Shown here: positions 1 through 64,000 of the stretch, in pieces
Position numbering within the stretch: the stretch's first letter is position 1
Layout of the letters: each line of letters starts with the position of its first letter
DNA from: Fibrobacter intestinalis
Lineage (GTDB): Bacteria > Fibrobacterota > Fibrobacteria > Fibrobacterales > Fibrobacteraceae
Direction: 5' to 3'
NCBI RefSeq assembly: GCF_900167415.1
Contig: NZ_FUWU01000001.1
Coordinates: 1 to 64,000 of the forward strand
Length of the DNA stretch: 64,000 nt
Position numbers and translations under genes: made by a program
Notes under the pieces: model-generated
What the model saw: the letters and a program-made list of their open reading frames with translations, nothing else
The model's database searches: none
What the model was told of the DNA's origin: nothing

Positions 1-17
1 TTATTTTCTTCTGCCAT
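1..17 (-). CDS. 5' end of an unidentified gene leaving the left edge
   Basis: Only the first five codons are visible. A minus-strand ATG lies at 17-15 and reads M-A-E-E-N before the window ends. It is preceded by AAGGAG at about 25-30 with a spacing of roughly seven bases, so the start is well supported. Nothing can be said about function. Confidence 0.5.
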
Positions 18-126
18 AAGGTGGCTCCTTGGTTGGAAATATACACCTTATTAGCTTCCTCAATTTTTTCCAAGTTGCGGTTAAGCGCTACATTCTCGCT
101 AAGACAGAAAGCTGCTATTTGAATCT

Positions 127-1299
127 TTAATACGCCCGATAAATGCCAATCAGGGCAATAATTTTTCCGATGATGGCAGGGAACCCGGGAAGCAAAAAGC
201 AGAGGATTACTCGCGTAACGCGGTTTTTCCACCAGCGGGAGATTTTCCAGATATCTTCGGAAACGGTTTCAAACTCCGCCACGCGCGGAGGACGCATATA
301 AGCTTGTACGAGAGCGACAAAAAAACCGACACCGATTAGAGGGGTGAGTCCCGTAAAAGGAGCAACAATCAATGCGGTCAGCACGGCTAGCGGGTGGGCC
401 CCGGCGATAATGGAACCCAGCATGGCTCCGCCTCCGGTATAGAGGAACCAGTTCAAAGTCACTTCTCCCGCTTTTTCCAGTCCCGAGTGAATGCCGACGC
501 CGACAATCGACGCAATGATGGCGACCGTTATCGTCCAGCCGAGAATTTTAAACACCGGGGACGAGGGCTTGATCTGGCAGAGGGTGGATTCTTCGGGGAG
601 TGGCTTATTTTCTTCGAGAATTTTCCGAATTCCCTGGACGTGCCCCGCTCCGACGACAGCCAGCACTTTTTTCCCGGACGCATGCCGGATTCGACTTGCC
701 AGATACTGGTCGCGCTCGTCAATCAAAACGGACTTCACTTCGGGGAAAGTCTTTCCGAATTCTTCCATCATCGCGGACAGCGAATCCCGCTCCCGAATGC
801 GTTTCAGTTCTTCTTCGCTGATTTCCGTTTTGTCAAAAAGGCTAGCAAACAGAGAGGCGATGAGCGAGAACTTGCGATACCACGGCGTGCAGCTCCACGT
901 ACGGCGCAATGTGACTTTAATGTCCCGGTCGGCCAGAACAATCGGAATGCCTGCGGAACGGGCGGAAAGGACGGCCCCGTAAAGTTCCGCGCCTGGACGC
1001 ACTCCGGTCGAAAGACCCATTCTTTTTTGGTAAGAACCCAAAACCAAATTGGCGATGAGCGTTCCCAACTGGTGCTCTCGGATAATTTTTTTCAAGTCGT
1101 TTTTTTTCCAGCGGTCGGGATCTTCCAGCGATTTGAGCCGACCTTCATCCAATTCAACGCAAACGGTGTCCGGGGACTCCTCTTGAATCGCTTGGGTGAC
1201 TAAATCTTTCGATTCTTGGGAAATGTGTGCTGTGCCCACCAAAACAAATTCTTTGTCATCGGCGATTTTTATCCGGCAAATATCCGCATTTTCGGTCAT
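127..1299 (-). CDS. TraB/PrgY-family membrane protein
   Basis: The protein is about 390 residues. The N-terminal half carries the TraB-family signature: GTAHIS at residues 22-27, an E-L-D-x-x-R block near 49-54, a conserved RD-QYLA stretch and a GAGHVQGI motif. The last third holds several hydrophobic membrane segments. The family includes enterococcal TraB/PrgY, linked to pheromone inactivation, and the Tiki proteases; the natural substrate in most bacteria is unknown. I chose the ATG at 1299 because GAGG sits six bases upstream. An ATG nine codons earlier (1326) has no visible ribosome site. It is monocistronic, divergent from the lipoprotein gene at 1516. The family call is firm, the function is not. 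Confidence 0.85.
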   Translation of the reverse strand: MTENADICRIKIADDKEFVLVGTAHISQESKDLVTQAIQEESPDTVCVELDEGRLKSLEDPDRWKKNDLKKIIREHQLGTLIANLVLGSYQKRMGLSTGVRPGAELYGAVLSARSAGIPIVLADRDIKVTLRRTWSCTPWYRKFSLIASLFASLFDKTEISEEELKRIRERDSLSAMMEEFGKTFPEVKSVLIDERDQYLASRIRHASGKKVLAVVGAGHVQGIRKILEENKPLPEESTLCQIKPSSPVFKILGWTITVAIIASIVGVGIHSGLEKAGEVTLNWFLYTGGGAMLGSIIAGAHPLAVLTALIVAPFTGLTPLIGVGFFVALVQAYMRPPRVAEFETVSEDIWKISRWWKNRVTRVILCFLLPGFPAIIGKIIALIGIYRAY

Positions 1300-1515
1300 A
1301 GGGAGCCTCGGAAAGTTGTTTTGCATAAGCCCAAAAGTCTGCGCTTTGACAATTTGAACCTTTCATAGGGGAAAATGGCAAAAAACACCAGTCCCAAGGA
1401 TTCAAAAGGGAATTTGCAGAGCTGGACATGACTGCAATGATAGATAAAATCCGTTATTCCCTTTAAAAATTTGATTATATTTTTTCTCATAATTGATATC
1501 TTGGAGGATGTTGAT

Positions 1516-2214
1516 ATGAAAAAGGTGGTCTTGGGTTCCATTTTGGCATTGCTGGTCGGATGCGCCAGCGTTCAGCCGAACGATCCTGTGGCAATCAATG
1601 ATGCCTTGGTCGGTTTCACGGTAAACTCCCAGGGTAAACATTGGCCGGAAGCGTTGAGCTTTGTGACTCCGGATGAAGCGGAGGAAATCACAGACGAGAA
1701 CGGCCTGATGAAAGAGGAATACCGCTTGGCAGCAAGCCGTCTCCGTATTTCCGCATTGAAACAGATGCCGTGGCGTGTAGATGGACGAGGCCGTTTAATC
1801 GGCATTAAAGATGTCCTCGACGACTTCAATAAAAAGTACATCGTTTCCGAAGAAGAAAAGAAGGTCGGGACCAATCTGGAACAAATGCGCCAGGAACGCA
1901 TTAACCGCACCCTCGAGAAAGGCAAGCGCATCATGGCCGGCGAAGACGAGCAAAAAGAACCGGAAGTCGAAGTCTATACGAACAAGCTGACCGAAGAAGA
2001 AAAACGCAAATACGGCAGCACGGCAGAACTTCGCCCGCCAGAAGAGGAATACGACGGCGAATCCTCGACAACAGAAACCTCTTCGACCGAAGACTTCTCT
2101 TCGGAAAGTTCGGACGAGCCTTCACAGGTTTTTGAACCGGAAACTTCCAACGTCGAAGAAGACGGCTACTACGGTCCCGAAGACGACGCCAGCGGTGCCA
2201 CTTCCGACTTCTAG
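1516..2214 (+). CDS. predicted lipoprotein with acidic, Ser/Thr/Glu-rich tail
   Basis: The start is the ATG at 1516, preceded by GGAGG with about eight bases of spacing. The N terminus is a clear type II signal peptide: two lysines, a hydrophobic core and a lipobox ending L-V-G-C with the lipidated Cys at residue 16. The mature part of roughly 215 residues begins with a mixed helical region containing many Glu and Lys. It ends in a low-complexity tail of Glu, Asp, Ser and Thr that is probably disordered. No enzyme motif or known domain is recognised. It has its own terminator (2281-2309) and precedes cmk-rpsA on the same strand. It is probably an envelope lipoprotein of unknown role. Confidence 0.8.
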   Translation: MKKVVLGSILALLVGCASVQPNDPVAINDALVGFTVNSQGKHWPEALSFVTPDEAEEITDENGLMKEEYRLAASRLRISALKQMPWRVDGRGRLIGIKDVLDDFNKKYIVSEEEKKVGTNLEQMRQERINRTLEKGKRIMAGEDEQKEPEVEVYTNKLTEEEKRKYGSTAELRPPEEEYDGESSTTETSSTEDFSSESSDEPSQVFEPETSNVEEDGYYGPEDDASGATSDF

Positions 2215-2280
2215 TTGGGGTCGCTCCTAAAATCCATTGTTAAACATCGACAGCGAAACCTTGCGCTGTAGCGTCATGAA

Positions 2281-2309
2281 AGCGGACAATCTATTTATTG
2301 CCCGCTTTT
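2281..2309 (+). terminator. intrinsic terminator after the lipoprotein gene
   Basis: A nine-base stem with one mismatch (AGCGGACAA against TTGCCCGCT, loop of eight) is followed by TTTTC and more T-rich sequence. It lies 67 bases after the lipoprotein stop codon. Confidence 0.6.
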
Positions 2310-2389
2310 CGTTTTCATCCTCTTTACCGAAGCCATTTTTTAAGGCGGTCATTTCAGATTTCATCGAGATAAGCTAAATTTGGCATACA

Positions 2390-3061
2390 TTGAATACGAA
2401 CAAATCCCATATCATCATCGCGATTGACGGTCCTAGCGGAACGGGCAAAAGTACTACGGCGAAACTCGTCGCCAAAGATCTCGGCTTTACTTACCTTGAT
2501 ACAGGGGCCATGTATCGGGCGATTACCTTTGCCGCTTTGGAAAATGAAATTGCCGCAGACGACAAGGCGGGGATAGACCGGCTTTTGAAGTCCACCCAAA
2601 TTCGCTTTGACGAACAAAACCACATTCTGATAAATGGCAAGGACTGCGAGCAGGAAATCCGCGGCAAGCGAGTGACGGAAGCGGTCAGTCCTTACAGCGC
2701 CATTCCCGAAGTCCGGGCAACCCTTACCCAGTGGCAACGCGAAATCGCAAAAGAATGCAACTGCATTCTCGATGGCCGGGATATTGGGACGGTCGTATTC
2801 CCCCATGCAAATTTCAAGTTCTTCTTGGTGACAGACCTCAAGGTTCGCGCCGAACGGCGCTATCTCGAATGCCAGCAAAAAGGCATTCCGATGACCCTGG
2901 AAGAAATCGAAAAGAATCTGGCCGAACGGGATAGAATAGATTCTTCCCGCGCAACGGCTCCGCTGAAAAAAGCGGAAGACGCTATTGAAATTGACACTAC
3001 ACAACTCTCAATCCAACAACAGGTAAAGATTATCGAAGACCGCGTAGGTGTAGTGGCGTAA
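2390..3061 (+). CDS. cmk: cytidylate (CMP/dCMP) kinase
   Basis: The 223-residue protein phosphorylates CMP and dCMP with ATP in pyrimidine salvage and nucleotide supply. The P-loop GPSGTGKS is at residues 14-21. The CMP-kinase signature LDTGAMYRA follows shortly after, and the C-terminal half has DGRDIGTVVFP and the RD/Arg-rich lid region. Length matches the family. The start appears to be the TTG at 2390, since no ATG lies between it and the P-loop; no good Shine-Dalgarno sequence is seen. rpsA follows 33 bases downstream, the cmk-rpsA order known from many bacteria. Confidence 0.93.
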   Translation: MNTNKSHIIIAIDGPSGTGKSTTAKLVAKDLGFTYLDTGAMYRAITFAALENEIAADDKAGIDRLLKSTQIRFDEQNHILINGKDCEQEIRGKRVTEAVSPYSAIPEVRATLTQWQREIAKECNCILDGRDIGTVVFPHANFKFFLVTDLKVRAERRYLECQQKGIPMTLEEIEKNLAERDRIDSSRATAPLKKAEDAIEIDTTQLSIQQQVKIIEDRVGVVA

Positions 3062-3094
3062 CTTCGATATCTTTTCCGCAACCCTATATTATAT

Positions 3095-4849
3095 ATGTCT
3101 CAACAACTCAAATTCGGTTCCGAAGAAGATCTTAAAGAAATTCTTGACGCGGAACAGGAACTCGCTTCCATCAATTCGGATCAGGCAGCTGCCGCTTACG
3201 CTGGCATGGAAGGTCTTGAAGCAGGCAAAGTCGTTACTGGAAAAATCAGCCAGGTAAACGAACAGGAAGTTCTCGTCGATGTGAACTTCAAATCCGAAGG
3301 CGTCATTTCTCGCAATGAATTCAAAGACGACGATGTTCCCGAAGTCGGATCGGAAATCGAAGTTTACATTGAAAAGCTCGAAGACGATGATGGCCGTCTC
3401 GTCCTTTCCAAGCAGAAGGCGGATTTTGTCCGCGTTTGGGAACGCATTCATCAGGCTTTTGAAAATAACGAAATCGTCCGCGGAACGCTCACAAAGCGTA
3501 TTAAGGGCGGCGTGGTTGTAGATTTGTTCGGCATTGACGCTTTCTTGCCGGGCTCCCAGATCGATCTCCGTCAGATTCCGGATATCAACGCCCTCCTCGG
3601 CCAGGAATTCGAACTCAAGGTCATCAAGGTCAATAAAGCTCGTCGCAACATCGTCGTATCCCGCCGCGTCGTTCTTGAAGAACAGCGCAACAGCCAGCGC
3701 GACAAGGTTCTTGAAAATCTTGAAAAGGGTCAAGTGCGCAAGGGCATTGTTAAAAACATCACCGACTTTGGCGCATTTATCGACCTCGGCGGCGTAGATG
3801 GCCTGCTCCATATCACCGACATGAGCTACAAGCGCATCAATCATCCGTCCGAAGTGGTCAAGCTCGGCGATGAAGTCGAAGTCATGGTACTCGATTTCAA
3901 TGACAAGAAGGAACGCATCTCTCTGGGCATGAAGCAGCTCCGTCCGCATCCTTGGAAGGACATTGCCGCTCGCTATCCGGAAGGCATGGTCGTTAAGGGC
4001 AAAGTCGTTTCCATTACGGATTACGGCGCGTTCGTGGAATTGGAAGACGGCATCGAAGGCCTCATCCACGTTTCCGAAATGTCCTGGACCCAGCACATCA
4101 AGCACCCGTCCAAAATTCTGGTCATCGGTCAGGAAGTGGAAGCGGTCGTGCTCAAGGTGGAAGAAGAACAGGAACGCATTTCTCTGGGCTTGAAGCAGCT
4201 TGAAGAAGATCCGTGGGAAAAGATTGACCAGGAACTGCCTCCGGGCGCTCGCGTTGTCGGTGAAATCCGCAACCTCGCCTCTTTCGGCGCATTCGTGGAA
4301 ATCAAGGACGGCGTGGATGGCTTGATTCACGTTTCCGATATGTCCTGGACGAAGAAAATCAATCACCCGTCCGAAATGGTGAAGAAGGGCGACAAAGTCG
4401 AATGCGTCGTTCTCGCCGTCGATAAGGAAAAGCGTCGTATTTCCCTTTCGATGAAGCACCTCACCGAAGATCCGTGGGATGTTGTTGAAACGACCTACCC
4501 GATCGATTCCGAAGTCAAGGGCAAGATTGTCCGCTTGCTGGATCGCGGTGTTGTCGTGGAACTGCCGAACGGTCTGGAAGGATTCGTGCCTGTATCGAAG
4601 CTGACTGCCGAATACATCAAGGTTCCGGCGGACGCTTTCAAGGTCGGCGACGAACTCCCGGCGACGGTTACAGAAATTGACCAGACCAACCGCAAGATTT
4701 GCCTTTCGGTCGTGGACTATTTCAAAAACCGTGAATCTGCCGAGCTGATGGCTTGGATGGATTCGCACAAGGCCGGCGAAAGCGGCACCACGATCGGTGA
4801 AGCTTCTTCGGCGAAGAAGTCCAAAAAGTCTGAAGAAGAAGCCAAGTAA
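3095..4849 (+). CDS. rpsA: 30S ribosomal protein S1
   Basis: The 584-residue protein has six S1 (OB-fold) repeats. Repeats three to five are the most canonical, each with a K/V-G-x-V core, D-F/Y-G-A-F-V, a G-L-I/L-H-I/V-S/T-x-M block and an R-I-S-L-G/S-M/L-K ending. Repeats one and two are more divergent ribosome-binding modules. S1 binds mRNA and delivers it to the 30S subunit. The C-terminal 30 residues are Ser/Lys/Glu-rich. The ATG at 3095 follows an AT-rich leader with no evident Shine-Dalgarno sequence, which is also typical of rpsA in other bacteria. Transcription ends at a strong hairpin (4871-4902). Confidence 0.97.
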   Translation: MSQQLKFGSEEDLKEILDAEQELASINSDQAAAAYAGMEGLEAGKVVTGKISQVNEQEVLVDVNFKSEGVISRNEFKDDDVPEVGSEIEVYIEKLEDDDGRLVLSKQKADFVRVWERIHQAFENNEIVRGTLTKRIKGGVVVDLFGIDAFLPGSQIDLRQIPDINALLGQEFELKVIKVNKARRNIVVSRRVVLEEQRNSQRDKVLENLEKGQVRKGIVKNITDFGAFIDLGGVDGLLHITDMSYKRINHPSEVVKLGDEVEVMVLDFNDKKERISLGMKQLRPHPWKDIAARYPEGMVVKGKVVSITDYGAFVELEDGIEGLIHVSEMSWTQHIKHPSKILVIGQEVEAVVLKVEEEQERISLGLKQLEEDPWEKIDQELPPGARVVGEIRNLASFGAFVEIKDGVDGLIHVSDMSWTKKINHPSEMVKKGDKVECVVLAVDKEKRRISLSMKHLTEDPWDVVETTYPIDSEVKGKIVRLLDRGVVVELPNGLEGFVPVSKLTAEYIKVPADAFKVGDELPATVTEIDQTNRKICLSVVDYFKNRESAELMAWMDSHKAGESGTTIGEASSAKKSKKSEEEAK

Positions 4850-4870
4850 TTCCGCTTCCTATTCGATTTG

Positions 4871-4902
4871 AAAATCCCGGGTCTTGCGACTCGGGATTTT
4901 TT
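4871..4902 (+). terminator. rpsA intrinsic terminator
   Basis: A ten-base stem (4874-4883 with 4888-4897, one G-T wobble) closes on a TTGC loop and is followed by a run of six T. It starts 25 bases after the rpsA stop. Confidence 0.9.
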
Positions 4903-4951
4903 GTTGCAAAAAAACTGGCGAAAATGGATGTGAAGTTGGCGAATCTAATTC

Positions 4952-4980
4952 TAAAATTCCAAAGCGGGTTTGGAATTTTA
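4952..4980 (-). terminator. hairpin ending the minus-strand lipoprotein pseudogene
   Basis: A perfect 12-base inverted repeat (4952-4963 and 4969-4980) with a five-base loop lies 14 bases beyond the last stop codon of the minus-strand gene at 4994-5386. The stem ends themselves supply the T-rich tail, so it could work in both directions. Confidence 0.6.
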
Positions 4981-4993
4981 TTGTCGGAAACGA

Positions 4994-5386
4994 TTAAAAT
5001 TCGGGGTATTCGTTTATAGAGGATTCCGATGCTGCGGGCTGCGTTCCTTTAGCATCTAGAAATTTGATCGGGGTTGCCGAAACGGTTAGCGTGTTGATAA
5101 CTCCTATAACCGCCCAAGTGTGCTTACTGGAAATTTTGATGTCGATCAGATCGTCGCCACCGCACTGTTCCAATAAACGCCGCTTGATTTTTCGCTCACG
5201 GCTGGTGGCTCAGATGGGGATGACGTCAAAAAGGGCGAAGGATGATGCAGATGTTTCGCAAGCGGGGAGGCGGACAAAATCGCGCCCTTGGATTTGGTCG
5301 TATGAACCAAAAGAAACGGGTCTTGAAGAGCATCCCCAAAGGCAAATCGATAATAGAATGGGAAGAAGAATCCACGTCTTACGCAT
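4994..5386 (-). pseudogene. lipoprotein gene interrupted by an in-frame TGA
   Basis: The minus-strand ATG at 5386 is preceded by AGAGG with four bases of spacing. It opens a textbook lipoprotein signal peptide: Arg-Lys, a hydrophobic core and the lipobox L-W-G-C with Cys at residue 19. The frame runs 58 codons to a TGA at 5212-5210, then continues without another stop or frameshift for 71 codons to a TAA at 4994. The part after the TGA looks coding: a charged RERKIKRR stretch, then GGDDLIDIKIS and a TWAVIGVIN block. This resembles small bacterial envelope lipoproteins with a GADALIDV-like core. Inference: a recent nonsense mutation, or a read-through codon. Without read-through only a 39-residue mature peptide would be made. 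A Rho-independent hairpin follows the distal TAA, as expected for a gene of full length. Confidence 0.7.
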
Positions 5387-5468
5387 AAAACCTCTGAAAT
5401 AGAAAAACGTGCGGGCGAAATATAGTATTTAGCAATGAGTTTGTCATAATCGTGTTGATCCTAGGAAG

Positions 5469-6134
5469 TTAGCGGTGCGTGATACGGAAAAGAATCTGGA
5501 ACTTTTGGTTTGTGAAGTCATTTACATCTTGTGCCCAAATTTGCGAAATTTGCGCCACTTCAATGCCGATTGACCAAGTATCGTTTACCCACCAGTCCAA
5601 ACCCGAGCTTGTGCGCCAAGCAAGTCCAATCAATTCAAAAGAAGCATCCTTATTCAATATGTTGGAAATAGAATAGTCCAATAGGATGGCGTTTCCAAAA
5701 TGGATTCCTCGCCAAAATGTTCGAGGGTATCGGCAAGGATAAACTTCGATTCCCAAACCGCCTCCGCCGGAAAAACTGAAAACGTCTTCCCAGGTGGAGA
5801 TATCCTCGTATAGGCTCCAGTCGGCATATTTTTCGTTCCTTTCGTATGTTGTCGCCTCTAGATACCCTTGCGGCAAAGCCAAATTGAAATCCGCATAAAG
5901 GGCTACGGCGTTGGCGATGGCGCGTCCAAAGCGAAAATCCATACTGGCAAAAGAAAAACCGGAGAAAGAATGCTCCTCTTTTTGGTAAGAGGTTGTTTCG
6001 GAATACTTCGCGTTATAATAAGAAAATCCCGATCCGAAGCTGAAATAAAATCCGCGATGTTCTTTGGGATAATCCGCCAAAGCAATAGATGTCACCAATA
6101 GTTCCAACAGGCAGATTTTGAAGAAAAATTTCAT
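5469..6134 (-). CDS. secreted outer-membrane beta-barrel-like protein
   Basis: The 221-residue protein starts with a Sec signal peptide (Lys, hydrophobic core, likely cleavage after ALA near residue 20). A PKEHRGFYF segment follows, then alternating polar/aromatic strands rich in Gly, Phe and Tyr, typical of a small outer-membrane barrel. The protein ends in strand-like sequence (QILFRITHR). The ATG at 6134 lies one base after the TAA of the gene upstream. Its ribosome site (CGAGGATAAG) overlaps the end of that gene, so the two form a translationally coupled pair. That upstream gene is a clear paralogue sharing YPK-HRGFY and the C-terminal W-V-x-D region. Function unknown. Confidence 0.75.
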   Translation of the reverse strand: MKFFFKICLLELLVTSIALADYPKEHRGFYFSFGSGFSYYNAKYSETTSYQKEEHSFSGFSFASMDFRFGRAIANAVALYADFNLALPQGYLEATTYERNEKYADWSLYEDISTWEDVFSFSGGGGLGIEVYPCRYPRTFWRGIHFGNAILLDYSISNILNKDASFELIGLAWRTSSGLDWWVNDTWSIGIEVAQISQIWAQDVNDFTNQKFQILFRITHR

Positions 6135-6135
6135 C

Positions 6136-6813
6136 TTATCCTCGTGTCATACGGAACAGAAGATGAAATCCTTGGACGGCGTTCGTCAAGTCCGAAAGGG
6201 CTTCGAATTGCGGAAACGCGCGAAAATAGGAGATCCCCACGCCTAAAGAAAGCTGGTCGCTAACCCATCAGTCCTTGCCGATTTCCAAAGTGAAAGCAAG
6301 ATCGACGCTTTGAGTGTTTGTATTTATTAGAGAGGCATCAAGGCTGTAGCCGAAAGAGCCGCCCACAAAAAAACCGTTCAATGCGGAACTGGTATCGCGG
6401 AAAGGATAAACAGATGTTCCAAAGGCGACGTAGGTTCTTACAAAGGAGGCGTCACCGCTACTGCTTTCATCATCATACGTTCGGCAAATTTCATCGTCGC
6501 AATCCGAATCTCCCCATTTCGAAGAGCCTATGTAAGTTCCTAAATTGAATTGCGTGTAAAATGCGATGACATTTCCGATGCCAATACCAAAACGAAATTC
6601 CATGAGGTTTGGACTGACGCCGCTGAATTTGGCGTAGTTATCATCGGAATGCTTTTCAAAATCGATAAAGGAAACGCCGAAATTTTGGCTGCTGTAAAAG
6701 CCGCGATGCTGTTTAGGATAAAGATTTTTGACCGTTGTGGAATCGGCAAAAACGGATGCGCACAAAAAGAATACAGCTAAAAATAATTTTTTCAAACAAA
6801 TTGCTTTTTTCAT
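6136..6813 (-). pseudogene. paralogous barrel gene interrupted by one in-frame TGA
   Basis: The gene starts at the ATG at 6813 with a signal peptide (two Lys, hydrophobic core, cleavage near VFA). It shares YPKQHRGFYSS and a FRFGIGIGN segment with its downstream neighbour. The frame meets TGA at 6270-6268 after the sequence E-I-G-K-D, then continues 43 sense codons (W-V-S-D-Q-L-S-L-G onward) to a TAA at 6136. In the paralogue the same place reads L-D-W-W-V-N-D, so the TGA stands exactly where a Trp codon (TGG) is expected. The distal TAA is one base from the next ATG, so the complete reading frame still respects the operon junction. Interpretation: a nonsense change removing the last strands of the barrel, or a read-through site. 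Confidence 0.75.
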
Positions 6814-7115
6814 GAGGCACAATTTAGATAATCAGGATGTAAAATCACAGAAAAAAAATAAGAAATTTCCACACAATCCTTCACCAAATACTTGCTATTC
6901 ATTTTTTCAAAGCGAGAAATTCCTTTTCGCAAGGGGAACGCGGTTATCCGTTTTCAGTTCCAACTACCCCCTAAACACTAACTTGCAGAAGGCATTTTAT
7001 ATATAAGCCCCAAAAACAATGTAGATACAAATTTATCTGAAATTGTAGAACACTCGGATTGGCATCATCGTGTTTTTTATGAGATTTTATAGGCAAAATG
7101 TTCCGTACTGACAAC
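6814..7115. other. non-coding region between the barrel genes and the serC terminator
   Basis: This AT-rich stretch should contain the promoter of the minus-strand barrel pair. It holds one copy of a degenerate repeat (6865-6937) also found near 56.9 kb. No convincing gene or known RNA was seen on either strand. Confidence 0.5.
6865..6937. repeat. dispersed intergenic repeat, copy 1
   Basis: About 70 bases align with 56875-56945 in the same orientation at roughly 70 percent identity by eye. Shared cores are CCAAATACT, ATTTTTTCAAA and a TTTTCxxAAGGGGAA-like end. Both copies lie between genes. This copy contains a small GCGA/TCGC hairpin. Confidence 0.45.
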
Positions 7116-7148
7116 AAAAAAAGCGGACTTTCCCAAAGGAAAATCCGC
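7116..7148 (-). terminator. serC intrinsic terminator
   Basis: Read on the minus strand, GCGGA-x-TTTCC pairs with its complement (one internal mismatch) around a four-base loop and is followed by seven T. It lies 20 bases past the serC stop. Confidence 0.85.
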
Positions 7149-7167
7149 AGTGCATTTTTTACAAAGA

Positions 7168-8274
7168 TTATCCCAGAACTTTCTTTTCAAAGTCACCAAG
7201 ACAATCAACGAGAGCTTGTACGCCTTCTTTAGGCATGGCGTTGTAAATCGAAGCACGGAAACCGCCGACAGAGCGATGGCCTTTAAGCTGCTGAAGTCCA
7301 CGAGCCTTTGCAAAATCCAAGAATTCTTTGGCAAGTTCATCGTTCTTTTCCGCAGAAACGATTTCCTTGTTGAATACGAACGGAACATTCATAATCGAAC
7401 GGTCCTCTTTGGCTGCCGTACCGACGAAAATCTTGGAAGCGTCCAGAGCACCGTAAAGGAGAGCCGCCTTTTCACGGTTGATTTTTTCGATAACATCGAC
7501 GCCGCCAATATCTTTGAGCCATTTCAAAGTTCTGTTCATCACATAAACGGCGAATACCGGAGGCGTGTTGAACATATTCTGGGCATCGATATGCGTCTGG
7601 AAATTGAGCATTGTCGGGATGTTGCGGTCCACTTTGCCAAGAAGGTCTTTGCGGATAATGGAAACGGTCACGCCAGCGCAACTGATATTCTTTTGCGCAC
7701 CGCCGTAAATCATTCCGAAATCCGAAACATTGACTTTGCGAGCCAGAAAATCGGAGCTCATATCACAAACGAGATAACCGGATTTGGGCTTCGGGAAGCT
7801 GTGCCATTCCGTTCCATAAATGGTATTATTTCCGGTGATGTGCAGATATGTGGCATTATCGCTCATTTTCAAATTTTTGTCGATGTGATTGTACACGTCG
7901 GCTTTAGTGGAACAGGCGACATTCACATTACCGAATTGCTTAGCTTCTTTCAAAGCCTTGCTTGCCCAAACGCCAGTATCAGCGTAATCGGCGGTAGCGT
8001 TTTGGCCGAGAAGATTCATCGGAACCATGCAGAATAATAAGGAACAACCGCCACCCAAGAAAACGATGTCATAATTTTCGGGAATGCCCATCAGATCGCG
8101 AAGAAATTGTTCCGTTTCAGCGAACATATCTCCAATGGGCTTTGAACGATGGCTCATAGAAAGAATGCTGATTCCGCTATTTGCAAAATCCATGCAAGCT
8201 GCGGAAGCTTCTTTAAGGGCTTGTTCCGGCAGAACAGAAGGTCCTGCACTGAAGTTATAGACTTTATTTGCCAT
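7168..8274 (-). CDS. serC: phosphoserine aminotransferase
   Basis: The 368-residue PLP enzyme converts 3-phosphohydroxypyruvate and glutamate to phosphoserine in serine biosynthesis; the family also acts in pyridoxal phosphate synthesis. The N terminus VYNFSAGPSVLP is diagnostic. The cofactor lysine is K195 in GGAQKNISCAG, and SHRSKPI near residue 41 is the conserved substrate-binding segment. I start at the ATG at 8274, which has AAGGA seven bases upstream; longer frames add unrelated residues. A strong terminator follows, and the gene appears to be transcribed alone. Confidence 0.96.
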   Translation of the reverse strand: MANKVYNFSAGPSVLPEQALKEASAACMDFANSGISILSMSHRSKPIGDMFAETEQFLRDLMGIPENYDIVFLGGGCSLLFCMVPMNLLGQNATADYADTGVWASKALKEAKQFGNVNVACSTKADVYNHIDKNLKMSDNATYLHITGNNTIYGTEWHSFPKPKSGYLVCDMSSDFLARKVNVSDFGMIYGGAQKNISCAGVTVSIIRKDLLGKVDRNIPTMLNFQTHIDAQNMFNTPPVFAVYVMNRTLKWLKDIGGVDVIEKINREKAALLYGALDASKIFVGTAAKEDRSIMNVPFVFNKEIVSAEKNDELAKEFLDFAKARGLQQLKGHRSVGGFRASIYNAMPKEGVQALVDCLGDFEKKVLG

Positions 8275-8354
8275 GGTATGTGTCCTTATTTGAGTGTTTG
8301 CCCATAGGGCAATCTTGCGATAAAATGTAACAAAAGGAAGGATTGGTGACAATG

Positions 8355-8380
8355 AAAAAAAGCAGGTGAGTATGACCTGC
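8355..8380 (-). terminator. terminator of the HD-like gene
   Basis: A six-base GC-rich stem (8362-8367 with 8375-8380, loop of seven) is followed on the minus strand by seven T. It lies nine bases after the stop codon at 8389. Confidence 0.75.
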
Positions 8381-8388
8381 CTTTGTTT

Positions 8389-8910
8389 TTAGCTTTCCAG
8401 TGCCGCAATCGCCGATTTATATTTTTTCAAGCGGAATTGGGTTTTGAGTTCTCGGCGTTCCTGCCTGTGAATATATTTGTCTTCTTGGAGAACGCTTAAA
8501 ATGGCAGCTTTGGCTTTGGAAGCTAGCGGATCGTCCTTTAAGGTTTTTACAAAATTGACGAATTCTTTTTCTCTGGCTTCGTAAGTCGCTTCTTCGGCGG
8601 GAATGCCTTCCGCCATCAGTTTGCAACTATATTCGTCAATCCAACCTTGATTTTTGTGATAAGTCATTTTTAAAATACGATCGACCGTTTCTTCGGAAAC
8701 TCCCATATTGATGACATCTTCTTTAGAGAGTTTGGTAGAAGGGGTGAGAACGTCTTGCAAAACAGCAAGAACTTGAACTTCTTCGGGTTCCCCTTTGTTT
8801 TTCAAAAAATCCGCAACGCTTTTGAGAAAGTCGATATACGGGCCGCCGGCTTTGTTTTTCTGTCCTGCGTGAGCCTTTTCGGCAATGGCGAGTGCTTCAT
8901 TTAAAGTCAT
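8389..8910 (-). CDS. degenerate HD-domain (RelA/SpoT-hydrolase-like) protein
   Basis: The 173-residue protein begins like the HD hydrolase half of RelA/SpoT enzymes: A-x-x-A-E-K-A-H-A-G-Q-x-x-K-A-G-G-P-Y-I. The metal-binding residues are changed. The His expected after PYI is Phe28, and the HD pair expected in LLHDVxED reads Q52-D53 followed by V-L-T-P. The remaining fold (helix with VSEETVDRILKMT, where family members have the -EV--V--LTK helix) seems kept. The C-terminal 50 residues are basic and helical. Inference: a non-catalytic relative, perhaps binding a nucleotide or another protein. The start at 8910 is the only good one. Family assignment is moderate; function unknown. Confidence 0.6.
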   Translation of the reverse strand: MTLNEALAIAEKAHAGQKNKAGGPYIDFLKSVADFLKNKGEPEEVQVLAVLQDVLTPSTKLSKEDVINMGVSEETVDRILKMTYHKNQGWIDEYSCKLMAEGIPAEEATYEAREKEFVNFVKTLKDDPLASKAKAAILSVLQEDKYIHRQERRELKTQFRLKKYKSAIAALES

Positions 8911-8960
8911 GGTCTTCCTTTAGAAATGTTTCTATCCATAATATAGATTCGTGATGTCTT

Positions 8961-8985
8961 AAAAAGCGAATCTTTTTCGCTTTTT
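8961..8985. terminator. bidirectional terminator-like hairpin
   Basis: A nine-base AAAAAGCGA/TCGCTTTTT inverted repeat with a seven-base loop has T-runs on either strand. It could end transcription coming from ispF on the minus strand. Confidence 0.5.
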
Positions 8986-9093
8986 GTCAGGGAATATGAC
9001 GTTCTACGGCTATTTTGAAATACAGATGAATTGGGGAGGTTTACCGCCGATGATGGATACTTGAGAGAATTTTACTTATAAAAGGGTTAAATT

Positions 9094-9216
9094 TCAACTT
9101 CGCCATCGTTGTTGCGCACGTTTTGCACCGTCATACCGAAGGTTCATGAAGCAAATGCGTTTCACAAGATTATAGAGAGCTTCGTTATCAGCTAGCCCCT
9201 CGAACATTCTAATCAT
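9094..9216 (-). CDS. possible 40-residue protein coupled to ispF
   Basis: An ATG at 9216 overlaps the ispF stop codon in an ATGA arrangement and opens 40 codons ending in TGA at 9094. The peptide is basic ([13 protein letters not shown]). No homologue is recognised. The tight overlap suggests coupling, but chance cannot be excluded at this length. Confidence 0.3.
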
Positions 9217-9704
9217 TGATAGATTCGACTGACTGTTGCAACAGCTTGAGCAGCGATTCCTTCGCCGCGTCCCGTAAAGCCGAGCTTTTCTGAAGTGCTG
9301 GCTTTGATTCCAATGCGGCTTACGTCAATGTTCAATACCCGAGCAACATTTTGTTTCATTTCTTCGCGATAAGGATTGACTTTAGGACGTTCGCAAATGA
9401 CGACGCTATCCAGGCTTTCAATTTTACATCCCGATTTTTCCACTTCTTCCCGCACCCTAGCAAGAAGCACCAGACTGTCCGCATTTTTAAAAGCGGGATC
9501 CGTATCGGGAAAATAGGTGCCGATATCACCAAGCCCCGCGGCTCCGAGAAGCGCGTCACTGATCGCATGCAACAAAACATCTGCATCGCTGTGCCCGAGA
9601 AGTCCCTTTTCGTAAGGAATATCCACGCCTCCGAGAATACATTTACGACCTTCTACCAATCGATGAACATCAAATCCGATGCCTGTGCGAAAAACTTTTT
9701 CCAT
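9213..9704 (-). CDS. ispF: 2-C-methyl-D-erythritol 2,4-cyclodiphosphate synthase
   Basis: The 163-residue enzyme closes the cyclodiphosphate ring in the MEP pathway to isoprenoids. Zinc ligands match the family: D12 and H14 in GFDVHR, and H46 in [18 protein letters not shown] at 37-42, [11 protein letters not shown] and the C-terminal [22 protein letters not shown] block are all present. I start at the ATG at 9704, which has AAGGA at proper distance; an in-frame TTG at 9722 overlaps that ribosome site. Isoprenoid supply here would serve quinones and undecaprenyl carriers. Confidence 0.96.
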
Positions 9705-9786
9705 AATCATTCCTTTTTTCAAGAAGTAAAATAATAAAATCCGAATGAAAAAATTTTCTTTGTGAATAGCAAAGTTGCTGTCATCT

Positions 9787-10686
9787 TTACGATTCTTTGA
9801 CGTTATTCGCTCGGAGTTTTAATTGATAGCACAGAGATCCTCGACTGATGCCCAAGAACCTTGCCGCTTGGCTTTTGTTGCCCGCGCATTCCATTAAAGC
9901 GTTTTGAATGCTTTTCCATGAAGGCGTTTTGCCGTAACGATAAGTTCGGCGCGGTTCTTGAATACAGCCTGAAAAAGGATGCAAATCCCAAGGCTCTTCC
10001 GAAAGTACGCTTTCTAACGAAACGCCTAAATCTTGCAGCAATTGATAGCGTTCCAATACATTTTTTAGTTGGCGGACATTTCCTGGCCATGGAAAGCGGC
10101 AAAGGCTTTTGATTTCGTCATCGTTCAAAAGGCGAGAGGATAAATTTTTCCATAAATCGAAAGCGATGGATTTCAACTCGTCCAAGCGTTCCCGCAGTGG
10201 CAGTAGATGTATCGGGAAAACATTCAATCGGAAAAATAAATCTTCACGGAAACGCCCTGCATTCACTGACGCCCGCAAGTTTCGGTGCGTTGCGCAAATC
10301 AAACGAAAATCAACGGGAATGCTGCGCTGCTCTCCGATGGGCGTCACCGCCCGCTCTTGCAAAATACGCAGAAGCCGGGTTTGGCTTTCAAGCGGCAATT
10401 CGCCGATTTCATCCAAAAAAAGCGTGCCATGATCCGCCGCCCGTACAAACCCCAACTGATTTGCTACGGCTCCCGTATAGGCTCCGCGGCAGGAACCTTC
10501 AAACAGGCTTTCAACAAGGCCAGGACTGATCGCTCCGCAATTCACAGCAATGAATGCGGCGTTTGCCCTATCGCTCATTTGATGTAATCGACGAGCCATC
10601 ACCTCTTTACCAGTTCCAGATTCTCCACAAATAAGAACAGGAACAGACGAGCGAGACGCGATATCCAAAAGTTTATGAACTTCCAT
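9787..10686 (-). CDS. sigma-54-dependent transcriptional activator (AAA+ plus Fis-type HTH)
   Basis: The 299-residue protein is an enhancer-binding protein reduced to its central and DNA-binding domains. Walker A GESGTGKE is at residues 21-28. The sigma-54 contact loop is GAYTGA (68-73) rather than the usual GAFTGA, a known natural variant. Walker [10 protein letters not shown] is at 89-97, and an Arg-finger region and [12 protein letters not shown] follow. The C terminus is a Fis-like helix-turn-helix ([21 protein letters not shown]). GGAGG lies just before the ATG, so the lack of a receiver or sensor domain is real, as in PspF. It is divergent from lysC-apeBCD, making that operon or the ape genes candidate targets, but no convincing -24/-12 promoter was found nearby. 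Confidence 0.9.
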
Positions 10687-10764
10687 TTTTCCTCCAAAAA
10701 TAGAGAATGGCGGAATCTACAGATGAAGACGTTTTTCGCTCCAAAAAATCCACCATGATTTTCT

Positions 10765-10800
10765 ATTTTTTACAAAAAGAATCTTTTTTTACAAAAGGAT
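10765..10800 (+). promoter_or_regulatory. tandem direct repeat in the lysC leader
   Basis: Two adjacent near-copies of a T-tract followed by ACAAAA and a purine-rich end lie between the divergent activator gene and lysC. The second copy includes the lysC ribosome site (AAAGGA). It could be a regulator site or simply a T-rich leader. Confidence 0.3.
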
Positions 10801-10805
10801 AATCC

Positions 10806-12137
10806 ATGGCAGATCGTATCGTTTGCAAATTCGGCGGCAGCTCTGTTGCAGAAGCCAAGCAGTTTCAAAAAGTCAAAGCGATTGTAGAGGCGGATAAACG
10901 GCGTAAAGTCGTTGTCGTTTCAGCTCCCGGAAAACGGAATCCTCAGGAAACGAAGCTTACCGATCTTTTGTACACGACTTACGACCTCGCTTCCAAAAAT
11001 CTGGATTTTTCCGTTCCGTGGAAAATGATTTGCGACCGTTATATTGATATAGCGAAAGATCTTCATCTGGCAACAAAAATCGGAGAAGATTTGTCGGCTT
11101 TGGAAAATCAATTAAAAAATGAATTTGAAACCGTAACGACGGATTTTTTGGTTTCCCGCGGGGAATATCTTTGCGCCCGTTTAATGGCGGAATATCTGAA
11201 CGCGCAATTTGTGGATTCTTTTGAATTGATCGCGTTTGATGAACGCTACCGCATTACATCGAATAGTTATGAAACGATTGCGCAAAAATTGTCCGATGAA
11301 AATCAGCTCTATGTGGTTCCCGGCTTTTACGGCGAAGGTCCCAGAAAACAGGTCAAGACCTTTTCTCGCGGAGGCTCCGATATTTCGGGAGCGATTCTTG
11401 CAAATGGAATCCATGCCGTTGCGTATGAAAATTGGACGGATGTTTCGGGAATGCTGATGACGGACCCGCGAATCGTTAAAAATCCGCAACCCATTAGCTA
11501 TGTCAGCTATCGTGAAATTCGAGAACTTTCCTATTCGGGAGCAAGCGTTCTGCACGACGAATCCATAGCACCGTGCCGCGCCAAAAACATTCCGATTAAT
11601 ATCCGCAACACCAATCGCCCGGAAGACGCCGGAACGATTATCGGGCCGACTCCGGAAAAAACGGATTTTCCGATTACGGGAATCGCAGGGCGTAAAGGCT
11701 TTTCGATGATTTATATCGAAAAGAGCATGATGAACAAGGAAGTCGGTTTTGGACGGCGCGTTCTTGCCATTCTTGAAGGCGAAGGTCTTTCTTACGAACT
11801 CAGTCCCAGCGGCATCGACTCCATGTCCATCGTCGTGGATTCCAAAGCTTTGGAAGCGGTACAGGACGCCGTTCTAGAAGACATCATGCTGCAAATGCAC
11901 CCGGATAGGGTCAAAGTTTTCCACGGGATCAGCCTTGTGGCGACTGTCGGACACGGCATGACAAACCAGATAGGAATTGCCGCCAAACTTTTCTCTGCTC
12001 TTGCCGAAAAGAAAATCAACATCCGCATTATTGATCAAGGTTCCTCGCAAATAAATATCTTGGTTGGCGTCGATGATTCCAATATGGAAAATGCCATTCA
12101 AGCAATTTATGGAGCTTTTGTTAAATCCCATGTTTGA
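10806..12137 (+). CDS. lysC: aspartate kinase (monofunctional, ACT-regulated)
   Basis: The 443-residue enzyme phosphorylates aspartate, the first step toward lysine, threonine, methionine and diaminopimelate. The amino-acid-kinase domain opens with KFGGSS at residues 8-13 and has VVVVSAPGK, the FSRGGSDISGAI block and WTDVSGMLMTDPRIV. The C-terminal third carries two ACT domains (one around VGFGRRVLAILEGEGLSYE, one around ATVGHGMTNQIGIAAKLFSALAEKKINI), implying allosteric feedback. The start has AAAAGGA at good distance. The last eight bases overlap the start of the ape methyltransferase gene, so the two are probably co-transcribed and translationally coupled, an unusual link between amino-acid and pigment genes. 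Confidence 0.95.
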   Translation: MADRIVCKFGGSSVAEAKQFQKVKAIVEADKRRKVVVVSAPGKRNPQETKLTDLLYTTYDLASKNLDFSVPWKMICDRYIDIAKDLHLATKIGEDLSALENQLKNEFETVTTDFLVSRGEYLCARLMAEYLNAQFVDSFELIAFDERYRITSNSYETIAQKLSDENQLYVVPGFYGEGPRKQVKTFSRGGSDISGAILANGIHAVAYENWTDVSGMLMTDPRIVKNPQPISYVSYREIRELSYSGASVLHDESIAPCRAKNIPINIRNTNRPEDAGTIIGPTPEKTDFPITGIAGRKGFSMIYIEKSMMNKEVGFGRRVLAILEGEGLSYELSPSGIDSMSIVVDSKALEAVQDAVLEDIMLQMHPDRVKVFHGISLVATVGHGMTNQIGIAAKLFSALAEKKINIRIIDQGSSQINILVGVDDSNMENAIQAIYGAFVKSHV

Positions 12138-13218
12138 TTCTTTTTATCAAGACGACATTGACGCGGTAAATGCCAAATTTGAAGCGCAAAAAATCGCATT
12201 CGCCCCCCTTTCTTTTCAAGCCGCTCGCGCTCTGCGAGATTTGGGAATTTTAGAACTTGTCAGCAGCTCTCGTAAAAAAGGAATCGCTATTCGTCAAATT
12301 GCAGAACAGCTGAAACTTTCCGAATATGGTGTTGGCGTCTTAATGGAAATGGGACTTGGCATGGGAATTTTCAAATTGAAAAGATCGGAATCCTCAGAGC
12401 TGATTTTTACTCTTGGGAAAATCGGATTTTTCCTTTTGAATGACGACATGACCAAAGTGAACATGGATTTTTCGGAAGACGTTTGCTATCAAGGCGCCGA
12501 TGATTTGATGAAATCCGTTATGACGGGGAAACCCGAAGGATTAAAACGTTTTGGTCCTTGGACAACTGTATATGAAGGCCTTTCACAAACCAGCGAAGTT
12601 TTTCAAAAAAGTTGGTTCGGTTTTGATCATTTTTATTCGGACTTGGCATTTCCCGAAGCTTTGCCGATAGTTTTTGAACAAAAGGTAAAACATCTTTTTG
12701 ATATAGGCGGCAATACGGCAAAATGGGCAATCCAATGCTGCAAATACAATCCGGATGTGAATGTTTCCATTATTGATTTGCCTGGTCAAACCGCTGTTGC
12801 CGAGAAAAATGCGAAAGCTGCTGGATTTGAAAATCGCATTACAACGATTCCTTGCAACGTCCTTGACGAATCCACCAAATTTCCGCATGGTGCCGACGCC
12901 ATTTGGATGAGCCAATTTTTGGATTGTTTTTCCCTGCACCAGATTACAAAAATTCTGAAAAAAATCTACCCGGCGATAACTTCGGATACAAACGTTTATA
13001 TTTTGGAACCGATTTGGGACAAGCAGCGATTTGAAGCCGCTTCTTATTCTTTACAAGCGACATCTCTTTATTTTACTTGCATTGCCAACGGAAACAGCAA
13101 AATGTATCGCTTTGACGAATTGAAGCAAGCCGTTGAAAATGGCGGATTTGTTCTTCGGGAAGCGCATCATAATTTGGGAATCAACAGTTACACTCTTTTC
13201 CGTTTTCAAAAAAAATGA
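12130..13218 (+). CDS. apeB: SAM-dependent O-methyltransferase of the aryl-polyene cluster (ApeB-like)
   Basis: The protein has about 362 residues from the ATG at 12130, which overlaps the lysC stop. An N-terminal winged-helix/dimerisation part (RQIAEQLKLSEYGVGVLMEMG) precedes a Rossmann methyltransferase domain. Its SAM loop reads FDIGGN and the acidic strand-two residue lies in SIIDLPGQ, as in O-methyltransferase family 2. In characterised aryl-polyene clusters a methyltransferase decorates the terminal phenol ring. It overlaps the next gene by four bases (ATGA). Assignment to ApeB rests on family and on the neighbours apeC and apeD. Confidence 0.85.
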   Translation: MFDSFYQDDIDAVNAKFEAQKIAFAPLSFQAARALRDLGILELVSSSRKKGIAIRQIAEQLKLSEYGVGVLMEMGLGMGIFKLKRSESSELIFTLGKIGFFLLNDDMTKVNMDFSEDVCYQGADDLMKSVMTGKPEGLKRFGPWTTVYEGLSQTSEVFQKSWFGFDHFYSDLAFPEALPIVFEQKVKHLFDIGGNTAKWAIQCCKYNPDVNVSIIDLPGQTAVAEKNAKAAGFENRITTIPCNVLDESTKFPHGADAIWMSQFLDCFSLHQITKILKKIYPAITSDTNVYILEPIWDKQRFEAASYSLQATSLYFTCIANGNSKMYRFDELKQAVENGGFVLREAHHNLGINSYTLFRFQKK

Positions 13219-13817
13219 ATGTATATGTAACCCGGTTTTCTGCATGGACGGATGAGCACCCGCCAAAATTAAATTTCGTTCCGATGCTATTTCGGCGGAG
13301 ACTTAGCGACATTACTAAAATGGTTGTACAAACGGTTCATGACGTTTCCGAGGGGCTTTCGCATACGCATGTAACTTTCGCTTCGGAATTTGGAGAAATC
13401 CAGCGGCAGTATAAAATTTCGGAAGGCATTTTATCTTCCGGAGAAGTTTCCCCGGCGCAATTCAGCCTTTCGGTTTTCAACATCCCTGCATCGGCCTCTT
13501 CTATTGTAGAGCAAAACATGGTCGGTTACAGTGCCGTTTTTTCTGGGAATAAATCTTTTGAAAATGGGTTGAAAGAAGCGGTGGCGCCAATTCTTTCCGG
13601 TCGGGAAAAAGAACGGATTTTTGTATTTGCCGATGAACGAATCCCTGCGGAGTACGCTACCATTGCAAAATATCCGAATCCTGTTTGCGCTCTGGCTTTA
13701 CGCCTGTCGAGTAAAAAAACGAACGCCATTTGTGAACTGGATTATTCCTCGCTACCCGCAACGGAAACCGCAGCAGAACAAGCTCTTTATTTTTTGAACA
13801 ATAGACTTCCACAATGA
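13215..13817 (+). CDS. apeC: beta-ketoacyl-synthase N-terminal-like protein, chain-length-factor partner (ApeC-like)
   Basis: The 200-residue protein looks like a truncated ketosynthase N-terminal domain: a DITKMVVQTVHD helix, a TFASEFGEI strand, and the diagnostic S-P-A-Q-F-S-L-S-V-F-N segment, then a QNMVGYSAVFSGN strand. The Cys-His-His catalytic set is missing. In aryl-polyene clusters such a protein (ApeC) pairs with the ketosynthase ApeO as a chain-length factor. It overlaps both neighbours in ATGA fashion, so three genes plus lysC form one coupled operon. It is much shorter than a full ketosynthase, which is normal for this family. Confidence 0.8.
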   Translation: MNVYVTRFSAWTDEHPPKLNFVPMLFRRRLSDITKMVVQTVHDVSEGLSHTHVTFASEFGEIQRQYKISEGILSSGEVSPAQFSLSVFNIPASASSIVEQNMVGYSAVFSGNKSFENGLKEAVAPILSGREKERIFVFADERIPAEYATIAKYPNPVCALALRLSSKKTNAICELDYSSLPATETAAEQALYFLNNRLPQ

Positions 13818-14608
13818 AGTTCCTGCAAAAAATTTTGTATGTCTGGCGTTTAATTGCTAAGGTTATTGCATACGCTTCGTTCGGAATTTGCAGCACTATT
13901 TTCACTTTGACTTTTCCCTTCATTTTTATTTTTTCCGGTTTTTCCAAAAAACGTTTTCGAATGTTGGCGAGGGCGGTGAATTTCCGATTTTTTCAACTCT
14001 TCGTTTTAGAAATGAAACTGCTGGGAATTTTAACCGTTCATGTTGAGCACAAGGAACGTTTTCAAAATTTTCGCCCTTGCGTTATTGTGGCCAACCATCC
14101 TTCTTTTTTGGATGTCGTCATCCTATTTTCCATTATTCCCAACGCCAATTGCATTGTCAAAGGTTCTCTTGCAAAAACGCCTTTTGTGAACACCGTTGTC
14201 AGCGCACTTTTTATTCCCAATACGCTCCCTTTTGAAGAACAGTTGGAACGGGCAAGAATTGGCATGAACGAAGGGGAATCTCTGATTATTTTTCCGGAGG
14301 GGACGCGTACAAAATCGGGAGAACCTTTGCATTTTAAAAAGGGAGCAGCACGTTTTGCGATTCATTCCGGAAGATGCGCCCTGCCTATTTACATCGGCGG
14401 AAATGAAAAAATCGGCATTCGGAAGAACGATGCGTTTTTCCGTTTTCACCCTTCAGAACGATACCATTATAATCTGGATTTGCTTCTTCCTATTTTTCCC
14501 GGAAAATTTGAAGAGCATTCGAAACCAGCTGCGGTGGAATTGCTGACAAAAGAAATGCAAAACGTTTTGGAACTTTGTAGAAATCGAGATCCCGAAAAAG
14601 AAACGTGA
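13814..14608 (+). CDS. apeD: 1-acylglycerol-3-phosphate-type acyltransferase (ApeD-like)
   Basis: The 264-residue PlsC-superfamily protein has an N-terminal membrane segment (about residues 12-40). The catalytic NHPSFLD motif (N-H-x4-D) comes next, followed by the FPEGTRTKSGE motif and a hydrophobic PIYIGG strand. Such enzymes transfer acyl groups to glycerol-phosphate-like acceptors at the inner membrane. In aryl-polyene systems acyltransferases are thought to attach the polyene to a lipid anchor. It is the last gene of the plus-strand operon and faces apeR across a 36-base junction. Confidence 0.85.
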   Translation: MKFLQKILYVWRLIAKVIAYASFGICSTIFTLTFPFIFIFSGFSKKRFRMLARAVNFRFFQLFVLEMKLLGILTVHVEHKERFQNFRPCVIVANHPSFLDVVILFSIIPNANCIVKGSLAKTPFVNTVVSALFIPNTLPFEEQLERARIGMNEGESLIIFPEGTRTKSGEPLHFKKGAARFAIHSGRCALPIYIGGNEKIGIRKNDAFFRFHPSERYHYNLDLLLPIFPGKFEEHSKPAAVELLTKEMQNVLELCRNRDPEKET

Positions 14609-14644
14609 AGAATAAAAAGAAAGGCTGTCTCTTTCGTGCGCGCA

Positions 14645-15871
14645 CTACATTCTTTTGAAAATCAAAGAGGTGTTGATTCCTCCGAAAGCGAAGTTGTTCG
14701 ACATAAAATATTCAATATCCATTTCTCTCCCGTCGCCCATGATATAATCTAAAGGCGCACACGCTGGATCGATATTTTTCAGATTCAAATTTGGATGGAA
14801 CCATTTTCGATTCATCATTTGAATGCCGAGCCAAGCTTCAATAGCACCACAGGCCCCTAAAGAATGGCCGATGTAACTTTTTAAACTGCTAATAGGAGCG
14901 GCCCTTCCTTGCAAGGCCCCAAAAGTCGCTTGAGTTTCTGCGGTGTCGCCGAATTTGGTCGCCGTGCCGTGTCCGCTAACGTAGCCGATTTGCTGCGGAT
15001 AAACGCCCGCATTTTTCATCGCCATTTCCAATGCGATTTGCATCGTTTCTTTTTTGGGCTGCGTTAGATGATTGCCGTCCGTGTTGGTTCCGAAACCGAC
15101 AACTTCCGCATAGATATGCGCGCCGCGAGCTTTAGCGTGCTCGTATTCTTCAAGAATTAAAGAGCCTGCGCCCTCGCCGATGACAAGACCGTCCCGATCT
15201 CTGTCATAAGAAGCCGGCGTGATTTCTGGAGAGTCGTTTTTAACACTTGTCGCAAATAGAATATCAAAAACAGCAGAACCCGTCGGATTTAATTCTTCGG
15301 CTCCGCCAGCAATCATAACATCCTGTTCACCGTGCATAATCATTTCATAGGCGTATCCGATAGAAAGGCTTCCCGCCGTGCAAGCGGTATTTGTCGTAAC
15401 AAGACGTCCGGTAAGTCCCAAAAGAACGCTGATATTGACCGCGCAAGTTTGCGGCATACAGCGAATGTAACTGGTTGCCGTAATGTTCGACGAATCGTTA
15501 TGGATAAGCATGGACATAAATTCTTTGATAGCGTCAAAATTTCCCATGGAAGATCCGAATGAAACGCCGATACGTCCAGCTTTAAGTTCCGGATCATTCA
15601 GATCGTAACCCGCAAGGAGCAAAGCTTTTTCCGCAGTGGCTACTGCCATGTGAGCAACGCGCCCCATCCCCCGCATTTTCTTTCGAGGAAATTCCGGAAG
15701 AGAAAATGGAATGGGAGCGGCCAATCGTGTATTGATTTGTTTGTAAACATCCCAGCCAGGCATTCGAATCGTGCAATTTTTCAGCAAATGGAGCCGTTCA
15801 AAAATTTCATCGTCATCCATTCCGAGCGGAGAAATGCTTGCCCCACCTGTAACCACAACTCGACGTTTCAT
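14645..15871 (-). CDS. apeR: beta-ketoacyl-ACP synthase (ApeR-like)
   Basis: The 408-residue thiolase-fold enzyme has the full elongating-ketosynthase set: C164 in NTACTAGS, H301 in SGHGTATKFGD, K331 and H336 in KSYIGHSLGACGA. IGEGAGSLILEE and the C-terminal NNFAFGGINTS are also typical of FabF-type enzymes. It condenses malonyl-ACP with the growing polyene or its starter. It is the last gene of the minus-strand ape operon and overlaps apeQ by four bases. The ApeR label rests on its position after an apeO-apeP-apeQ run, the order seen in gammaproteobacterial ape clusters. Confidence 0.9.
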   Translation of the reverse strand: MKRRVVVTGGASISPLGMDDDEIFERLHLLKNCTIRMPGWDVYKQINTRLAAPIPFSLPEFPRKKMRGMGRVAHMAVATAEKALLLAGYDLNDPELKAGRIGVSFGSSMGNFDAIKEFMSMLIHNDSSNITATSYIRCMPQTCAVNISVLLGLTGRLVTTNTACTAGSLSIGYAYEMIMHGEQDVMIAGGAEELNPTGSAVFDILFATSVKNDSPEITPASYDRDRDGLVIGEGAGSLILEEYEHAKARGAHIYAEVVGFGTNTDGNHLTQPKKETMQIALEMAMKNAGVYPQQIGYVSGHGTATKFGDTAETQATFGALQGRAAPISSLKSYIGHSLGACGAIEAWLGIQMMNRKWFHPNLNLKNIDPACAPLDYIMGDGREMDIEYFMSNNFAFGGINTSLIFKRM

Positions 15872-16587
15872 GCCAAACCTCCATTTACAGAAATGACTTG
15901 CCGTGTAATATAGGAAGCTCCTTCCGAAAGCAAAAAGAGAACTGTTGCAGCAACTTCTTCCGGTTTGCCAACACGGTGCATGGGAATGGCTGGCAAAATC
16001 ATATCAACCGGGGCATCTTTAATCATTTCGGTTTCAATAACTCCAGGAGCAATGCTATTTACGGTGATATTTCGACTAGCCAATTCAACGGCTAAAGCTT
16101 TGCTGGCAGCGATAATTCCGCCTTTGCTTGCACTGTAATTGACTTGTCCTCGATTTCCAATAACTCCAGAAACCGAAGCAATGGAAATAATTCGTCCTTG
16201 TCTTTTCCGACACATCGGCATGACCAGCGGATGCAAGACATTGTAAAAGCCGTTCAAATTCACGTTGAGGACGCTGTCCCAATAATCGTCGGTCATGGCG
16301 GGGAATGCGGCATCTCGGCAAATACCCGAAGAAAGAACAACTCCGTAATACGTTCCTTTTTCGGCAACATCTTTTTCCAGTACGGATTTACAATTTTCTC
16401 GATCCGTTACATTAAATTGCAGAAGATGCAAATTTTCTTTATTTTGTTCGGCGAGATTTTTTAAAGAATCCGCATGGCTGTTGTAATGCGCCGTAACCTG
16501 ATAGCCTGCTGACAACGCAGCCTGTACAATGGCAAAACCAATGCCGCCACTGGCTCCCGTCACAAGAACGCGTTTTCCGTTTTCCAT
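15868..16587 (-). CDS. apeQ: 3-oxoacyl-ACP reductase (ApeQ-like, FabG family)
   Basis: The 239-residue short-chain dehydrogenase has the cofactor motif TGASGGIG at 10-17, a catalytic Ser in SIASVSG (about 138), Y151 and K155 in YSASKGG, and the NTVNSIAPG-like segment NITVNSIAPGVIET. It reduces the beta-keto group after each condensation. The C-terminal QVISVNGGLA is standard for FabG. It overlaps apeR and directly abuts apeP. Confidence 0.93.
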   Translation of the reverse strand: MENGKRVLVTGASGGIGFAIVQAALSAGYQVTAHYNSHADSLKNLAEQNKENLHLLQFNVTDRENCKSVLEKDVAEKGTYYGVVLSSGICRDAAFPAMTDDYWDSVLNVNLNGFYNVLHPLVMPMCRKRQGRIISIASVSGVIGNRGQVNYSASKGGIIAASKALAVELASRNITVNSIAPGVIETEMIKDAPVDMILPAIPMHRVGKPEEVAATVLFLLSEGASYITRQVISVNGGLA

Positions 16588-17049
16588 TTATATTCCTCCC
16601 ATTTTTTGCGGATTGTCCACGGCAATCGTATTGATTGTAGCCGTTGCAAATAATTTATCACCGACAGACGCTTTTCCTTCAAATGTAATCGCTTTGTCCA
16701 TTTGCGCAATTTGCTTTATCCAAATACGTACGACGGATTTGGCAAGAAATACGTTTTCTTCCGCTTTAAAATTTGTCACGCTTAAAATGAAGCCAACTTG
16801 AGACGAATTTTTTTCTCTATTGGCAATACCATTCAATGCGGCTATACTTTGCGCCATATATTCAAAAGCAATCCATACAGGAACGCCGCCAAAATTTTCG
16901 TCGTAAAACATTGTCTTTTCGGAAATATCCACTTCCGTCTCAGCAACCGCTTGCGACAAATCGTAAAAAACGACTCGATCGAGCAAATTCATTTTTCCTT
17001 TATGCGGCACTAATTGCGCTATTTTTTCTCGAGAATCAAATTCGGTCAT
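16588..17049 (-). CDS. apeP: 3-hydroxyacyl-ACP dehydratase, hotdog fold (ApeP-like)
   Basis: From the ATG at 17049 the protein is 153 residues. It starts with LVPHKGKMNLLDRVV, the hotdog dehydratase N terminus, then V-P-V-W-I-A-F-E-Y-M-A-Q-S-I-A-A-L-N-G as the central hotdog helix. ApeP works with a partner dehydratase (ApeI) to make the trans double bonds of the polyene. Here the ApeI-like domain is fused into the protein at 23864-26158. The start overlaps the apeO stop by four bases; longer in-frame starts lie inside apeO and are less likely. Confidence 0.85.
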   Translation of the reverse strand: MTEFDSREKIAQLVPHKGKMNLLDRVVFYDLSQAVAETEVDISEKTMFYDENFGGVPVWIAFEYMAQSIAALNGIANREKNSSQVGFILSVTNFKAEENVFLAKSVVRIWIKQIAQMDKAITFEGKASVGDKLFATATINTIAVDNPQKMGGI

Positions 17050-18227
17050 GCGTTCCTCGCCAAAACCAAAGATACATTGCAACCGCCAAAACCAAAAGAG
17101 TTGCTCATGCAAATATTGAGTTTTTCGGCACGTTCCCCTAAAGAAACCAGATGAATCTGGGGTATGGACAAATCTCGTTCACCGTCAAAATAATGTACAG
17201 GCAATTCCCGATTCGGATTTTCGTCTGAAAGAGCAAGGCAGCAAAATGCCGCTTCCAGCGCTCCCGATGCGCCTAAAGTGTGACCGGTCAATCCCTTGGT
17301 AGAACTCGATTTCGTATTATCACCGAAAACACGATGAACTGCAACGCTTTCCATAGCATCGTTTAGTTTTGTTCCCGTCCCATGCAAATTGATATAATCC
17401 ACATCTTTTGCTGAAATTTGAGCGTCTTTCAACGCTTTTAGAATAGCTTGCACGGCGCCTTCGCCATCGGCTCTTGGGGCAGTAACATGATCCGCGTCGG
17501 AACTTTCGCCCATGCCGAGAATTTGAAATGGAGACGAATTCGCTTCCCGAGAGACCAAGAAAAAAGCAGCGGCGTCACCAATGGTAAGTCCAGAGCGATT
17601 CCTGCTGAACGGAATAGATGGCGTTGCGGAAACCGCTTCTAAAGAATCAAATCCAAGAACAACGGTTTGCGTTTGAATATCCACCCCGCCGACAATTGCG
17701 GCATCACAAAAGCCCGCTTCAATCCAATTTCTGGCGGAAACAAATGCACTTGCACTGGAAGCGCAAGCGGACGAATGGGTAAATATCGGGCCTGTAATCC
17801 CAAACCGTTTGGCCACATATTCTGCGGCAAAATCAGCCTGTTGTTTTTTCAATAAATAACCGTCTGGGTATTTTCCATTACTTTGAAAAAATGCTAAAGC
17901 GGAAAGGGACGATTCGGAGCCGTTATCGCTGGAACCGAGGAATACGCCAATTCGATGCGCTCCCCATTTCTGAATCCATTCGGCAACGGAACTTTCCAAA
18001 GAAACCAATGCTTTTTCAGAAAGTCGATTGACGTGATTATCGTAGAAAGAATCCGCCGTATGAGGAAGTTTGCTTTGCGGGATTTCTGCGACATAGCGTT
18101 TTTTTCCGCAGTATTCTTTTTGGATAAATTGCGGGGGTATTCCGTTTTTCAAAGCGTCCCAAATAGACTTTTTGTCCGCTCCCAAAGCACAAACGGCGGC
18201 AAAATCTTTGATGTAAAGAGGATTCAT
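17046..18227 (-). CDS. apeO: beta-ketoacyl-ACP synthase (ApeO-like)
   Basis: The 393-residue ketosynthase keeps all catalytic residues: C155 in SSACASSAS, H282 in NLHGTGTKLND, K311 and H316 in KGLTGHTLGASGA. The C terminus (NSFGFGGCNVSLVL) is standard. By position between the DUF3261-like lipoprotein gene and the dehydratase it corresponds to ApeO, the elongating ketosynthase that pairs with ApeC. The two proteins would come from different, convergent operons here. It overlaps both neighbours by four bases. Confidence 0.9.
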   Translation of the reverse strand: MNPLYIKDFAAVCALGADKKSIWDALKNGIPPQFIQKEYCGKKRYVAEIPQSKLPHTADSFYDNHVNRLSEKALVSLESSVAEWIQKWGAHRIGVFLGSSDNGSESSLSALAFFQSNGKYPDGYLLKKQQADFAAEYVAKRFGITGPIFTHSSACASSASAFVSARNWIEAGFCDAAIVGGVDIQTQTVVLGFDSLEAVSATPSIPFSRNRSGLTIGDAAAFFLVSREANSSPFQILGMGESSDADHVTAPRADGEGAVQAILKALKDAQISAKDVDYINLHGTGTKLNDAMESVAVHRVFGDNTKSSSTKGLTGHTLGASGALEAAFCCLALSDENPNRELPVHYFDGERDLSIPQIHLVSLGERAEKLNICMSNSFGFGGCNVSLVLARNA

Positions 18228-18856
18228 GGATTTCTTTCCTCCTGATTTTCGGATTCGATTTGATAACGATAATTTCGAATTTTATTTTCAAATCGGATTC
18301 TCCCTTTGGATTTTTCCATAACAAGAATTTCCGATTTTCCGTCAGATAGCGATCGCCGCAAACTTGAGCCTTCTTGCGATTCTCTAAAATGCAGACCTGC
18401 TTTTTGAAAATTTTCAGAAAGAATTTTGGCAGGATAGTAGCAAAATTGAACGTCAGCTATTACATATTCGGCTTTGACTTTATCGGAATCTATCCAGCGG
18501 CTGTTAAAAAAGACGGAATCTTGTGTATAAATTAATTCTGCAATAACATTTCCCATGGAACTGAAAAGCATTACATGAATGAGGGAATCATTCAATAGCA
18601 TCCAAGAATTTCCCGAAAATTTCTTATCGCCATAAGAACCGGTCATCTGCTGATTTTCTTCTATGGATATATTTGAAAATTTTGGAAGAATCAAATGGGC
18701 AAAGTGCGAATCGGAATAATAAATTTTTGTCGCCAAATGCGCAGAACGAGTCGTGCAGGAAATGAGTCCGCATACCACAAAAAGAAGAGCACAGCAGAAA
18801 ATAGTTCGCCATAAACGCATCAGATAAAAACTTAAAAAATTGTTGGCCGATGGCAA
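18224..18856 (-). CDS. apeN: outer-membrane lipoprotein of the APE cluster (DUF3261/ApeN-like)
   Basis: The 210-residue protein has a hydrophobic signal segment ending in a lipobox L-I-S-C. Its body has short strands with Trp and Tyr, such as GNSWMLLNDSLIHVMLFSS, resembling the DUF3261 lipoproteins of ape clusters that probably act with the LolA-like carrier. The start is uncertain. The TTG at 18856 has GAGGAAA upstream overlapping the apeM stop; an ATG 12 codons later (18820) lacks a ribosome site. Both keep the lipobox. Confidence 0.7.
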   Translation of the reverse strand: MPSANNFLSFYLMRLWRTIFCCALLFVVCGLISCTTRSAHLATKIYYSDSHFAHLILPKFSNISIEENQQMTGSYGDKKFSGNSWMLLNDSLIHVMLFSSMGNVIAELIYTQDSVFFNSRWIDSDKVKAEYVIADVQFCYYPAKILSENFQKAGLHFRESQEGSSLRRSLSDGKSEILVMEKSKGRIRFENKIRNYRYQIESENQEERNP

Positions 18857-18859
18857 TTG

Positions 18860-21154
18860 CTATTTCCTCGCAAAAGGAGAAAGGCACAAGCTTGCGGAAA
18901 TGCCGAGTAATACGGTAAGCCCCAAAATAGACACGGGCGCAAAGCTGCTTAAGGCAAGGGTTCCAAAAGAAATCAATGTCGTCAGCGTCGATAAAATCAC
19001 AGCAAATGCCGTTGAATTTAAATCATCGCCAGCTTCTTTGAAAAAAAGCGAATAGTCAATGCCAATGCCTAAAACGAGAATCAGTCCTGTGATAGCAAAG
19101 AAATTAACGGGAATCTCCATATAGCCAAACATCGACATGGTAAATAGGCAAGCTAGTATCGGTGCCCGTACAATTCGTAGAGAATCTTTCCAGGTATAGA
19201 CGAATGACAGAATAAAAAATACAGAAAAATAGGCAAAAGCGACTAGAGCTAAAGCCGTCATGGAAAGTTCTGTTAAAGCGTGATTCACCGTTTCCATTTT
19301 ATTGACCGCATAAATTCCCTCGTCAGGACTGGCAAATGAGTCTGCACAAAATTCTTTTGTTGCATGCAAAGGCAAAACCGCACTGTAATAAGAACTATCC
19401 AATTGGCCAATCCACAACATATCTCGGAAATTTTCAAATTGTTGCGGCAGTTGTTTTTCTAAATCGGTTTGAATAGCAGGATATTCCAGCTGTTGCCTTT
19501 TGGGAATTTTCATTGCTTTTTTCAAAGCGGCATAACGAATGGGAAGGGAACGCCGCAAAGCGGAATCCAGTTGCCGTTGGCGATGAGCTGACGGAGCGAA
19601 ATCGGAAAAAGCTAAAACCGATTCGATAAGAGAATCTTTTTGCGCGGTCCAAAGGCGTTCTTTTAGATTCTCTTCTTTCTGTAAAACGTCTTCAATAGAA
19701 TTGCCTCGCACGATAAAATAATGCGGAGAAATTCCCGAGTTCATCCACTTCGCTATTTTGATTTCACTTTTTTCTAAATCCGGAGCAATTTTGTATAACG
19801 TGCGAAGATCTGTTTGCAGATTTAGTTTAAAAAATCCAGGAAGCAGGAGTCCTAAAAGAACTGCGAAAACAATATAACGTACCTTTCGAGGAATGGATTC
19901 CGCTTTAGAATATCCCTTTAAAGCGAGTTGAATTATTACAGGAGGATTTTGATTTCGCTTTTCTAGTTTCCGAGAAATAATGGGGAATATTAGAAGAACG
20001 GAAAGCAAGGCACTTGCCAAGCCGACCATTGAAAAAAATGCCATCTGCCGAAGTACGGGAAAGTTCACGATCATCAAAGCGATGTAACTCAGTTCCGTTG
20101 TCATAAATCCGAGTAGAATACTTTTGATTTGAAAGTTCCTATCGGCAAAATGATGCAGCGCGTAATCGATGCTCACTCCGATAACGCTTGTGCCAAAGAC
20201 AAAAGTGAAAATATGAATTTCATGGAATGTCGCCAAAGTCGCACCAATTGCCGCAAGAATGGCTACGACAATTGAAACTAAAATGGAAAGAATCGGAAGA
20301 GGAGAGCGGAAGGCTAAAAGAAGCAACAGCAGCACCGCAACCCCAGAAATACCAGAAATCCAAGCGACTTCTCTTTGGGCTTTTTGGGAACTGGAGTAGC
20401 TATGAAATGGAACCCCTGAACATTCAAATGATAGGTTCGGGTGAGCCTTTTGCAACAGAGCCATTTTATCTTCTAGCAGAGAAATAATGTGTCCGTCGGA
20501 CGCCATATCCGAGGCATTCTGAAGCATTTTTGCGTTTACAAGTACATAAGTTTTTCCTGAATCTTCGACAGTCAGCATTCCTTCACGCAACGAGAGATTT
20601 CCGGAAAGTAAAGGATTTTTAAAAAGAAGCCGTTCCTGCGCATTTTGAGACAATAAATAGGGATCTTCTTGCAGGTGGCTCAGTGAACTTGTAGGAAGAG
20701 CTCCGAAGGTTCGGGAAAGCGCCCGATGATACAGATAATTTGCTCGAGCGGAATCGCTCATTTGCAGCAAAGACGGGTCTTGCAAGGCAAAACGATTTTT
20801 ATAAAAGAATTCTGAGAGTTCTCCTAGAGAATTGCTGTCGATGAGCCACGTAGCCGATTCGATCTGTTGGCTTTCCGAAAGCATTTTCCCGATTTCATTT
20901 GCTGCAGCCTTGGCTACGGAAAAATCAGAATCGCCGACAAACAGGAGCAGCTGCGTCGCTGAACGCGAAGAAAATTCCGATTCTGCGTTTTGAAACTCTT
21001 GGCTTATATCGGATTTTGGCAATACGGAATACAAGCTCTTATCAATTTTCCAAGGATATGCCAAGACAACAGCAACAATCAAAGCGATGTGTAAAATCGC
21101 CCACAGGCCGATATGAAAAATTTGTTTCTTACTTTGCGGAATTTCTGAATTCAT
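18860..21154 (-). CDS. apeM: MMPL/RND-family lipid exporter (ApeM-like)
   Basis: The 764-residue membrane protein has the RND layout: one N-terminal membrane helix, a roughly 220-residue periplasmic loop, a group of five helices including GTSVIGVSIDYALHHF, a second large loop and a final group with VLGIGIDYSLFFKEAG. The two IDY(A/S)L motifs carry the proton-relay Asp typical of MMPL proteins such as those exporting mycobacterial lipids. It is expected to move the finished aryl-polyene lipid out of the inner membrane. It overlaps apeL by 26 bases and lies four bases from apeN. Confidence 0.88.
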   Translation of the reverse strand: MNSEIPQSKKQIFHIGLWAILHIALIVAVVLAYPWKIDKSLYSVLPKSDISQEFQNAESEFSSRSATQLLLFVGDSDFSVAKAAANEIGKMLSESQQIESATWLIDSNSLGELSEFFYKNRFALQDPSLLQMSDSARANYLYHRALSRTFGALPTSSLSHLQEDPYLLSQNAQERLLFKNPLLSGNLSLREGMLTVEDSGKTYVLVNAKMLQNASDMASDGHIISLLEDKMALLQKAHPNLSFECSGVPFHSYSSSQKAQREVAWISGISGVAVLLLLLLAFRSPLPILSILVSIVVAILAAIGATLATFHEIHIFTFVFGTSVIGVSIDYALHHFADRNFQIKSILLGFMTTELSYIALMIVNFPVLRQMAFFSMVGLASALLSVLLIFPIISRKLEKRNQNPPVIIQLALKGYSKAESIPRKVRYIVFAVLLGLLLPGFFKLNLQTDLRTLYKIAPDLEKSEIKIAKWMNSGISPHYFIVRGNSIEDVLQKEENLKERLWTAQKDSLIESVLAFSDFAPSAHRQRQLDSALRRSLPIRYAALKKAMKIPKRQQLEYPAIQTDLEKQLPQQFENFRDMLWIGQLDSSYYSAVLPLHATKEFCADSFASPDEGIYAVNKMETVNHALTELSMTALALVAFAYFSVFFILSFVYTWKDSLRIVRAPILACLFTMSMFGYMEIPVNFFAITGLILVLGIGIDYSLFFKEAGDDLNSTAFAVILSTLTTLISFGTLALSSFAPVSILGLTVLLGISASLCLSPFARK

Positions 21155-21725
21155 AGCTTAAAATATTTCCTTCTCCATCAAGCATTTCTACTTTTTCAAG
21201 ATTCTTTTGACCTTCCAACAAAATGGAAGCCAGCGCTTTTTGAATCATTTTTTCTTTGGGGCGCAAGCCGATTATCCATTTTTTCTTTTGAGTGACAAAA
21301 TAAATATCGAATTTTTGCTGAAGCGATTCTAAATTGCCATTAAAAATCGCTTGAACGGATGCTGCGATTTCGCGAAAAACTGCATTATTCGCCGCATTCA
21401 TTTCCACAGAGGTGCCGTCCGGAAAAACCTGGATCATTTTTTCTTTGGAGATTTCAGAACGTGACGCAAAGGGTTTTTCGACATTCAAAATAATGCCGTT
21501 TTTGCCAGAAATTAAAAAAGTGCCCGAAGATTCAAAGACGCGTTGAATTTTTTGTACAATCCGTTTTTGAATAAAGGAACCTTCTTGTTTTTTTACAGAA
21601 GAAAGAGTTTGTACAATTTCCGCAAATGCGGGCGAGTTAAAATCGGCAGGAGAATCCCATAAAGAATCTTTTGCAAAAAGAATTCCACTCCAAAAAAGAA
21701 AAATCGTGAAATATATTTTAACCAT
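21129..21725 (-). CDS. apeL: LolA-like outer-membrane carrier protein (ApeL-like)
   Basis: From the ATG at 21725 the protein is 198 residues with a Sec signal peptide ending near LFAKD. The mature part follows the LolA pattern: an early helix, a GSFIQKRI strand, a G-T-F-L-I-S-G-K-N-G-I-I strand, an exposed-Trp/Phe region and a repeated beta half-barrel. LolA-type proteins carry lipidated cargo across the periplasm; this cluster-linked form probably carries the polyene lipid from the exporter. The chosen ATG follows GAGAATGAAA and overlaps the thioesterase stop. Confidence 0.82.
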   Translation of the reverse strand: MVKIYFTIFLFWSGILFAKDSLWDSPADFNSPAFAEIVQTLSSVKKQEGSFIQKRIVQKIQRVFESSGTFLISGKNGIILNVEKPFASRSEISKEKMIQVFPDGTSVEMNAANNAVFREIAASVQAIFNGNLESLQQKFDIYFVTQKKKWIIGLRPKEKMIQKALASILLEGQKNLEKVEMLDGEGNILSYEFRNSAK

Positions 21726-22155
21726 TTTCATTCTCGGCGAGATATTTTTCAATTCGCTCTACAAAATCGCGCGGAGAACCAATCATGGATTCATGCGTTT
21801 TAAGATTTACCGCCATTTGAGTACTTTCCGCTTTGGTGATGACTTTGCCAGTTTCTACATCCATGAAACGATAGCGGATTTTTAAGCAAACGTCGTATTC
21901 GACAAGGGTCGCTTCTATGCGGACCTTTTGCATAAAACGAAGCGGTCGAATGTATTTGATATGCAGCTGCACAACGGGCCAAACATAACCCGCTTTTTCC
22001 ATTTCAAAATAATCATAATGGATTTTATCCAAAAGAGCGCAACGCGCTGTTTCCATATATTTTACATAATTGCCGTGCCAAGCGACATTCATCGGATCCA
22101 AATCGTAAAATTGAATCTGTATTTCGGCACTTGCTGTGATTGTTCTGGAGTTCAC
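21718..22155 (-). CDS. apeK: acyl thioesterase, hotdog fold (ApeK-like)
   Basis: The 145-residue 4HBT-type protein has the signature F-Y-D-L-D-P-M-N-V-A-W-H-G-N-Y-V-K-Y, with the catalytic Asp in YDLD. It would release or proofread acyl-ACP or aryl thioesters in the aryl-polyene pathway. A GTG at 22155 overlaps the upstream stop as GTGA and has AAGGAG seven bases upstream. That makes it more likely than the ATG at 22176, which would place its own ribosome site inside the reading frame. Confidence 0.85.
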   Translation of the reverse strand: MNSRTITASAEIQIQFYDLDPMNVAWHGNYVKYMETARCALLDKIHYDYFEMEKAGYVWPVVQLHIKYIRPLRFMQKVRIEATLVEYDVCLKIRYRFMDVETGKVITKAESTQMAVNLKTHESMIGSPRDFVERIEKYLAENENG

Positions 22156-23114
22156 GACAATTCTCCTTTTGACCAAAAATTGTAAAAATTATACCACTGA
22201 TATGGATGCTGCAAACAGAAGCGTTCTAGATGCGAAGTAAATTCGGCAGCCAATTCCGCGATTTTCTTTTTTTGTTCCGAACGCTTTCCCGTCCAAGTTA
22301 CGGACGAATGAATAACGTGAAATTCATAGGGCGACGTGATATCTAAATCTTTTTTACGAAAAGCAAAAATAAAGTACACGGGAGCTTTTAAAACACAGGC
22401 AAGAGTGAATGCGCCTTCGGGAAATGCTGCGTTTTCTCCTAAAAACGGCAAGGAAATTTGGCGTTTTTCAAAATGAGACGACGTTCTGTCCCCGGCAATA
22501 GCTATCAGATTTCCTGAAACGATTTTTTCATGCATAGCGATTACGGAATCGGGGCCGATTGTATTGGCATCAAAAGCGTTCTTCATCAACGATGGATTTA
22601 ATTTGTGCAGAATCGTATTGAACTTTCGGGTTCCCGAAAAATCAACAACAGGGAAAACCTGAAAAATGCGATGGGTATGTTCTTTGCGAAATCCCGTCAA
22701 GGAACGTATAGCCTCAATGTTTCCCAAATGCGAACACAAAACAAATGCGCCTTCTCCAGAATCCAAAGATTCGATAAGTTTATTAACATCATCGTTTTGC
22801 GTTTCCAATTCCGACAAATTTATTTTGCCCGCCCAACCTCGAATTTTTTCCACCATCGACAAAGCAAACGCCAATATGTGACGATACACAGCAAAATGCG
22901 GAACTTTTTGATTTCGCATGGCAAATACGTGTTCCAAGTAAAGGCGAGAACGTTTTCGGACGGGAGATGCTCCCAAATAAAAAAAGAAGACGATGACTGC
23001 GGCAAAACATTCTATCCATTTCAGAGGCAAGTGAATGGCTGCCCAAAGCATAAACTGAAACTTCCATTCGGCATTCTCCGTTTCCTTTATTTGAAACCAA
23101 TGTTCGTTTGCCAT
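22152..23114 (-). CDS. lysophospholipid acyltransferase of the LpxL/HtrB type (part of ApeJ function)
   Basis: The 320-residue protein has the LpxL/HtrB family layout: an N-terminal membrane anchor, the catalytic CSHLGNIEA motif (H-x4-E), an I-A-G-D-R block and a LPFLGENAAFPEGAF substrate segment. It probably acylates the carbohydrate or glycerol part of the aryl-polyene lipid. In E. coli ape clusters a glycosyltransferase and an acyltransferase are joined in ApeJ; here they are two genes separated by three bases. It starts at 23114. Confidence 0.85.
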   Translation of the reverse strand: MANEHWFQIKETENAEWKFQFMLWAAIHLPLKWIECFAAVIVFFFYLGASPVRKRSRLYLEHVFAMRNQKVPHFAVYRHILAFALSMVEKIRGWAGKINLSELETQNDDVNKLIESLDSGEGAFVLCSHLGNIEAIRSLTGFRKEHTHRIFQVFPVVDFSGTRKFNTILHKLNPSLMKNAFDANTIGPDSVIAMHEKIVSGNLIAIAGDRTSSHFEKRQISLPFLGENAAFPEGAFTLACVLKAPVYFIFAFRKKDLDITSPYEFHVIHSSVTWTGKRSEQKKKIAELAAEFTSHLERFCLQHPYQWYNFYNFWSKGELS

Positions 23115-23117
23115 TAT

Positions 23118-23864
23118 TTACTTTTTGCCTCTTGCACTTTTGCGCTTTAGTAATTTAGGCAATCGGAGAAGCATTCCAAAACAAAGTCGTGTATGTAAGC
23201 GGGAAATTTCTACGTTGTCTCGCCACATTCGAAAATTGGATACGCCGTCTTTGGGATAAATTACTTGGATGGGATAAAAATACATACGGACTCCCGCCCA
23301 AGAAAGCCGCACCAGAATTTCAATATCAAAACCCATTCGGAATGTTTGAATCTGCTTCAAAATCGGTTCGGTGAGCCAAAGCGGGTACACGCGAAAGCCG
23401 CACATGGCGTCGGGAACAGCAAAAGAAAGCGTCTCTATCGACACCCAAAAATTCGTGATTTTACGACCGATTTTTCGCCCTTTGGGAGCAGAATCGTCAT
23501 ATTGAGGGAAACCGCCGACAAGACAATCCAAATGCTTTTGAGAAGCTTTTAAAAAGAACGGAATGGCTTCGGGATTATGTTGCCCATCGGCGTCGATTTG
23601 CAATGCGTGAGAATATCCGGTACGATAAGCTTCTCGAAGCCCGGCACAAACAGCGGCTCCTTTGCCTCCGTTTTTCGCAAGCGATATCAAGGAAATTCGA
23701 GAATCGCTTTGGGCGATTTTTTGTAGTATCTGCAATTCTTCAGCGGAATTTCCGTCATCCACCAAAATAATGGGAAGATTCTGCGCCAATAATTTTTGTA
23801 TCACCGGACGCACCGCATCGGTGTGGCGAAAGATGGGTATCACAGCGCAAGGTTTGAATTCCAT
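23118..23864 (-). CDS. family 2 glycosyltransferase (part of ApeJ function)
   Basis: The 248-residue protein is a GT-A fold transferase. V-D-D-G-N at 35-39 and the metal-binding DADGQHNPEA at 91-100 match dolichol-phosphate-mannose-synthase-like GT2 enzymes. GGKGAAVCAGL (66-76) is also typical. A hydrophobic C-terminal region ends in a Lys/Arg-rich tail. It likely glycosylates the lipid carrier of the aryl-polyene. Its ATG shares an A with the stop of the fused gene upstream (TAATG). Confidence 0.88.
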   Translation of the reverse strand: MEFKPCAVIPIFRHTDAVRPVIQKLLAQNLPIILVDDGNSAEELQILQKIAQSDSRISLISLAKNGGKGAAVCAGLREAYRTGYSHALQIDADGQHNPEAIPFFLKASQKHLDCLVGGFPQYDDSAPKGRKIGRKITNFWVSIETLSFAVPDAMCGFRVYPLWLTEPILKQIQTFRMGFDIEILVRLSWAGVRMYFYPIQVIYPKDGVSNFRMWRDNVEISRLHTRLCFGMLLRLPKLLKRKSARGKK

Positions 23865-26158
23865 TATGGAGCCTTTTTCAAAAGAATCGATCCCGAAGCG
23901 TGAACCGTTTCTCCATTGGCGATCCGAAATGACATCTTTCCCAATTCCGGAGAATACGATTCTTCAAAAGTAATAGGTGTATCTGGGAGAATAGGACTTG
24001 TAAATTTCGTTCGAGAAATGCGATCTATTTCGCTGGGCAGTTGGAAAAACGCGCGAAAAAATCGCAACGCCAAATCGATTTGAACGACTGCAGGCAATAA
24101 TTTGAAATGAGGAAAATGCCCATCATAATAATCGCTTGTATTTGGCACGACAATTTTAACCGCCAGCCGATTACCGTTTTGAAAGAAACGGAGTATTTTG
24201 AAATTCGGGTCTTCTGGCAAAGCGAACAGCTTTTGAATGTCGCGCGTTTTCACTTTTCCCATCACATCTTGCGGCAATTCTTCCAAGTAGCGCCACTTTT
24301 TGGGAGTCACCGTATTCTCTAGGAAATTGGACAGGTAATTGCGAAAATAGGCATTGATTTCTTTTTTGGGCGTTTCCGCAAACTTTAACGTTCCCGTTTC
24401 GTTTAAAACCAGAGCAGCTGCCAGAAATTGACGCTTTCCCGCCATCGGAACAACTCGCACATCTCGGACCAACTTGGTTTCGCGCAAACGGTTTTCCACC
24501 TCCAAAAGCGATATGCGCTTTTCTTCAATTTTCACAATGGAATCCGCTCTGCCGAGCAGCGAGAAAGTTCCGTCCGATTCTATTTTTCCCAAATCGCCTG
24601 TAACAAACCCTTCTGGCTCCGTATAGGAAGAAAGTATTTTCAAACGTCCATCCTCTTCCAGCGTGATTTGATTTGTCGGAATCGGTGTCCATAAAGGAGT
24701 AATTTGAATGCGGCGAGTCGCTATGGCACCGGCTTCTGTGCAACCATAAATTTCTTGCACTCCATTTCCCGAAAGCTCTTCGACTTGATGGGCGACTTCA
24801 TCGGGAAGCACTCCGCCCGCCGACAGCCAAAACGGTTTTTTCTTAAAGGCCAGCTTGGTTCGATTGGCAACCAAACGTTTTAAAAATGCGGGACTTGCCA
24901 CAATTACTGCGGGATCTGCTAAAATTTGTTCCAGCTCTTCGGGAAATTCAAATCGCGTTTGACGAATAGGAAGTCCTGCGGAAAACGGAACAAAAACCGA
25001 GAAAGCGAGTCCGTAAATATGATGGTGATTTACCGTCGAATAAAAGTTACAATGAGAAAAAGAGGACGCAAATCTGCCAGCGAGAGCATCGGCTTCATTT
25101 TCAAATTGAGCTGCGGTTTTTGGAATTTCTTTAGGAACGCCCGTCGTGCCAGAAGTATAGAGTGCCGCCTGCGCTTTTTGCGCATTAAAGGTTTGCCAAG
25201 GAATTTGAGCGGAAAACCGTTCCAGCACTTGCGGGATTTGCAAAGAATTTTCTTCGCCGGCATCGTTTAAAAATCCGACATTCGGCTTCCGAATTTCTCG
25301 AATAAATTCCTTCTGCCGATTAGCCGTAAACAAAATTTTCTTTTGACTTTGAAAAAGCGCAAAGATAGCAACGAGTAGGTGGTAGGTATCTTCAACATTT
25401 AAAATCCAAGAATCGTAAGATTCCTGTGAAATGGCACCTCGCAATTTGGAAACGTCTTCTTTGAACATCTTCCATGTTTTGCATACAGATGACAGGCCGG
25501 AACCGCGAAAGCACACGACAGAATCGTCCGGTCGAGAATTCGCCTGTATTTGGGAGAACGAGATGTAAGATTGCAATGAGCCTTGTTTCATTTTTCGCAC
25601 TCCATATTCTACGGCAAAAAGGATTCCCATCAAAATATAGGAAATAAAACCGTTATAAAGAGCCCACCATTTTTCATCGGAGGCAAGAACGGTCCAAAGG
25701 GCGATGGCTCCGTTTATGCAAAAAAAAATACACCAGACGATGGTGACTTTTTGACAATAACGCTCTATGGGAATTCGGTCAGCAATACGGAGAATTCGCT
25801 TGTCCGCAAAAGTCGCCAGTCGAAATACGAGATTCGTTTTAGAAAAAAGAGTTGCTCCAAAAAGACAAAGCATCCCGCTATTTACCAAGACGGGATAGAA
25901 TAGAAGAAATTTTGCATTGTCTAAAGAAAACGTCAATATCCCACATAACAACAGAATGGTGGTGAAACCGATTTCTTTTACAGGAATGCTTGGATGTTTG
26001 TGCTGAGCAAATAAAAAAATACGAAGAGCCACTAAAAGCAGCAATAGCAATGCCAGTTTACGCGGGGAAAATTCCCCAAAACGGAGAGCGCAAAAAATGA
26101 GCACAGGATAAAGAACCAATACGATGGCGAAAAATATCCTGCCGACAAAGAAGTTCAT
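23864..26158 (-). CDS. fused membrane protein, AMP-dependent ligase and hotdog dehydratase (ApeG-ApeH-ApeI)
   Basis: The 764-residue protein joins three functions. Residues 1-192 are a membrane domain with about six to eight helices, like the COG4648 proteins found in ape clusters (ApeG). Residues about 200-625 are an adenylate-forming ligase: TSGTTGVPK at 335-343, EIYGCTEAG, the GDLGK region and a C-terminal lysine region (MGKVKTRD); it would load an aryl acid onto an ACP (ApeH). Residues about 630-764 are a hotdog dehydratase with YYDGHFPHFKLLPAVVQ, H681 being the likely catalytic His (ApeI). In E. coli ape these are separate genes. It shares TAATG overlaps with both neighbours. Confidence 0.85.
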   Translation of the reverse strand: MNFFVGRIFFAIVLVLYPVLIFCALRFGEFSPRKLALLLLLLVALRIFLFAQHKHPSIPVKEIGFTTILLLCGILTFSLDNAKFLLFYPVLVNSGMLCLFGATLFSKTNLVFRLATFADKRILRIADRIPIERYCQKVTIVWCIFFCINGAIALWTVLASDEKWWALYNGFISYILMGILFAVEYGVRKMKQGSLQSYISFSQIQANSRPDDSVVCFRGSGLSSVCKTWKMFKEDVSKLRGAISQESYDSWILNVEDTYHLLVAIFALFQSQKKILFTANRQKEFIREIRKPNVGFLNDAGEENSLQIPQVLERFSAQIPWQTFNAQKAQAALYTSGTTGVPKEIPKTAAQFENEADALAGRFASSFSHCNFYSTVNHHHIYGLAFSVFVPFSAGLPIRQTRFEFPEELEQILADPAVIVASPAFLKRLVANRTKLAFKKKPFWLSAGGVLPDEVAHQVEELSGNGVQEIYGCTEAGAIATRRIQITPLWTPIPTNQITLEEDGRLKILSSYTEPEGFVTGDLGKIESDGTFSLLGRADSIVKIEEKRISLLEVENRLRETKLVRDVRVVPMAGKRQFLAAALVLNETGTLKFAETPKKEINAYFRNYLSNFLENTVTPKKWRYLEELPQDVMGKVKTRDIQKLFALPEDPNFKILRFFQNGNRLAVKIVVPNTSDYYDGHFPHFKLLPAVVQIDLALRFFRAFFQLPSEIDRISRTKFTSPILPDTPITFEESYSPELGKMSFRIANGETVHASGSILLKKAP

Positions 26159-26415
26159 TACTTGTCTTTTGTTTCTTGCGTCAATTCGTAAACGCCATCG
26201 ACAACATCTTGTAGAGTGCGCATTTGCTTGAACACTTCGGGATCTACATTTCTGGGAATATATTGTTTCAGTTTAACAATCAAATCCACGGCATCGATGC
26301 TGTCGAGATTCAGGTCTTCATAAAGGCGAGCTTCCGGAACGACTTTCGCAGCGTCCATTTCAAAATCATTTACTAAAGCGTTGCGAATTTTTTCGTAAAT
26401 CTGCTGTTTGTCCAT
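26158..26415 (-). CDS. apeF: acyl carrier protein (ApeF-like)
   Basis: The 85-residue protein carries the phosphopantetheine site D-L-N-L-D-S-I-D-A-V with Ser39, inside a typical four-helix ACP with acidic helix two. The ATG at 26415 has AAGGA upstream; longer frames run into the other ACP gene. It holds the aryl starter or elongating polyene as a thioester. It is one of two ACPs, as in all aryl-polyene clusters. Confidence 0.9.
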   Translation of the reverse strand: MDKQQIYEKIRNALVNDFEMDAAKVVPEARLYEDLNLDSIDAVDLIVKLKQYIPRNVDPEVFKQMRTLQDVVDGVYELTQETKDK

Positions 26416-26419
26416 AACA

Positions 26420-26695
26420 TCAATCCTTTTTATTTGCCGAAATGTAGGAAGCAAGCGCATTGATCGACGCAAAATGCCGACGGGTTTCTTCATTCACCGT
26501 AGAAAAGGTAACACCGAAATTATCTTTAATGGCGATGCCCAGTTCCAGCGCGTCAATGCTGTCGAGTCCAAGCCCCTTTCCCTCTTTATTCAATCCAAAG
26601 AGCGGAGCGTCGTCATCAATGTCTTGAGGAGTTATATCTTCTAACTCCAACGACTTGATGAGCACTTCTTTTATCTGCATATTTAATTCAGACAT
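26420..26695 (-). CDS. apeE: acyl carrier protein (ApeE-like), first gene of the minus ape operon
   Basis: The 91-residue ACP has Ser46 in GLGLDSIDALELG and an insertion before it (DAPLFGLNKEGKG) that is common in polyene-type ACPs. GGAGA lies just before the ATG. It is four bases from apeF and opens a run of about 12 tightly packed genes down to 14645. The upstream 320-base region presumably holds the operon promoter. Confidence 0.9.
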   Translation of the reverse strand: MSELNMQIKEVLIKSLELEDITPQDIDDDAPLFGLNKEGKGLGLDSIDALELGIAIKDNFGVTFSTVNEETRRHFASINALASYISANKKD

Positions 26696-26960
26696 AAAAT
26701 CTCCAAAAGTAATTTAAAAGATAGCAAAATTCATAAACATCCCTATTCTGGAAAATATTTATAACAGATGTAAAGACGCGAATTCGCTATTTTGATAAAT
26801 TTTTCAGGCAAATTGCGCAATAAAACTTTTAGGTACGATTTTTTCATACGGGAAATAGCAGTTCAAGTGAAAAATCGTTAGCATACGGAGCTTTCTATTT
26901 CCCAAAAATTTTGAAAATGAATTTTTAGAGGCGGCTGATCGAGTTATCATCGACATCAAC
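26696..26960. promoter_or_regulatory. non-coding region upstream of the minus-strand ape operon
   Basis: AT-rich sequence with no plausible gene on either strand. It must contain the promoter of the operon starting at 26695. I found no clear sigma-54 -24/-12 element and cannot name a promoter with confidence. Confidence 0.4.
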
Positions 26961-26991
26961 AAAAAAACGTTCAGAATATAAATTCTGAACG
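26961..26991 (-). terminator. lysA intrinsic terminator
   Basis: A perfect ten-base stem (26968-26977 with 26982-26991, loop of four) is followed on the minus strand by seven T. It lies 25 bases after the lysA stop and separates the lysA transcript from the ape operon. Confidence 0.9.
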
Positions 26992-27015
26992 AAAGAAAAT
27001 AACAGGACTTATCCG

Positions 27016-28278
27016 CTACAGGGTTACGATTTTTTCGTTTTCCATCAACTGGTCAAAAGTTTGACGTTCCCGAATCAATTTCAATTCACCGTTGGAAAAT
27101 AGAATTTCCGGAGCGTAACGGCGGCTGTTATAATTGCTCGACATCGCACTTCCGTAAGCACCCGTATCATGCAAAACCAGAAAATCTCCGACTTTGGCTT
27201 CGGGCAATTTTCGGGATACGACAAATCCTCCCTCTTCTTGAGTGAACACATCTCCCGATTCGCATAGAGGTCCAGCAACGATGGCATCTTGAGCCTCTCC
27301 CAAATTCCTGCCGTCCGAAGAGACAATGGAAATAGCATGGTAAGAACCATAAAAAGAAGGACGCACAAGATCGTTAAATCCGGCATCTACCAAATAAAAC
27401 AGATTGTCGGCCTGCTTTTTGACGGCGCGAATTTCGGCAACCAGAACAGCACTTTCTGCAACCAGATAACGCCCAGGTTCCACTTCAAGAGCCAGATCAT
27501 GTCCTATGGATTGCGCAATATCTTTGCGGGTTTTGTTCCACAAATCATAATAGGCTTTTACATCAATGCGGTTATTCTTTTCCGTTTCTTTGTACGGAAT
27601 GGGAAGTCCTCCGCCTGCAGAAATGACTCGCAAATGTGAACCCAGATGTCTTGACGCATCTCGCATCGCATCACAAACTTTGGAAAGATGTTCAAAGTCC
27701 GATCCGCTGCCGATATGCATATGCAGTCCCGTAATCCACATCCCATTGGATTGAGCGAGCTTTAGGCAATCTTTAATTTGCGAATACCAGACACCGTGTT
27801 TGGAAAGCGGGCCTCCGGTATTTGTTTTTTGAGAATGCCCATGGCCAAAGCCGGGATTGAGACGAAGAGTGATGTTTGAACGAACTCCCGCATCGGCCAG
27901 TTGCTGAATCATGTCCGCGGATCCGACATTCACATGAATCTTGTGTTTTTTGACGAGTTCAATAGCATCCCGATCAAAAATATCGGCGGTATAAACAATT
28001 TGAGGCACTTGCTTGTCACTCTCACCGCCTTTGAATCCGGCTCGCAGAGCGCGCACGATTTCTCCGGCACTTACCGCATCGACAACAGCTCCGCATTTTC
28101 GAATTAGCGAAAGAATGGAAAGGTTGGGGCACGCTTTTTGAGCAAAGCGAATGGTATCGAAGCACTTGAGTTCCTGAACGCGCTTTTCGATTGTCGCCTG
28201 GTCATAAAGCCAAAAAGGGGTGCCGTAATTTGCGACACCCTCTCGGATTATTTTATCTGAAAAAAGACAATCAGACAT
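27016..28278 (-). CDS. lysA: diaminopimelate decarboxylase
   Basis: The 420-residue fold-III PLP enzyme converts meso-diaminopimelate to lysine. The cofactor lysine is K48 in RFAQKACPN. HMHIGSGSD, SAGGGLPIPY, EPGRYLV and G-P-L-C-E-S-G-D-V-F are the standard family blocks; the last provides the substrate-binding Cys from the partner subunit. Some family members act on carboxynorspermidine, but the CESGDVF block and length fit LysA. Its ATG overlaps the stop of the upstream glycogen-binding-domain gene by eight bases, so the two are coupled. Confidence 0.9.
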   Translation of the reverse strand: MSDCLFSDKIIREGVANYGTPFWLYDQATIEKRVQELKCFDTIRFAQKACPNLSILSLIRKCGAVVDAVSAGEIVRALRAGFKGGESDKQVPQIVYTADIFDRDAIELVKKHKIHVNVGSADMIQQLADAGVRSNITLRLNPGFGHGHSQKTNTGGPLSKHGVWYSQIKDCLKLAQSNGMWITGLHMHIGSGSDFEHLSKVCDAMRDASRHLGSHLRVISAGGGLPIPYKETEKNNRIDVKAYYDLWNKTRKDIAQSIGHDLALEVEPGRYLVAESAVLVAEIRAVKKQADNLFYLVDAGFNDLVRPSFYGSYHAISIVSSDGRNLGEAQDAIVAGPLCESGDVFTQEEGGFVVSRKLPEAKVGDFLVLHDTGAYGSAMSSNYNSRRYAPEILFSNGELKLIRERQTFDQLMENEKIVTL

Positions 28279-28705
28279 TCTTCACGCTGTTTTCGCCACC
28301 CTGACCGTCAGGAACGCGATCCGGATTGGCTTGGTCAATTTCCCAGCTGCCGTCAAAAACGAATTTATATTGATAGGTTCCCGAAGCGAGTTTTTTCTTG
28401 AGGGACCACACACCTTGTTCGTCTTTTTTCATTTTAGCAGGAGCCCAATTGTTGAATTCGCCGGCGACTTCAACAGATTTGGAATCGGGAGAATACACAT
28501 TGAATACAACTTCTTGCAAAACCGACTTTGTGGCTTTCGGTGCCGATTTTTTTACAGGCGTCGTCTTCTTTTCGGCAACGGCTTTCTTTGTTGTGGAAAC
28601 TTTCTTCACCGCGCTCTTTACCGGAGCAGATTTCTTTTCTGCGCTTTTTGCCGGAACGGATTTTTTCGCCGTTTGCGCTTTTGTGGTTTTCTTCGTAGTT
28701 GACAT
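28271..28705 (-). CDS. protein with Lys/Ala-rich histone-like tail and glycogen-binding (CBM48-like) domain
   Basis: The 144-residue protein has two parts. Residues 1-60 are almost only Lys, Ala, Ser, Thr, Val and Pro in KK-S/T-A/P repeats, like the tails of bacterial histone-H1-like proteins. Residues about 65-144 form a single Ig-like glycogen-binding module of the AMPK-beta/isoamylase-N type: V-x-F-N-V-Y-S-P, E-V-A-G-E-F-N-N-W, Y-Q-Y-K-F-V-F-D-G-S-W and a final D-x-x-N-P-D-R. There is no catalytic domain. GGAGG precedes the ATG at 28705. It might bind glycogen or DNA, or tether one to the other; this is inference. It is coupled to lysA. Confidence 0.82.
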   Translation of the reverse strand: MSTTKKTTKAQTAKKSVPAKSAEKKSAPVKSAVKKVSTTKKAVAEKKTTPVKKSAPKATKSVLQEVVFNVYSPDSKSVEVAGEFNNWAPAKMKKDEQGVWSLKKKLASGTYQYKFVFDGSWEIDQANPDRVPDGQGGENSVKNV

Positions 28706-28893
28706 CGATCAACCTCCTTTTTCGTTGTTAACAAATAATAACAAATAAAATGTCTTTTCCCAAGACCCCAGCGGCAAGGCGAGTGCCTTTTGACGCTTTT
28801 TAAGTTGGTATCGTTCGCGAAAAACGCTTTCTTCAGACGCAATTTTGTCTATTTTTGAAATACCGTTTCATTTTTAATGAGTATTAAATTCAA

Positions 28894-29541
28894 ATGAATA
28901 ATTCGATTATTGCCCCGAGTGTCCTCAACGCCAACTTTCTGAATTTGAAAGATGAAATAACCGCCATTGAAAAAGGAGGAGCAGGACTTGTTCATCTTGA
29001 CATTATGGATGGACATTTTGTTCCGAACATCAGTTTTGGCCCGGGAATTTCCGCTCTTATCGGTAAAGCGACAACTCTCCCGCTGGATTGCCATTTGATG
29101 ATAAGCAATCCTGAATTATTCGTCGAAGAGTTCGCTCGAATTGGATCTCACTATATCACCGTTCAAGCTGAATCCACTTGGCATTTGGATAGGATTTTAA
29201 ACCGGATTCGCGAACTTGGCGCAAAGCCCGCGGTGAGCATCAATCCAGCGACTCCCATTGAAAACATCCAATGGATTCTGGATTTAGTCGATATGGTTCT
29301 TGTCATGTCGGTGAATCCGGGTTTTGGCGGTCAAAGTTTAATTCCCTATTGTCTGGACAAAATTCGGAAGTTGAGAGAAATGAAACCGAATTTGGATATT
29401 GAAATTGACGGTGGAATCAAGCTCGACAATATCTTGGATGCCAAAAAAGCTGGAGCAAATATTTTTGTTGTCGGCAGTGCCATTTTTAAAACGGATTCTC
29501 CAGAAACGACTTGCAAAAAATTCGTCGAAAAAGTGAGGTAA
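28894..29541 (+). CDS. rpe: ribulose-phosphate 3-epimerase
   Basis: The 215-residue TIM-barrel enzyme interconverts ribulose-5-phosphate and xylulose-5-phosphate in the pentose phosphate pathway. Active-site blocks are APSVLNANF, HLDIMDGHFVPN, DCHLMI, VMSVNPGFGGQ and EIDGGI. The phosphate-binding VVGSAIF is near the C terminus. The ATG at 28894 has only a weak ribosome site. A Nudix fusion gene follows eight bases later. Confidence 0.96.
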   Translation: MNNSIIAPSVLNANFLNLKDEITAIEKGGAGLVHLDIMDGHFVPNISFGPGISALIGKATTLPLDCHLMISNPELFVEEFARIGSHYITVQAESTWHLDRILNRIRELGAKPAVSINPATPIENIQWILDLVDMVLVMSVNPGFGGQSLIPYCLDKIRKLREMKPNLDIEIDGGIKLDNILDAKKAGANIFVVGSAIFKTDSPETTCKKFVEKVR

Positions 29542-29549
29542 GCATTTTT

Positions 29550-30509
29550 ATGCTGAACACGACCCTTTGCTATATCGAACAGAACGGAGCTTATTTGTTG
29601 CTCCATCGAGTAAAGAAGCAAAACGATATCAATCACGATAAGTGGATTGGCATCGGGGGAAAATTTGAAGAGGGCGAAAGCCCTGAAGATTGCGTCCGGC
29701 GAGAAGCTCGAGAAGAAACGGGTTTGGAACTCACCGATTTGAAATATTGCGGAATTGTCACATTCTTGAGCGACGGCATGGATGAAACCGAATTTATGCA
29801 TTTGTTCCGCGCGACGCAATTTACAGGAGAATTGAAAACTTGTGACGAAGGCGTTCTTGAATGGATTCCCAAAGAGAAATTCGCGAGTCTTCCTCATTGG
29901 GATGGTGACCGTATTTTTTTAACGCTTTTAGACAGGGGGTCGCCATTCTTTTCACTCAAATTGACGTATAAAGGAAATGAACTGATTGAAGCTTTGTTAA
30001 ATGGAATCCCTGTAAAAGCAGAAGATTTTTCTTACGGGTCTTTGCCGGATTTTCCACCGATGCGCCGCCAAGAAAGGGCTCTTTCCCATCAAGAAACGTT
30101 AGAAATTTTACGCACAAACGAATACGGCGTTTTGGCGATAGAAAACTCTTTGGGCTATCCCTACGGCGTACCCATCAATTACGCTTTTGACGGAGAACAT
30201 ATCTGGTTTCACGGCGCAAAGAATGCCGGAGAAAAAGCGAAAAGCATTTGCAATCATTCCAAAGCGTGCTTTACCGTTGTGCGGAATTCACAAATACATC
30301 CTGAAAAATTTAGCACCACTTTTGAAAGTTGCATCGTTTTTGGTCGTATTCGCCCAGCGGAAAATCCTGAAACCGGATTGCGTCTGCTTCTCAAAAAATA
30401 CTCTCCCGAATACCAAAAAGAAGGTGAAGCCTATATAGAACGCGCCATTAGCAAAACAGGCGTTTTTCGCATGGACATAGAATTTATGAGTGGGAAAAAG
30501 CACGAGTAA
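29550..30509 (+). CDS. Nudix hydrolase fused to a pyridoxamine-oxidase-like flavin-binding domain
   Basis: From the ATG at 29550 (GAGGTAAG upstream) the protein has 319 residues. Residues about 1-140 are a Nudix domain of the MutT/8-oxo-dGTPase kind, with the box G-x5-E-x7-R-E-A-R-E-E-T-G-L near 37-58. Residues about 165-319 resemble the PNPOx-like/NimA family: an MRRQERALS start, NEYGVLAIENSLGYPYGVPINYAF, a W-F-H-G-A strand and ACFTVVRNSQ. Such domains bind FMN or F420-like cofactors. The combination could clean damaged nucleotides and reduce another compound, but the substrate cannot be told. Probably co-transcribed with rpe. Confidence 0.82.
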   Translation: MLNTTLCYIEQNGAYLLLHRVKKQNDINHDKWIGIGGKFEEGESPEDCVRREAREETGLELTDLKYCGIVTFLSDGMDETEFMHLFRATQFTGELKTCDEGVLEWIPKEKFASLPHWDGDRIFLTLLDRGSPFFSLKLTYKGNELIEALLNGIPVKAEDFSYGSLPDFPPMRRQERALSHQETLEILRTNEYGVLAIENSLGYPYGVPINYAFDGEHIWFHGAKNAGEKAKSICNHSKACFTVVRNSQIHPEKFSTTFESCIVFGRIRPAENPETGLRLLLKKYSPEYQKEGEAYIERAISKTGVFRMDIEFMSGKKHE

Positions 30510-30600
30510 TGGCAACGCTAGCCCCAAAAATTTTTAGTACGATAATTCTTTTGTCTGCAAGAAATCTGGATAAAATTTCCTGATTTAATGCAACACTACT

Positions 30601-32328
30601 TTATTCCCGCACAACTCGATCGTATGCGCTTAGGATTGTTGCCGCAGAAATCGTTCCGACAATTTCGCCTTTGGAATTTTTGACATAAACTTCATTCATG
30701 GAATGCTTAAGCATAAATTTCATAGCACTGTGCAAATCCGCGCTGATGGGCAGAAGCGGAGAATGTGTAATACAATCAGAAACCAACAAGACGTCGGCAC
30801 TGCCTTCAATGGAAACGATATTGCGCAAGACGAGACTCCAATCCAGAATGCCCAAGTATTCATCGCCATCGTAAACCGGATAAGTATGCGTCACCGCAGA
30901 ATCTGGAAATAGGACATTGAACGTGTTGATATCATGCTCCGCCTCGTGAATTGTTTTTTTGGCATTCAGGCATAACACACGGGAAGCCTGCATCACCGAC
31001 TCTACAGAGATGGTTCGCAGCAAATCCGGATCCATTTCCAACCGATGCGCTGGAGACGTGAATTTGTTCAAAACTTGGCTCCGGTAAATCCCCCATTTTC
31101 GGCTGAATGCGACATGCACAACAGCGGCCAGCATAATCCCGGGCAATAGTTGATAACTGCCCGTCATTTCGCAAACCATGACCACACCAGCCAACGGTGC
31201 CTTTGTCGCTCCGGCAAAAAAAGCTCCCATACCAACCAACGCCATGGCGCCCGGTTTTTGCAAAAGCCCAGGTGCTAAAGTTTCTACGGACACAGCGAAA
31301 GCAGCTCCCAATACTCCACCCAGAAAAAGAGAGGGACCAAAAACGCCGCCCGCTCCACCGCTGCCGACGGTAAAAGAAGTCGCCAAAATTTTAGCGACAA
31401 CAAGCCCCAGCAAAAAGAAAACCGAAGGCGAATGTTCCGAATCCACCAGACGAGTCATGTTTTCCACATAGTCCCAAGTGCCTCCCATCGCCTGCGGAAA
31501 AAGCAAAGCGACGAGTCCGCAAAGGATTCCGCCCACAGCGGGCTTTGCCCAGTTGGGAATTTGCCATGATGAAAAAAAATCTTCGACTTTATAATAGATT
31601 TTTGCATATAGATACGATGCCGGCACGCAAAGAAGCCCCAGCAGCGCACAACAAAAAAGGGTTGGAACGTTTACAAAGGAAAATTCGGGGACGCTAAAAG
31701 TTGGAGCGGTTCCGAAAACGCTGGAATAAACCGAGAACCCGACTACGGAAGCGATAATGGATGTCCAAAAAGCACTGCTTTCAAAATCTTCGCGATAAAG
31801 AATTTCTACGGAAGTCAATGCTCCTGCCAAAGGCGCCTTGAAAATGGAACCCAAGCCCGCCGCCATTCCCGCAAGCCCGAATTGCCGACGCACAGCGCGG
31901 GTCATTTTGAAAAAACGGCAAATCGTCGAAGCGATGCCAGAGCCGATTTGGGAAACGGGGCCTTCAAACCCCGCACTGCCTCCGCTGCCAAGAGTAATTG
32001 CACTCGCTAATAATTTTACAGGCGCGACCCTTTTTCGCAACGCCCGACCGCGGTGATGGAATGCGTAAATGGACCGGTCAGTCCCCTGCCCTGCCGCTTC
32101 CGGCGTTTTGGTTATCACAAAGAGCAAAATGCCGACCAGCAGACCGCCGATGGCTGGAGCCAGGAATAAAGCATAGCCCGAAAACGTATCGCGAACAAAT
32201 CGAGTTGTCGTTTCTAGACTCCAGCGGAAAATGACAGCGACGCATCCGGTAACCAAACCGATAAACGCTGCAAGAAGCATCTTGGGAATGTAAGAATTGA
32301 TAATGAATAGGCGCGAAATTTTTTTCAT
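30601..32328 (-). CDS. ClC-family chloride channel/antiporter with CBS domain
   Basis: The 575-residue protein has the ClC membrane core: GSGGSAGFEGP at 114-124 with the gating Glu E122, then GSGGAGGVFGPSLFLGG (the G-x-F-x-P filter) and a late GMGAFFAGATKAPLAG. About residue 430 onward is a cytoplasmic CBS-type region (VMQASRVLC, SDCITHSPLLPI). The gating Glu suggests a Cl-/H+ exchanger or a fluoride/chloride transporter rather than a simple channel. Its ATG directly follows the corA stop with no gap, so the two ion-transport genes are coupled. Confidence 0.9.
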   Translation of the reverse strand: MKKISRLFIINSYIPKMLLAAFIGLVTGCVAVIFRWSLETTTRFVRDTFSGYALFLAPAIGGLLVGILLFVITKTPEAAGQGTDRSIYAFHHRGRALRKRVAPVKLLASAITLGSGGSAGFEGPVSQIGSGIASTICRFFKMTRAVRRQFGLAGMAAGLGSIFKAPLAGALTSVEILYREDFESSAFWTSIIASVVGFSVYSSVFGTAPTFSVPEFSFVNVPTLFCCALLGLLCVPASYLYAKIYYKVEDFFSSWQIPNWAKPAVGGILCGLVALLFPQAMGGTWDYVENMTRLVDSEHSPSVFFLLGLVVAKILATSFTVGSGGAGGVFGPSLFLGGVLGAAFAVSVETLAPGLLQKPGAMALVGMGAFFAGATKAPLAGVVMVCEMTGSYQLLPGIMLAAVVHVAFSRKWGIYRSQVLNKFTSPAHRLEMDPDLLRTISVESVMQASRVLCLNAKKTIHEAEHDINTFNVLFPDSAVTHTYPVYDGDEYLGILDWSLVLRNIVSIEGSADVLLVSDCITHSPLLPISADLHSAMKFMLKHSMNEVYVKNSKGEIVGTISAATILSAYDRVVRE

Positions 32329-33249
32329 TTATTTGCGTTTTCGCCAAACGAAAAGCACCCCGGCGACAGAAAGGACAAATATCGCTATGATAATCCAGAA
32401 CGAATACGGATTGTTTTCACCAAGCCCAAAAGGAAATTTTACATTCATGCCAAAAATACTTGCCACAAAAGTCGGGAGCGTAATGGCAATGGTGACAATG
32501 TTCAGCGTTCTCATCAGCACATTCATGCTGTTATTGACGACGCTTGCCCGCGCATCCATCAAGGAAGCAAGAATGTTGGCGTAGATTTCTGCCTGCTGCA
32601 AACTCTGGCGGTTTTCAATGACCACGTCGTCTAAAAGTTCCCGTTCATTTTCGCTGAATTGCATTCCACGCCCCATCTGCAATTTTTTGAGCAACGCTTC
32701 GTTAGAATTGAGTGCACTGACGTAATAAATAAGGCCCTTGTTCAACGTGAACATGTATTGCAAATATCGATTGTCCAGCGAATTTTGCAATTTGTCTTCG
32801 AGTTCCTCGTTTATCCGGTTCATAATCTTCAAATGTTCGTTAAAGTGATAGACGGAATAGTTGAGAAGCTTAATGACAAAGGTATTCAGCGAGTCTATCT
32901 TTGAAAAACGCCGGGAATCCATCAAGGGAATTTCGGCATCGGAAAGGAGCAAAACCCAATCTTCAAACAAGAAGATACCGAAAGATTCTACGCGGAATTC
33001 AAAATAATCTTCGGATGTATAATTGCGGGGTTTTTTAAAAACGATAGTCGTAAAATCGTCGTCGTATTCGATACGGGAAAGTTCATCGTTATCGAATGCA
33101 GAAGCTATTGTATGTTCGGCGATTTCATATTTTTTTACAAGGGCACCCCGTTGCTCCTGGCTAGGGCTACCCATCAGCACGATGTCCGCGGAATCTTCAT
33201 CCGAAGCTTTCGTGATGCGGCCATTCTCAATTTTATAATACTTGAGCAT
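32329..33249 (-). CDS. corA: CorA-family magnesium/cobalt transport protein
   Basis: From the ATG at 33249 (AGAGG upstream) the protein has 306 residues. A long cytoplasmic domain with coiled helices precedes two C-terminal membrane helices; the first ends in G-M-N-V-K-F, the GMN selectivity motif. A basic WRKRK tail closes the protein. It would form a pentameric divalent-cation channel in the inner membrane. In operon with the ClC gene. Confidence 0.9.
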   Translation of the reverse strand: MLKYYKIENGRITKASDEDSADIVLMGSPSQEQRGALVKKYEIAEHTIASAFDNDELSRIEYDDDFTTIVFKKPRNYTSEDYFEFRVESFGIFLFEDWVLLLSDAEIPLMDSRRFSKIDSLNTFVIKLLNYSVYHFNEHLKIMNRINEELEDKLQNSLDNRYLQYMFTLNKGLIYYVSALNSNEALLKKLQMGRGMQFSENERELLDDVVIENRQSLQQAEIYANILASLMDARASVVNNSMNVLMRTLNIVTIAITLPTFVASIFGMNVKFPFGLGENNPYSFWIIIAIFVLSVAGVLFVWRKRK

Positions 33250-33296
33250 AAAAGCCTCTCTTGTATTATGAACGCCTACAATTTTACGAACCAAAA

Positions 33297-33326
33297 ATAA
33301 AAAAGACCTAGGACAATGCCTAGGCC
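33297..33326 (-). terminator. hairpin downstream of secDF
   Basis: Two CCTAGG copies, self-complementary and six bases apart (33307-33312 and 33319-33324), form a short stem followed by six T on the minus strand. It lies about 24 bases after the secDF stop. Confidence 0.55.
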
Positions 33327-33349
33327 TTTGGGTGAATTATTTGTAAAAA

Positions 33350-35956
33350 TTACACAAGACGACGAACGTGTTTGTTGAACCAGACGACGAATGGCGCGCA
33401 GATAAACACCGAGGAATAGGTGCCGACAATGGCGCCGAACGTCATCACAAGGCCGAAGTCACGAATGGAAGAACCGCCCATAACGGCTAGAATCACACAG
33501 ACAAACAACGTCGAAAGCGAAGTAATCACTGTACGGCTGAAACTTTGAGAAACAGAAGCATCGACGGTTTTCGCAAAATCCGATCCTCCGTGGAGTTTCA
33601 CATTTTCGCGAATGCGGTCATAGTTAACAATCGTGTCGTTTACCGAGTAACCGATCATCGTCAGGAAAGCAGCAACCATAGCTCCGTCCACGGAAAGTCC
33701 CAAAAGCGATACAAAGCCGACGGTGAGAACAGTATCGTGCACAAGTCCCAACACCGCACCCAAGCCAAAGCCAAGGCCGAGTTTACCAAAGCGGAACCAG
33801 ACATACAGACAAATGGCAAGCCAAGCAAGGAAAACGGAAAGAATCGCATTGAATCGCAATTCTTCACCGATGGTTGCTCCGACTTCATCTTGAGAAAGAA
33901 TCTGCACGCGTTCGTCGGAATCAATGGCCTTAATCACATCTGCGCCTTGTTCGCTCTTTACAGAAACTTCATAGGTGTTTTGCAAAGATGTTGCGCCCAT
34001 GGTGCGAACCGTTCCATCGGTCACATTGAATTTGGCGAGTACAGCGTTCAAATCTTTCAGATGATCTTCGGCGTCGTTGTATTGCACCCGGAAGACGGTT
34101 CCACCAGTAAAGTCGATGCTGAAATTAAATCCTTTGAATACGGAAAAGGCGAGAGCGATAATCACACAAATCGCAGAAATCGACACAAAAACTTTTGCCT
34201 TGCTCGTAATTGGCAAATGCGCCCGGTTCAAAGCGGCAAAACCCGCTCCAATCGAAATCGCGTTCGTATCCTGCTTGGCAAGCTTCAAGTCGAAAATAGC
34301 GCGGGTAACGGTAAGGGCCGTAAACATCGAACCGGCAATGCCAATCATCAGAGTGAGGCCGAAACCTTTTACCGAACCCGTTCCAATCTTGTAAAGAATC
34401 AAAGCGGTGAGGAAAGTGGTCAAGTTAGAGTCGAAGATGGCACTGAAAGCGCGTTCGTAACCTTTCGCAATTGCCGCTCGAGCTTTGTTGCCCGCCCGAA
34501 GTTCTTCCCGGATACGTTCGAAAATAATCACGTTGGCGTCAATGGACATACCTACAGTGAGCACCATACCAGCAATACCGGGCAAAGTCAGAGTGGCGCC
34601 GAAAGCCGAAAGGACTGCTGCGGTAATCAAAGCGTTACAGACCAGACCGACGCTGGCGACAAGACCGCCAAACCGGTAATACATAATCATAAAGAGAATG
34701 GTAATGATAATACCGATTAAAGCAGAGCCAAAACCGCTGCGGATATTGTCTTCTCCGAGGGTGGCGCCAATCGTGCGGCTTTCGATGATGTTCATCGGGG
34801 CTTTCAGTGCGCCGGAACGAAGTACCACCGCCAAGCGATTCGCTTCCGCCATATCGTCAAGACCTGTGATTTGCGCTTCTCCATTCGGAATGCGGTCGCG
34901 GATAACAGGAGCACTGATAACTTGGTCGTCCAAAACAATCGCCATTTGCTTGCCGATATTTGCCGCAGTCACTGCGCCAAAACGCTTGGGGCCAATGCCC
35001 GAGAACTTGAGGCTAACGGCAACTTCACCCGAATTTGTTCCGTCAGAAACACGATAGGGGCGAGCATCGGAAACGTATTCACCGCTCATTTCCGCACGAC
35101 GCTTGAGCAAATACAAGCGTTTTGCTTTAATCGGAGAATCTTTCAACTTTTCAAAACCGGAACCCCAGGCGAAAACGACATCGTGCGGGATCAAGCTCTG
35201 GACGGTGCGATCGTTCAAAATGCGTTTAATCGTTTCGATTTGTTCCTGGGCGACAAACCCGCCGTTGCCGAAAGAAAGGTAAAGAGCGGAAAGAGCCGTT
35301 CCCGTTGCCGAGGATTTGACGGAATCCGAACCGGCTGTTGCAGTCAAATCCGTTTTAGCAAGATCATCAGACTTTGCGTTGCCTGCGAAAAGTTCCGCAT
35401 CGGAAAGGGTGTCTTTTTTCGCCGTTGTGACGGGTTCAGCCGCTGCCGAATCCGCTTGTACGCTGTCTTTCACGTCGCTCCGACCCAGCAGATAATTGTC
35501 AATCAGCATGACAATTTGCGAAAACTTTTCCTGTTCCGCCAGGATTTTGAATTCCAGCTTGGCGGTGCTGCCGACAAGCGCCTTTGCCGTAGAATCATCC
35601 ACGCCCGCCAGTTCAACATTAATCCGGTCGTTGCCCGAAGGGGAAATCTGCGGTTCCGAAAGACCAAACTGGTCCACGCGGTTACGGACAATTTCCAGCG
35701 ATTGTTGCTGGATGTCTTTAATATCTTCTGTTTTAAGACCTTTGCTGTCTATTTGGAGGGTAATGCTAGTTCCTCCGGCAAGATCTAGACCAAAATTCAT
35801 CGCCTTGGCGGCTACTTTTGGATTTTGCTTGATAAATTCCTTCTTCGCTTCACCCGATTTGGAGTGTACTTGAATGGAGGGAATTATCGACCATGCGGCA
35901 AGAAGGATGACTCCGAGTATGATAAACTCGCGCATTCCAAATAATTTTTTTTTCAT
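33350..35956 (-). CDS. secDF: single-chain SecDF protein-export subunit
   Basis: The 868-residue protein joins SecD and SecF. The SecD half has a first membrane helix, the NFGLDLAGGTSITLQ motif, a periplasmic P1 region with an insertion rich in Asp, Ser and Thr (about 180-240), and a five-helix bundle with MSIDANVIIFERIREE. The SecF half starts near residue 600 with FNFSIDFTGGTVFRVQ and ends with GYSVNDTIVNYDRIREN and further helices. SecDF uses proton flow to pull secreted proteins on the periplasmic side. Fused SecDF occurs in Bacillus and in Bacteroidetes/Fibrobacter-like bacteria. The ATG follows only a weak ribosome site. Confidence 0.95.
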   Translation of the reverse strand: MKKKLFGMREFIILGVILLAAWSIIPSIQVHSKSGEAKKEFIKQNPKVAAKAMNFGLDLAGGTSITLQIDSKGLKTEDIKDIQQQSLEIVRNRVDQFGLSEPQISPSGNDRINVELAGVDDSTAKALVGSTAKLEFKILAEQEKFSQIVMLIDNYLLGRSDVKDSVQADSAAAEPVTTAKKDTLSDAELFAGNAKSDDLAKTDLTATAGSDSVKSSATGTALSALYLSFGNGGFVAQEQIETIKRILNDRTVQSLIPHDVVFAWGSGFEKLKDSPIKAKRLYLLKRRAEMSGEYVSDARPYRVSDGTNSGEVAVSLKFSGIGPKRFGAVTAANIGKQMAIVLDDQVISAPVIRDRIPNGEAQITGLDDMAEANRLAVVLRSGALKAPMNIIESRTIGATLGEDNIRSGFGSALIGIIITILFMIMYYRFGGLVASVGLVCNALITAAVLSAFGATLTLPGIAGMVLTVGMSIDANVIIFERIREELRAGNKARAAIAKGYERAFSAIFDSNLTTFLTALILYKIGTGSVKGFGLTLMIGIAGSMFTALTVTRAIFDLKLAKQDTNAISIGAGFAALNRAHLPITSKAKVFVSISAICVIIALAFSVFKGFNFSIDFTGGTVFRVQYNDAEDHLKDLNAVLAKFNVTDGTVRTMGATSLQNTYEVSVKSEQGADVIKAIDSDERVQILSQDEVGATIGEELRFNAILSVFLAWLAICLYVWFRFGKLGLGFGLGAVLGLVHDTVLTVGFVSLLGLSVDGAMVAAFLTMIGYSVNDTIVNYDRIRENVKLHGGSDFAKTVDASVSQSFSRTVITSLSTLFVCVILAVMGGSSIRDFGLVMTFGAIVGTYSSVFICAPFVVWFNKHVRRLV

Positions 35957-36015
35957 CTGATCATTTTCCTTAAAGGCTTGAGAAACCTAAAATTTGGGCT
36001 TAAATTTAGAAATTT

Positions 36016-37452
36016 TTATAAGATGGTTGGACGTTTGGTGAGAACAATGCCATCCTTGGCAACAAAGTAGCCTGCAACGCCCGCAATCGGAGACTTTCCG
36101 CTTTCATAAATCACTTCTGTTCGTGCGGAAATTCCCGGCAACGGAACGGGGCCTGGAAATCCGAGGCGCAATTCCACCAGCGTTTTATTGTATTGGCGGC
36201 AAATCAGCAGTCCTTGTCCTTCGGGGCGAATGGAAAAAGTTCCCATGGACATCGCCGATTCCCGTTTCCGAAAAGCGAGAAAAGTTTGCACTAGGCGAAA
36301 AATCTCGGAATTTTTAGCGTCGGGCAGTTCTTGCCAAGGGAAACAGCGGCGATTGTCCGGATCTTTTCCGCCTTCCATTCCGATTTCATCGCCATAATAA
36401 AGAGAGATGGCTCCGGGCAAAGTCAAAAGCAAAGCCCAAGCGACGGCAGCCCGACAGGAATTTCCCCCGGCAAGGGTAAGCAAGCGAGCGGTATCATGGC
36501 TTCCAAACAAATTCATTTGCACGCCGAACAGCTTTCGCTCCAATAGATTCTGGAAGGCATTGCAAAATTCAGCAGAGTCCATTCCAGAAACCGAAACGGC
36601 CGTCGGATCGCCCGTCGAAACGGCATTTGAAGAAGACATCCCCTCGGGGAACAAAAAACGCAGAGCAAGTTTTCGCACAGGATAGTTCATCACTCCGTCA
36701 AATTGGTCGCCAGCCAGCCAGCGCGACGGATCTTCCCAAATTTCACCCATGATATACGCTTCGGGATTCCACTTTTTGACTCGTCGCCGAAACTCCCGCC
36801 AAAAATCGTCGTCATCAATTTCATTGGGCACGTCCAGACGCCAGCCGTCAATGCCTCGGCGAATCCAAAATTCCGCGACCCGTAACAGGTATTCCCGGGT
36901 TTCTAGATTATCGGTGTTGAACTTTGGCAAAGCAGGCATTCCCCACCAGCAATCGTAATTCGGTTTTTCGGAGTAGGCGTTCACCGGAAAAGAATGAAAG
37001 TGGAACCAATTTTTATAGGGCGACGCTTCGCCTTCTTCCATCGCAGAGACAAATGGAAAAAATCCCCGCGAACAATGATTAAAGACGCCGTCCAAAATGA
37101 TTCGCATTTCTCGTTTGTGCACTTCCCGCACAAGCTCGTCAAAATCTTCAATGGTTCCTAGCACCGGATCGATTTGCAAATAGTCCACGGTATGGTAGCG
37201 ATGATTTGCGGCGCTTTTAAAAATCGGGCATAGGTACAGCGCATTGGCTCCCAAGTCTTGGATGTAATCCAGTTTTTCAATGATCCCGCGAAGATTTCCT
37301 CCGCAAAATCCGTGCACTTCGGGCTTGGCTCCCCAATTGTGAAAACTGCCGGCGCATTCGTACTTTGGCGATCGGGCGAATCTATCGGGGAAAATCTGAT
37401 AAAATACGGCGGAACGAACCCAATCGGGACAATGAAAATCTTGAGGCGCACT
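36016..37452 (-). CDS. GH13 alpha-amylase-family glycoside hydrolase
   Basis: From the ATG at 37452 the protein is 478 residues and has no signal peptide, so it is likely cytoplasmic. The (beta/alpha)8 core is complete: the DGVFNHCSRGF region, nucleophile D207 in DGWRLDVPNE, acid/base E237 in MGEIWED and stabiliser D320 in GSHDTARLL. The N-terminal WVRSAVFYQIFPDRF is like neopullulanase/cyclomaltodextrinase enzymes, but their N-terminal CBM34 domain is missing. It would cut maltodextrins or cyclodextrins, fitting with malQ just upstream in the same direction. An ATG 11 codons earlier exists; the chosen one has CAGG at a fair distance. Confidence 0.9.
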   Translation of the reverse strand, partial: SAPQDFHCPDWVRSAVFYQIFPDRFARSPKYECAGSFHNWGAKPEVHGFCGGNLRGIIEKLDYIQDLGANALYLCPIFKSAANHRYHTVDYLQIDPVLGTIEDFDELVREVHKREMRIILDGVFNHCSRGFFPFVSAMEEGEASPYKNWFHFHSFPVNAYSEKPNYDCWWGMPALPKFNTDNLETREYLLRVAEFWIRRGIDGWRLDVPNEIDDDDFWREFRRRVKKWNPEAYIMGEIWEDPSRWLAGDQFDGVMNYPVRKLALRFLFPEGMSSSNAVSTGDPTAVSVSGMDSAEFCNAFQNLLERKLFGVQMNLFGSHDTARLLTLAGGNSCRAAVAWALLLTLPGAISLYYGDEIGMEGGKDPDNRRCFPWQELPDAKNSEIFRLVQTFLAFRKRESAMSMGTFSIRPEGQGLLICRQYNKTLVELRLGFPGPVPLPGISARTEVIYESGKSPIAGVAGYFVAKDGIVLTKRPTIL

Positions 37453-37491
37453 CATAAAAAAGAACCTGTTTCTGCTGCAAAACAATACATC

Positions 37492-37584
37492 TCATTTTTC
37501 CTTTTCGGCATTTTTGAATGAGTTCATTTTCTTGTCTTCGGCGTCCATTTCAACGGTTTCACCACCGACAATGCCAGAACCCAT
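37492..37584 (-). CDS. possible small protein between malQ and the GH13 gene
   Basis: A minus-strand frame is open from 37641 to a TGA at 37492, and its composition looks coding: basic at first (S-H-R-N-K-R-H-Y), then acidic (E-T-V-E-M-D-A-E-D-K-K). The only ATG gives a 30-residue product from 37584. A short upstream ATG (37646) is cut off by TAG after four codons in another frame. It is either a tiny gene, a remnant, or chance. Confidence 0.3.
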   Translation of the reverse strand: MGSGIVGGETVEMDAEDKKMNSFKNAEKEK

Positions 37585-37650
37585 AAAATGACTCTGGGCA
37601 TCATAATGGCGTTTGTTCCGATGGGAACGTGATTTCCTAGCTTACATTCA

Positions 37651-39621
37651 TCAGCGCAAAGACCGGTTTGCTCGCGCGTTCACGAGTTTCGCAATTTCGT
37701 TTTTCAACGTCGAGTTGTCTGAAAGTTCTTCCACCGTGCAAGGCATTTTGTAAGCCCAGTTTTGCGGTCCGACCGTTCCCGGCGTATTTACCCGTTCATC
37801 TTCGGGATTTTGCGGCGTCCAGCGGGAACTGAGCGCAAGAAAATCTTGCACCGGAAGAATGCAGAACAAACTGTTCGACTGGAAAATATTGCTGATTAAC
37901 AATTTGACGACATCCGGGGAAAGGCTTTGCGGAGCATCTCCTTCCAAATGCAAATGATTTTTCCAGAACAAATTTTTATCAAAATCCGGTTCGTTCCAGA
38001 GCCCCAAAAGGGTAGAAGTATCATGAACGCTCGTTGTAGAAACAGAAAGTCTAGGATATTCGGAAACGTCGTAATAAGGTTGTCCCGGAGCGTCCCAGTT
38101 TCTTGCCCAACGTTCTACGCGAAGCGAATTGATTTGCAGTTCTCCCAAAACGCTAGGAACACAATGCGGAACAGCACCCAAATCTTCAGCGCAGACGACC
38201 ATGTCGGTTTCTTGAGCGAGCACGGTGAGCAATTTTTTCCCATTGGCATACCAGATGGATTCTTGAGAGGCTTCATTGGCATGCAGCAAACGTCCCAGTA
38301 TTTCTTGCTCATTTTGCGGAAGGGTTTTCAGAACCGGAGCATTGTACCAATACCAGAAAGGATAGTAAGTATTCGCAGGTGATCCGGGAACAAAAATGCG
38401 GTTCCACTGGACTTTCAACAAGGCGTCTTTTACGGATTGCTCTTCTGCGGAATCAATAATGGCGCTTTCGCAGTCAAATTCCTTTTTGAAAACATAGCGG
38501 TCGCTGGTAAATGGCAAGAATTCAAAATATTTTTCAAGGCAACTTTCGGTCGCTTCACCAAGAAATTCCCGAAGCTGCTCTTTGGAATAATTGGGACGCT
38601 GTAGATATTCGACGGTCTCTTTTTTGAATCCCGCCGCCGACAATTCGGTCTGCGTAACCGGTACTGCGGGCGAAAAATGCCCGAGAATTCCGGTGCGTTC
38701 GTTCTGCGGAATCGCCCAAATTCGAAAAAATCCCAAAACGTGATCGATACGATATGCGTGATAAAATTTGCTCGCTTGCGCCAGACGTTCACGCCACCAT
38801 GTAAAATTTTCCTGTTCTATAACGTCCCAACGATACGTTGGAAATCCCCAGTTTTGGCCGCTGTAGCTGAACATATCTGGCGGAGCACCGGCGCGGTCGT
38901 CCAAAGAAAAATACCGGCGGTTAAACCAGACGTCCGCACTATCTTCGTTGATAAGGATAGGGATATCGCCTTTTAGACGGACTCCCATTTCCGTCAATTT
39001 ATTGGAAGCGACTTTGAATTGCGCTTCCGCTTCAAATTGCATCCAGCATTGGAACAAAACATCCTTGCGGTGCTTGCGATATAGCGAATTGACCCGCAAA
39101 GCAGTCGGGTCTTGGTCTTCTTTCCAAGAACGCCAACTCGATTCTCCGTTTTTCTCTTTGAGCATCGCATAGACGGCGTATGGTTTTATCCACGAGTTGG
39201 CTTCAATCCATTTAGCAAGGGCGACGTTCTTGTCGAACATCGCATAATTGGCATCAAAAATTTTTCGCAGAATTTGCCGTTTCGCTCGGGCGATTTCCGC
39301 ATAATGCACCTTTGTTTCGGCGGCGAATCGCTTTTGCAAAGTTTGAATGTCCTTCTTGAATGCGTCGGCTCCGTGAACAATTTGCAAACGGATAAAAACC
39401 GGATTGAGAGCAAAGGCACTTCTTGCGCTATAAGGAGAAGATTCGTAGCCGGTATCGTTTACAGGTAAAATTTGGATGACGTTCAATCCGCAAGTTTTTG
39501 CCCAGGTTCCAAACGGAACTAAATCCAAAAATTCGCCGATGCCTACACAGTCTTGAGTCTTCAGGGAAAATACAGGAACGGCCACGCCGCTTTGAAAACA
39601 AGAAAATTCACCGTATCGCAT
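37651..39621 (-). CDS. malQ: 4-alpha-glucanotransferase (amylomaltase)
   Basis: The 656-residue GH77 enzyme moves glucan segments between maltodextrins, releasing glucose. Conserved blocks: ILPVNDTG near residue 52, SSPYSARSAFALNPVF, the nucleophile Asp in YRIDHVLGFFRIW, the acid/base Glu in VVCAEDLGAVP and the third Asp in TTSVHDTSTLLGLW. Length is as in DPE2-like/bacterial MalQ without N-terminal starch-binding domains. It works with the GH13 enzyme downstream in glycogen and maltodextrin use. Confidence 0.95.
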   Translation of the reverse strand: MRYGEFSCFQSGVAVPVFSLKTQDCVGIGEFLDLVPFGTWAKTCGLNVIQILPVNDTGYESSPYSARSAFALNPVFIRLQIVHGADAFKKDIQTLQKRFAAETKVHYAEIARAKRQILRKIFDANYAMFDKNVALAKWIEANSWIKPYAVYAMLKEKNGESSWRSWKEDQDPTALRVNSLYRKHRKDVLFQCWMQFEAEAQFKVASNKLTEMGVRLKGDIPILINEDSADVWFNRRYFSLDDRAGAPPDMFSYSGQNWGFPTYRWDVIEQENFTWWRERLAQASKFYHAYRIDHVLGFFRIWAIPQNERTGILGHFSPAVPVTQTELSAAGFKKETVEYLQRPNYSKEQLREFLGEATESCLEKYFEFLPFTSDRYVFKKEFDCESAIIDSAEEQSVKDALLKVQWNRIFVPGSPANTYYPFWYWYNAPVLKTLPQNEQEILGRLLHANEASQESIWYANGKKLLTVLAQETDMVVCAEDLGAVPHCVPSVLGELQINSLRVERWARNWDAPGQPYYDVSEYPRLSVSTTSVHDTSTLLGLWNEPDFDKNLFWKNHLHLEGDAPQSLSPDVVKLLISNIFQSNSLFCILPVQDFLALSSRWTPQNPEDERVNTPGTVGPQNWAYKMPCTVEELSDNSTLKNEIAKLVNARANRSLR

Positions 39622-39715
39622 AATTCAAAGATATATTAAAAAGTAAAATTCGTGCCGCATTTAAATGTTACGCCATTTCCGTGCAGTGCTTTTCCGAACA
39701 GTTGTTTCAAAATAT

Positions 39716-40531
39716 TTAAACAATCAAATCTTCGGGACGAGGGTATTTACGAGGGCGTCCTCGCTTCCGTTTAGCAAGAACCGGTTTCCCATCAGGACCG
39801 ATTTGCATGGGAGGGAGGGAGACTCCCGCCGCTGCAGCTGCGGCACCTGCTACAGCCAGAGCGGAACCCGGCTTAAAAAGGGCGGCCAAATCCGGTGCGG
39901 TTTTAGGCTCTCCATTTTCGGCTTGCGCTCCAGCGGCGACAGCGGCAAGAGCGGCTTTCTGTGCTGCAAGAGCGGCTTCCGCCAAATGCTTTCGGACGAT
40001 TTCCCGCTGACGCTTCGCTTCTTCTTCGGCACGCTTTTTGGCAAGTTCTTCCGTTGAAATGATTTCCGTTTTAGCGGCACCAAATTTTGCACCGCCAAAG
40101 GAACCCACAAGAACCCGTCCCGAACTAGGTTGCGCTGGAAGCGGCGCAACGGAAGGCTTAGGAGCCAGAACAGGTTCTGGCGTCGAGAGTTTTTTCATCT
40201 GCCCCGGAACAAAAAGCGTTTTTTTGTGAGAAGGCAGCGGACGTTCTGTATATCGAGTTTGTCGGTTTCCTTCAAAATCCGACATCTTGGGCATAGGCCT
40301 TGAATAATGCGAGATTTCGTCCCTGTTTTTATATTGGGCCGCAATTTGGCGAATGCGTTCCTGTTCTTTGGCGATTTTCCGAGCTTCGCGTTCCTTTTTA
40401 GAAGGGCGAAAACGGTCGCTTTTTTTCTCGTCAACGGGGTGCAACGCTAAAATTTCTTCATTAGAAAGACCGCGTAATTCAGGAGGAACCTCTATAATCG
40501 GGAGATTTTCAATGTTTGTTTGTTGTGTCAT
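39716..40531 (-). CDS. low-complexity protein with C-terminal AT-hook
   Basis: The 271-residue protein has no signal peptide. Its N-terminal 75 residues are charged (LSNEEILALHPVDEKK, then Lys/Arg/Glu-rich). The middle is Pro/Ala/Lys-rich and probably disordered. Residues about 165-205 form a charged alanine-rich helix (ELAKKRAEEEAKRQREIV). An Ala-rich stretch follows. The C terminus has K-R-K-R-G-R-P-R-K-Y-P at 254-264, a textbook AT-hook (core GRP flanked by Arg/Lys) for binding the minor groove of AT-rich DNA. It may be a nucleoid-associated or regulatory protein. Divergent from the AlkD-like gene. Confidence 0.8.
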   Translation of the reverse strand: MTQQTNIENLPIIEVPPELRGLSNEEILALHPVDEKKSDRFRPSKKEREARKIAKEQERIRQIAAQYKNRDEISHYSRPMPKMSDFEGNRQTRYTERPLPSHKKTLFVPGQMKKLSTPEPVLAPKPSVAPLPAQPSSGRVLVGSFGGAKFGAAKTEIISTEELAKKRAEEEAKRQREIVRKHLAEAALAAQKAALAAVAAGAQAENGEPKTAPDLAALFKPGSALAVAGAAAAAAGVSLPPMQIGPDGKPVLAKRKRGRPRKYPRPEDLIV

Positions 40532-40647
40532 TTTGAATAAAAACGCTATAAAAGCAAAAGGCAGAACATTTTACCCTTATTTAATTTAAAAAAATCTATT
40601 TGTCAAGACCTAGAAATTCTGGAAAGAGTGTTGTATTTTTTAGGCAA

Positions 40648-41310
40648 ATGCTTCGATTTACACAAGATATTATTTTGGCGCTCCGGGCGAGAGCGAATGA
40701 AGAAGAAGCTCATGCGATGTCAAAAAGCATGAGGGACTCGTTCGATTTTCTCGGAGTAAATGTTTATAAACGTCGGGAAGCAACCTATCCCATTTTTGAC
40801 AAGAATCCGCCTCAAAACGGTGACGAATTGGCTGCAAAAATTACGGATATGTGGGCGCAACCTTATCGCGAAGTGCAATATGCAGCCTGTGACTATCTTT
40901 TTAGGCATAAGAACCTGCTGGGTGGACAGCACTTGAATTTTTTGAAAATGCTGATTAAAACCCGCCCCTGGAAAGACACCGTCGATACGATTTCCACGAG
41001 TATTCTCGGAAGTCTGGCTTGGAGAATCCCGCCGATTCGCCAGAAAATCGCCACTTGGATTCATGATCCAAACATTTGGGTTCGCCGCAGCGTGATTCTT
41101 TTTCAGTTTCAATACAAGAATCATACAAATTGGGATTTGCTCAAGTCCTGCTGTCTGTATTGCGCCAAAGACGAGAATTATTACATCCGGACCGGAATCG
41201 GGCAAGCGCTTTCGGAATACGCGAAAATCAACCCGAATGAAGTCCGCCACTTTGTGATGGACACGGATTTGCCCGCGCAAACTTCGCAGGAGATTCTTCG
41301 GAATATCTAA
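40648..41310 (+). CDS. AlkD-like DNA alkylation repair (HEAT-repeat) protein
   Basis: From the ATG at 40648 the protein has 220 residues. It is all-helical and follows the AlkD pattern: REVQYAACDYL, then a TRPWKDTVDTIS segment where AlkD has its key Trp/Asp, D-P-N-I-W-V-R-R-S-V-I-L-F-Q-F and IRTGIGQALSEYAKINP. AlkD enzymes excise N3- and N7-alkylated purines by wrapping the DNA backbone. W and D of the active centre are present, so it may be active. A TTG 16 codons upstream is possible but lacks support. It ends in a strong hairpin. Confidence 0.85.
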   Translation: MLRFTQDIILALRARANEEEAHAMSKSMRDSFDFLGVNVYKRREATYPIFDKNPPQNGDELAAKITDMWAQPYREVQYAACDYLFRHKNLLGGQHLNFLKMLIKTRPWKDTVDTISTSILGSLAWRIPPIRQKIATWIHDPNIWVRRSVILFQFQYKNHTNWDLLKSCCLYCAKDENYYIRTGIGQALSEYAKINPNEVRHFVMDTDLPAQTSQEILRNI

Positions 41311-41331
41311 ATCTTTCTTTGTCGTTCTTTG

Positions 41332-41366
41332 AAGCAGCGGCCCCCAAAGTGCGCTGCTTTATTTTT
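41332..41366 (+). terminator. terminator after the AlkD-like gene
   Basis: An eight-base AAGCAGCG/CGCTGCTT stem with a 12-base loop is followed by TTATTTTT. It lies 22 bases after the stop codon. Confidence 0.75.
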
Positions 41367-41401
41367 AAAATGTCGCTAGAAATCTAAACTCGGACGAAAA
41401 C

Positions 41402-41836
41402 ATGAAATTTCTGATTCAGCGGGTAAAGCAAGCCCAAGTGGATATCGCTAAAGAAACGGTAGGAAAAATCGGGCAAGGTCTTCTGGTGCTGATAGGAATC
41501 GGCAAGGACGACTCGCGGGAAACGGCAGAACGCTTGGTGAAAAAGACGCTCTCCCTGCGAATTTTTGCAGATGCCGACGGCAAAACGAATCTTTCGCTAC
41601 GGGATGTCGGCGGAAGTCTGCTTCTCGTTTCTCAATTCACCCTTTATGCGGATTGCCATAAAGGCAATCGTCCCACATTTAATAACGCCGGCAACGCGGA
41701 ACTAGCGAAATCTCTCTACGAATACACCATCGAATTGTGCAAAAAAGAAAATGTCCCTGTCGAAACGGGACGCTTCGGGGCCGATATGGCGGTTTCCCTG
41801 CTGAATGATGGTCCTTTTACTCTTTTGCTGGAGTAA
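41402..41836 (+). CDS. dtd: D-aminoacyl-tRNA deacylase
   Basis: The 144-residue enzyme removes D-amino acids (and glycine mischarged on tRNA-Ala) from tRNA. Both signature motifs are present: SQFTLYAD at 77-84, with Thr80 in the active site, and the cross-subunit Gly-cisPro motif in NDGPFTLLLE (G137-P138). Length and start are standard. Confidence 0.96.
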   Translation: MKFLIQRVKQAQVDIAKETVGKIGQGLLVLIGIGKDDSRETAERLVKKTLSLRIFADADGKTNLSLRDVGGSLLLVSQFTLYADCHKGNRPTFNNAGNAELAKSLYEYTIELCKKENVPVETGRFGADMAVSLLNDGPFTLLLE

Positions 41837-41917
41837 TTTTCCTTTTTTCTTTCCAAGCCTTGCTCGGTTTTGCGCGTTATCAAAAAAATTCAACCAGTTT
41901 TTTCTAACTTTACCCGT

Positions 41918-43426
41918 ATGCCATTTGCTGCAAATTTTCCGATACGGTCGTTGCATTTCCTGAATGTATTCCTTTTCTTTTCAGGGATTGCATTCTCTTC
42001 GTCGTTTGCCGCATCCCCTATTTATTCCAGCGAACGGATGCGCAATCTGAAGCAACTTGAAACAACTCCTCTTTTATTTGAATACCATCGCATGACGACA
42101 GGAACACAGCAGATGTTCTACTTTCCTCGTCGGGATTCCAGTTGGCGTGAAAATTTTGCCGAAAACGAAAAACGGGCTTTACTTCAGTATCGGGACGCAA
42201 AACAGGCGATTGCAGCAAGCCTTGTCGGGGGAATCGATTACCGCGGCGGAGAAACTTTAGGCGACACCATTTGGCCGGGACTCGATGGTGGACTTTATCT
42301 GCGGGGCTACAGGGATTCGGTGGAATTCATGCTCGATGCCCGCATCTATGTGGAAAACCACAGTGCCAGCTACCCCAAATCCTTTGACCGGGAATTTGTG
42401 GAGTTTCAAAAAGAAGAAAACAACAGCGGCGTCGAATACGCAAGCTATGCCCGATACCGCGGAATGTTCGCCATCAATATGGGCTTTGGAAGGTTGATGC
42501 TCGCTCGGGATGTTTTTCATTTTGGTCCGGGCTATTACAATAATTTGACTTTGAATCAATATGCGCTTCCTTACAACACGCTTTCCTTTGAATTTCACGT
42601 GGGGCCGCTTTCGGTTATAAGTCTATATGGCGATTTGCGCATTTACGCGAACAGCATGAATCGGAAAAATACGAACGACCGTAACCTCTACGCTCACCGC
42701 TACGAATTGAATTTAGGAAACTTGATTCTCGGCATGAGTGAAACGCAAATTCTTTACAACGAAAATAAGGTTTGGCTTTTTGTCCCGATTGTTCCTCTCT
42801 TTATGGAAAAGGGAAATTTTTCGGAAGACAATAACAACGGAGCCTTAGCTTTCGACGCAAACTATCGTCTTTTCAACCTGGCGCGCATTTACACCGAATT
42901 TTACATCGACGATTTTGAAAGCCCCATCAGTTTGATAAAAAACGATAACATTGAAGCCAAGTGGGCGTGGATGGCAGGCGCTCAAATCGGCAAGGATTTT
43001 TCCGTGAAAGGCCATAAGCTGGAAGCCGGAGCCATCGCGGAATACGCCCGAGTCGAGCCTTACGTCTATAGCCATTTTCACCCGAACACCGCTCAGGCGG
43101 CGCATTTAGGAGTACCTTTGGGTGCGCCAAACGGACCCAACAGCCAGACGATAGACTTTGCCGTTTATGGAAGATTTGCTCGTCGAATAAACGTGAACTT
43201 GCGAAACACTTGGCTTTGGAAAGGCACGGACTATGGCAGTGCCATTAACGACACAACGCCGACATCCAATCATTTCAAATTGCCTAAAAAATTCCTCGAC
43301 GGGGCAAAAATGAAATACTCGCTTTCGCCGGCTATAAGTTATGATGGAGATTTTGTTTTTTACCAGCTGGAATTCACTCTTTTCAACGATGAAAAAATTT
43401 ATACAAGGCTAGGCGTTAAATGGTAA
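41918..43426 (+). CDS. outer-membrane beta-barrel protein (Wzi/capsule-assembly-like)
   Basis: From the ATG at 41918 the protein has 502 residues, with a signal peptide ending near SFAASP. The body is made of alternating strands rich in Tyr, Phe, Asn and Gly. Segments GFGRLMLARDVFHFGPGYYNNL and FNLARIYTEFYIDDFESP match the pattern of Wzi/Caps_assemb_Wzi-type barrels that hold surface polysaccharide. The last residues (RLGVKW) end in an aromatic residue as expected for BAM recognition. No capsule genes are adjacent, so the role is only suggested. It overlaps the U32 gene by seven bases. Confidence 0.72.
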   Translation: MPFAANFPIRSLHFLNVFLFFSGIAFSSSFAASPIYSSERMRNLKQLETTPLLFEYHRMTTGTQQMFYFPRRDSSWRENFAENEKRALLQYRDAKQAIAASLVGGIDYRGGETLGDTIWPGLDGGLYLRGYRDSVEFMLDARIYVENHSASYPKSFDREFVEFQKEENNSGVEYASYARYRGMFAINMGFGRLMLARDVFHFGPGYYNNLTLNQYALPYNTLSFEFHVGPLSVISLYGDLRIYANSMNRKNTNDRNLYAHRYELNLGNLILGMSETQILYNENKVWLFVPIVPLFMEKGNFSEDNNNGALAFDANYRLFNLARIYTEFYIDDFESPISLIKNDNIEAKWAWMAGAQIGKDFSVKGHKLEAGAIAEYARVEPYVYSHFHPNTAQAAHLGVPLGAPNGPNSQTIDFAVYGRFARRINVNLRNTWLWKGTDYGSAINDTTPTSNHFKLPKKFLDGAKMKYSLSPAISYDGDFVFYQLEFTLFNDEKIYTRLGVKW

Positions 43427-44712
43427 ATTATATTCCCGAATTGCTAGCCCCCGCAGGCGACTTGAAACGTCTGGAATACGCGCTGGCGTATGGAGCCGAT
43501 GCCGTTTACGCTGGACAGCCCGCTTTTTCCTTGCGCGCCAGGGAAAACGGATTTCGCTCTTTGGAAGATCTTGAAAAAGGAATCGCCCTTGCTCACGCCA
43601 AAGGAAAAAAATTCTACTTGACAAGCAACGTCATCGCACGAAACGCCAAAGTTGCGCCTTTTGAAAAATCCCTGTTGGATGCCGTCAAATTAAAGCCCGA
43701 CGCTCTGATTGTCGCCGACCCTGGCATTATCGCATTCATGCGAAAAGAAGCACCCGAAATTCCCATTCACCTTTCCGTTCAGGCGAATACGACCAATTAT
43801 CTGACGGCACAATTTTGGCAGTCCATCGGCGTCAGCCGTGTCATCCTTTCTCGGGAACTGAAACTTTCCGAAGTCCTTGAAATCCAAGAGAAATGCCCCG
43901 AACTGGAATTGGAAGTCTTTGTGCACGGCAATGTGTGCATGGCGATGTCCGGGCGCTGCATGCTCAGCAATTGGACAACTCGGCGGGACGCGAATCAGGG
44001 AATGTGCAACAACTCTTGCCGAATGCCGTATCGCCTTTATGCAAATGCCGAAGTCCAATCTGACGATTATCGGGAACACGAAGGATCATTCTTTTTGGAA
44101 CGAACCAATACCGAAGGAAATTCGGAGCTGATCGGGCTCGACGAAGATCGCTGGGGCACTTATTTTATGAGTAGCCGGGATTTATGCGCACTGGACGTGA
44201 TTCCGAATTTGGTGCAAAATCGCATCGCTAGTTTTAAAATCGAAGGACGCACACGGAGCGTTTATTACCTTTCTTCCGTTGTTCTCGCTTATCGCAAAGC
44301 CATCGACGCGGCTTTATCGGGAAAAGAAATCCCGCAAATTTCAAAGGATTTGGTTTCGGACACGGATAGCCGAGGACGGATGCCTGGATTTTTCAAAGGT
44401 CCGCTTCCCCAAAATTATGAATCGACTCAGGAACCTTCACAAACAGGCGCGGTTGCCGCCCAGATAGATCATGTAGAAAAAGACGGATCCATTTTTATTC
44501 ATGTCAAAAATAAAATGGAATTGGACGCGCGACTATTTTGGCTAGATCCCGAAATCCATGAAGCAGTGACAGTGCAAGAGCTGAAAGACGCAAAAGGGGT
44601 TTCTGTCCATACGTTACATCCCGGTACGGATGGCTGGGTCACGCTCCGTTCTGACGTGACAAAACACACAAAATCTGAAAACTTTGCTTTTTTGGTTTTG
44701 AAAAAAGGCTGA
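43420..44712 (+). CDS. U32-family protein, probable tRNA uridine 34 hydroxylation factor (TrhP-like)
   Basis: The 430-residue protein opens with PELLAPAGDLKRLEYALAYGADAVYAG, the U32 N terminus. The family signature E-V-F-V-H-G-x-x-C-M-A-x-S-G-R-C-M-L-S is near residue 165, with further Cys residues (GMCNNSCRMPY) that can bind an iron-sulfur cluster. SFKIEGRTRSVYYLSSVV and a C-terminal beta domain match TrhP/YegQ, which makes 5-hydroxyuridine at tRNA position 34 from prephenate. Older annotations call these collagenase-like peptidases. The start overlaps the barrel gene. Confidence 0.88.
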   Translation: MVNYIPELLAPAGDLKRLEYALAYGADAVYAGQPAFSLRARENGFRSLEDLEKGIALAHAKGKKFYLTSNVIARNAKVAPFEKSLLDAVKLKPDALIVADPGIIAFMRKEAPEIPIHLSVQANTTNYLTAQFWQSIGVSRVILSRELKLSEVLEIQEKCPELELEVFVHGNVCMAMSGRCMLSNWTTRRDANQGMCNNSCRMPYRLYANAEVQSDDYREHEGSFFLERTNTEGNSELIGLDEDRWGTYFMSSRDLCALDVIPNLVQNRIASFKIEGRTRSVYYLSSVVLAYRKAIDAALSGKEIPQISKDLVSDTDSRGRMPGFFKGPLPQNYESTQEPSQTGAVAAQIDHVEKDGSIFIHVKNKMELDARLFWLDPEIHEAVTVQELKDAKGVSVHTLHPGTDGWVTLRSDVTKHTKSENFAFLVLKKG

Positions 44713-44742
44713 CTTTCGTTTTGGAGAAGTTAAATTAAGATT

Positions 44743-45198
44743 ATGGAAGTATTCGGCGATTACGAATTAAAGCAGAGTAAAATTTTTCGCGACTTCGACA
44801 AGGCGTACTCCGAAGGCAAGTTGGATTATTTAAAACAATTGTTCCTTCCGTATATTTTGAACAACATTGCCGATTTTTACCAGTTTAAAAAGGAAAAACT
44901 CAAGCAATTTGCCGAAGCTCTAGATATGCACCAGCTTTTAAAACTTTACCTCTATTACAAGCAGATGCCTATCGATATGCACCGTTATATGGAAGAGCAA
45001 AGCCAGTCCATCAAAAAAGTGATTGCCAATTCTTCTAAAGAAAGGCAGACCGCTGTATCGGAATGGATTAAGCAGCACGCCGCCCGTCATCGAGATGTTG
45101 CGATTAAAAATCAATGCCTATTCTTTGAAAAAATCGCCGACCAGGTAATTCCGCCCATTGAAAAAGCTCTGCGGGAATACGAAGCGAATACAAACTGA
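44743..45198 (+). CDS. uncharacterised helical protein
   Basis: The 151-residue protein has no signal peptide or membrane segment. It is rich in Lys, Glu, Gln, Tyr and Leu and looks entirely helical, with a Leu/Tyr-rich centre (LLKLYLYYKQMP). No known domain is recognised. It sits 30 bases after the U32 gene and before a DEAD-box helicase gene in the same direction. A weak GGAG lies well upstream of the ATG. Confidence 0.65.
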   Translation: MEVFGDYELKQSKIFRDFDKAYSEGKLDYLKQLFLPYILNNIADFYQFKKEKLKQFAEALDMHQLLKLYLYYKQMPIDMHRYMEEQSQSIKKVIANSSKERQTAVSEWIKQHAARHRDVAIKNQCLFFEKIADQVIPPIEKALREYEANTN

Positions 45199-45279
45199 TT
45201 TTCTTTTTTGACGGAGAAATCCGTTCTTTTTTTCCATCGTTCATGTTTATCGTTTTGCCTATTTCTAACTTTATGCTGT

Positions 45280-46713
45280 ATGAATGAAGAACTAAAAAAA
45301 AATACAGAAATTTCAGAACCGTCTTCTAAACCGGCCAATCCTTTTTTGACTCCTCTTCACATTGTAGAGCCCGAAAACAAACTCCCCGATTATAATTTCA
45401 CCGATTTGCCAGCCGATCTCAAGGCAACTCTTGAAAAACACGGTTGGACCGATTTGATGCCCGTGCAGCGCAAGACAATTCCTTATATGCTCAATGCGCG
45501 CGACATGCTAGTGCAATCCAAAACAGGATCAGGAAAAACCGGAGCATTTGTTTTACCGCTTTTGCAGGTGATTGTCCGCGAACACAAATTTCCCCAAGCG
45601 CTCATTTTGGTGCCGACCCGGGAATTGGCTCAACAGGTGGAATCCGAAATCGAAAGCCTCTCTCAAGGAACGGGAATCAAATCCGTGGCGATTTTTGGAG
45701 GCGTCGGTTACGAAACTCAACTTCGCGCCCTCCGAGAAGGTGTGCATATCATTGTGGCGACGCCGGGACGGCTACTGGATCATGCGCAGCGCGGTCACGT
45801 CGATTTTCTTTCTGTTCGCGATTTGATCATGGACGAAGCCGACGAAATGCTTTCAATGGGATTTTATCCCGATATGCAACGCATTCGCCGTTACCTACCC
45901 AAAGACATCGCCTGCACCATGTTCAGCGCAACCATCCCGCAAACGGTAAAAAGCCTTGCTCGGGAATTTCAGCGCAAAAATGCCGGATTCCTTTCGCTCA
46001 GTTATGACAAAGTCATCGCCAACAATTTGGAACATCGCTACTATATGTGCGACGTGATGGACAAAGACAAATTGACGATAAAAATTTTGGAATGGGAAAA
46101 TCCGGACAGCTGCATGATCTTCTGCAATATGAAACGGGACGTCAGTTACTTGGAACAGGTGCTTTCCAATTACGGTTTCCGCGTCGGCGCTCTTTCGGGG
46201 GATATTTCCCAAAAGCTGCGAGAAGAAACTCTCGAAGCTTTCCGTTATAAACGCTTGAACATTCTCATCTGCACGGATGTTGCCGCCCGAGGAATCGACG
46301 TCACCCACGTGACTCACGTCATCATTTACGACCATCCGGACGATCATGAAATTTACGTCCATCGAAGCGGGCGCACCGCTAGAGCGGGCAGAAGTGGAGT
46401 TGCCATTTCCCTCATTACGCCGGTAGAAGAAATCGAACTGCAAAAAACCGCAGTCGATTTTGGCATCCAGTTCATTAAAATGCCCGCCATCAGCGAAGAA
46501 GAGTTGGCCAATCGCATTCGTCAGAGAGCCGTTGCAGAATTGGACCGCGAAAAACGGATTCTCGGACAAATGAAAAAAGAACGTTTGCGCCGCTTCTTGC
46601 CCCTCGTGGACGAGCTGGTTAGCAATTCCGAAGACAAAGAAGTCCTCGCCTATCTTTTGGATAAATTCTACTGGAAAGAATACGACAACAGGCGAAAACA
46701 AGGGAATGGATAA
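45280..46713 (+). CDS. DEAD-box ATP-dependent RNA helicase
   Basis: From the ATG at 45280 the protein has 477 residues. All helicase motifs are seen in order: Q-motif with PVQRKTIP, motif I SKTGSGKTGAF, Ia PTRELAQQ, Ib ATPGRLLDH, II MDEADEM, III SAT, V ARGIDV and VI HRSGRTARAG. The C-terminal 60 residues are helical and charged, without the RNA-binding domain of DbpA/DeaD. Its role is probably ribosome assembly or mRNA turnover. The stop overlaps the map start (TAATG). No Shine-Dalgarno sequence is seen at the chosen start; an earlier in-frame start at 45208 adds an unlikely hydrophobic leader. Confidence 0.93.
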   Translation: MNEELKKNTEISEPSSKPANPFLTPLHIVEPENKLPDYNFTDLPADLKATLEKHGWTDLMPVQRKTIPYMLNARDMLVQSKTGSGKTGAFVLPLLQVIVREHKFPQALILVPTRELAQQVESEIESLSQGTGIKSVAIFGGVGYETQLRALREGVHIIVATPGRLLDHAQRGHVDFLSVRDLIMDEADEMLSMGFYPDMQRIRRYLPKDIACTMFSATIPQTVKSLAREFQRKNAGFLSLSYDKVIANNLEHRYYMCDVMDKDKLTIKILEWENPDSCMIFCNMKRDVSYLEQVLSNYGFRVGALSGDISQKLREETLEAFRYKRLNILICTDVAARGIDVTHVTHVIIYDHPDDHEIYVHRSGRTARAGRSGVAISLITPVEEIELQKTAVDFGIQFIKMPAISEEELANRIRQRAVAELDREKRILGQMKKERLRRFLPLVDELVSNSEDKEVLAYLLDKFYWKEYDNRRKQGNG

Positions 46714-47474
46714 TGTCCAAAATTAAAATCAAAACAAAAAAAGAAATAGAGCTCATCCGTTCCGCGGGCGCGCTCGCTGCAGAAACTTTGGTTCGGGCAG
46801 GTGAAATGTGCAAACCCGGAGTGAATACTCTGGAAATCGACGAATTTATCGGCGACTTCACCAAAAAACACGGCGGCATTTCTGCTTGCCTCGGCTACAA
46901 TGGATATCCGCGCTACGCCTGCATTAGTTTGAACAACGTCATTTGTCACGGCATTCCCAAAAAGGAAACCGTTCTCAAGGATGGCGACATTTTGAACATC
47001 GACATCACGACGATTCTTTCCGGCTACCACGGAGATTGTTCAGCCATGTTCTGCGTCGGAAACGTCAGTCCGTTGGCGAAGGAACTTGTAGATGTCGCCA
47101 AACTTTGTCTGGAAGAGGGAATTCAGGCGGCGGAAATGCCAAAAGCTCGTTTTTCGGACATCGGTTGCGCCATTCAGCCTATCGCCGACGAGCATGGATT
47201 TAGCGTCGTAGAAGATTATTGCGGACACGGCATCGGCCGCGGCTTCCATGAAGAGCCCACCATTTTGCATTTTGCCAATTCCTTCCGAACACCGATGATT
47301 GAAATCGGAAACGTCTTTACAATCGAGCCGATGATCAACGCGGGCAAGCCCGAAACCAAAACCCTCAAAGACGGATGGACCGCGGTGACCGTCGATGGAA
47401 GTCTTTCGGCGCAATGGGAGCACACCCTTGCCCTGACTCCCAACGGCATCGACATTCTGACCCTTCCGAGATAA
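46713..47474 (+). CDS. map: methionine aminopeptidase, type I
   Basis: The 253-residue enzyme removes the initiator Met from new proteins. The dinuclear-metal ligands are all present: D97 and D108 (NIDITT, HGDCSAMF), H172 (CGHGIG), E205 (TIEPM) and E236 (QWEHT), plus H79 in ICHGIP. Length fits type I without a zinc-finger extension. It is translationally coupled to the helicase gene. Confidence 0.97.
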   Translation: MSKIKIKTKKEIELIRSAGALAAETLVRAGEMCKPGVNTLEIDEFIGDFTKKHGGISACLGYNGYPRYACISLNNVICHGIPKKETVLKDGDILNIDITTILSGYHGDCSAMFCVGNVSPLAKELVDVAKLCLEEGIQAAEMPKARFSDIGCAIQPIADEHGFSVVEDYCGHGIGRGFHEEPTILHFANSFRTPMIEIGNVFTIEPMINAGKPETKTLKDGWTAVTVDGSLSAQWEHTLALTPNGIDILTLPR

Positions 47475-47476
47475 TC

Positions 47477-47803
47477 ATGTTTGCCGATCCCCTGATAAAA
47501 AAAGCAATCCAGTCGCATCCGCTCGTTCAACGTCTAGGAACCATTCATTCCTTTGTGTTGAATACAGCCGAACAGAAATGTAATTTGGAAATCGGCTTGG
47601 TGGGGGAACCGGCTCCTATTCGGTTTTCAGCAAAATATAAAATCGAAAAAACGGATTCTGGCGCGGATTTTTGCGTCTTTGAACCGACTTGCGAAAAAAT
47701 GTGGATTGAAGAAATTCTGAAAATCTTCTTTGAATCCAAAGGCGGAATTCTGCGCTTTCCTACAAAAGGAATCGTCGCCAAAATTCTTCCCGTTATTTTG
47801 TAA
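47477..47803 (+). CDS. uncharacterised small protein
   Basis: From the ATG at 47477, two bases after the map stop, the protein has 108 residues. It mixes strands and helices (LEIGLVGEPAPIRFSAKYKI, WIEEILKIFFESKGGI) with no signal peptide. No domain is recognised. The tight spacing suggests co-expression with map. Confidence 0.65.
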   Translation: MFADPLIKKAIQSHPLVQRLGTIHSFVLNTAEQKCNLEIGLVGEPAPIRFSAKYKIEKTDSGADFCVFEPTCEKMWIEEILKIFFESKGGILRFPTKGIVAKILPVIL

Positions 47804-47845
47804 GAGCAGAATCGATTTTACTGGCTAAAAAACTACATTAAAACT

Positions 47846-48376
47846 ATGTATAGCATCCAGAAATTCCTGTTGGAACTTCCTTCATCAAAATTGACCCCTT
47901 CAAAAAATCCCGAAGAGGCGATTAAAAAACTGACTCAGGCCGCTGCGTTGAAATCCGCCGCGGTCAGTGCGTCTCTTTCCGCACCGGGTGGGATTATCGG
48001 GCTTTTCGCATCGCTTCCCGATCTTGCGACCATTTGGAAAATACAGGCGCAACTCGTCGCCGATATTGCGGCTGTTTATGGAAAACTCGGTTATTTGACC
48101 CAGCAATCTTTACTCTGGTGCCTGTGCAAACAATCTGGATCGCAAATTTTTCGGGATATCGCCGTCCGCGCGGGAACGCATCTTTTAATCAAAAAAAGCC
48201 GTTTGAAAGTGCTGTCCAAAGCCGTCCCTGTTCTCGGAGCCATCGGCGGAGGAGCCTATGCAGCCTACGATACTTATGCCGTTGCCAGAATTGCCAAAGC
48301 GTATTTCGAAGCATCGGAATCTATTTCAAGCATCGACGAACCTCTTCCAGAAGCCGAAATTTCCAAGAAATCTTAA
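47846..48376 (+). CDS. small hydrophobic protein, possibly EcsC-like
   Basis: The 176-residue protein has a hydrophobic A-P-G-G-I-I-G-L-F-A-S-L-P-D-L stretch followed by the helix IWKIQAQLVADIAAVYGK, which resembles the start of EcsC-family proteins. A second Gly/Ala-rich hydrophobic segment (VPVLGAIGGGAYAAYDTYAV) lies near residue 130. The C terminus is acidic. Function is not known; the EcsC comparison is tentative. Confidence 0.55.
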   Translation: MYSIQKFLLELPSSKLTPSKNPEEAIKKLTQAAALKSAAVSASLSAPGGIIGLFASLPDLATIWKIQAQLVADIAAVYGKLGYLTQQSLLWCLCKQSGSQIFRDIAVRAGTHLLIKKSRLKVLSKAVPVLGAIGGGAYAAYDTYAVARIAKAYFEASESISSIDEPLPEAEISKKS

Positions 48377-48524
48377 GAACCAAAGAGCATTTTAAAATTT
48401 CCGATTTTCTAAAAGCCGTTCCAAAATAAAGCGAAAACCGCCCCTCTTTTAAATCAACCCTTGAGTGCCGGTTCATTTTTTGCTATTTTGGCGCCAACTT
48501 ATCAATCATTTCCACGGAAAGAAT

Positions 48525-50633
48525 ATGAACGAAATTCACAAACATCGTAACATTGGTATCTCTGCCCACATCGACTCGGGCAAGACCACCCTCACAGAAC
48601 GTATTCTGTTTTTCACGAAAAAGATTCATGCCATCCACGAAGTTCGCGGAAAAGACGGCGTGGGTGCAACCATGGACTCCATGGAATTGGAAAAGGAACG
48701 TGGCATCACGATTCAGTCTGCAGCGACTTTTGTGAACTGGAAAGATACCACCATCAACATCATCGATACACCGGGGCACGTGGACTTTACCATTGAAGTT
48801 GAACGCGCTCTTCGAGTCCTCGACGGTGCTATTCTCGTTTTAACAGGCGTTGAAGGTGTGCAATCCCAGTCAATCACCGTTGACCGCCAGATGAAGCGCT
48901 ACCATGTCCCGCGAGTTGCTTTTGTGAACAAATGCGACCGTTCCGGGGCAAACCCTCTCCGTGTTGCCGTCATGCTCAAGGAAAAGCTCAACCACAATCC
49001 TTGCGTTATGCAGATTCCTATCGGATTGGAAGACAAGCTCCGCGGCGTTGTCGATTTGATCAAGATGAAGGCCCTCTATTTCGAAGGTCCGAATGGCGAA
49101 GATCTGATTGAAAAGGAAATCCCGGAAGATTTGCAAGCTCAGGCTCAGGAATACCGTGAAAAGCTCGTTGACTGCTGTGCAGACTTCAACGATGAAGTCA
49201 TGGAAAAGGCCATGGAAGGCAACTACAACGACATTCCGGAAGAACTTCTCAAAGCGACGATCCGTAAGGCGACGATTGAACTCAAGATGACTCCGGTCTT
49301 TATGGGATCCGCTCACAAGAACGTCGGCATTCAGCCTCTTCTGGATGGCGTGTCCGCATTCCTCCCAGACCCGACCGAAGTGGAAAACATCGCTCTCGAT
49401 GTGGATCACGAAGAAAAGGAAGTCGTTCTCCAGTCTGACGATTCGAAGCCGCTCGTCTGCTACGCATTCAAACTTGAAAACGGACAATACGGTCAGCTTA
49501 CGTACATCCGAATCTATCAGGGTGCGATTCACAAGGGCGACTCCATTTACAACATGGCAACCGGCAAGAAGGTCTCTGTGGGACGTCTCCGCCGTATGCA
49601 CTCCAACCAGCCGATCGATATTGAATACGCCGGTTCGGGCGACATCGTAGCACTTTTCGGTATCGATTGCGCTTCGGGCACGACCTTTACCGATGGCACA
49701 TTGCATTACAACATGACTTCGATGCACGTGCCAAATCCGGTTATCGAACTGGCAATTGAAGCACAGAACCGCGACGATCTTGAAGCGATGTCCAAAGCTC
49801 TTAACCGTTTCACCAAGGAAGACCCGACTTTCCAAGTCTATGTCGATAAGGAAAGTGGACAGACCATCATTAAGGGTATGGGCGAACTTCACCTCGACGT
49901 CTATATCGAACGTATGAAGCGCGAATACAAGGTTGCCGTTGAAAGAGGTAAACCGCAAGTTGCCTACCGCGAAACCATTACACGCCCGGCCAAGTTCGAT
50001 TACACTCACAAGAAGCAGACCGGTGGTTCGGGTCAGTTCGCTAAAGTTGTCGGTGAAATGCGCCCGATGCAAGTCGAAGGCGATGCTGAAAAGACCTATA
50101 ACTTTATCAACAGCGTCGTGGGCGGTCGCATTCCGAAAGAATTCATCCCGTCTTGCGACAAGGGTTTCCAGAGCTGCATGGAAGCGGGTTCTCTCATCGG
50201 CTTCCCGGTAGTCGGCATTGAAATGGATCTTCAAGATGGTGCTTATCACGAAGTGGACTCTTCGGATATGGCGTTCCAGATTTGCGCACGTATGGCTTTC
50301 CGTCAGGCTTTTGAAAAGGCCGGAGCGCAAATTCTTGAACCGATCATGAAAGTGGAAATCACAACGCCGACCGAATTCCAAGGCAGTGTTGTCGGAAACA
50401 TTTCTCAGCGTCGTGGCAACATCATGGGCACGACGGAAGAACGTGATGACACGATCATCGAAGCGGAAGTTCCGCTTTCCGAAATGTTCGGTTACATGAC
50501 GGACCTTCGTTCCATGACTCAGGGCAAAGCGGAATTCACGATGGAATTCAAGAAATACGCTCCTGTTCCTCGCAACATCCAGGACGAGCTGATTAAGAAG
50601 TTCGGCGATAAAGCGAAGAACGCCCAACGTTAA
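48525..50633 (+). CDS. fusA: translation elongation factor G, spd/mitochondrial-EFG1-like subtype
   Basis: From the ATG at 48525 (GGAAAG upstream) the protein has 702 residues with all five EF-G domains. G1 is [10 protein letters not shown]2 lies in [10 protein letters not shown]3 is DTPGHVDF and G4 is NKCDRSGAN. The Ser in place of Ala in G1, the NKCDR form of G4 and the spacing of [16 protein letters not shown] are as in the EF-G1 subtype of spirochaetes, planctomycetes and mitochondria. That subtype mainly drives translocation, with recycling left to a second EF-G. Domain IV has GGSGQFAKV and domain V ends [11 protein letters not shown] tetraloop terminator follows. fusA stands apart from rpsL-rpsG here. 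Confidence 0.95.
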
Positions 50634-50648
50634 TTTCTCGTAAAAGAG

Positions 50649-50679
50649 AAAAAGCGAACTCGAAAGAGTTCGCTTTTTT
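50649..50679 (+). terminator. fusA intrinsic terminator
   Basis: An 11-base perfect stem (50651-50661 with 50666-50676) closes on a GAAA tetraloop and runs into six T. It starts 18 bases after the fusA stop. Confidence 0.95.
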
Positions 50680-50707
50680 GCGTTTAAAGAATTTTAAAAA
50701 GAAAATA

Positions 50708-50734
50708 GGCGCAGAGCTTAGCCCTGCCTGCGCC
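50708..50734 (+). other. GC-rich hairpin ahead of a leader-like peptide
   Basis: GGCGCAG at 50708-50714 pairs with CTGCGCC at 50728-50734, and two further pairs extend it past a bulged A. No T-run follows, so it is not a simple terminator. A strong ribosome site (AAAGGAGG) begins two bases after it. Confidence 0.5.
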
Positions 50735-50750
50735 CAAAGGAGGATGATCA

Positions 50751-50990
50751 ATGAAAATCAATATGGGGTTGCGCTCCGGTTGCCTTACCCTGCGGTTTGC
50801 TCCAGCATCCCTTCGCTAAACCAAGGCGACTGGGGCGCACCCCACATTCATAAAAGTAATGCAAGATTTCTTTAAAAGCAATCGAAAAGACATCGAACAT
50901 TCTACCAACATGGAACATTCCGACAACGCATATAAACGTCCAAGAGTTTATAGAAATCAAAGGAAAGATGTGAAGCGTTTGGCGTTTTGA
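50751..50990 (+). pseudogene. candidate small gene split by an in-frame TAA
   Basis: An ATG at 50751 has an excellent AAAGGAGG site and encodes 22 residues (ending in F-A-P-A-S-L-R) before TAA at 50817-50819. The same frame then stays open for 56 codons to TGA at 50990, with a basic hydrophilic product that includes its own ATG at 50859. Either the short peptide is real, or a gene of about 79 codons is broken by one stop. The first part overlaps a long nested hairpin, so the sequence may be selected for RNA structure instead. Confidence 0.35.
50765..50843 (+). ncRNA. 79-base nested hairpin of unknown class
   Basis: Three coaxial stems nest in one another: 50765-50774 with 50835-50843 (one bulge), 50780-50786 with 50823-50829, and 50794-50800 with 50815-50822 (one bulge), closing on a 14-base loop. 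Most pairs are G-C. No known RNA family was recognised. It may be a cis-acting leader, a small RNA or a palindromic repeat unit. Confidence 0.45.
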
Positions 50991-51023
50991 AAGTTCCATC
51001 GCAAACTTTACGAAACCCATCCT

Positions 51024-51058
51024 ATAAAAAAACTGACCACTTATCGATGATCAGTTTT
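51024..51058 (-). terminator. tRNA-Arg terminator
   Basis: On the minus strand an AAAACTGA-x-CA/TG-x-TCAGTTTT stem (51029-51038 with 51048-51058) is followed by a T-run. It starts a few bases after the tRNA 3' end. Confidence 0.8.
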
Positions 51059-51060
51059 CA

Positions 51061-51134
51061 TACTCGAGGCGGGATTCGAACCCACGACCCTCTGCTTAGA
51101 AGGCAGATGCACTATCCAACTGTGCTACTCGAGC
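51061..51134 (-). tRNA. tRNA-Arg (anticodon TCT)
   Basis: The minus strand folds into a full cloverleaf. The acceptor arm pairs GCTCGAG with CTCGAGT (one G-T wobble). The D arm has GCAC/GTGC, the anticodon arm TCTGC-CTTCTAA-GCAGA with anticodon TCT, and the T arm GTGGG-TTCGAAT-CCCGC. The discriminator base is A. CCA is not encoded. It reads AGA (and probably AGG by wobble). Confidence 0.96.
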
Positions 51135-51299
51135 CAATGGCTCGTTGATGTTTTTTGCATCATCAAGCTTGGTTGATGCTTATCATGATTGACATTGCAA
51201 TTAGACTTGCGAATTACAATGAAGCAAAATAAGCGGATACAAATATAACAAGGATTTAATTTTTTATCAACTTTATTCTGGATGTCAGTATGGACGCCA

Positions 51300-52220
51300 C
51301 TATGATTTTACGCCCAAATAGCTTTTTAATTCCCCGATATAGGCTTCACCAAGAGAACTTAACAACATGTTCTTTTTGGTAATGTAGCCGATTTCCATCA
51401 CTTCCTTATTGGCCGTCGGATCGCGAAAGGGAATCGCCACATAATCATTGCCGTTTAATTCTTCGCAGATAATTCCCGAGCAAAGCGTGTAACCATTCAA
51501 GCCAACCATTAAATTCAGCATTGTCGCTCGGTCGTTCGCTTTGATGGTTTGGGAGTATTCTTTTGTACTTAAAATCTCTTCGGCGTAATATTCCGCACTG
51601 TCATCTCCTTGGTAAAAAGAAAGGCATGGATAAGGCGCGAGTTCTTTAAAAGTGATGAATTTCTTTTCGGCTAAAGGATGTTTTTTCCACATATATACAA
51701 ATGCTTTGCAGCGAATCAGTTCATGAAATTCGCAATCTTTGGCTTCAATCAATTCGCCGATGATTTTGCGATTAAAATCGCTGATGAACAAAATGCCTAT
51801 TTCGCTTTTTAAATTGCTAACGTCAGAGACAACCTCGCGAGTTTGGGTTTCGCTGATTCCCAAATCATATTCTTCTGCATTAATTTTTTTGGCCATTTCG
51901 ACAAAACTCTTTACAGCAAAGGAGTAATGCTGTGTAGAAACGGAAAAATGTTTTCGCCGTTTCCCATTTTTCCCATAGAGTCCCAAAAGGGCTTCATAAT
52001 GGCGATAAAAATCTTTGGCGTAAGCGATAAAAGATTCCCCTTCGCTGGTAAGGGAAACTCCGCGATTTGTCCGATTGAATATAGTGATGCCAATTTCGGC
52101 TTCTAAATCATGAATGGACGCAGTTAAAGAGGGCTGCGAAACATAAAGATTTTTGGCGGCTTTGTTAAAGGACGAATTTTCGGCAATACCAATGGCGTAA
52201 CGTAATTGTTGCAAGGTCAT
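51300..52220 (-). CDS. LysR-type transcriptional regulator
   Basis: The 306-residue protein has the LysR N-terminal winged helix (LQQLRYAIGIAENSSFNKAAKNLYVSQPSLTASI) and a periplasmic-binding-like effector domain. A Cys in LIRCKAFVY and a PCLSFYQGDDS loop lie in the effector part. It is 24 bases downstream of a Nudix gene in the same direction and could be co-transcribed with it. Its target and effector are not evident. Confidence 0.92.
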   Translation of the reverse strand: MTLQQLRYAIGIAENSSFNKAAKNLYVSQPSLTASIHDLEAEIGITIFNRTNRGVSLTSEGESFIAYAKDFYRHYEALLGLYGKNGKRRKHFSVSTQHYSFAVKSFVEMAKKINAEEYDLGISETQTREVVSDVSNLKSEIGILFISDFNRKIIGELIEAKDCEFHELIRCKAFVYMWKKHPLAEKKFITFKELAPYPCLSFYQGDDSAEYYAEEILSTKEYSQTIKANDRATMLNLMVGLNGYTLCSGIICEELNGNDYVAIPFRDPTANKEVMEIGYITKKNMLLSSLGEAYIGELKSYLGVKS

Positions 52221-52244
52221 AATTGTAAACCCGTCGTGTAAAAA

Positions 52245-52778
52245 TTACTTTGTTCGCAATAAATAAGAAAAATCTTTAGGATGACTGACAAATCTTTGAG
52301 GATTTGTACGCAGCTCCCTTTCCAATTCTTGAGGAGAGAAAAAATAAAATCCATCGACTTCGTGGGGTTGTGGAACCAGTTGTTTTTTTTCTTCTTCGGA
52401 AATGTTTCCACGATAAACGTCGTAGAATTCATTGTCTAGATATGTACCGCCGTTCAGCACGCTTTCGTGTTTTGATTCAAAAAGGTAGATAAGATCCGCA
52501 GGATTCTTGGAAATGCCAAGTTCTTCGCGAATTTCTCGAATAGCGGAATCTAGACTGGAGTCGCCCGCAGATATATGCCCAGCGCAGCTAGTATCATATA
52601 AATTGGGATTATTAAGCTTGTCATGCGCTCGGAGTTGAAAAAGAATGCGCCCGCATTCATCAAAAAGCCAGATGTGTACAGTTCTATGCCAAAGTCCTCT
52701 TCGATGAACCTCGCTTCGTCCGCAAATCATTCCTGTTTTTTTTCCGTTGCTATCCAAAATGTCAATTTGTTCTTCCAT
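52245..52778 (-). CDS. Nudix hydrolase (IPP-isomerase-like subgroup)
   Basis: From the ATG at 52778 the protein has 177 residues. The Nudix box runs GHISAGDSSLDSAIREIREELGI at 67-89 with Asp73 where the first Glu is usual. WHRTVHIWLFDECGRILFQLRA and YDTSCAGHISAGD resemble isopentenyl-diphosphate isomerase and its YfcD-like relatives, but the Cys and Glu residues needed for isomerase activity are not clearly placed. A nucleotide-derivative hydrolase is more likely. Confidence 0.82.
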   Translation of the reverse strand: MEEQIDILDSNGKKTGMICGRSEVHRRGLWHRTVHIWLFDECGRILFQLRAHDKLNNPNLYDTSCAGHISAGDSSLDSAIREIREELGISKNPADLIYLFESKHESVLNGGTYLDNEFYDVYRGNISEEEKKQLVPQPHEVDGFYFFSPQELERELRTNPQRFVSHPKDFSYLLRTK

Positions 52779-52825
52779 TTTCACTCTCTGCAAAAATCGT
52801 TTGGAAGAAAATCTATTTTATTTTT

Positions 52826-53884
52826 ATGAGCTCTGCATTGGATAACTCTTTAGATTCTTTATTTCAAGATGCCATTCGAAGTGGTATTTTTTCAAAAGCG
52901 GTTGTCGGTTTTATTTCTATTGATGGAACACAGATGATTCGCGCTTATGGGACAACGGAAAATGCCATTTTTGATTTAGCTTCGGTGACAAAAGTGTGTC
53001 CCACATCAACTCTTGCACTCAAACGAATTTTGGAAGGCGAATTAGATTTGGAGATGAAAGTCGCCGATTTCATTCCAGAATTACAAACAAATTATCGAAA
53101 TGAAATTCGTCTATGGCATTTGCTGACTCATAGCTTAGATTATCGAGTTCGGATGAGTTCTTTAAAAGACTTGCCTCCAAAACAAATTTTGGAATTTCTT
53201 TATTCTTATCCATTTGATAAAAAGCCGGGAACTATTTTTAATTACGGCAATCCGGCAAGCATTTTATTGGGAATTCTTTTAATGCGATTAACTGGGAAAA
53301 AATTATCGCAATTGGCGGAAGACGAATTTTTCAAACCGCTGGGCATGAGTCGATCGGGTTGGAATCCTTTGAAAAAATTTTCAAAAGAAGAAATTGTGGC
53401 TACAGAAGAATGCCCGTGGCGAAAACGAAAACTTCAAGGCGAAATTCACGATGAAAGTGCCTTTGCTTTACAGTCGCTTTTTCCTGTAGGAAGCGCGGGA
53501 ATGTTTTCGACAGTTCCAGATTTGCTCCGATTTGTGCAAATGATATTGAACGATGGAGAATATCATGGAAAACGAATTATTGCTTCTGGAATTTTGAAAT
53601 TGGTTTCTACAAACGCCTTGGCGGGCCGGGTGCCAGGCGAATGTACGGCTCTCGGTTGGGAATTGGATTCTGAAAAATTTATGGGAATGGCGCATGGGCC
53701 ACATCGTTTTGGGAAAACGGGATTTACAGGAACAAGCATTGTCGCAGATGCGGAAAGAAAAAGCGCTGTTATATTATTGAGCAATTTTACTTACCCCAAA
53801 AGAGAAAATTCAGCGGAGAGAATTAACGCATTTCGCGCACGTCTTTCGGAATGGTTCTTTTTGGAGAAGAAATCTTCTTTTTGA
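52826..53884 (+). CDS. serine hydrolase of the beta-lactamase/penicillin-binding (class C-like) family
   Basis: The 352-residue protein has the three active-site elements of the family: S53-V-T-K56, Y140-G-N142 and HRFGKTGFTG near residue 295. There is no signal peptide, so it is probably cytoplasmic and acts as an esterase or peptidase, not as a beta-lactamase in the periplasm. The HLLTHSLDY and GSAGMFSTVPDLLRF blocks are standard. It is divergent from the Nudix-LysR pair. Confidence 0.9.
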   Translation: MSSALDNSLDSLFQDAIRSGIFSKAVVGFISIDGTQMIRAYGTTENAIFDLASVTKVCPTSTLALKRILEGELDLEMKVADFIPELQTNYRNEIRLWHLLTHSLDYRVRMSSLKDLPPKQILEFLYSYPFDKKPGTIFNYGNPASILLGILLMRLTGKKLSQLAEDEFFKPLGMSRSGWNPLKKFSKEEIVATEECPWRKRKLQGEIHDESAFALQSLFPVGSAGMFSTVPDLLRFVQMILNDGEYHGKRIIASGILKLVSTNALAGRVPGECTALGWELDSEKFMGMAHGPHRFGKTGFTGTSIVADAERKSAVILLSNFTYPKRENSAERINAFRARLSEWFFLEKKSSF

Positions 53885-53911
53885 TTTTTACTGAAAATTT
53901 CAAAGTGCCGC

Positions 53912-53942
53912 AAAAGAAAAATCCGTCGGTTTCCCGACGGAT
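53912..53942 (-). terminator. trpB2 intrinsic terminator
   Basis: A perfect nine-base stem (53921-53929 with 53934-53942, loop of four) is followed on the minus strand by TTTTCTTTT. It lies about 34 bases after the trpB2 stop and faces the serine hydrolase gene. Confidence 0.85.
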
Positions 53943-53976
53943 AGCAACCATTTTTTCTAAAGGCCACCTCTAAAAA

Positions 53977-55362
53977 TTACATCAGATTTCCAGGAAAGCG
54001 AGGAATTAAATCGATGCTCTTTTGCAAATCGGCATCTGTCGGAATATAATCGGACATTGTGCCATTATTGTAGGCCTCGTAGGCTTTCATATCAAAATAG
54101 CCTGTTCCTGTCAAGCCAAAGAGAATGGTTTTAGATTCTCCCGTTTCTTTACATTTCAACGCTTCATCGATAGCGACACGAATCGCATGACTGGATTCCG
54201 GCGCGGGCAAAATTCCTTCCACCCGAGCAAATTCTTCCGCAGCATTGAAAACGGCCGTCTGTTCAACAGAGCAAGCTTCCATCAGACCATCATGATAAGC
54301 CTGAGAAAGGATGGAACTCATGCCGTGATAACGAAGGCCTCCTGCATGATTCGCCGACGGCATAAATTCAGAACCGAGAGTGTACATTTTAGCGAGTGGG
54401 CAAACATGGCCCGTATCGCAGAAGTCGTAAGCAAAAACGCCTCGAGTCAAACTCGGACAAGATGCGGGTTCTACAGCGATAATCCGATAATCCTTTTCGC
54501 CGCGGATTTTTTCTCCGAGGAACGAAGAAACCAAACCGCCCAAATTGGAACCGCCGCCAGCACAGCCGATAATGATATCGGGCGAAACTCCGTATTTATC
54601 CAAGGCAGTTTTTGCTTCAAGACCAATGACTGTCTGGTGCAAAAGAACTTGAGAAAGTACAGAACCAAGAACGTAGCGATATCCATCTAATTTGGTCGCC
54701 GCTTCAACGGCTTCGGAAATGGCGCAGCCAAGGCTTCCCGTCGTGCCGGGATATTCCGCATTGATCTTTTTTCCGATTTCTGTCGTCATGGATGGCGACG
54801 GAGTCACATTTGCGCCGTAAGTACGCATGACTTCACGGCGGAAGGGCTTTTGCTCGTAGGAGCATTTCACCATATAGACGCGGCAGTCGATTCCAAAGTA
54901 AGCGCAAGCCATAGAAAGAGCCGTGCCCCATTGACCGGCTCCGGTTTCCGTCGTAACGCCTTTCAAACCTTGCATTTTGGCATAATAGGCCTGGGCGATG
55001 GCGGAATTCAATTTATGGCTTCCGCTGGTGTTGTTGCCTTCGAACTTGTAATAAATTTTAGCCGGCGTTTTTAATTTTTTTTCTAGGCAGTATGCACGAA
55101 TCAAGGGCGACGGACGGAACATTTTATAAAAATTGCGGATTTCTTCTGGAATGGGAATCCACGGGTCGGTATCGTTCAGTTCCTGCTTTATCAATTCATC
55201 GCAAAAAACAGGACGCAATTCTTCGAATTGAAGCGGCTGATGCGTTCCCGGATTCAAAAGTGGCGCAGGTTTATTTTTCATATCAGCGCGGACGTTGTAC
55301 CACGCTTGGGGAATCTCTTTTTCGGAAAGATAAATCTTGTATGGAATTTCTTGAGCGCTCAT
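53977..55362 (-). CDS. trpB: tryptophan synthase beta chain, TrpB2 type
   Basis: The 461-residue PLP enzyme belongs to the long TrpB2 group: an extended N terminus, RPSPLIRA, the cofactor lysine K117 in NTSGSHKLNSA, TTETGAGQWGTALS, the phosphate loop GCAGGGSNLGG and a C-terminal region with ESSHAI and GLTGTGYFD. TrpB2 condenses indole (or possibly phosphoserine-derived aminoacrylate) with serine, and is often encoded away from trpA, as here. AGGAG precedes the ATG. The gene follows terC by 42 bases in the same direction. Confidence 0.93.
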   Translation of the reverse strand: MSAQEIPYKIYLSEKEIPQAWYNVRADMKNKPAPLLNPGTHQPLQFEELRPVFCDELIKQELNDTDPWIPIPEEIRNFYKMFRPSPLIRAYCLEKKLKTPAKIYYKFEGNNTSGSHKLNSAIAQAYYAKMQGLKGVTTETGAGQWGTALSMACAYFGIDCRVYMVKCSYEQKPFRREVMRTYGANVTPSPSMTTEIGKKINAEYPGTTGSLGCAISEAVEAATKLDGYRYVLGSVLSQVLLHQTVIGLEAKTALDKYGVSPDIIIGCAGGGSNLGGLVSSFLGEKIRGEKDYRIIAVEPASCPSLTRGVFAYDFCDTGHVCPLAKMYTLGSEFMPSANHAGGLRYHGMSSILSQAYHDGLMEACSVEQTAVFNAAEEFARVEGILPAPESSHAIRVAIDEALKCKETGESKTILFGLTGTGYFDMKAYEAYNNGTMSDYIPTDADLQKSIDLIPRFPGNLM

Positions 55363-55404
55363 AGCAGTCTCCTAAAAATATGAACGGCATAAAAATAAAA
55401 AATC

Positions 55405-56352
55405 TTATGGAGATTTCTTGGACAAAAGGCTTGCTGCAATGCCGAAAGCTAGCGAAAGCAGAATAACTGCTAAACTGATGGCGGAGGGAATATGACAAAA
55501 TTGTACAATCAACATTTTTACACCCACGAACGCCAAAATAAAAACGATGGCATATTTCAGTTTCTCGAATTTCCCTAAGATGGCCGCCAAAGCGAAATAG
55601 AGGGAACGCAAGCCGAGAATAGCCATGATATTGGAGGAAAATACGATAAATGGATCTAGAGTTACTCCGAAAATAGCGGGAATGGAATCAACGGCAAAAA
55701 GGACATCCGAAATTTCAACAACCAGAAGTGCTAAAAACAGCGGGGTGGCCAGAAGTTTTCCCCCGTCCCGAATGAAAAAAGAATGGTCTTGAATCTCGGT
55801 TGTCATGGGGAAAATTTTCTTTGCCCAGATGACAATTTTATTTTTACTCAAATCCTGTTCTTCGGAATTGTTGGCGAAAAGCATTTTGAATGCGCTATAA
55901 AGAAGGAGGGCACCGAACAGATACATTATCCAGTTGAAATGCTGAATCAGCGCAGAACCTGCAAGAATAAACGCACCGCGAAGAAGGATCGCTCCGATGA
56001 TTCCCCAAAATAAAACCCGATGCTGGAATTTGTCCGGGATTTTGAAATAAGAGAATATGGCGGCAATCACAAATATATTGTCAAGGGAAAGAGATTTTTC
56101 GATGACGTAGCCGGACAAATATTCCAAAACAGCTTCCGAACCGCTTACCATTCCGTCGATATGCTGAACGTGACCCTTTTCGTACAAAAAGTAAATAGCG
56201 ATGCCGAACAGGAGAGAAAGAATTATCCAGACGAAAGTCCAGACAAGAGCTTCGGAAACCCCAATTTTGTGGTCTTTTTTATGAAAAACTCCCAAGTCAA
56301 GAGCTAAAAGCAGAGCGACAAAGGCGAGAAAGATAAACCAAAAAGAAAGCAT
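55405..56352 (-). CDS. TerC-family integral membrane protein
   Basis: The 315-residue protein has eight to nine membrane helices and the TerC signatures: YVIEKSLSLDNIFVIAAIF, RVLFWGIIGAIL, DVLFAVDSIPAIFGVT and FSSNIMAILGLRSLYF. The acidic residues in the two D-(N/S) motifs are typical metal-binding ones. Family members export manganese or are linked to tellurite resistance. The start lacks a strong ribosome site. It is divergent from vsr and upstream of trpB2. Confidence 0.92.
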   Translation of the reverse strand: MLSFWFIFLAFVALLLALDLGVFHKKDHKIGVSEALVWTFVWIILSLLFGIAIYFLYEKGHVQHIDGMVSGSEAVLEYLSGYVIEKSLSLDNIFVIAAIFSYFKIPDKFQHRVLFWGIIGAILLRGAFILAGSALIQHFNWIMYLFGALLLYSAFKMLFANNSEEQDLSKNKIVIWAKKIFPMTTEIQDHSFFIRDGGKLLATPLFLALLVVEISDVLFAVDSIPAIFGVTLDPFIVFSSNIMAILGLRSLYFALAAILGKFEKLKYAIVFILAFVGVKMLIVQFCHIPSAISLAVILLSLAFGIAASLLSKKSP

Positions 56353-56437
56353 AAACTACCAAAGAAAAAGGACGTTTTTAAAATACAAAAATGCGTTGCA
56401 TTTTATGCACAGCAACTTCTGAATTTATTTTTGAATT

Positions 56438-56860
56438 ATGCGTCATCGAAAAAATAGAAAGCAAATAATGCAGGCTGTTCGCAGTGAAAACACGACTCCC
56501 GAAATGGTTGTGCGTCGCGCTCTGTTTAGTGCCGGGCTGAGGTATCGTTTGCATTGTCGAAATTTGCCCGGAACGCCAGATCTATTCGTGCTTAAATTTG
56601 GAGTGGTTGTTCTGGTGAATGGATGTTTTTGGCATCAGCACGGTTGTCGCTTTACAAATCGTCCTAAATCTAATTCCGATTTTTGGAATAATAAATTTGA
56701 CAATAACATGGCTCGGGACGTAAAGGTTTTGCAGAAACTTTCTCTACTGGGTTTTCGGGTTGCCGTCATCTGGGAATGTTCCTTGAAACAAAATGGAGAA
56801 CGGGTTCTAGAACGACTCATCGATTTTATTCGCAGCGATGAGGAATTTGTGGAGATATAG
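56438..56860 (+). CDS. vsr: very-short-patch repair (Vsr-type) DNA mismatch endonuclease
   Basis: The 140-residue protein matches Vsr: an MQAVRSENTTPE start, LPGTPDLF with the catalytic Asp48, CFWHQHGC (63-70) supplying zinc/structural Cys and His, and VAVIWECSLK. Vsr nicks T:G mismatches that arise from deamination of 5-methylcytosine, so it normally accompanies a cytosine methyltransferase. None is adjacent here. A non-coding region with a repeat follows. The ATG is without a clear ribosome site. Confidence 0.93.
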   Translation: MRHRKNRKQIMQAVRSENTTPEMVVRRALFSAGLRYRLHCRNLPGTPDLFVLKFGVVVLVNGCFWHQHGCRFTNRPKSNSDFWNNKFDNNMARDVKVLQKLSLLGFRVAVIWECSLKQNGERVLERLIDFIRSDEEFVEI

Positions 56861-57320
56861 GTAAAATTATAGGAATCACATACAATTCACTGCCAAATAC
56901 TCGCAATCAATTTTTTCAAAAAACAAACTTCTTTTCAAAAGGGAATTTTCTCGCAGACTGCGAGACGCTCGTCCCTTTTCCCCTCTCCCAATCCCCCGCC
57001 ACGCTTTGCAATGGGGAATTTTGGATTCTCCTATGCCCACGAATCACTAGCTTGCTTCAAGAAAGCCTTACTACGCTCCTTGAAAGATGCGGATTCCGCA
57101 CAAAAACAGGGGGCCTATTCTTTAGGCAGAGATTCCTTCTGTTCTCTCGGTCAGGCTTTGAAATGCTAGACCTTCCTGTCGCCATTCACGAATTTACAGG
57201 ATAATCTGAATTCTGCCGGCACTCTGAACTTATACCAGAAAGAATTTGAAAGAAAATTTCTATTATTCAAGATAGGCCATCTCTAACTTCAAAATGCCTT
57301 GAACATCAAGGAGCCAAAAT
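56861..57320. other. 460-base region without a convincing gene
   Basis: It begins with the second copy of the dispersed repeat (56875-56945). A small CTCGCA/TGCGAG hairpin (56950-56964) and a pyrimidine-rich block come next. A 52-codon plus-strand frame (57011-57169) has no ribosome site and no coding look. The last 30 bases carry the xth ribosome site. The rest may be decayed sequence. Confidence 0.45.
56875..56945. repeat. dispersed intergenic repeat, copy 2
   Basis: Similar by eye to 6865-6937 in the same orientation (about 70 percent), sharing CCAAATACT, ATTTTTTCAAA and a TTTTC-to-AAGGGAA end. It starts just after the vsr stop codon. Confidence 0.45.
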
Positions 57321-58067
57321 ATGAAAATTGCATCTTGGAATGTAGCCGGGATTCGGGCGTGCATCAAAAAAGGGCTGCCAGATTTTTTCAACCAGATTCA
57401 AGCAGATATGTTTTGCCTACAAGAGGTGAAAGCGGAAGCGCATCAAATCGATTTTCACCCGGAAGGATACTATGAATATCTATATCCAGCAAAGCGCAAA
57501 GGCTATTCAGGAACGATGATTTTCAGTAAAACGGAACCGCTGGACATTCAGTATGGTTACGGTGAAGCCGAATATGATGATGAAGGGCGAAGTATCACCG
57601 CGGAATATGACAAGTTTTATCTTGTTACGACATACGTTCCCAATGCGAAACGGGACTTGAGCCGTTTAAATTCAAGAATGTATTTTGAAGATTCCTTTCG
57701 TGCGTATTTGCATCGACTAGAAAAAAAGAAGCCGGTGATTTTGTGTGGAGACCTGAATGTTGCACATAATGAAATAGACATTTGCAATGCGAGGGCGAAT
57801 CGAGGCCATGCCGGCTTTACGGATGAGGAACGATCCAAATTCAGCGAGCTTTTAAACAGTGGTTTTGTAGATACATTCCGGGCGTTGAATCCGGATAAAG
57901 TGCAATATAGCTGGTGGAGTTATTTTGGGCGTTCCCGAGAAAACAATGCTGGTTGGCGATTGGATTATTTCATAGTCTCCAAAGATTTTTTCCCGCTGGT
58001 CAAAAGCTCTTGCATTTACGATGATGTTTTTGGCAGCGACCATTGCCCTGTAGGTTTAGAATTTTAA
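57321..58067 (+). CDS. xth: exodeoxyribonuclease III / AP endonuclease
   Basis: The 248-residue enzyme of the exonuclease III family cuts at abasic sites in base-excision repair. All motifs are seen: SWNVAGIRA, CLQEVKA (metal Glu), YVPNA, GDLNVAHNEID, GWRLDYF and the final GSDHCPV. AAGGAG precedes the ATG. It lies 36 bases before an acetyltransferase gene in the same direction. Confidence 0.96.
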   Translation: MKIASWNVAGIRACIKKGLPDFFNQIQADMFCLQEVKAEAHQIDFHPEGYYEYLYPAKRKGYSGTMIFSKTEPLDIQYGYGEAEYDDEGRSITAEYDKFYLVTTYVPNAKRDLSRLNSRMYFEDSFRAYLHRLEKKKPVILCGDLNVAHNEIDICNARANRGHAGFTDEERSKFSELLNSGFVDTFRALNPDKVQYSWWSYFGRSRENNAGWRLDYFIVSKDFFPLVKSSCIYDDVFGSDHCPVGLEF

Positions 58068-58103
58068 ATTCCGCGGGAAACGTTTGAAAAGGGATTCATT
58101 TGT

Positions 58104-58739
58104 ATGAAAAATACAGAAAGACGCGATTTGGGCATTCCATATATTGCCGATAAAGATTGCTTTGCTGAAATGGCAAAAACACGCCGACTTGTTCAAAAAT
58201 TGAATGCAATGGATGCTTCGGATTTTAACGCGCTCAAGTCGGCAACCGCGGAATTGTTAGGAACTTGCGAAAACGGCATCATCAATCCGCCGTTTCATTG
58301 CGATTATGGCTTTCACATTCATGTAGGAAAAAATTTTTACGCCAATTATAATTGCACCATTTTAGATGTAGCTGAAGTTCACATCGGCGACAATTGTTTA
58401 TTTGGTCCGAACGTTTCGCTTTATACAGCAGGACATCCGATTCACCCTGACATGCGAAATACCGGCTACGAATATGGAGTGTCGATTACGATTGGCGATA
58501 ATGTTTGGCTCGGCGGAAACGTTGTCGTTTGCCCTGGAGTTTCTATCGGCAGCAATGTCGTTGTGGGAGCGGGCAGCGTTGTGACAAAAGACATTCCGGA
58601 GGATTGCATTGCAGCGGGAAATCCATGCAAAGTCATTCGAAAAATCACCGACGAAGACCGAAAATACTATTTCAAAAAAAGAATGTTCGATCAAGAATCG
58701 CTGGAAAATATTCAGCGGATTCTGAAAAAAGAAGATTAA
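58104..58739 (+). CDS. hexapeptide-repeat acetyltransferase (maltose/galactoside O-acetyltransferase type)
   Basis: The 211-residue protein has a left-handed beta-helix with repeating I/V-G-x-x turns (VHIGDNCLFGPNV, ITIGDNVWLGGNV, VSIGSNVVVGAGSVV). The catalytic His is in TAGHPIHPD. N-terminal helices and length match Maa/LacA. These enzymes acetylate sugars with acetyl-CoA; the true substrate is unknown. The stop overlaps the end of the convergent transporter gene by four bases. Confidence 0.92.
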   Translation: MKNTERRDLGIPYIADKDCFAEMAKTRRLVQKLNAMDASDFNALKSATAELLGTCENGIINPPFHCDYGFHIHVGKNFYANYNCTILDVAEVHIGDNCLFGPNVSLYTAGHPIHPDMRNTGYEYGVSITIGDNVWLGGNVVVCPGVSIGSNVVVGAGSVVTKDIPEDCIAAGNPCKVIRKITDEDRKYYFKKRMFDQESLENIQRILKKED

Positions 58740-60403
58740 ACACTCAGCAGCAAAATGGCTAGAATCTGAGCACTGACAATGCGCAAAAGCATGGTTAGTG
58801 GATAGACAGACGCATAAGCCACATTGGTCGCTTCGGAGTTAGAAAGCCCGTTAGCAAAAGCGAGAGCAGGAGGATCCGTCATGGAACCCGCAATCATTCC
58901 GCAAAGGCTTAAGTAATTCACTTTGAACACCAATTTCCCGACAATGCCGACGATAATCAGCGGAATAAATGTAATCAGCGCGGCTAGCCCCATAAAGTAA
59001 AAGCCATCGCCGTGTAAAAGCACATCAAAGAAACGGATTCCCGCATTCAATCCGACGCAGGCAAGAAAAAGGGTGATGCCCAATTCGCGCAACATGAGAT
59101 TGGCGCTCGCGGCCATAAAAAAATTCAGCGGACCGATTTTGCGTTTACGAGAAAGAAGAATGGCAACGATTAAAGGGCCTCCAGCTAGGCCGAGTTTTAA
59201 TGGCATCGGCATTCCAGGAATGGCGACGGGAATCGAGCCGACGATGACACCGATAAAAATTCCTAAAAAAGCAGGAAGAATTTCAGGATGCTCTAAAGCT
59301 TTCAAGGAATCTCCCAATTCCTTGGCGACAGCGTCTATACCATCATTAGGGCCGACAACCAATAATTTGTCAGCAAATTTGAGGCGCAAATCCAAACGTC
59401 CCGTGAATTTGAAATCCCCGCGAACAACTCTGCTGACAGTCACTCCATAACGTTCTGGAAAATTTAAGGAACCAATCGTTTTTCCGAGCATTTTTTTATT
59501 CGTTACCAAAATGCTTTTTGTAGCAAGCTTTGAATCCATTTGAGTAATCGGATGCGCAAGTTTAGAACCGATAACTTTTTCCATAGAATGCACCGCATCT
59601 GGCAAACCGACGATATGCACTTTATCGCCATCCTGAATAATGGTTTTACCGTTAGGAGTAAATACGCTTTCTCCGCGCAAAAGACGGGTAATGACAACAC
59701 CGCTTGAAATCAATCCGGGAATTTCTTTCAAGGGAATGTTGAAAAGATTTTTATTTTCCACTAAAAGACTAGTAGAAACGATTTCCGAACGAGTGGCGGC
59801 AATTTCTTTGGCGTATTCATCGGCAGACTGCGCGGGATTTTGTTTAAAGAATACGCGAATTAAAATCATAACCAAAATAATGCCAATAACACCAAATGGA
59901 TACGCGACTGCATAACCAACGCCTGTTAAAGAAGAATCTACGCCAGCTGCAGTCAGCGCGGAATTAGCCGCTCCAAGAGACGGCGTGTTCGTAACGGCAC
60001 CACAAAGCATCCCGATAAGTACAGGAACGTTATTGTGCAAATCCGTGAAAAAATAAATGCAAAGGGTAACCACTACGCCAAGAAAAACAATTGACGAAGA
60101 AAGAATATTTAAAATGAGTCCGTGTCTGCGAATGGAATCGACAAATCCCGGCCCTACCTGCATTCCTATGGTATAAACAAAAAGGATTAAACCAAATTCC
60201 TGAATAAAATGAAGAACGTTCGGATCCATCCGAAGGCCGCAATGCCCCAGCAGAATGCCGACGAATAATGCGCCAGCACCTCCTAGGCTAATTCCTTTTA
60301 TCTTGATTTTGCCGAGCATCAAACCCAGTGCCGCCGTAATGGAAAGGGCGACAATTTGTTCGGCGACAGAAGGTTTCGTAAAAAGATCGAGCAGCCATTG
60401 CAT
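58736..60403 (-). CDS. AspT/YidE-family transporter with two TrkA-C (RCK) domains
   Basis: From the ATG at 60403 the protein has 555 residues. Two sets of about five membrane helices flank a cytoplasmic centre that contains two RCK_C modules (one near EIVSTSLLVENKNLFN, one near DSKLATKSILVTNKKM). The second membrane half has GSMTDPPALAFANGLS. The family includes the aspartate:alanine exchanger AspT and a succinate exporter of rumen-type bacteria. An ATG 18 codons upstream is possible. It is divergent from a LysR gene, its likely regulator. Confidence 0.88.
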   Translation of the reverse strand: MQWLLDLFTKPSVAEQIVALSITAALGLMLGKIKIKGISLGGAGALFVGILLGHCGLRMDPNVLHFIQEFGLILFVYTIGMQVGPGFVDSIRRHGLILNILSSSIVFLGVVVTLCIYFFTDLHNNVPVLIGMLCGAVTNTPSLGAANSALTAAGVDSSLTGVGYAVAYPFGVIGIILVMILIRVFFKQNPAQSADEYAKEIAATRSEIVSTSLLVENKNLFNIPLKEIPGLISSGVVITRLLRGESVFTPNGKTIIQDGDKVHIVGLPDAVHSMEKVIGSKLAHPITQMDSKLATKSILVTNKKMLGKTIGSLNFPERYGVTVSRVVRGDFKFTGRLDLRLKFADKLLVVGPNDGIDAVAKELGDSLKALEHPEILPAFLGIFIGVIVGSIPVAIPGMPMPLKLGLAGGPLIVAILLSRKRKIGPLNFFMAASANLMLRELGITLFLACVGLNAGIRFFDVLLHGDGFYFMGLAALITFIPLIIVGIVGKLVFKVNYLSLCGMIAGSMTDPPALAFANGLSNSEATNVAYASVYPLTMLLRIVSAQILAILLLSV

Positions 60404-60566
60404 AATTTTTTCAATCCAATAAAAAAGGGTGGATTTTGTGCAAAAGATAGTTTTCATCTTTTTCTTTGACTAATAGTTTTCAAGTATCGAATCCATAAAA
60501 AAAAATGATAAGTTCTAAAAGATTTAATTATTTGAATTTATGTGTGAAAAAAGCTATAATATAAAC

Positions 60567-61454
60567 ATGGAACTGACGCAGTTGAAATATTTTTTGGAAG
60601 TTGCCAGAACGGAACATGTAACTCAAAGCGCAAAAAATCTGTTCATTGTTCAACCGGCTTTAACACAGTCCATCCACAAATTGGAAGATGAATTAGGAAT
60701 TCCCTTGTTTAAAAATCAGGGACGCAACATCAAATTAACAGAAAATGGTCGTTTTTTTTATGAAAAATTGCGACCTATCTATGAAGAGTTGATGGCATTG
60801 CCACAATTGCTGCGAGATAGCGCGGACAAGCAAAATTATAATGTAAAATTAAATGTTTTGGCGGCTTCAACATTGATAACGCAAGCGGTCATTGATTACA
60901 AACAAAATAACTATGAACTGAACATAGACTTGATTCAAAATGAAGAAACAAAAATGTTCGACATTTGCGTCCGAACTTATGCGACGTACAAACCGGAATT
61001 GGATAACACGGAAAGCGATGAGACCTTTGTCACTTCGGAACAAATTTTTTTAGCAGTCCCCAGCATGTCGGATTATAAAAAATTAGATCGAATTTCTCTA
61101 TTTGACATCAAAGAAAATTTTATTGGACTTTACGGTTCAAAACAGTATCGGAAAATATGCAACGAACTTTGTGCAAGTATAGGATTTAAGGCGCGCCTTA
61201 CTTTTGAAAGTGACAATGTTTTGGCGGTGAAAGAAGCGATTGCAGCAGGAATCGGCGTTGGCTTTTGGCCTGAAATTTCTTGGGGAAAAATGGACCACAA
61301 AAAAATTCACTTATTAGAAATTACGGATGCGGATTTTAAAAGAGATATTGTTGTTTCTTTGCGGCGGAATAAGCAGGACAATAGCAAAACGGAAACGTTT
61401 TACCGTTTCCTTACGCACTACATAGATCATCGCCGTCATCGGAAAATCCGATGA
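60567..61454 (+). CDS. LysR-type transcriptional regulator
   Basis: From the ATG at 60567 the protein has 295 residues with the LysR winged-helix (LTQLKYFLEVARTEHVTQSAKNLFIVQPALTQSIHKLE) and an effector-binding domain (AVKEAIAAGIGVGFWPE). It is divergent from the AspT-family transporter, sharing a 160-base control region, the classic LysR arrangement. An ATG nine codons upstream (60540) is an alternative start. Confidence 0.92.
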   Translation: MELTQLKYFLEVARTEHVTQSAKNLFIVQPALTQSIHKLEDELGIPLFKNQGRNIKLTENGRFFYEKLRPIYEELMALPQLLRDSADKQNYNVKLNVLAASTLITQAVIDYKQNNYELNIDLIQNEETKMFDICVRTYATYKPELDNTESDETFVTSEQIFLAVPSMSDYKKLDRISLFDIKENFIGLYGSKQYRKICNELCASIGFKARLTFESDNVLAVKEAIAAGIGVGFWPEISWGKMDHKKIHLLEITDADFKRDIVVSLRRNKQDNSKTETFYRFLTHYIDHRRHRKIR

Positions 61455-61458
61455 TTTC
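61436..61458 (+). terminator. weak hairpin at the LysR/phoU junction
   Basis: TCATCGGA (61436-61443) and TCCGATGA (61447-61454) pair around three A at the very end of the LysR gene, followed by TTTC. It might limit convergent transcription. Confidence 0.35.
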
Positions 61459-61464
61459 GAAACA

Positions 61465-62112
61465 TTAAACTTCCCGCGACCCTGTTTCAGCAAAAACCAC
61501 CCATTTGGCAACATTGACAGCATGGTCGCCAATGCGCTCTAGATATTTGGCAATCATGAAAGAATCGATTACATTATCCGCCTCTGCCGAATTGGAACGG
61601 ATAGATTCGACAAGAGTCTTTTTGGCTTCGATAAACGCGTTGTCGATTATGTTGTCCATATCACAGACACGCTTGGCCAAAGGGAGATCTTTTCGGACAA
61701 AAGCATCGATTCCTTGAGATATCATGCGCGAGATATTCGTCGACATAATGGGGATTACAGGAATGGGGGCGGGATTGGTACTTTTTTGGGCGAGAGTCAG
61801 GACGATTTCAGAAATATTGGCGCATTGATCGCCAATTCTTTCCAAATCGCTAACCATTTTAAGTGACGCGGATATCAGTCGGAGATCGCGAGCGACGGGC
61901 TGCTGGCTTAAGAGCAGACGCAGACACAGAGTTTCGATATCTTTCATCTTTTGATCGATGTCTTTGTCGTTGTCGATATTCCGTTGCGCTTGTTCCTTGT
62001 TAAAATAGAGAAGTGCTTCTGTCGCTTCGGCAAAAGCTTCTTCTACAAGGGCCCCCATCTCTATAATGCCGTCGTTCAAAGCTTCGAGTTGAGATGTAAA
62101 ACGATTTCTCAT
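61465..62112 (-). CDS. phoU: phosphate-transport regulator PhoU
   Basis: The 215-residue helical protein has two PhoU repeats, each with a metal-binding E/D-x3-D motif (LERIGDQCANI and LERIGDHAVNV), and the SLKMVSDLERIGDQ block. It links the Pst transporter to PhoR signalling and holds back phosphate uptake when phosphate is plentiful. It shares one base with pstB. It is the last gene of the pst operon. Confidence 0.96.
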   Translation of the reverse strand: MRNRFTSQLEALNDGIIEMGALVEEAFAEATEALLYFNKEQAQRNIDNDKDIDQKMKDIETLCLRLLLSQQPVARDLRLISASLKMVSDLERIGDQCANISEIVLTLAQKSTNPAPIPVIPIMSTNISRMISQGIDAFVRKDLPLAKRVCDMDNIIDNAFIEAKKTLVESIRSNSAEADNVIDSFMIAKYLERIGDHAVNVAKWVVFAETGSREV

Positions 62113-62867
62113 TATCCGAACCTCCCGGTAATGTAATCTTCGGTTTTTTTATTCTTGGGCATGGAGAAAAGTTGCTCCGTTTCTCCGATTTCTATGATTT
62201 CTCCCAAAAGGAAAAATGCGGTGAAATCCGAAACGCGAGTGGCTTGTTGCATATTGTGAGTTACCATAACAATTGTGTATTTACTTTTCAGTTCTAAAAC
62301 CAAATCTTCGATTTTTCCTGTAGATATGGGATCTAGAGCACTGGTTGGTTCGTCCATTAAAAGAACGTCTGGAGAGATAGCAAGCGCTCTTGCGATGCAG
62401 AGTCGTTGCTGTTGCCCACCGGAAAGACCTAACGCGCTTTTAGTCAGTCTGTCTTTCAACTCATCCCAAACACCTGCGCCCTGTAAGGATTTTTCTACGA
62501 TTTCGTCTAGTTTAATACGATTCCGGATGCCGTGAGTTCTCGGACCGAAAGCAATATTGTCATAGACACTCATGGGAAAAGGATTTGGTTTTTGGAAAAC
62601 CATACCGACTTTTTTTCGCAAAAGATTGACGTTGAAATCTTTGTAGATGTTTTTTCCGTCCAATTCGATCGTACCTGTGATTTTACAGTTTTCCACAAGA
62701 TCATTCATGCGGTTTAACGATTTGAGAAGAGTGCTTTTCCCGCATCCAGACGGTCCGATAAAAGCGGTGATTTTATTGGCGGGAATATTCAAATTGACGC
62801 TTTTAATCGCGTGAAAATTTCCATAGAACAGGTCCATTTCTTGAATTGTGATTTTATTCAATTCCAT
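62112..62867 (-). CDS. pstB: phosphate ABC transporter ATP-binding protein
   Basis: The 251-residue ATPase has Walker A GPSGCGKS, the Q-loop [13 protein letters not shown] typical of PstB, ABC signature [15 protein letters not shown], Walker [13 protein letters not shown] and a switch His in VTHNMQQ. It drives phosphate import through PstC and PstA. It overlaps phoU by one base. Confidence 0.97.
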
Positions 62868-62868
62868 A

Positions 62869-63678
62869 TTAAGCCTTCTTGATTTTATTCGCTAATTTGT
62901 TTGAAATCCAATTGATAATAAGAACGACTAAGATGAGAATCACCGCTGTCGCATAAGCTTCTCCTGTGTGCAAACCTTCGCGTGAAAGTTCATACATGTG
63001 AACAGCGAGCGATCTGCCTGAGGAAAAAATGCCCTTGGGAAAATCGGCAACGGTTCCTGCCGTGTAAATGAGGGCTGCCGTTTCTCCGATTACCCGACCG
63101 ACTGCCAAAATGATTCCGGACAAAATGCCGGGAATCGCCGCGGGAAGAATGATCGTACTGACCGTACGCAATTTTCCTGCGCCTAAACCGAATGCACCTT
63201 CTCGATAGCTGTCGGGAACAGCGAGGAGGGCTTCTTCAGTGGTTCGCAGAATAAGAGGCAAAATCATGATGGAAACAGTGAAAATGCCGGACAAAAGCGA
63301 ATAGCCCAAGCGGATAGACGTCACAAAAAAGAGCATTCCGAAAAGTCCGTAAACAATGGACGGAATCCCGGAAAGCGTTTCTGCCGTCAAGCGCACAAGT
63401 GAAACGATTTTGTTTCCCCGACGGGCGTATTCAACTAGGTATATCGCCGCAAAAATTCCCAAAGGTCCCGCGACCAGTATCGCACCAAATACAAGGATCA
63501 ATGTATTGAAAATGGAGGGAAGAATGGAGACGTTTTCGGAATTGTATTCCAATGCGAAAAGGGACAGTTTCAAGTATGGAATGCCACTTACCAAAACATA
63601 GATGACAAGAAATGCCATGGACACGACGGTAATTGTCATCGATATTTTTACGGCATATCGTAAAATTTTGCTGGTCAT
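62869..63678 (-). CDS. pstA: phosphate ABC transporter permease
   Basis: The 269-residue protein has six membrane helices and the PstA coupling loop [26 protein letters not shown], with [15 protein letters not shown] downstream. It forms the phosphate channel with PstC. It overlaps the pstC stop by four bases and is one base from pstB. Confidence 0.96.
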
Positions 63679-64000
63679 ACGTGCCCTCGTCTTTTGAGAA
63701 CGGAAAAAATTAGATTGATGATGAGAATGAAGGCAAATAGGACGACTCCCGTTGCAATGAGCGCTTCTCGATGCAAATCGGTCGCGTATCCCATTTCGAG
63801 GACGATGTTCGCCGTAAGAGTTCGCACTCCGTTCAAAATTCCGTTCGGCATTCTCGCCTGATTTCCTGCAACGAGAATTACGGCCATGGTTTCCCCGATG
63901 GCTCGTCCAAAACCAAGTACGATAGCGGCGGTAATCCCGGATTTTGCGGCGGGAAGGACAGCGAAGAATACGCTTCTTTCGTGCGTTGCCCCTAGAGCAA
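63675..64000 (-). CDS. pstC: phosphate ABC transporter permease, C-terminal part
   Basis: The frame is open to the right window edge, giving the last 108 residues of PstC. Visible are A-L-G-A-T-H-E-R-S-V-F-F, the coupling-helix/permease segment P-A-A-K-S-G-I-T-A-A-I-V-L-G-F-G-R-A-I-G-E-T-M-A-V and the last membrane helix (GVVLFAFILIINLIF) before the R-R-G-H-V end. The N terminus and any pstS lie beyond the window. It forms an operon with pstA, pstB and phoU. Confidence 0.95.
   Translation of the reverse strand, partial: ALGATHERSVFFAVLPAAKSGITAAIVLGFGRAIGETMAVILVAGNQARMPNGILNGVRTLTANIVLEMGYATDLHREALIATGVVLFAFILIINLIFSVLKRRGHV

Follow-up and report, generated by a model that had tools for sequence, protein, structure and literature searches.

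An in-frame TGA at a conserved tryptophan codon in a tandem outer-membrane barrel gene of Fibrobacter intestinalis, probably a recent loss

Introduction

In the excerpted text of Belinky et al. (2021; PMC7918605) it is argued that many in-frame stop codons of bacterial genes are tolerated or leaky and that most of them persist only briefly, and the screen set out there requires that the same stop be found in two or more species. The gene described here, which we refer to as gene A, resembles the conserved in-frame stops covered by that text in having an in-frame TGA followed by a tail that is still coding-like, and differs from them in that its stop is present in one genome only. It also resembles recent strain-level nonsense pseudogenes, with a single premature stop, a frame that is otherwise intact and orthologues that are intact, although gene A is known from one strain.

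The second group of described systems with which this locus invites comparison is that of the small outer-membrane barrels. The OmpA transmembrane domain, NspA, OmpW/OprG and Ail/OmpX are all eight-stranded barrels, and the model of the gene A product has the same number of strands. A C-terminal beta-signal is described, together with an internal signal able to serve in part (PMC10945584, excerpted text).

The window referred to below is the whole stretch of 64,000 nucleotides of Fibrobacter intestinalis DNA that was analysed, and it belongs to a 3.29 Mb draft genome of 116 contigs with a completeness of 99.95% and a contamination of 0.65%.

Results

Gene A is a 225-codon frame on the minus strand (6813-6136) that begins with ATG and ends with TAA at 6138-6136, and its codon 182 is TGA (6270-6268, minus strand). 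The stop stands at the first tryptophan of a conserved K-[DE]-W-W motif, in the context EIGKD-TGA-WVSDQLSLG. Before it lie 181 codons (6271-6813, minus strand) with a predicted N-terminal hydrophobic helix and predicted strands 1-6, and after it a tail of 43 codons (6139-6267, minus strand) that would encode the last two strands (7 and 8) as well as the C-terminal FRMTRG without any more stops. Gene B, an intact tandem paralogue of 221 residues (5469-6134, minus strand), has its ATG one base past the gene A TAA; its sequence at the corresponding position is L-D-W-W-V-N-D, where gene A has K-D-TGA-W-V-S-D. The original prediction had placed the TGA exactly where the paralogue has tryptophan and had described the rest of the frame as intact up to a TAA that lies one base from the next ATG; both points are borne out, the gene being on the minus strand and having no second stop or frameshift. 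As few other codons of gene A lie one transition from TGA (two TGG and two CGA), the landing of a stop on a tryptophan codon is unremarkable. Gene B ends in THR, while TRG is common among the A and B genes extracted.

The interrupted frame is not a chance one, since the match to an intact orthologue in the genus genome G003 continues through the stop (query residues 25-225, 48% identity, E 3.4e-54). Homologues were placed in an alignment and tree of 25 rows, made up of 23 loci and the two window genes and leaving out several weak matches (including G000:C64 and G017:C46, G000 being the genome of the window) and duplicate entries for one gene. The ten A genes all lie to the same side of a branch supported at 95/97, which identifies the broken gene as the A orthologue rather than as a stray copy of a paralogue. 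The end branch of gene B in this tree is 1.69, against 0.86 for gene A, the intact gene being the more diverged. At the site of the stop 23 of 24 extracted homologues have tryptophan, always encoded by TGG, and the remaining one has phenylalanine; the second tryptophan of the pair is likewise kept in 23 of the 24, with tyrosine in the remaining one. TGG is found in all nine extracted A-clade orthologues and a stop in none, so that the stop shows no conservation across these species and, judged by the sampled homologues, is private to this genome.

The tandem pair, with both genes open, is present in four of the five other genomes of the genus (G002-G005), and the fifth (G001) has one weak match only. 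Five regions were examined for neighbours: in four (G002-G005) the rpsA-cmk side lies beside the A-B pair, as it does in the window, and the fifth (G029) consists of the A-B pair only. On the upstream side no neighbour is held in common with the G002-G005 pairs in the regions compared. Public genome contigs yielded four relatives only and no conspecific sequence, the genus comprising six genomes, and a pattern that allowed for either reading of the codon gave no match in viral contigs. Neither gene A nor gene B could be mapped onto the proteins of the excerpted text of PMC6851124. Other open barrel paralogues are present in the genome at G000:C64:45056-45562 and G000:C29:31852-32502.

The read-through protein was modelled with AlphaFold2 from a nine-row alignment (mean pLDDT 79.3, pTM 0.71), with low confidence at residues 21-33 and 108-115. 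The model consists of a helix at the N terminus followed by eight strands (38-56, 59-79, 83-102, 118-135, 148-161, 168-183, 188-201 and 213-224), and the full-length product thus models as a small eight-stranded outer-membrane barrel. Structure matches (Foldseek, VIA) were led by small outer-membrane barrels, namely OprG, OmpA, NspA, OmpW and Ail. The top VIA row was a porin associated with the Legionella Dot/Icm system (Z 20.2, 183 aligned, rmsd 4.0), and NspA (1p4t; Z 18.2, 149 aligned, rmsd 2.8), OmpA (1qjp; Z 17.2, 130 aligned, rmsd 2.0) and OmpW (2f1v_A; Z 15.5, 160 aligned, rmsd 3.4) were also matched, the sequence identity to the gene A product in these last three rows being just 6-11%. 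The product (P0001) has no Pfam, NCBIfam or PDB-sequence match; PF13505 (OMP_b-brl) matches three of the nine alignment members (best E 1.2e-4) and leaves P0001 itself unmatched. From the modelled limits of the last three strands, residue 182 falls at the end of strand 6, and termination after residue 181 would drop strands 7 and 8, the closing strand included. A barrel product without its closing strand is expected to fail to close and to be degraded.

The junction CGAGGATAAG ahead of the gene B ATG (6135-6144, minus strand) has the same layout in G002-G005; it reads CGAGGA-TAA-G-ATG in the window, and CGAGGC-TAA-N-ATG stands at the end of the A gene in all four same-genus orthologues. The GAGG within the last codons of gene A is likely to be the Shine-Dalgarno sequence of gene B. 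Selection on gene B alone would then keep it, for which reason the clean junction would not date the event. If the loss is real, there is a small caution in this: a clean operon junction does not prove that a gene is alive.

Beyond gene B, a gap of about 620 bases (4850-5468) extends to the end of rpsA; the corresponding distance is about 83-85 bases in each of G002, G003 and G004, and in G005 it is about 1140. Between 4915 and 5465 there is no genus match longer than about 33 bases. This gap may be a lineage-specific insertion or a remnant. Within it, 29 bases (4952-4980) match their own reverse complement at 90% and could form a terminator where rpsA and gene B converge. A scan of 4850-7200 with Rfam gave four matches, all under the gathering score, and promoter- and terminator-like sites did not depart from the spread given by shuffled sequences.

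Turning to the decoding of UGA, RF2 is detected over the cut-off without an internal stop, and its open frame carries what we take to be the SPF and GGQ motifs. On contig C58, which carries gene A, TGA ends 37 of the 112 open reading frames of at least 150 residues, and the base most often found after these stops is T (16 of 37), which is also the base after the gene A TGA. A pattern search, based on a motif that we take to be typical of tRNA-Trp and that would miss a tRNA far from it, gave two sites, of which one is a tRNA-Trp gene and the only one found, with anticodon CCA, A9 and G24, an anticodon stem of 5 bp and a base pair at 27:43. This gene (L047, 837-910) lies just before a short open reading frame that resembles secE, and the weaker matches to its sequence that were scanned (L057-L059) are tRNA-Met. 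Four of the other five genomes of the genus carry an identical sequence; G002 gave no match over the full length. With A9, G24, the 5-bp stem and the 27:43 pair, the tRNA is without the UGA-reading changes given in the excerpted text of PMC13092985, which also sets out what marks a code in which UGA is tryptophan; such a code was rejected on the frequency of TGA-ended frames, the presence of RF2 and the ordinary tRNA-Trp. A genome-wide search for tRNA-Sec gave eight matches, all of them short of the gathering score; ARAGORN types the four best as tRNA-Leu or tRNA-Ser, and one of the other four, on contig C22, overlaps the tRNA-Trp. The RNA 3' of the stop folds no better than shuffles (z 0.56 and 0.29). 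The proposal in the original prediction that the TGA is read through to give a full-length barrel therefore gains no positive support, RF2, TGA usage and tRNA-Trp all being ordinary, with neither a tRNA-Sec over the gathering score, nor an RNA structure 3' of the stop, nor a stop shared with an extracted orthologue. A low basal leak at the site may nonetheless occur.

Other in-frame stops were compared on the same contig. When the 602 in-frame stops with flanks of 35 open codons are ordered by codon score, the gene A stop comes fourth, so that this measure does not set it apart. Of 124 open reading frames of at least 100 residues, 28 have at least 40 open codons past the stop, and five of these 28 stops, gene A included, are TGA. 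One of the five (44743-45198) was set aside as adjoining the next gene, an RNA helicase-like frame that starts three codons on. A weak barrel match with an internal TGA at G000:C72 (E 0.0245) was also rejected, as longer frames of other phases are found there. A weak barrel homologue in G022 (E 2.2e-5) has an internal TAA.

The tail was compared with the core of the protein over the 42 aligned columns after the stop. Against its four same-genus orthologues, gene A has an identity of 0.44-0.48 for the core and 0.48-0.50 for the tail; against the five more distant ones the values are 0.39-0.43 (core) and 0.29-0.40 (tail). As control pairs of intact genes give 0.35-0.43 and 0.31-0.43 respectively, the tail would show a slight excess of change at most. 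Of positions invariant among the nine orthologues, gene A keeps seven of nine in the tail and 26 of 31 in the core. The tail identity to the same-genus orthologues would also be expected if the stop were recent, and the seven invariant positions would fit continued selection on a read-through product equally.

A simulation of neutral drift (substitutions only, transition bias 2) puts the probability that 225 codons gain no further stop at 0.13 for d = 0.10, 0.059 for d = 0.15 and 0.026 for d = 0.20; for the tail alone it is 0.44 at d = 0.20, which is a weak bound. About half of the residues differ from the nearest orthologue, a divergence far above d of 0.15-0.20, and if the gene has been neutral since its loss, that loss would have come long after this lineage parted from the other species. 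The event had been called very recent, in part because the operon junction is clean; the lack of a second stop or frameshift and the likeness of tail to core fit with this, while the argument from the junction is weak.

Discussion

Because of the position of the stop in a column of otherwise conserved tryptophan, together with the ordinary decoding of UGA in this genome, we think it probable that a recent nonsense mutation has inactivated barrel gene A, and that gene B keeps its own ribosome-binding site. In this model, a single substitution at a conserved tryptophan codon in the first member of the conserved pair would end translation after 181 residues, leaving out strands 7 and 8 with the closing strand, and the truncated product, being unable to close the barrel, would be degraded in the periplasm, while gene B would still be made. 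The loss of gene A is probably tolerated, since other barrel paralogues are intact. The stop has the look of an ordinary loss of very recent date, or of a sequence error, rather than of a new reading of the code.

The second of these, a base-call or assembly error or a polymorphism carried as a minor strain variant, is the main rival to a recent nonsense mutation; most cells of the species would then have an intact gene. We regard it as unlikely, though it deserves to be taken seriously. A draft of 116 contigs leaves room for it, as does the difference of one codon in a gene that is otherwise undamaged, whereas the high completeness and low contamination suggest a good draft and there is no direct evidence of an error.

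It is rather improbable that the ordinary tRNA-Trp decodes enough UGA to supply the cell with full-length barrel, with the stop acting as a down-regulator and the tail under selection. UGA is described as leaky, with tryptophan inserted, in the excerpted text of PMC7918605, which quotes a read-through of about 6% for a single B. subtilis reporter with normal prfB, and the tail of gene A is conserved as much as the core when compared with same-genus orthologues. Against this, the stop fails the screen described in that text, none of the nine extracted orthologues having it; the following base is the one commonest after normal TGA stops, no structured RNA element lies past the stop, and the tRNA-Trp has the ordinary features given above, unchanged in most of the genus. 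In a variant of this proposal, to which we give less credence still, the UGA would be a recently gained attenuator, read by tRNA-Trp at a few percent so as to provide a small and cell-variable dose of barrel, with the tail thereby selected.

A function of its own for the 181-residue truncated product is very improbable: the upstream frame is intact and the model has an N-terminal hydrophobic helix, but two of the eight modelled strands, the closing strand among them, would be absent. Other forms of recoding are scarcely credible, for although A-to-I editing would turn UGA into UGI, to be read as UGG (inosine being read as guanosine; PMC12255301, excerpted text), TadA editing is described in the same text as needing UACG where the site here is CUGAUGG, and selenocysteine or a reassigned code is opposed by the lack of a tRNA-Sec at the gathering score, the best matches being to other tRNAs, and by the use of TGA as a normal stop.

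Were read-through nonetheless true, gene A would be a simple natural case in which leakage at UGA sets the dose of a surface protein. If instead the recent nonsense mutation that we favour is real, a surface-protein gene has been caught shortly after its loss, with a conserved paralogue adjoining it, and the junction between the two would be clean because the ribosome-binding site of the neighbour sits in the last codons of the dead gene.

Follow-up and report, generated by a model that had tools for sequence, protein, structure and literature searches.

A genuine aryl-polyene cluster in the Fibrobacteraceae, ordinary in layout and unusual in its lack of a recognized starter enzyme

Aryl polyenes, which give protection from oxidative stress, are pigments found very widely among bacteria. 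Our main point of comparison is the ape cluster of Escherichia coli CFT073 (APEEc, c1186-c1204), which has been proven experimentally (PMC8253772). In that cluster, apeA through apeR lie on a single strand, apeG, apeH and apeI are separate genes, apeJ is one gene and apeA is present (Table 1, PMC8253772). ApeA is dispensable in E. coli (PMC8253772), and the starter 4-hydroxybenzoate is supplied by UbiC. The xanthomonadin pathway also begins with a hydroxybenzoate, which is made there by XanB2 (PMC3949708).

We analyzed a window of 64,000 nucleotides (G+C 44.8%) from a draft genome of the family that contains Fibrobacter (G000; 3.29 Mb, 116 contigs, 99.95% complete). The named clusters nearest to it carry the label Fibrobacter, but the G+C value is the one published for Hallerella porci (PMC7738495), and the genus is tentatively taken to be Hallerella. 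The window holds an ape cluster between lysC and lysA, with apeB, apeC and apeD on the plus strand and apeE, F, GHI, J1, J2, K, L, M, N, O, P, Q and R on the minus strand. A preliminary description had placed fifteen genes at 12130-26695. Those limits are exact, with apeB starting at 12130 and apeE at 26695, but we count 16 ORFs, all intact, because J is two genes and G-H-I is a single 764-aa gene. Functions B to R of CFT073 are all found in G000. The E-to-R order had been likened to that of gammaproteobacterial clusters, and it is indeed identical to CFT073 except for the fused G-H-I and the split J. In both clusters ApeC is encoded far from ApeO and there is no lyase gene. Unlike CFT073, G000 lacks apeA in its cluster and UbiC in its genome.

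Gene content and proposed pathway

Gene identities were assigned from Pfam and NCBIfam profile searches, supplemented by a PDB search for ApeO, ApeC and ApeR. The plus-strand genes directly follow lysC (10806..12137, also plus strand; aspartokinase, PF00696 plus ACT domains), whose stop overlaps the apeB ATG at 12130 by 8 nt; read-through from lysC into apeBCD is possible. apeB (12130..13218; PF21212 and PF00891) codes for a FlxJ-like protein with a SAM-dependent O-methyltransferase fold. Its best NCBIfam model is the flexirubin-type FlxJ methyltransferase, at 462 bits and thus under the cut-off of 560. apeC (13215..13817; PF13723, 132 bits) overlaps apeB and apeD by 4 nt each and codes for a half-size ketosynthase chain-length factor. 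Its sole PDB matches are the ApeC chains 6QSP_B and 7F28_A, and it retains the RR motif (R28 R29), an arginine pair proposed for ACP docking. apeD (13814..14608; PF01553) codes for a PlsC-type lysophospholipid acyltransferase.

The minus-strand genes begin, in coordinate order, with apeR (14645..15871), a FabB-like homodimeric ketosynthase that scores over the NF006587 cut-off and has 7F27 as its top PDB match (6e-144). C164, H301 and H336 are present, and Y135 and F202 are invariant in the alignment. In ApeR of Acinetobacter, Tyr135 and Phe202 are the residues on which the aryl group stacks (PMC8358021). apeQ (15868..16587; PF13561/PF00106, FabG models) codes for an SDR ketoreductase, and apeP (16588..17049) codes for a hot-dog dehydratase (PF22817 ApeP-like, 47 bits against a cut-off of 27). 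apeO (17046..18227) codes for the elongating ketosynthase that partners ApeC; its top PDB matches are the ApeO chains 6QSP_A (1.9e-79) and 7F28_B, and the catalytic Cys and both His align. The transport genes are apeN (18224..18820), for a DUF3261 LolB-like lipoprotein (PF11659) with the lipobox LISC in its translation, apeM (18860..21154; PF03176), for an MMPL/RND exporter, and apeL (21129..21731; PF03548), for a LolA-like carrier. They are followed by apeK (21718..22176; PF13279), for a 4HBT thioesterase, and by apeJ2 (22152..23114; PF03279) and apeJ1 (23118..23864; PF00535), for an LpxL-type acyltransferase and a GT2 glycosyltransferase that correspond to the C-terminal and N-terminal halves of E. 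coli ApeJ, respectively. The apeGHI fusion (23864..26158) joins a membrane domain with a weakly IspA-like N-terminus, an aryl-ACP ligase over the PF00501 cut-off, and an ApeI-like hot-dog dehydratase domain that scores 24 bits with PF22818, below the cut-off of 28.5, and keeps the GHFP motif. Two acyl carrier proteins, ApeF (26158..26418; PF00550, NF003757 over cut-off) and ApeE (26420..26695; PF00550), complete the set. A predicted minus-strand terminator (26968..26991; a 10-pair stem followed by TTTTTTT, a consensus match only) separates the apeE-R operon from lysA (27016-28278, minus strand).

Every function named in the preliminary description is therefore present, and its assignment to aryl-polyene lipids is right. 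The cluster contains a heterodimeric KS-CLF pair (ApeO-ApeC) with a half-size CLF, a second ketosynthase (ApeR) with the aryl-stacking residues, two ACPs, a ketoreductase, two dehydratases (one recognized below the Pfam cut-off), an aryl-ACP ligase, a LolA/MMPL/DUF3261 transport set, and acyl- and glycosyltransferases. A source of the starter acid is a need of the pathway that lies outside the core definition of aryl-polyene clusters, and we found none (UbiC, chorismatase or ammonia-lyase) in G000. Judged from these sequence features, the locus is very probably a functional aryl-polyene lipid cluster, in a genome with no recognized enzyme for making its aromatic starter.

We considered two related pigment classes. 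A flexirubin cluster was rejected, as PF00221 is missing from the genome and no dialkylresorcinol gene occurs among the 16 cluster ORFs. A xanthomonadin cluster was likewise rejected: TIGR04444 is absent from the genome and the cluster has no halogenase domain. Compared with both systems, the G000 cluster lacks dialkylresorcinol genes, a halogenase, a XanB2-type chorismatase and a tyrosine lyase.

By homology to characterized clusters, we infer the following steps and an outer-membrane location for the product. The ligase domain of GHI would load an aromatic acid onto ApeE or ApeF, and ApeR and ApeO-ApeC would extend the chain by malonyl units. Each unit would be reduced by ApeQ and dehydrated by ApeP and ApeI. 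ApeB would modify the ring, release of the chain may fall to ApeK, and ApeD, ApeJ1 and ApeJ2 would join it to a lipid that ApeL, ApeM and ApeN would move to the outer membrane. The B-C-D and E-R genes would be expressed as separate convergent units. The only PF01648 phosphopantetheinyl transferase match in G000 lies 4.7 kb past the end of the window (G000:C58:68735-68974); this enzyme would have to activate both ApeE and ApeF.

Gene order in relatives

The preliminary description had called the cluster complete but rearranged, with B-C-D on a convergent operon and ApeO and ApeC made from different transcripts. B-C-D does face E-R, and apeO and apeC are on opposite strands. Calling the cluster rearranged overstates the case, since its layout is conserved throughout the genus; calling it complete overstates it too, since starter supply is not covered. 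The arrangement lysC-B-C-D> <R...E occurs at the same place in the five other genomes of the genus (L037-L041), and thus in 6/6. In 4/6 of these genomes (L037-L040), the block of rpe, CBM48 and lysA next to apeE has the opposite orientation to that in the window.

We compared the locus to clusters elsewhere in the family and beyond it. The GHI fusion and the J1/J2 split are found across most of the family. Fibrobacter-type clusters (e.g. L042, L084) share both features and the same E-R order with G000, but their B-C-D genes lie at the E end in divergent orientation, and in most of them an ammonia-lyase gene separates J2 from K. In another genus of the family (L053, L098), B follows R and <D<C is convergent. 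The clusters of Treponema and Spirochaetaceae (L122, L186) resemble that of G000: J-K-L-M-N-O-P-Q-R is followed by convergent <D<C<B, with no lyase gene between J and K. These bacteria belong to another phylum, and their ApeR proteins are 55-62% identical to that of G000. C and O are also on opposite strands in some Alphaproteobacteria and Gastranaerophilales (L135, L158, L162).

Thus, in the family B-C-D is normally not on the E-R strand, and the convergent form is genus-wide. Because separated layouts recur in relatives, expressing ApeO and ApeC from separate transcripts is common and normal. The convergent layout does differ from those of E. coli and Fibrobacter, as would be expected of a misassembly or of a rearrangement that is recent and unique. 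Its identical form in six genomes, one of them a single contig (L039), and its recurrence in Treponema and Spirochaetaceae leave such an explanation with almost no probability; the five further genomes rule out an artefact of assembly.

Other arrangements came to light in this survey. Two opposed arms, with C to J or M facing N/O-P-Q-R, occur in some Alphaproteobacteria, Gastranaerophilales and Methylococcales (L135, L158, L162, L168). Treponema and other Spirochaetes from termite gut, rumen and other hosts frequently have ape-type genes, several with convergent B-C-D (L117-L138, L143, L147, L149-L151, L165, L186). In one Fibrobacter clade (L073, L075, L076, L080, L082, L085), the ape cluster has none of L, M, Q and R, neither between K and N nor after P. 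Separate Fibrobacter contigs (L111, L113) bear the genes <D L M Q R together, which suggests that the ape cluster was divided between two loci.

Ammonia-lyase loss and maintenance of the cluster

Most Fibrobacteraceae clusters contain a PF00221 aromatic ammonia-lyase gene with the ASG (MIO) motif between J2 and K (for example, L042:5847-7382). The site is likewise occupied by a lyase gene in clusters of Vibrio, Aeromonas and Xanthomonadaceae and of distant Fibrobacterota (L054-L056). The gene is therefore likely to be ancestral and appears to have been lost in the genus studied here. PF00221 was found in 44/54 family genomes with an ApeO orthologue when this genus is set aside, in 0/51 family genomes without ApeO, and in 0/6 genomes of the genus, including the single-contig G144. 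apeK directly abuts apeJ2 in G000, and the site occupied by the lyase gene in relatives is cleanly closed. Two Fibrobacter genomes have no lyase gene in the cluster and one PF00221 gene elsewhere (G111:C33:1050-2417; G119:C41:22666-24033).

A tree of GHI, J1, K and O places the lyase losses in several lineages, although their number depends on the tree. The genus groups with a Fibrobacter clade or lies beside it, and further losses map to the G092/G094/G095 clade, G114 and G127. We compared the ligase pocket between lyase-plus and lyase-minus clusters and found many genus-specific changes, some near the A5 motif; this comparison is confounded by phylogeny and lacks an ApeH structure.

The missing lyase gene could signal a decaying cluster whose product is no longer made. 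All ORFs are intact, however, catalytic residues are retained, and the cluster is conserved in 6/6 genomes of the genus. In three sister-genome pairs, omega was 0.00-0.17 for every ape gene (in one pair, saturated dS prevented an estimate for one gene), comparable with or slightly above the values for lysC and lysA. Every ape gene is under purifying selection in close relatives, and decay is very improbable.

Source of the aromatic starter

We searched G000 for enzymes that might substitute for the lyase. Profile searches of G000 detected no ammonia-lyase (PF00221), UbiC (PF04345), Rv2949c-type chorismate lyase (PF01947) or FkbO/Hyg5-type chorismatase (TIGR04444). G000 is a 116-contig draft, and one absent gene could sit in a gap, though the PF00221 lyase is absent from all six genomes. 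UbiC-type supply was rejected: PF04345 is absent from G000, and two weak matches in sister species proved to be PF01947 proteins.

Within the family, PF01947 occurs in only three genomes, all of this genus: G141 (L108:4116-4673), G143 (L109:4101-4655) and G142, whose copy is cut by a contig end. The encoded protein is a chorismate pyruvate-lyase by profile (97-99 bits) and by PDB match (2NWI, 1.6e-32). In all three genomes the gene is unlinked to ape and lies near a superoxide dismutase gene. The complete genome G144 holds a remnant with two deletions and ~65 codons left (L204:1670-1857), and G000 and G140 show no trace of the gene. Within the genus, then, the ape cluster is retained whether a recognized hydroxybenzoate maker is present, broken or missing.

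These patterns fit two explanations. The starter may be 4-hydroxybenzoate or a cinnamate taken up from the gut, where plant cell-wall phenolics would supply it, and lyase loss would then mark dependence on host diet. In gut Fibrobacteraceae the lyase has been lost several times from clusters that are otherwise kept. G114 and G127 lack it, yet their ligase domains are ~91% identical to those of lyase-carrying neighbours, and in G144 the chorismate lyase is a remnant while the ape genes are still under purifying selection. An unrecognized endogenous enzyme, such as a divergent chorismate lyase or an amino-acid lyase outside the tested profiles, is equally compatible with these observations. The PF01947 lyase of the three sister genomes, encoded far from the cluster, shows that in this genus an unlinked gene can take over the supply, but neither the profiles of four families nor a protein search with the sister-species lyase returned a match in G000. 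Scavenging from gut phenolics is speculative, and we put it at even odds; an endogenous enzyme is about as likely, if slightly less favoured.

The literature we searched takes little note of aryl polyenes across the Fibrobacteraceae, and its matches on a yellow pigment of Fibrobacter concern Ruminococcus flavefaciens. We conclude that the window contains a genuine aryl-polyene cluster whose layout is ordinary for its relatives and whose starter step is unusual in having no recognized enzyme.

Fibrobacteraceae are strict anaerobes of animal guts. We tentatively propose, at somewhat less than an even chance, that the whole genus scavenges an aromatic acid, such as 4-hydroxybenzoate or p-coumarate from plant fibre, to build its outer-membrane pigment, and that the ammonia-lyase of the cluster was lost first, followed in some species by the substitute chorismate lyase. 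The repeated loss of a starter enzyme from an otherwise retained pathway suggests that building blocks are obtained by cross-feeding or from the diet.
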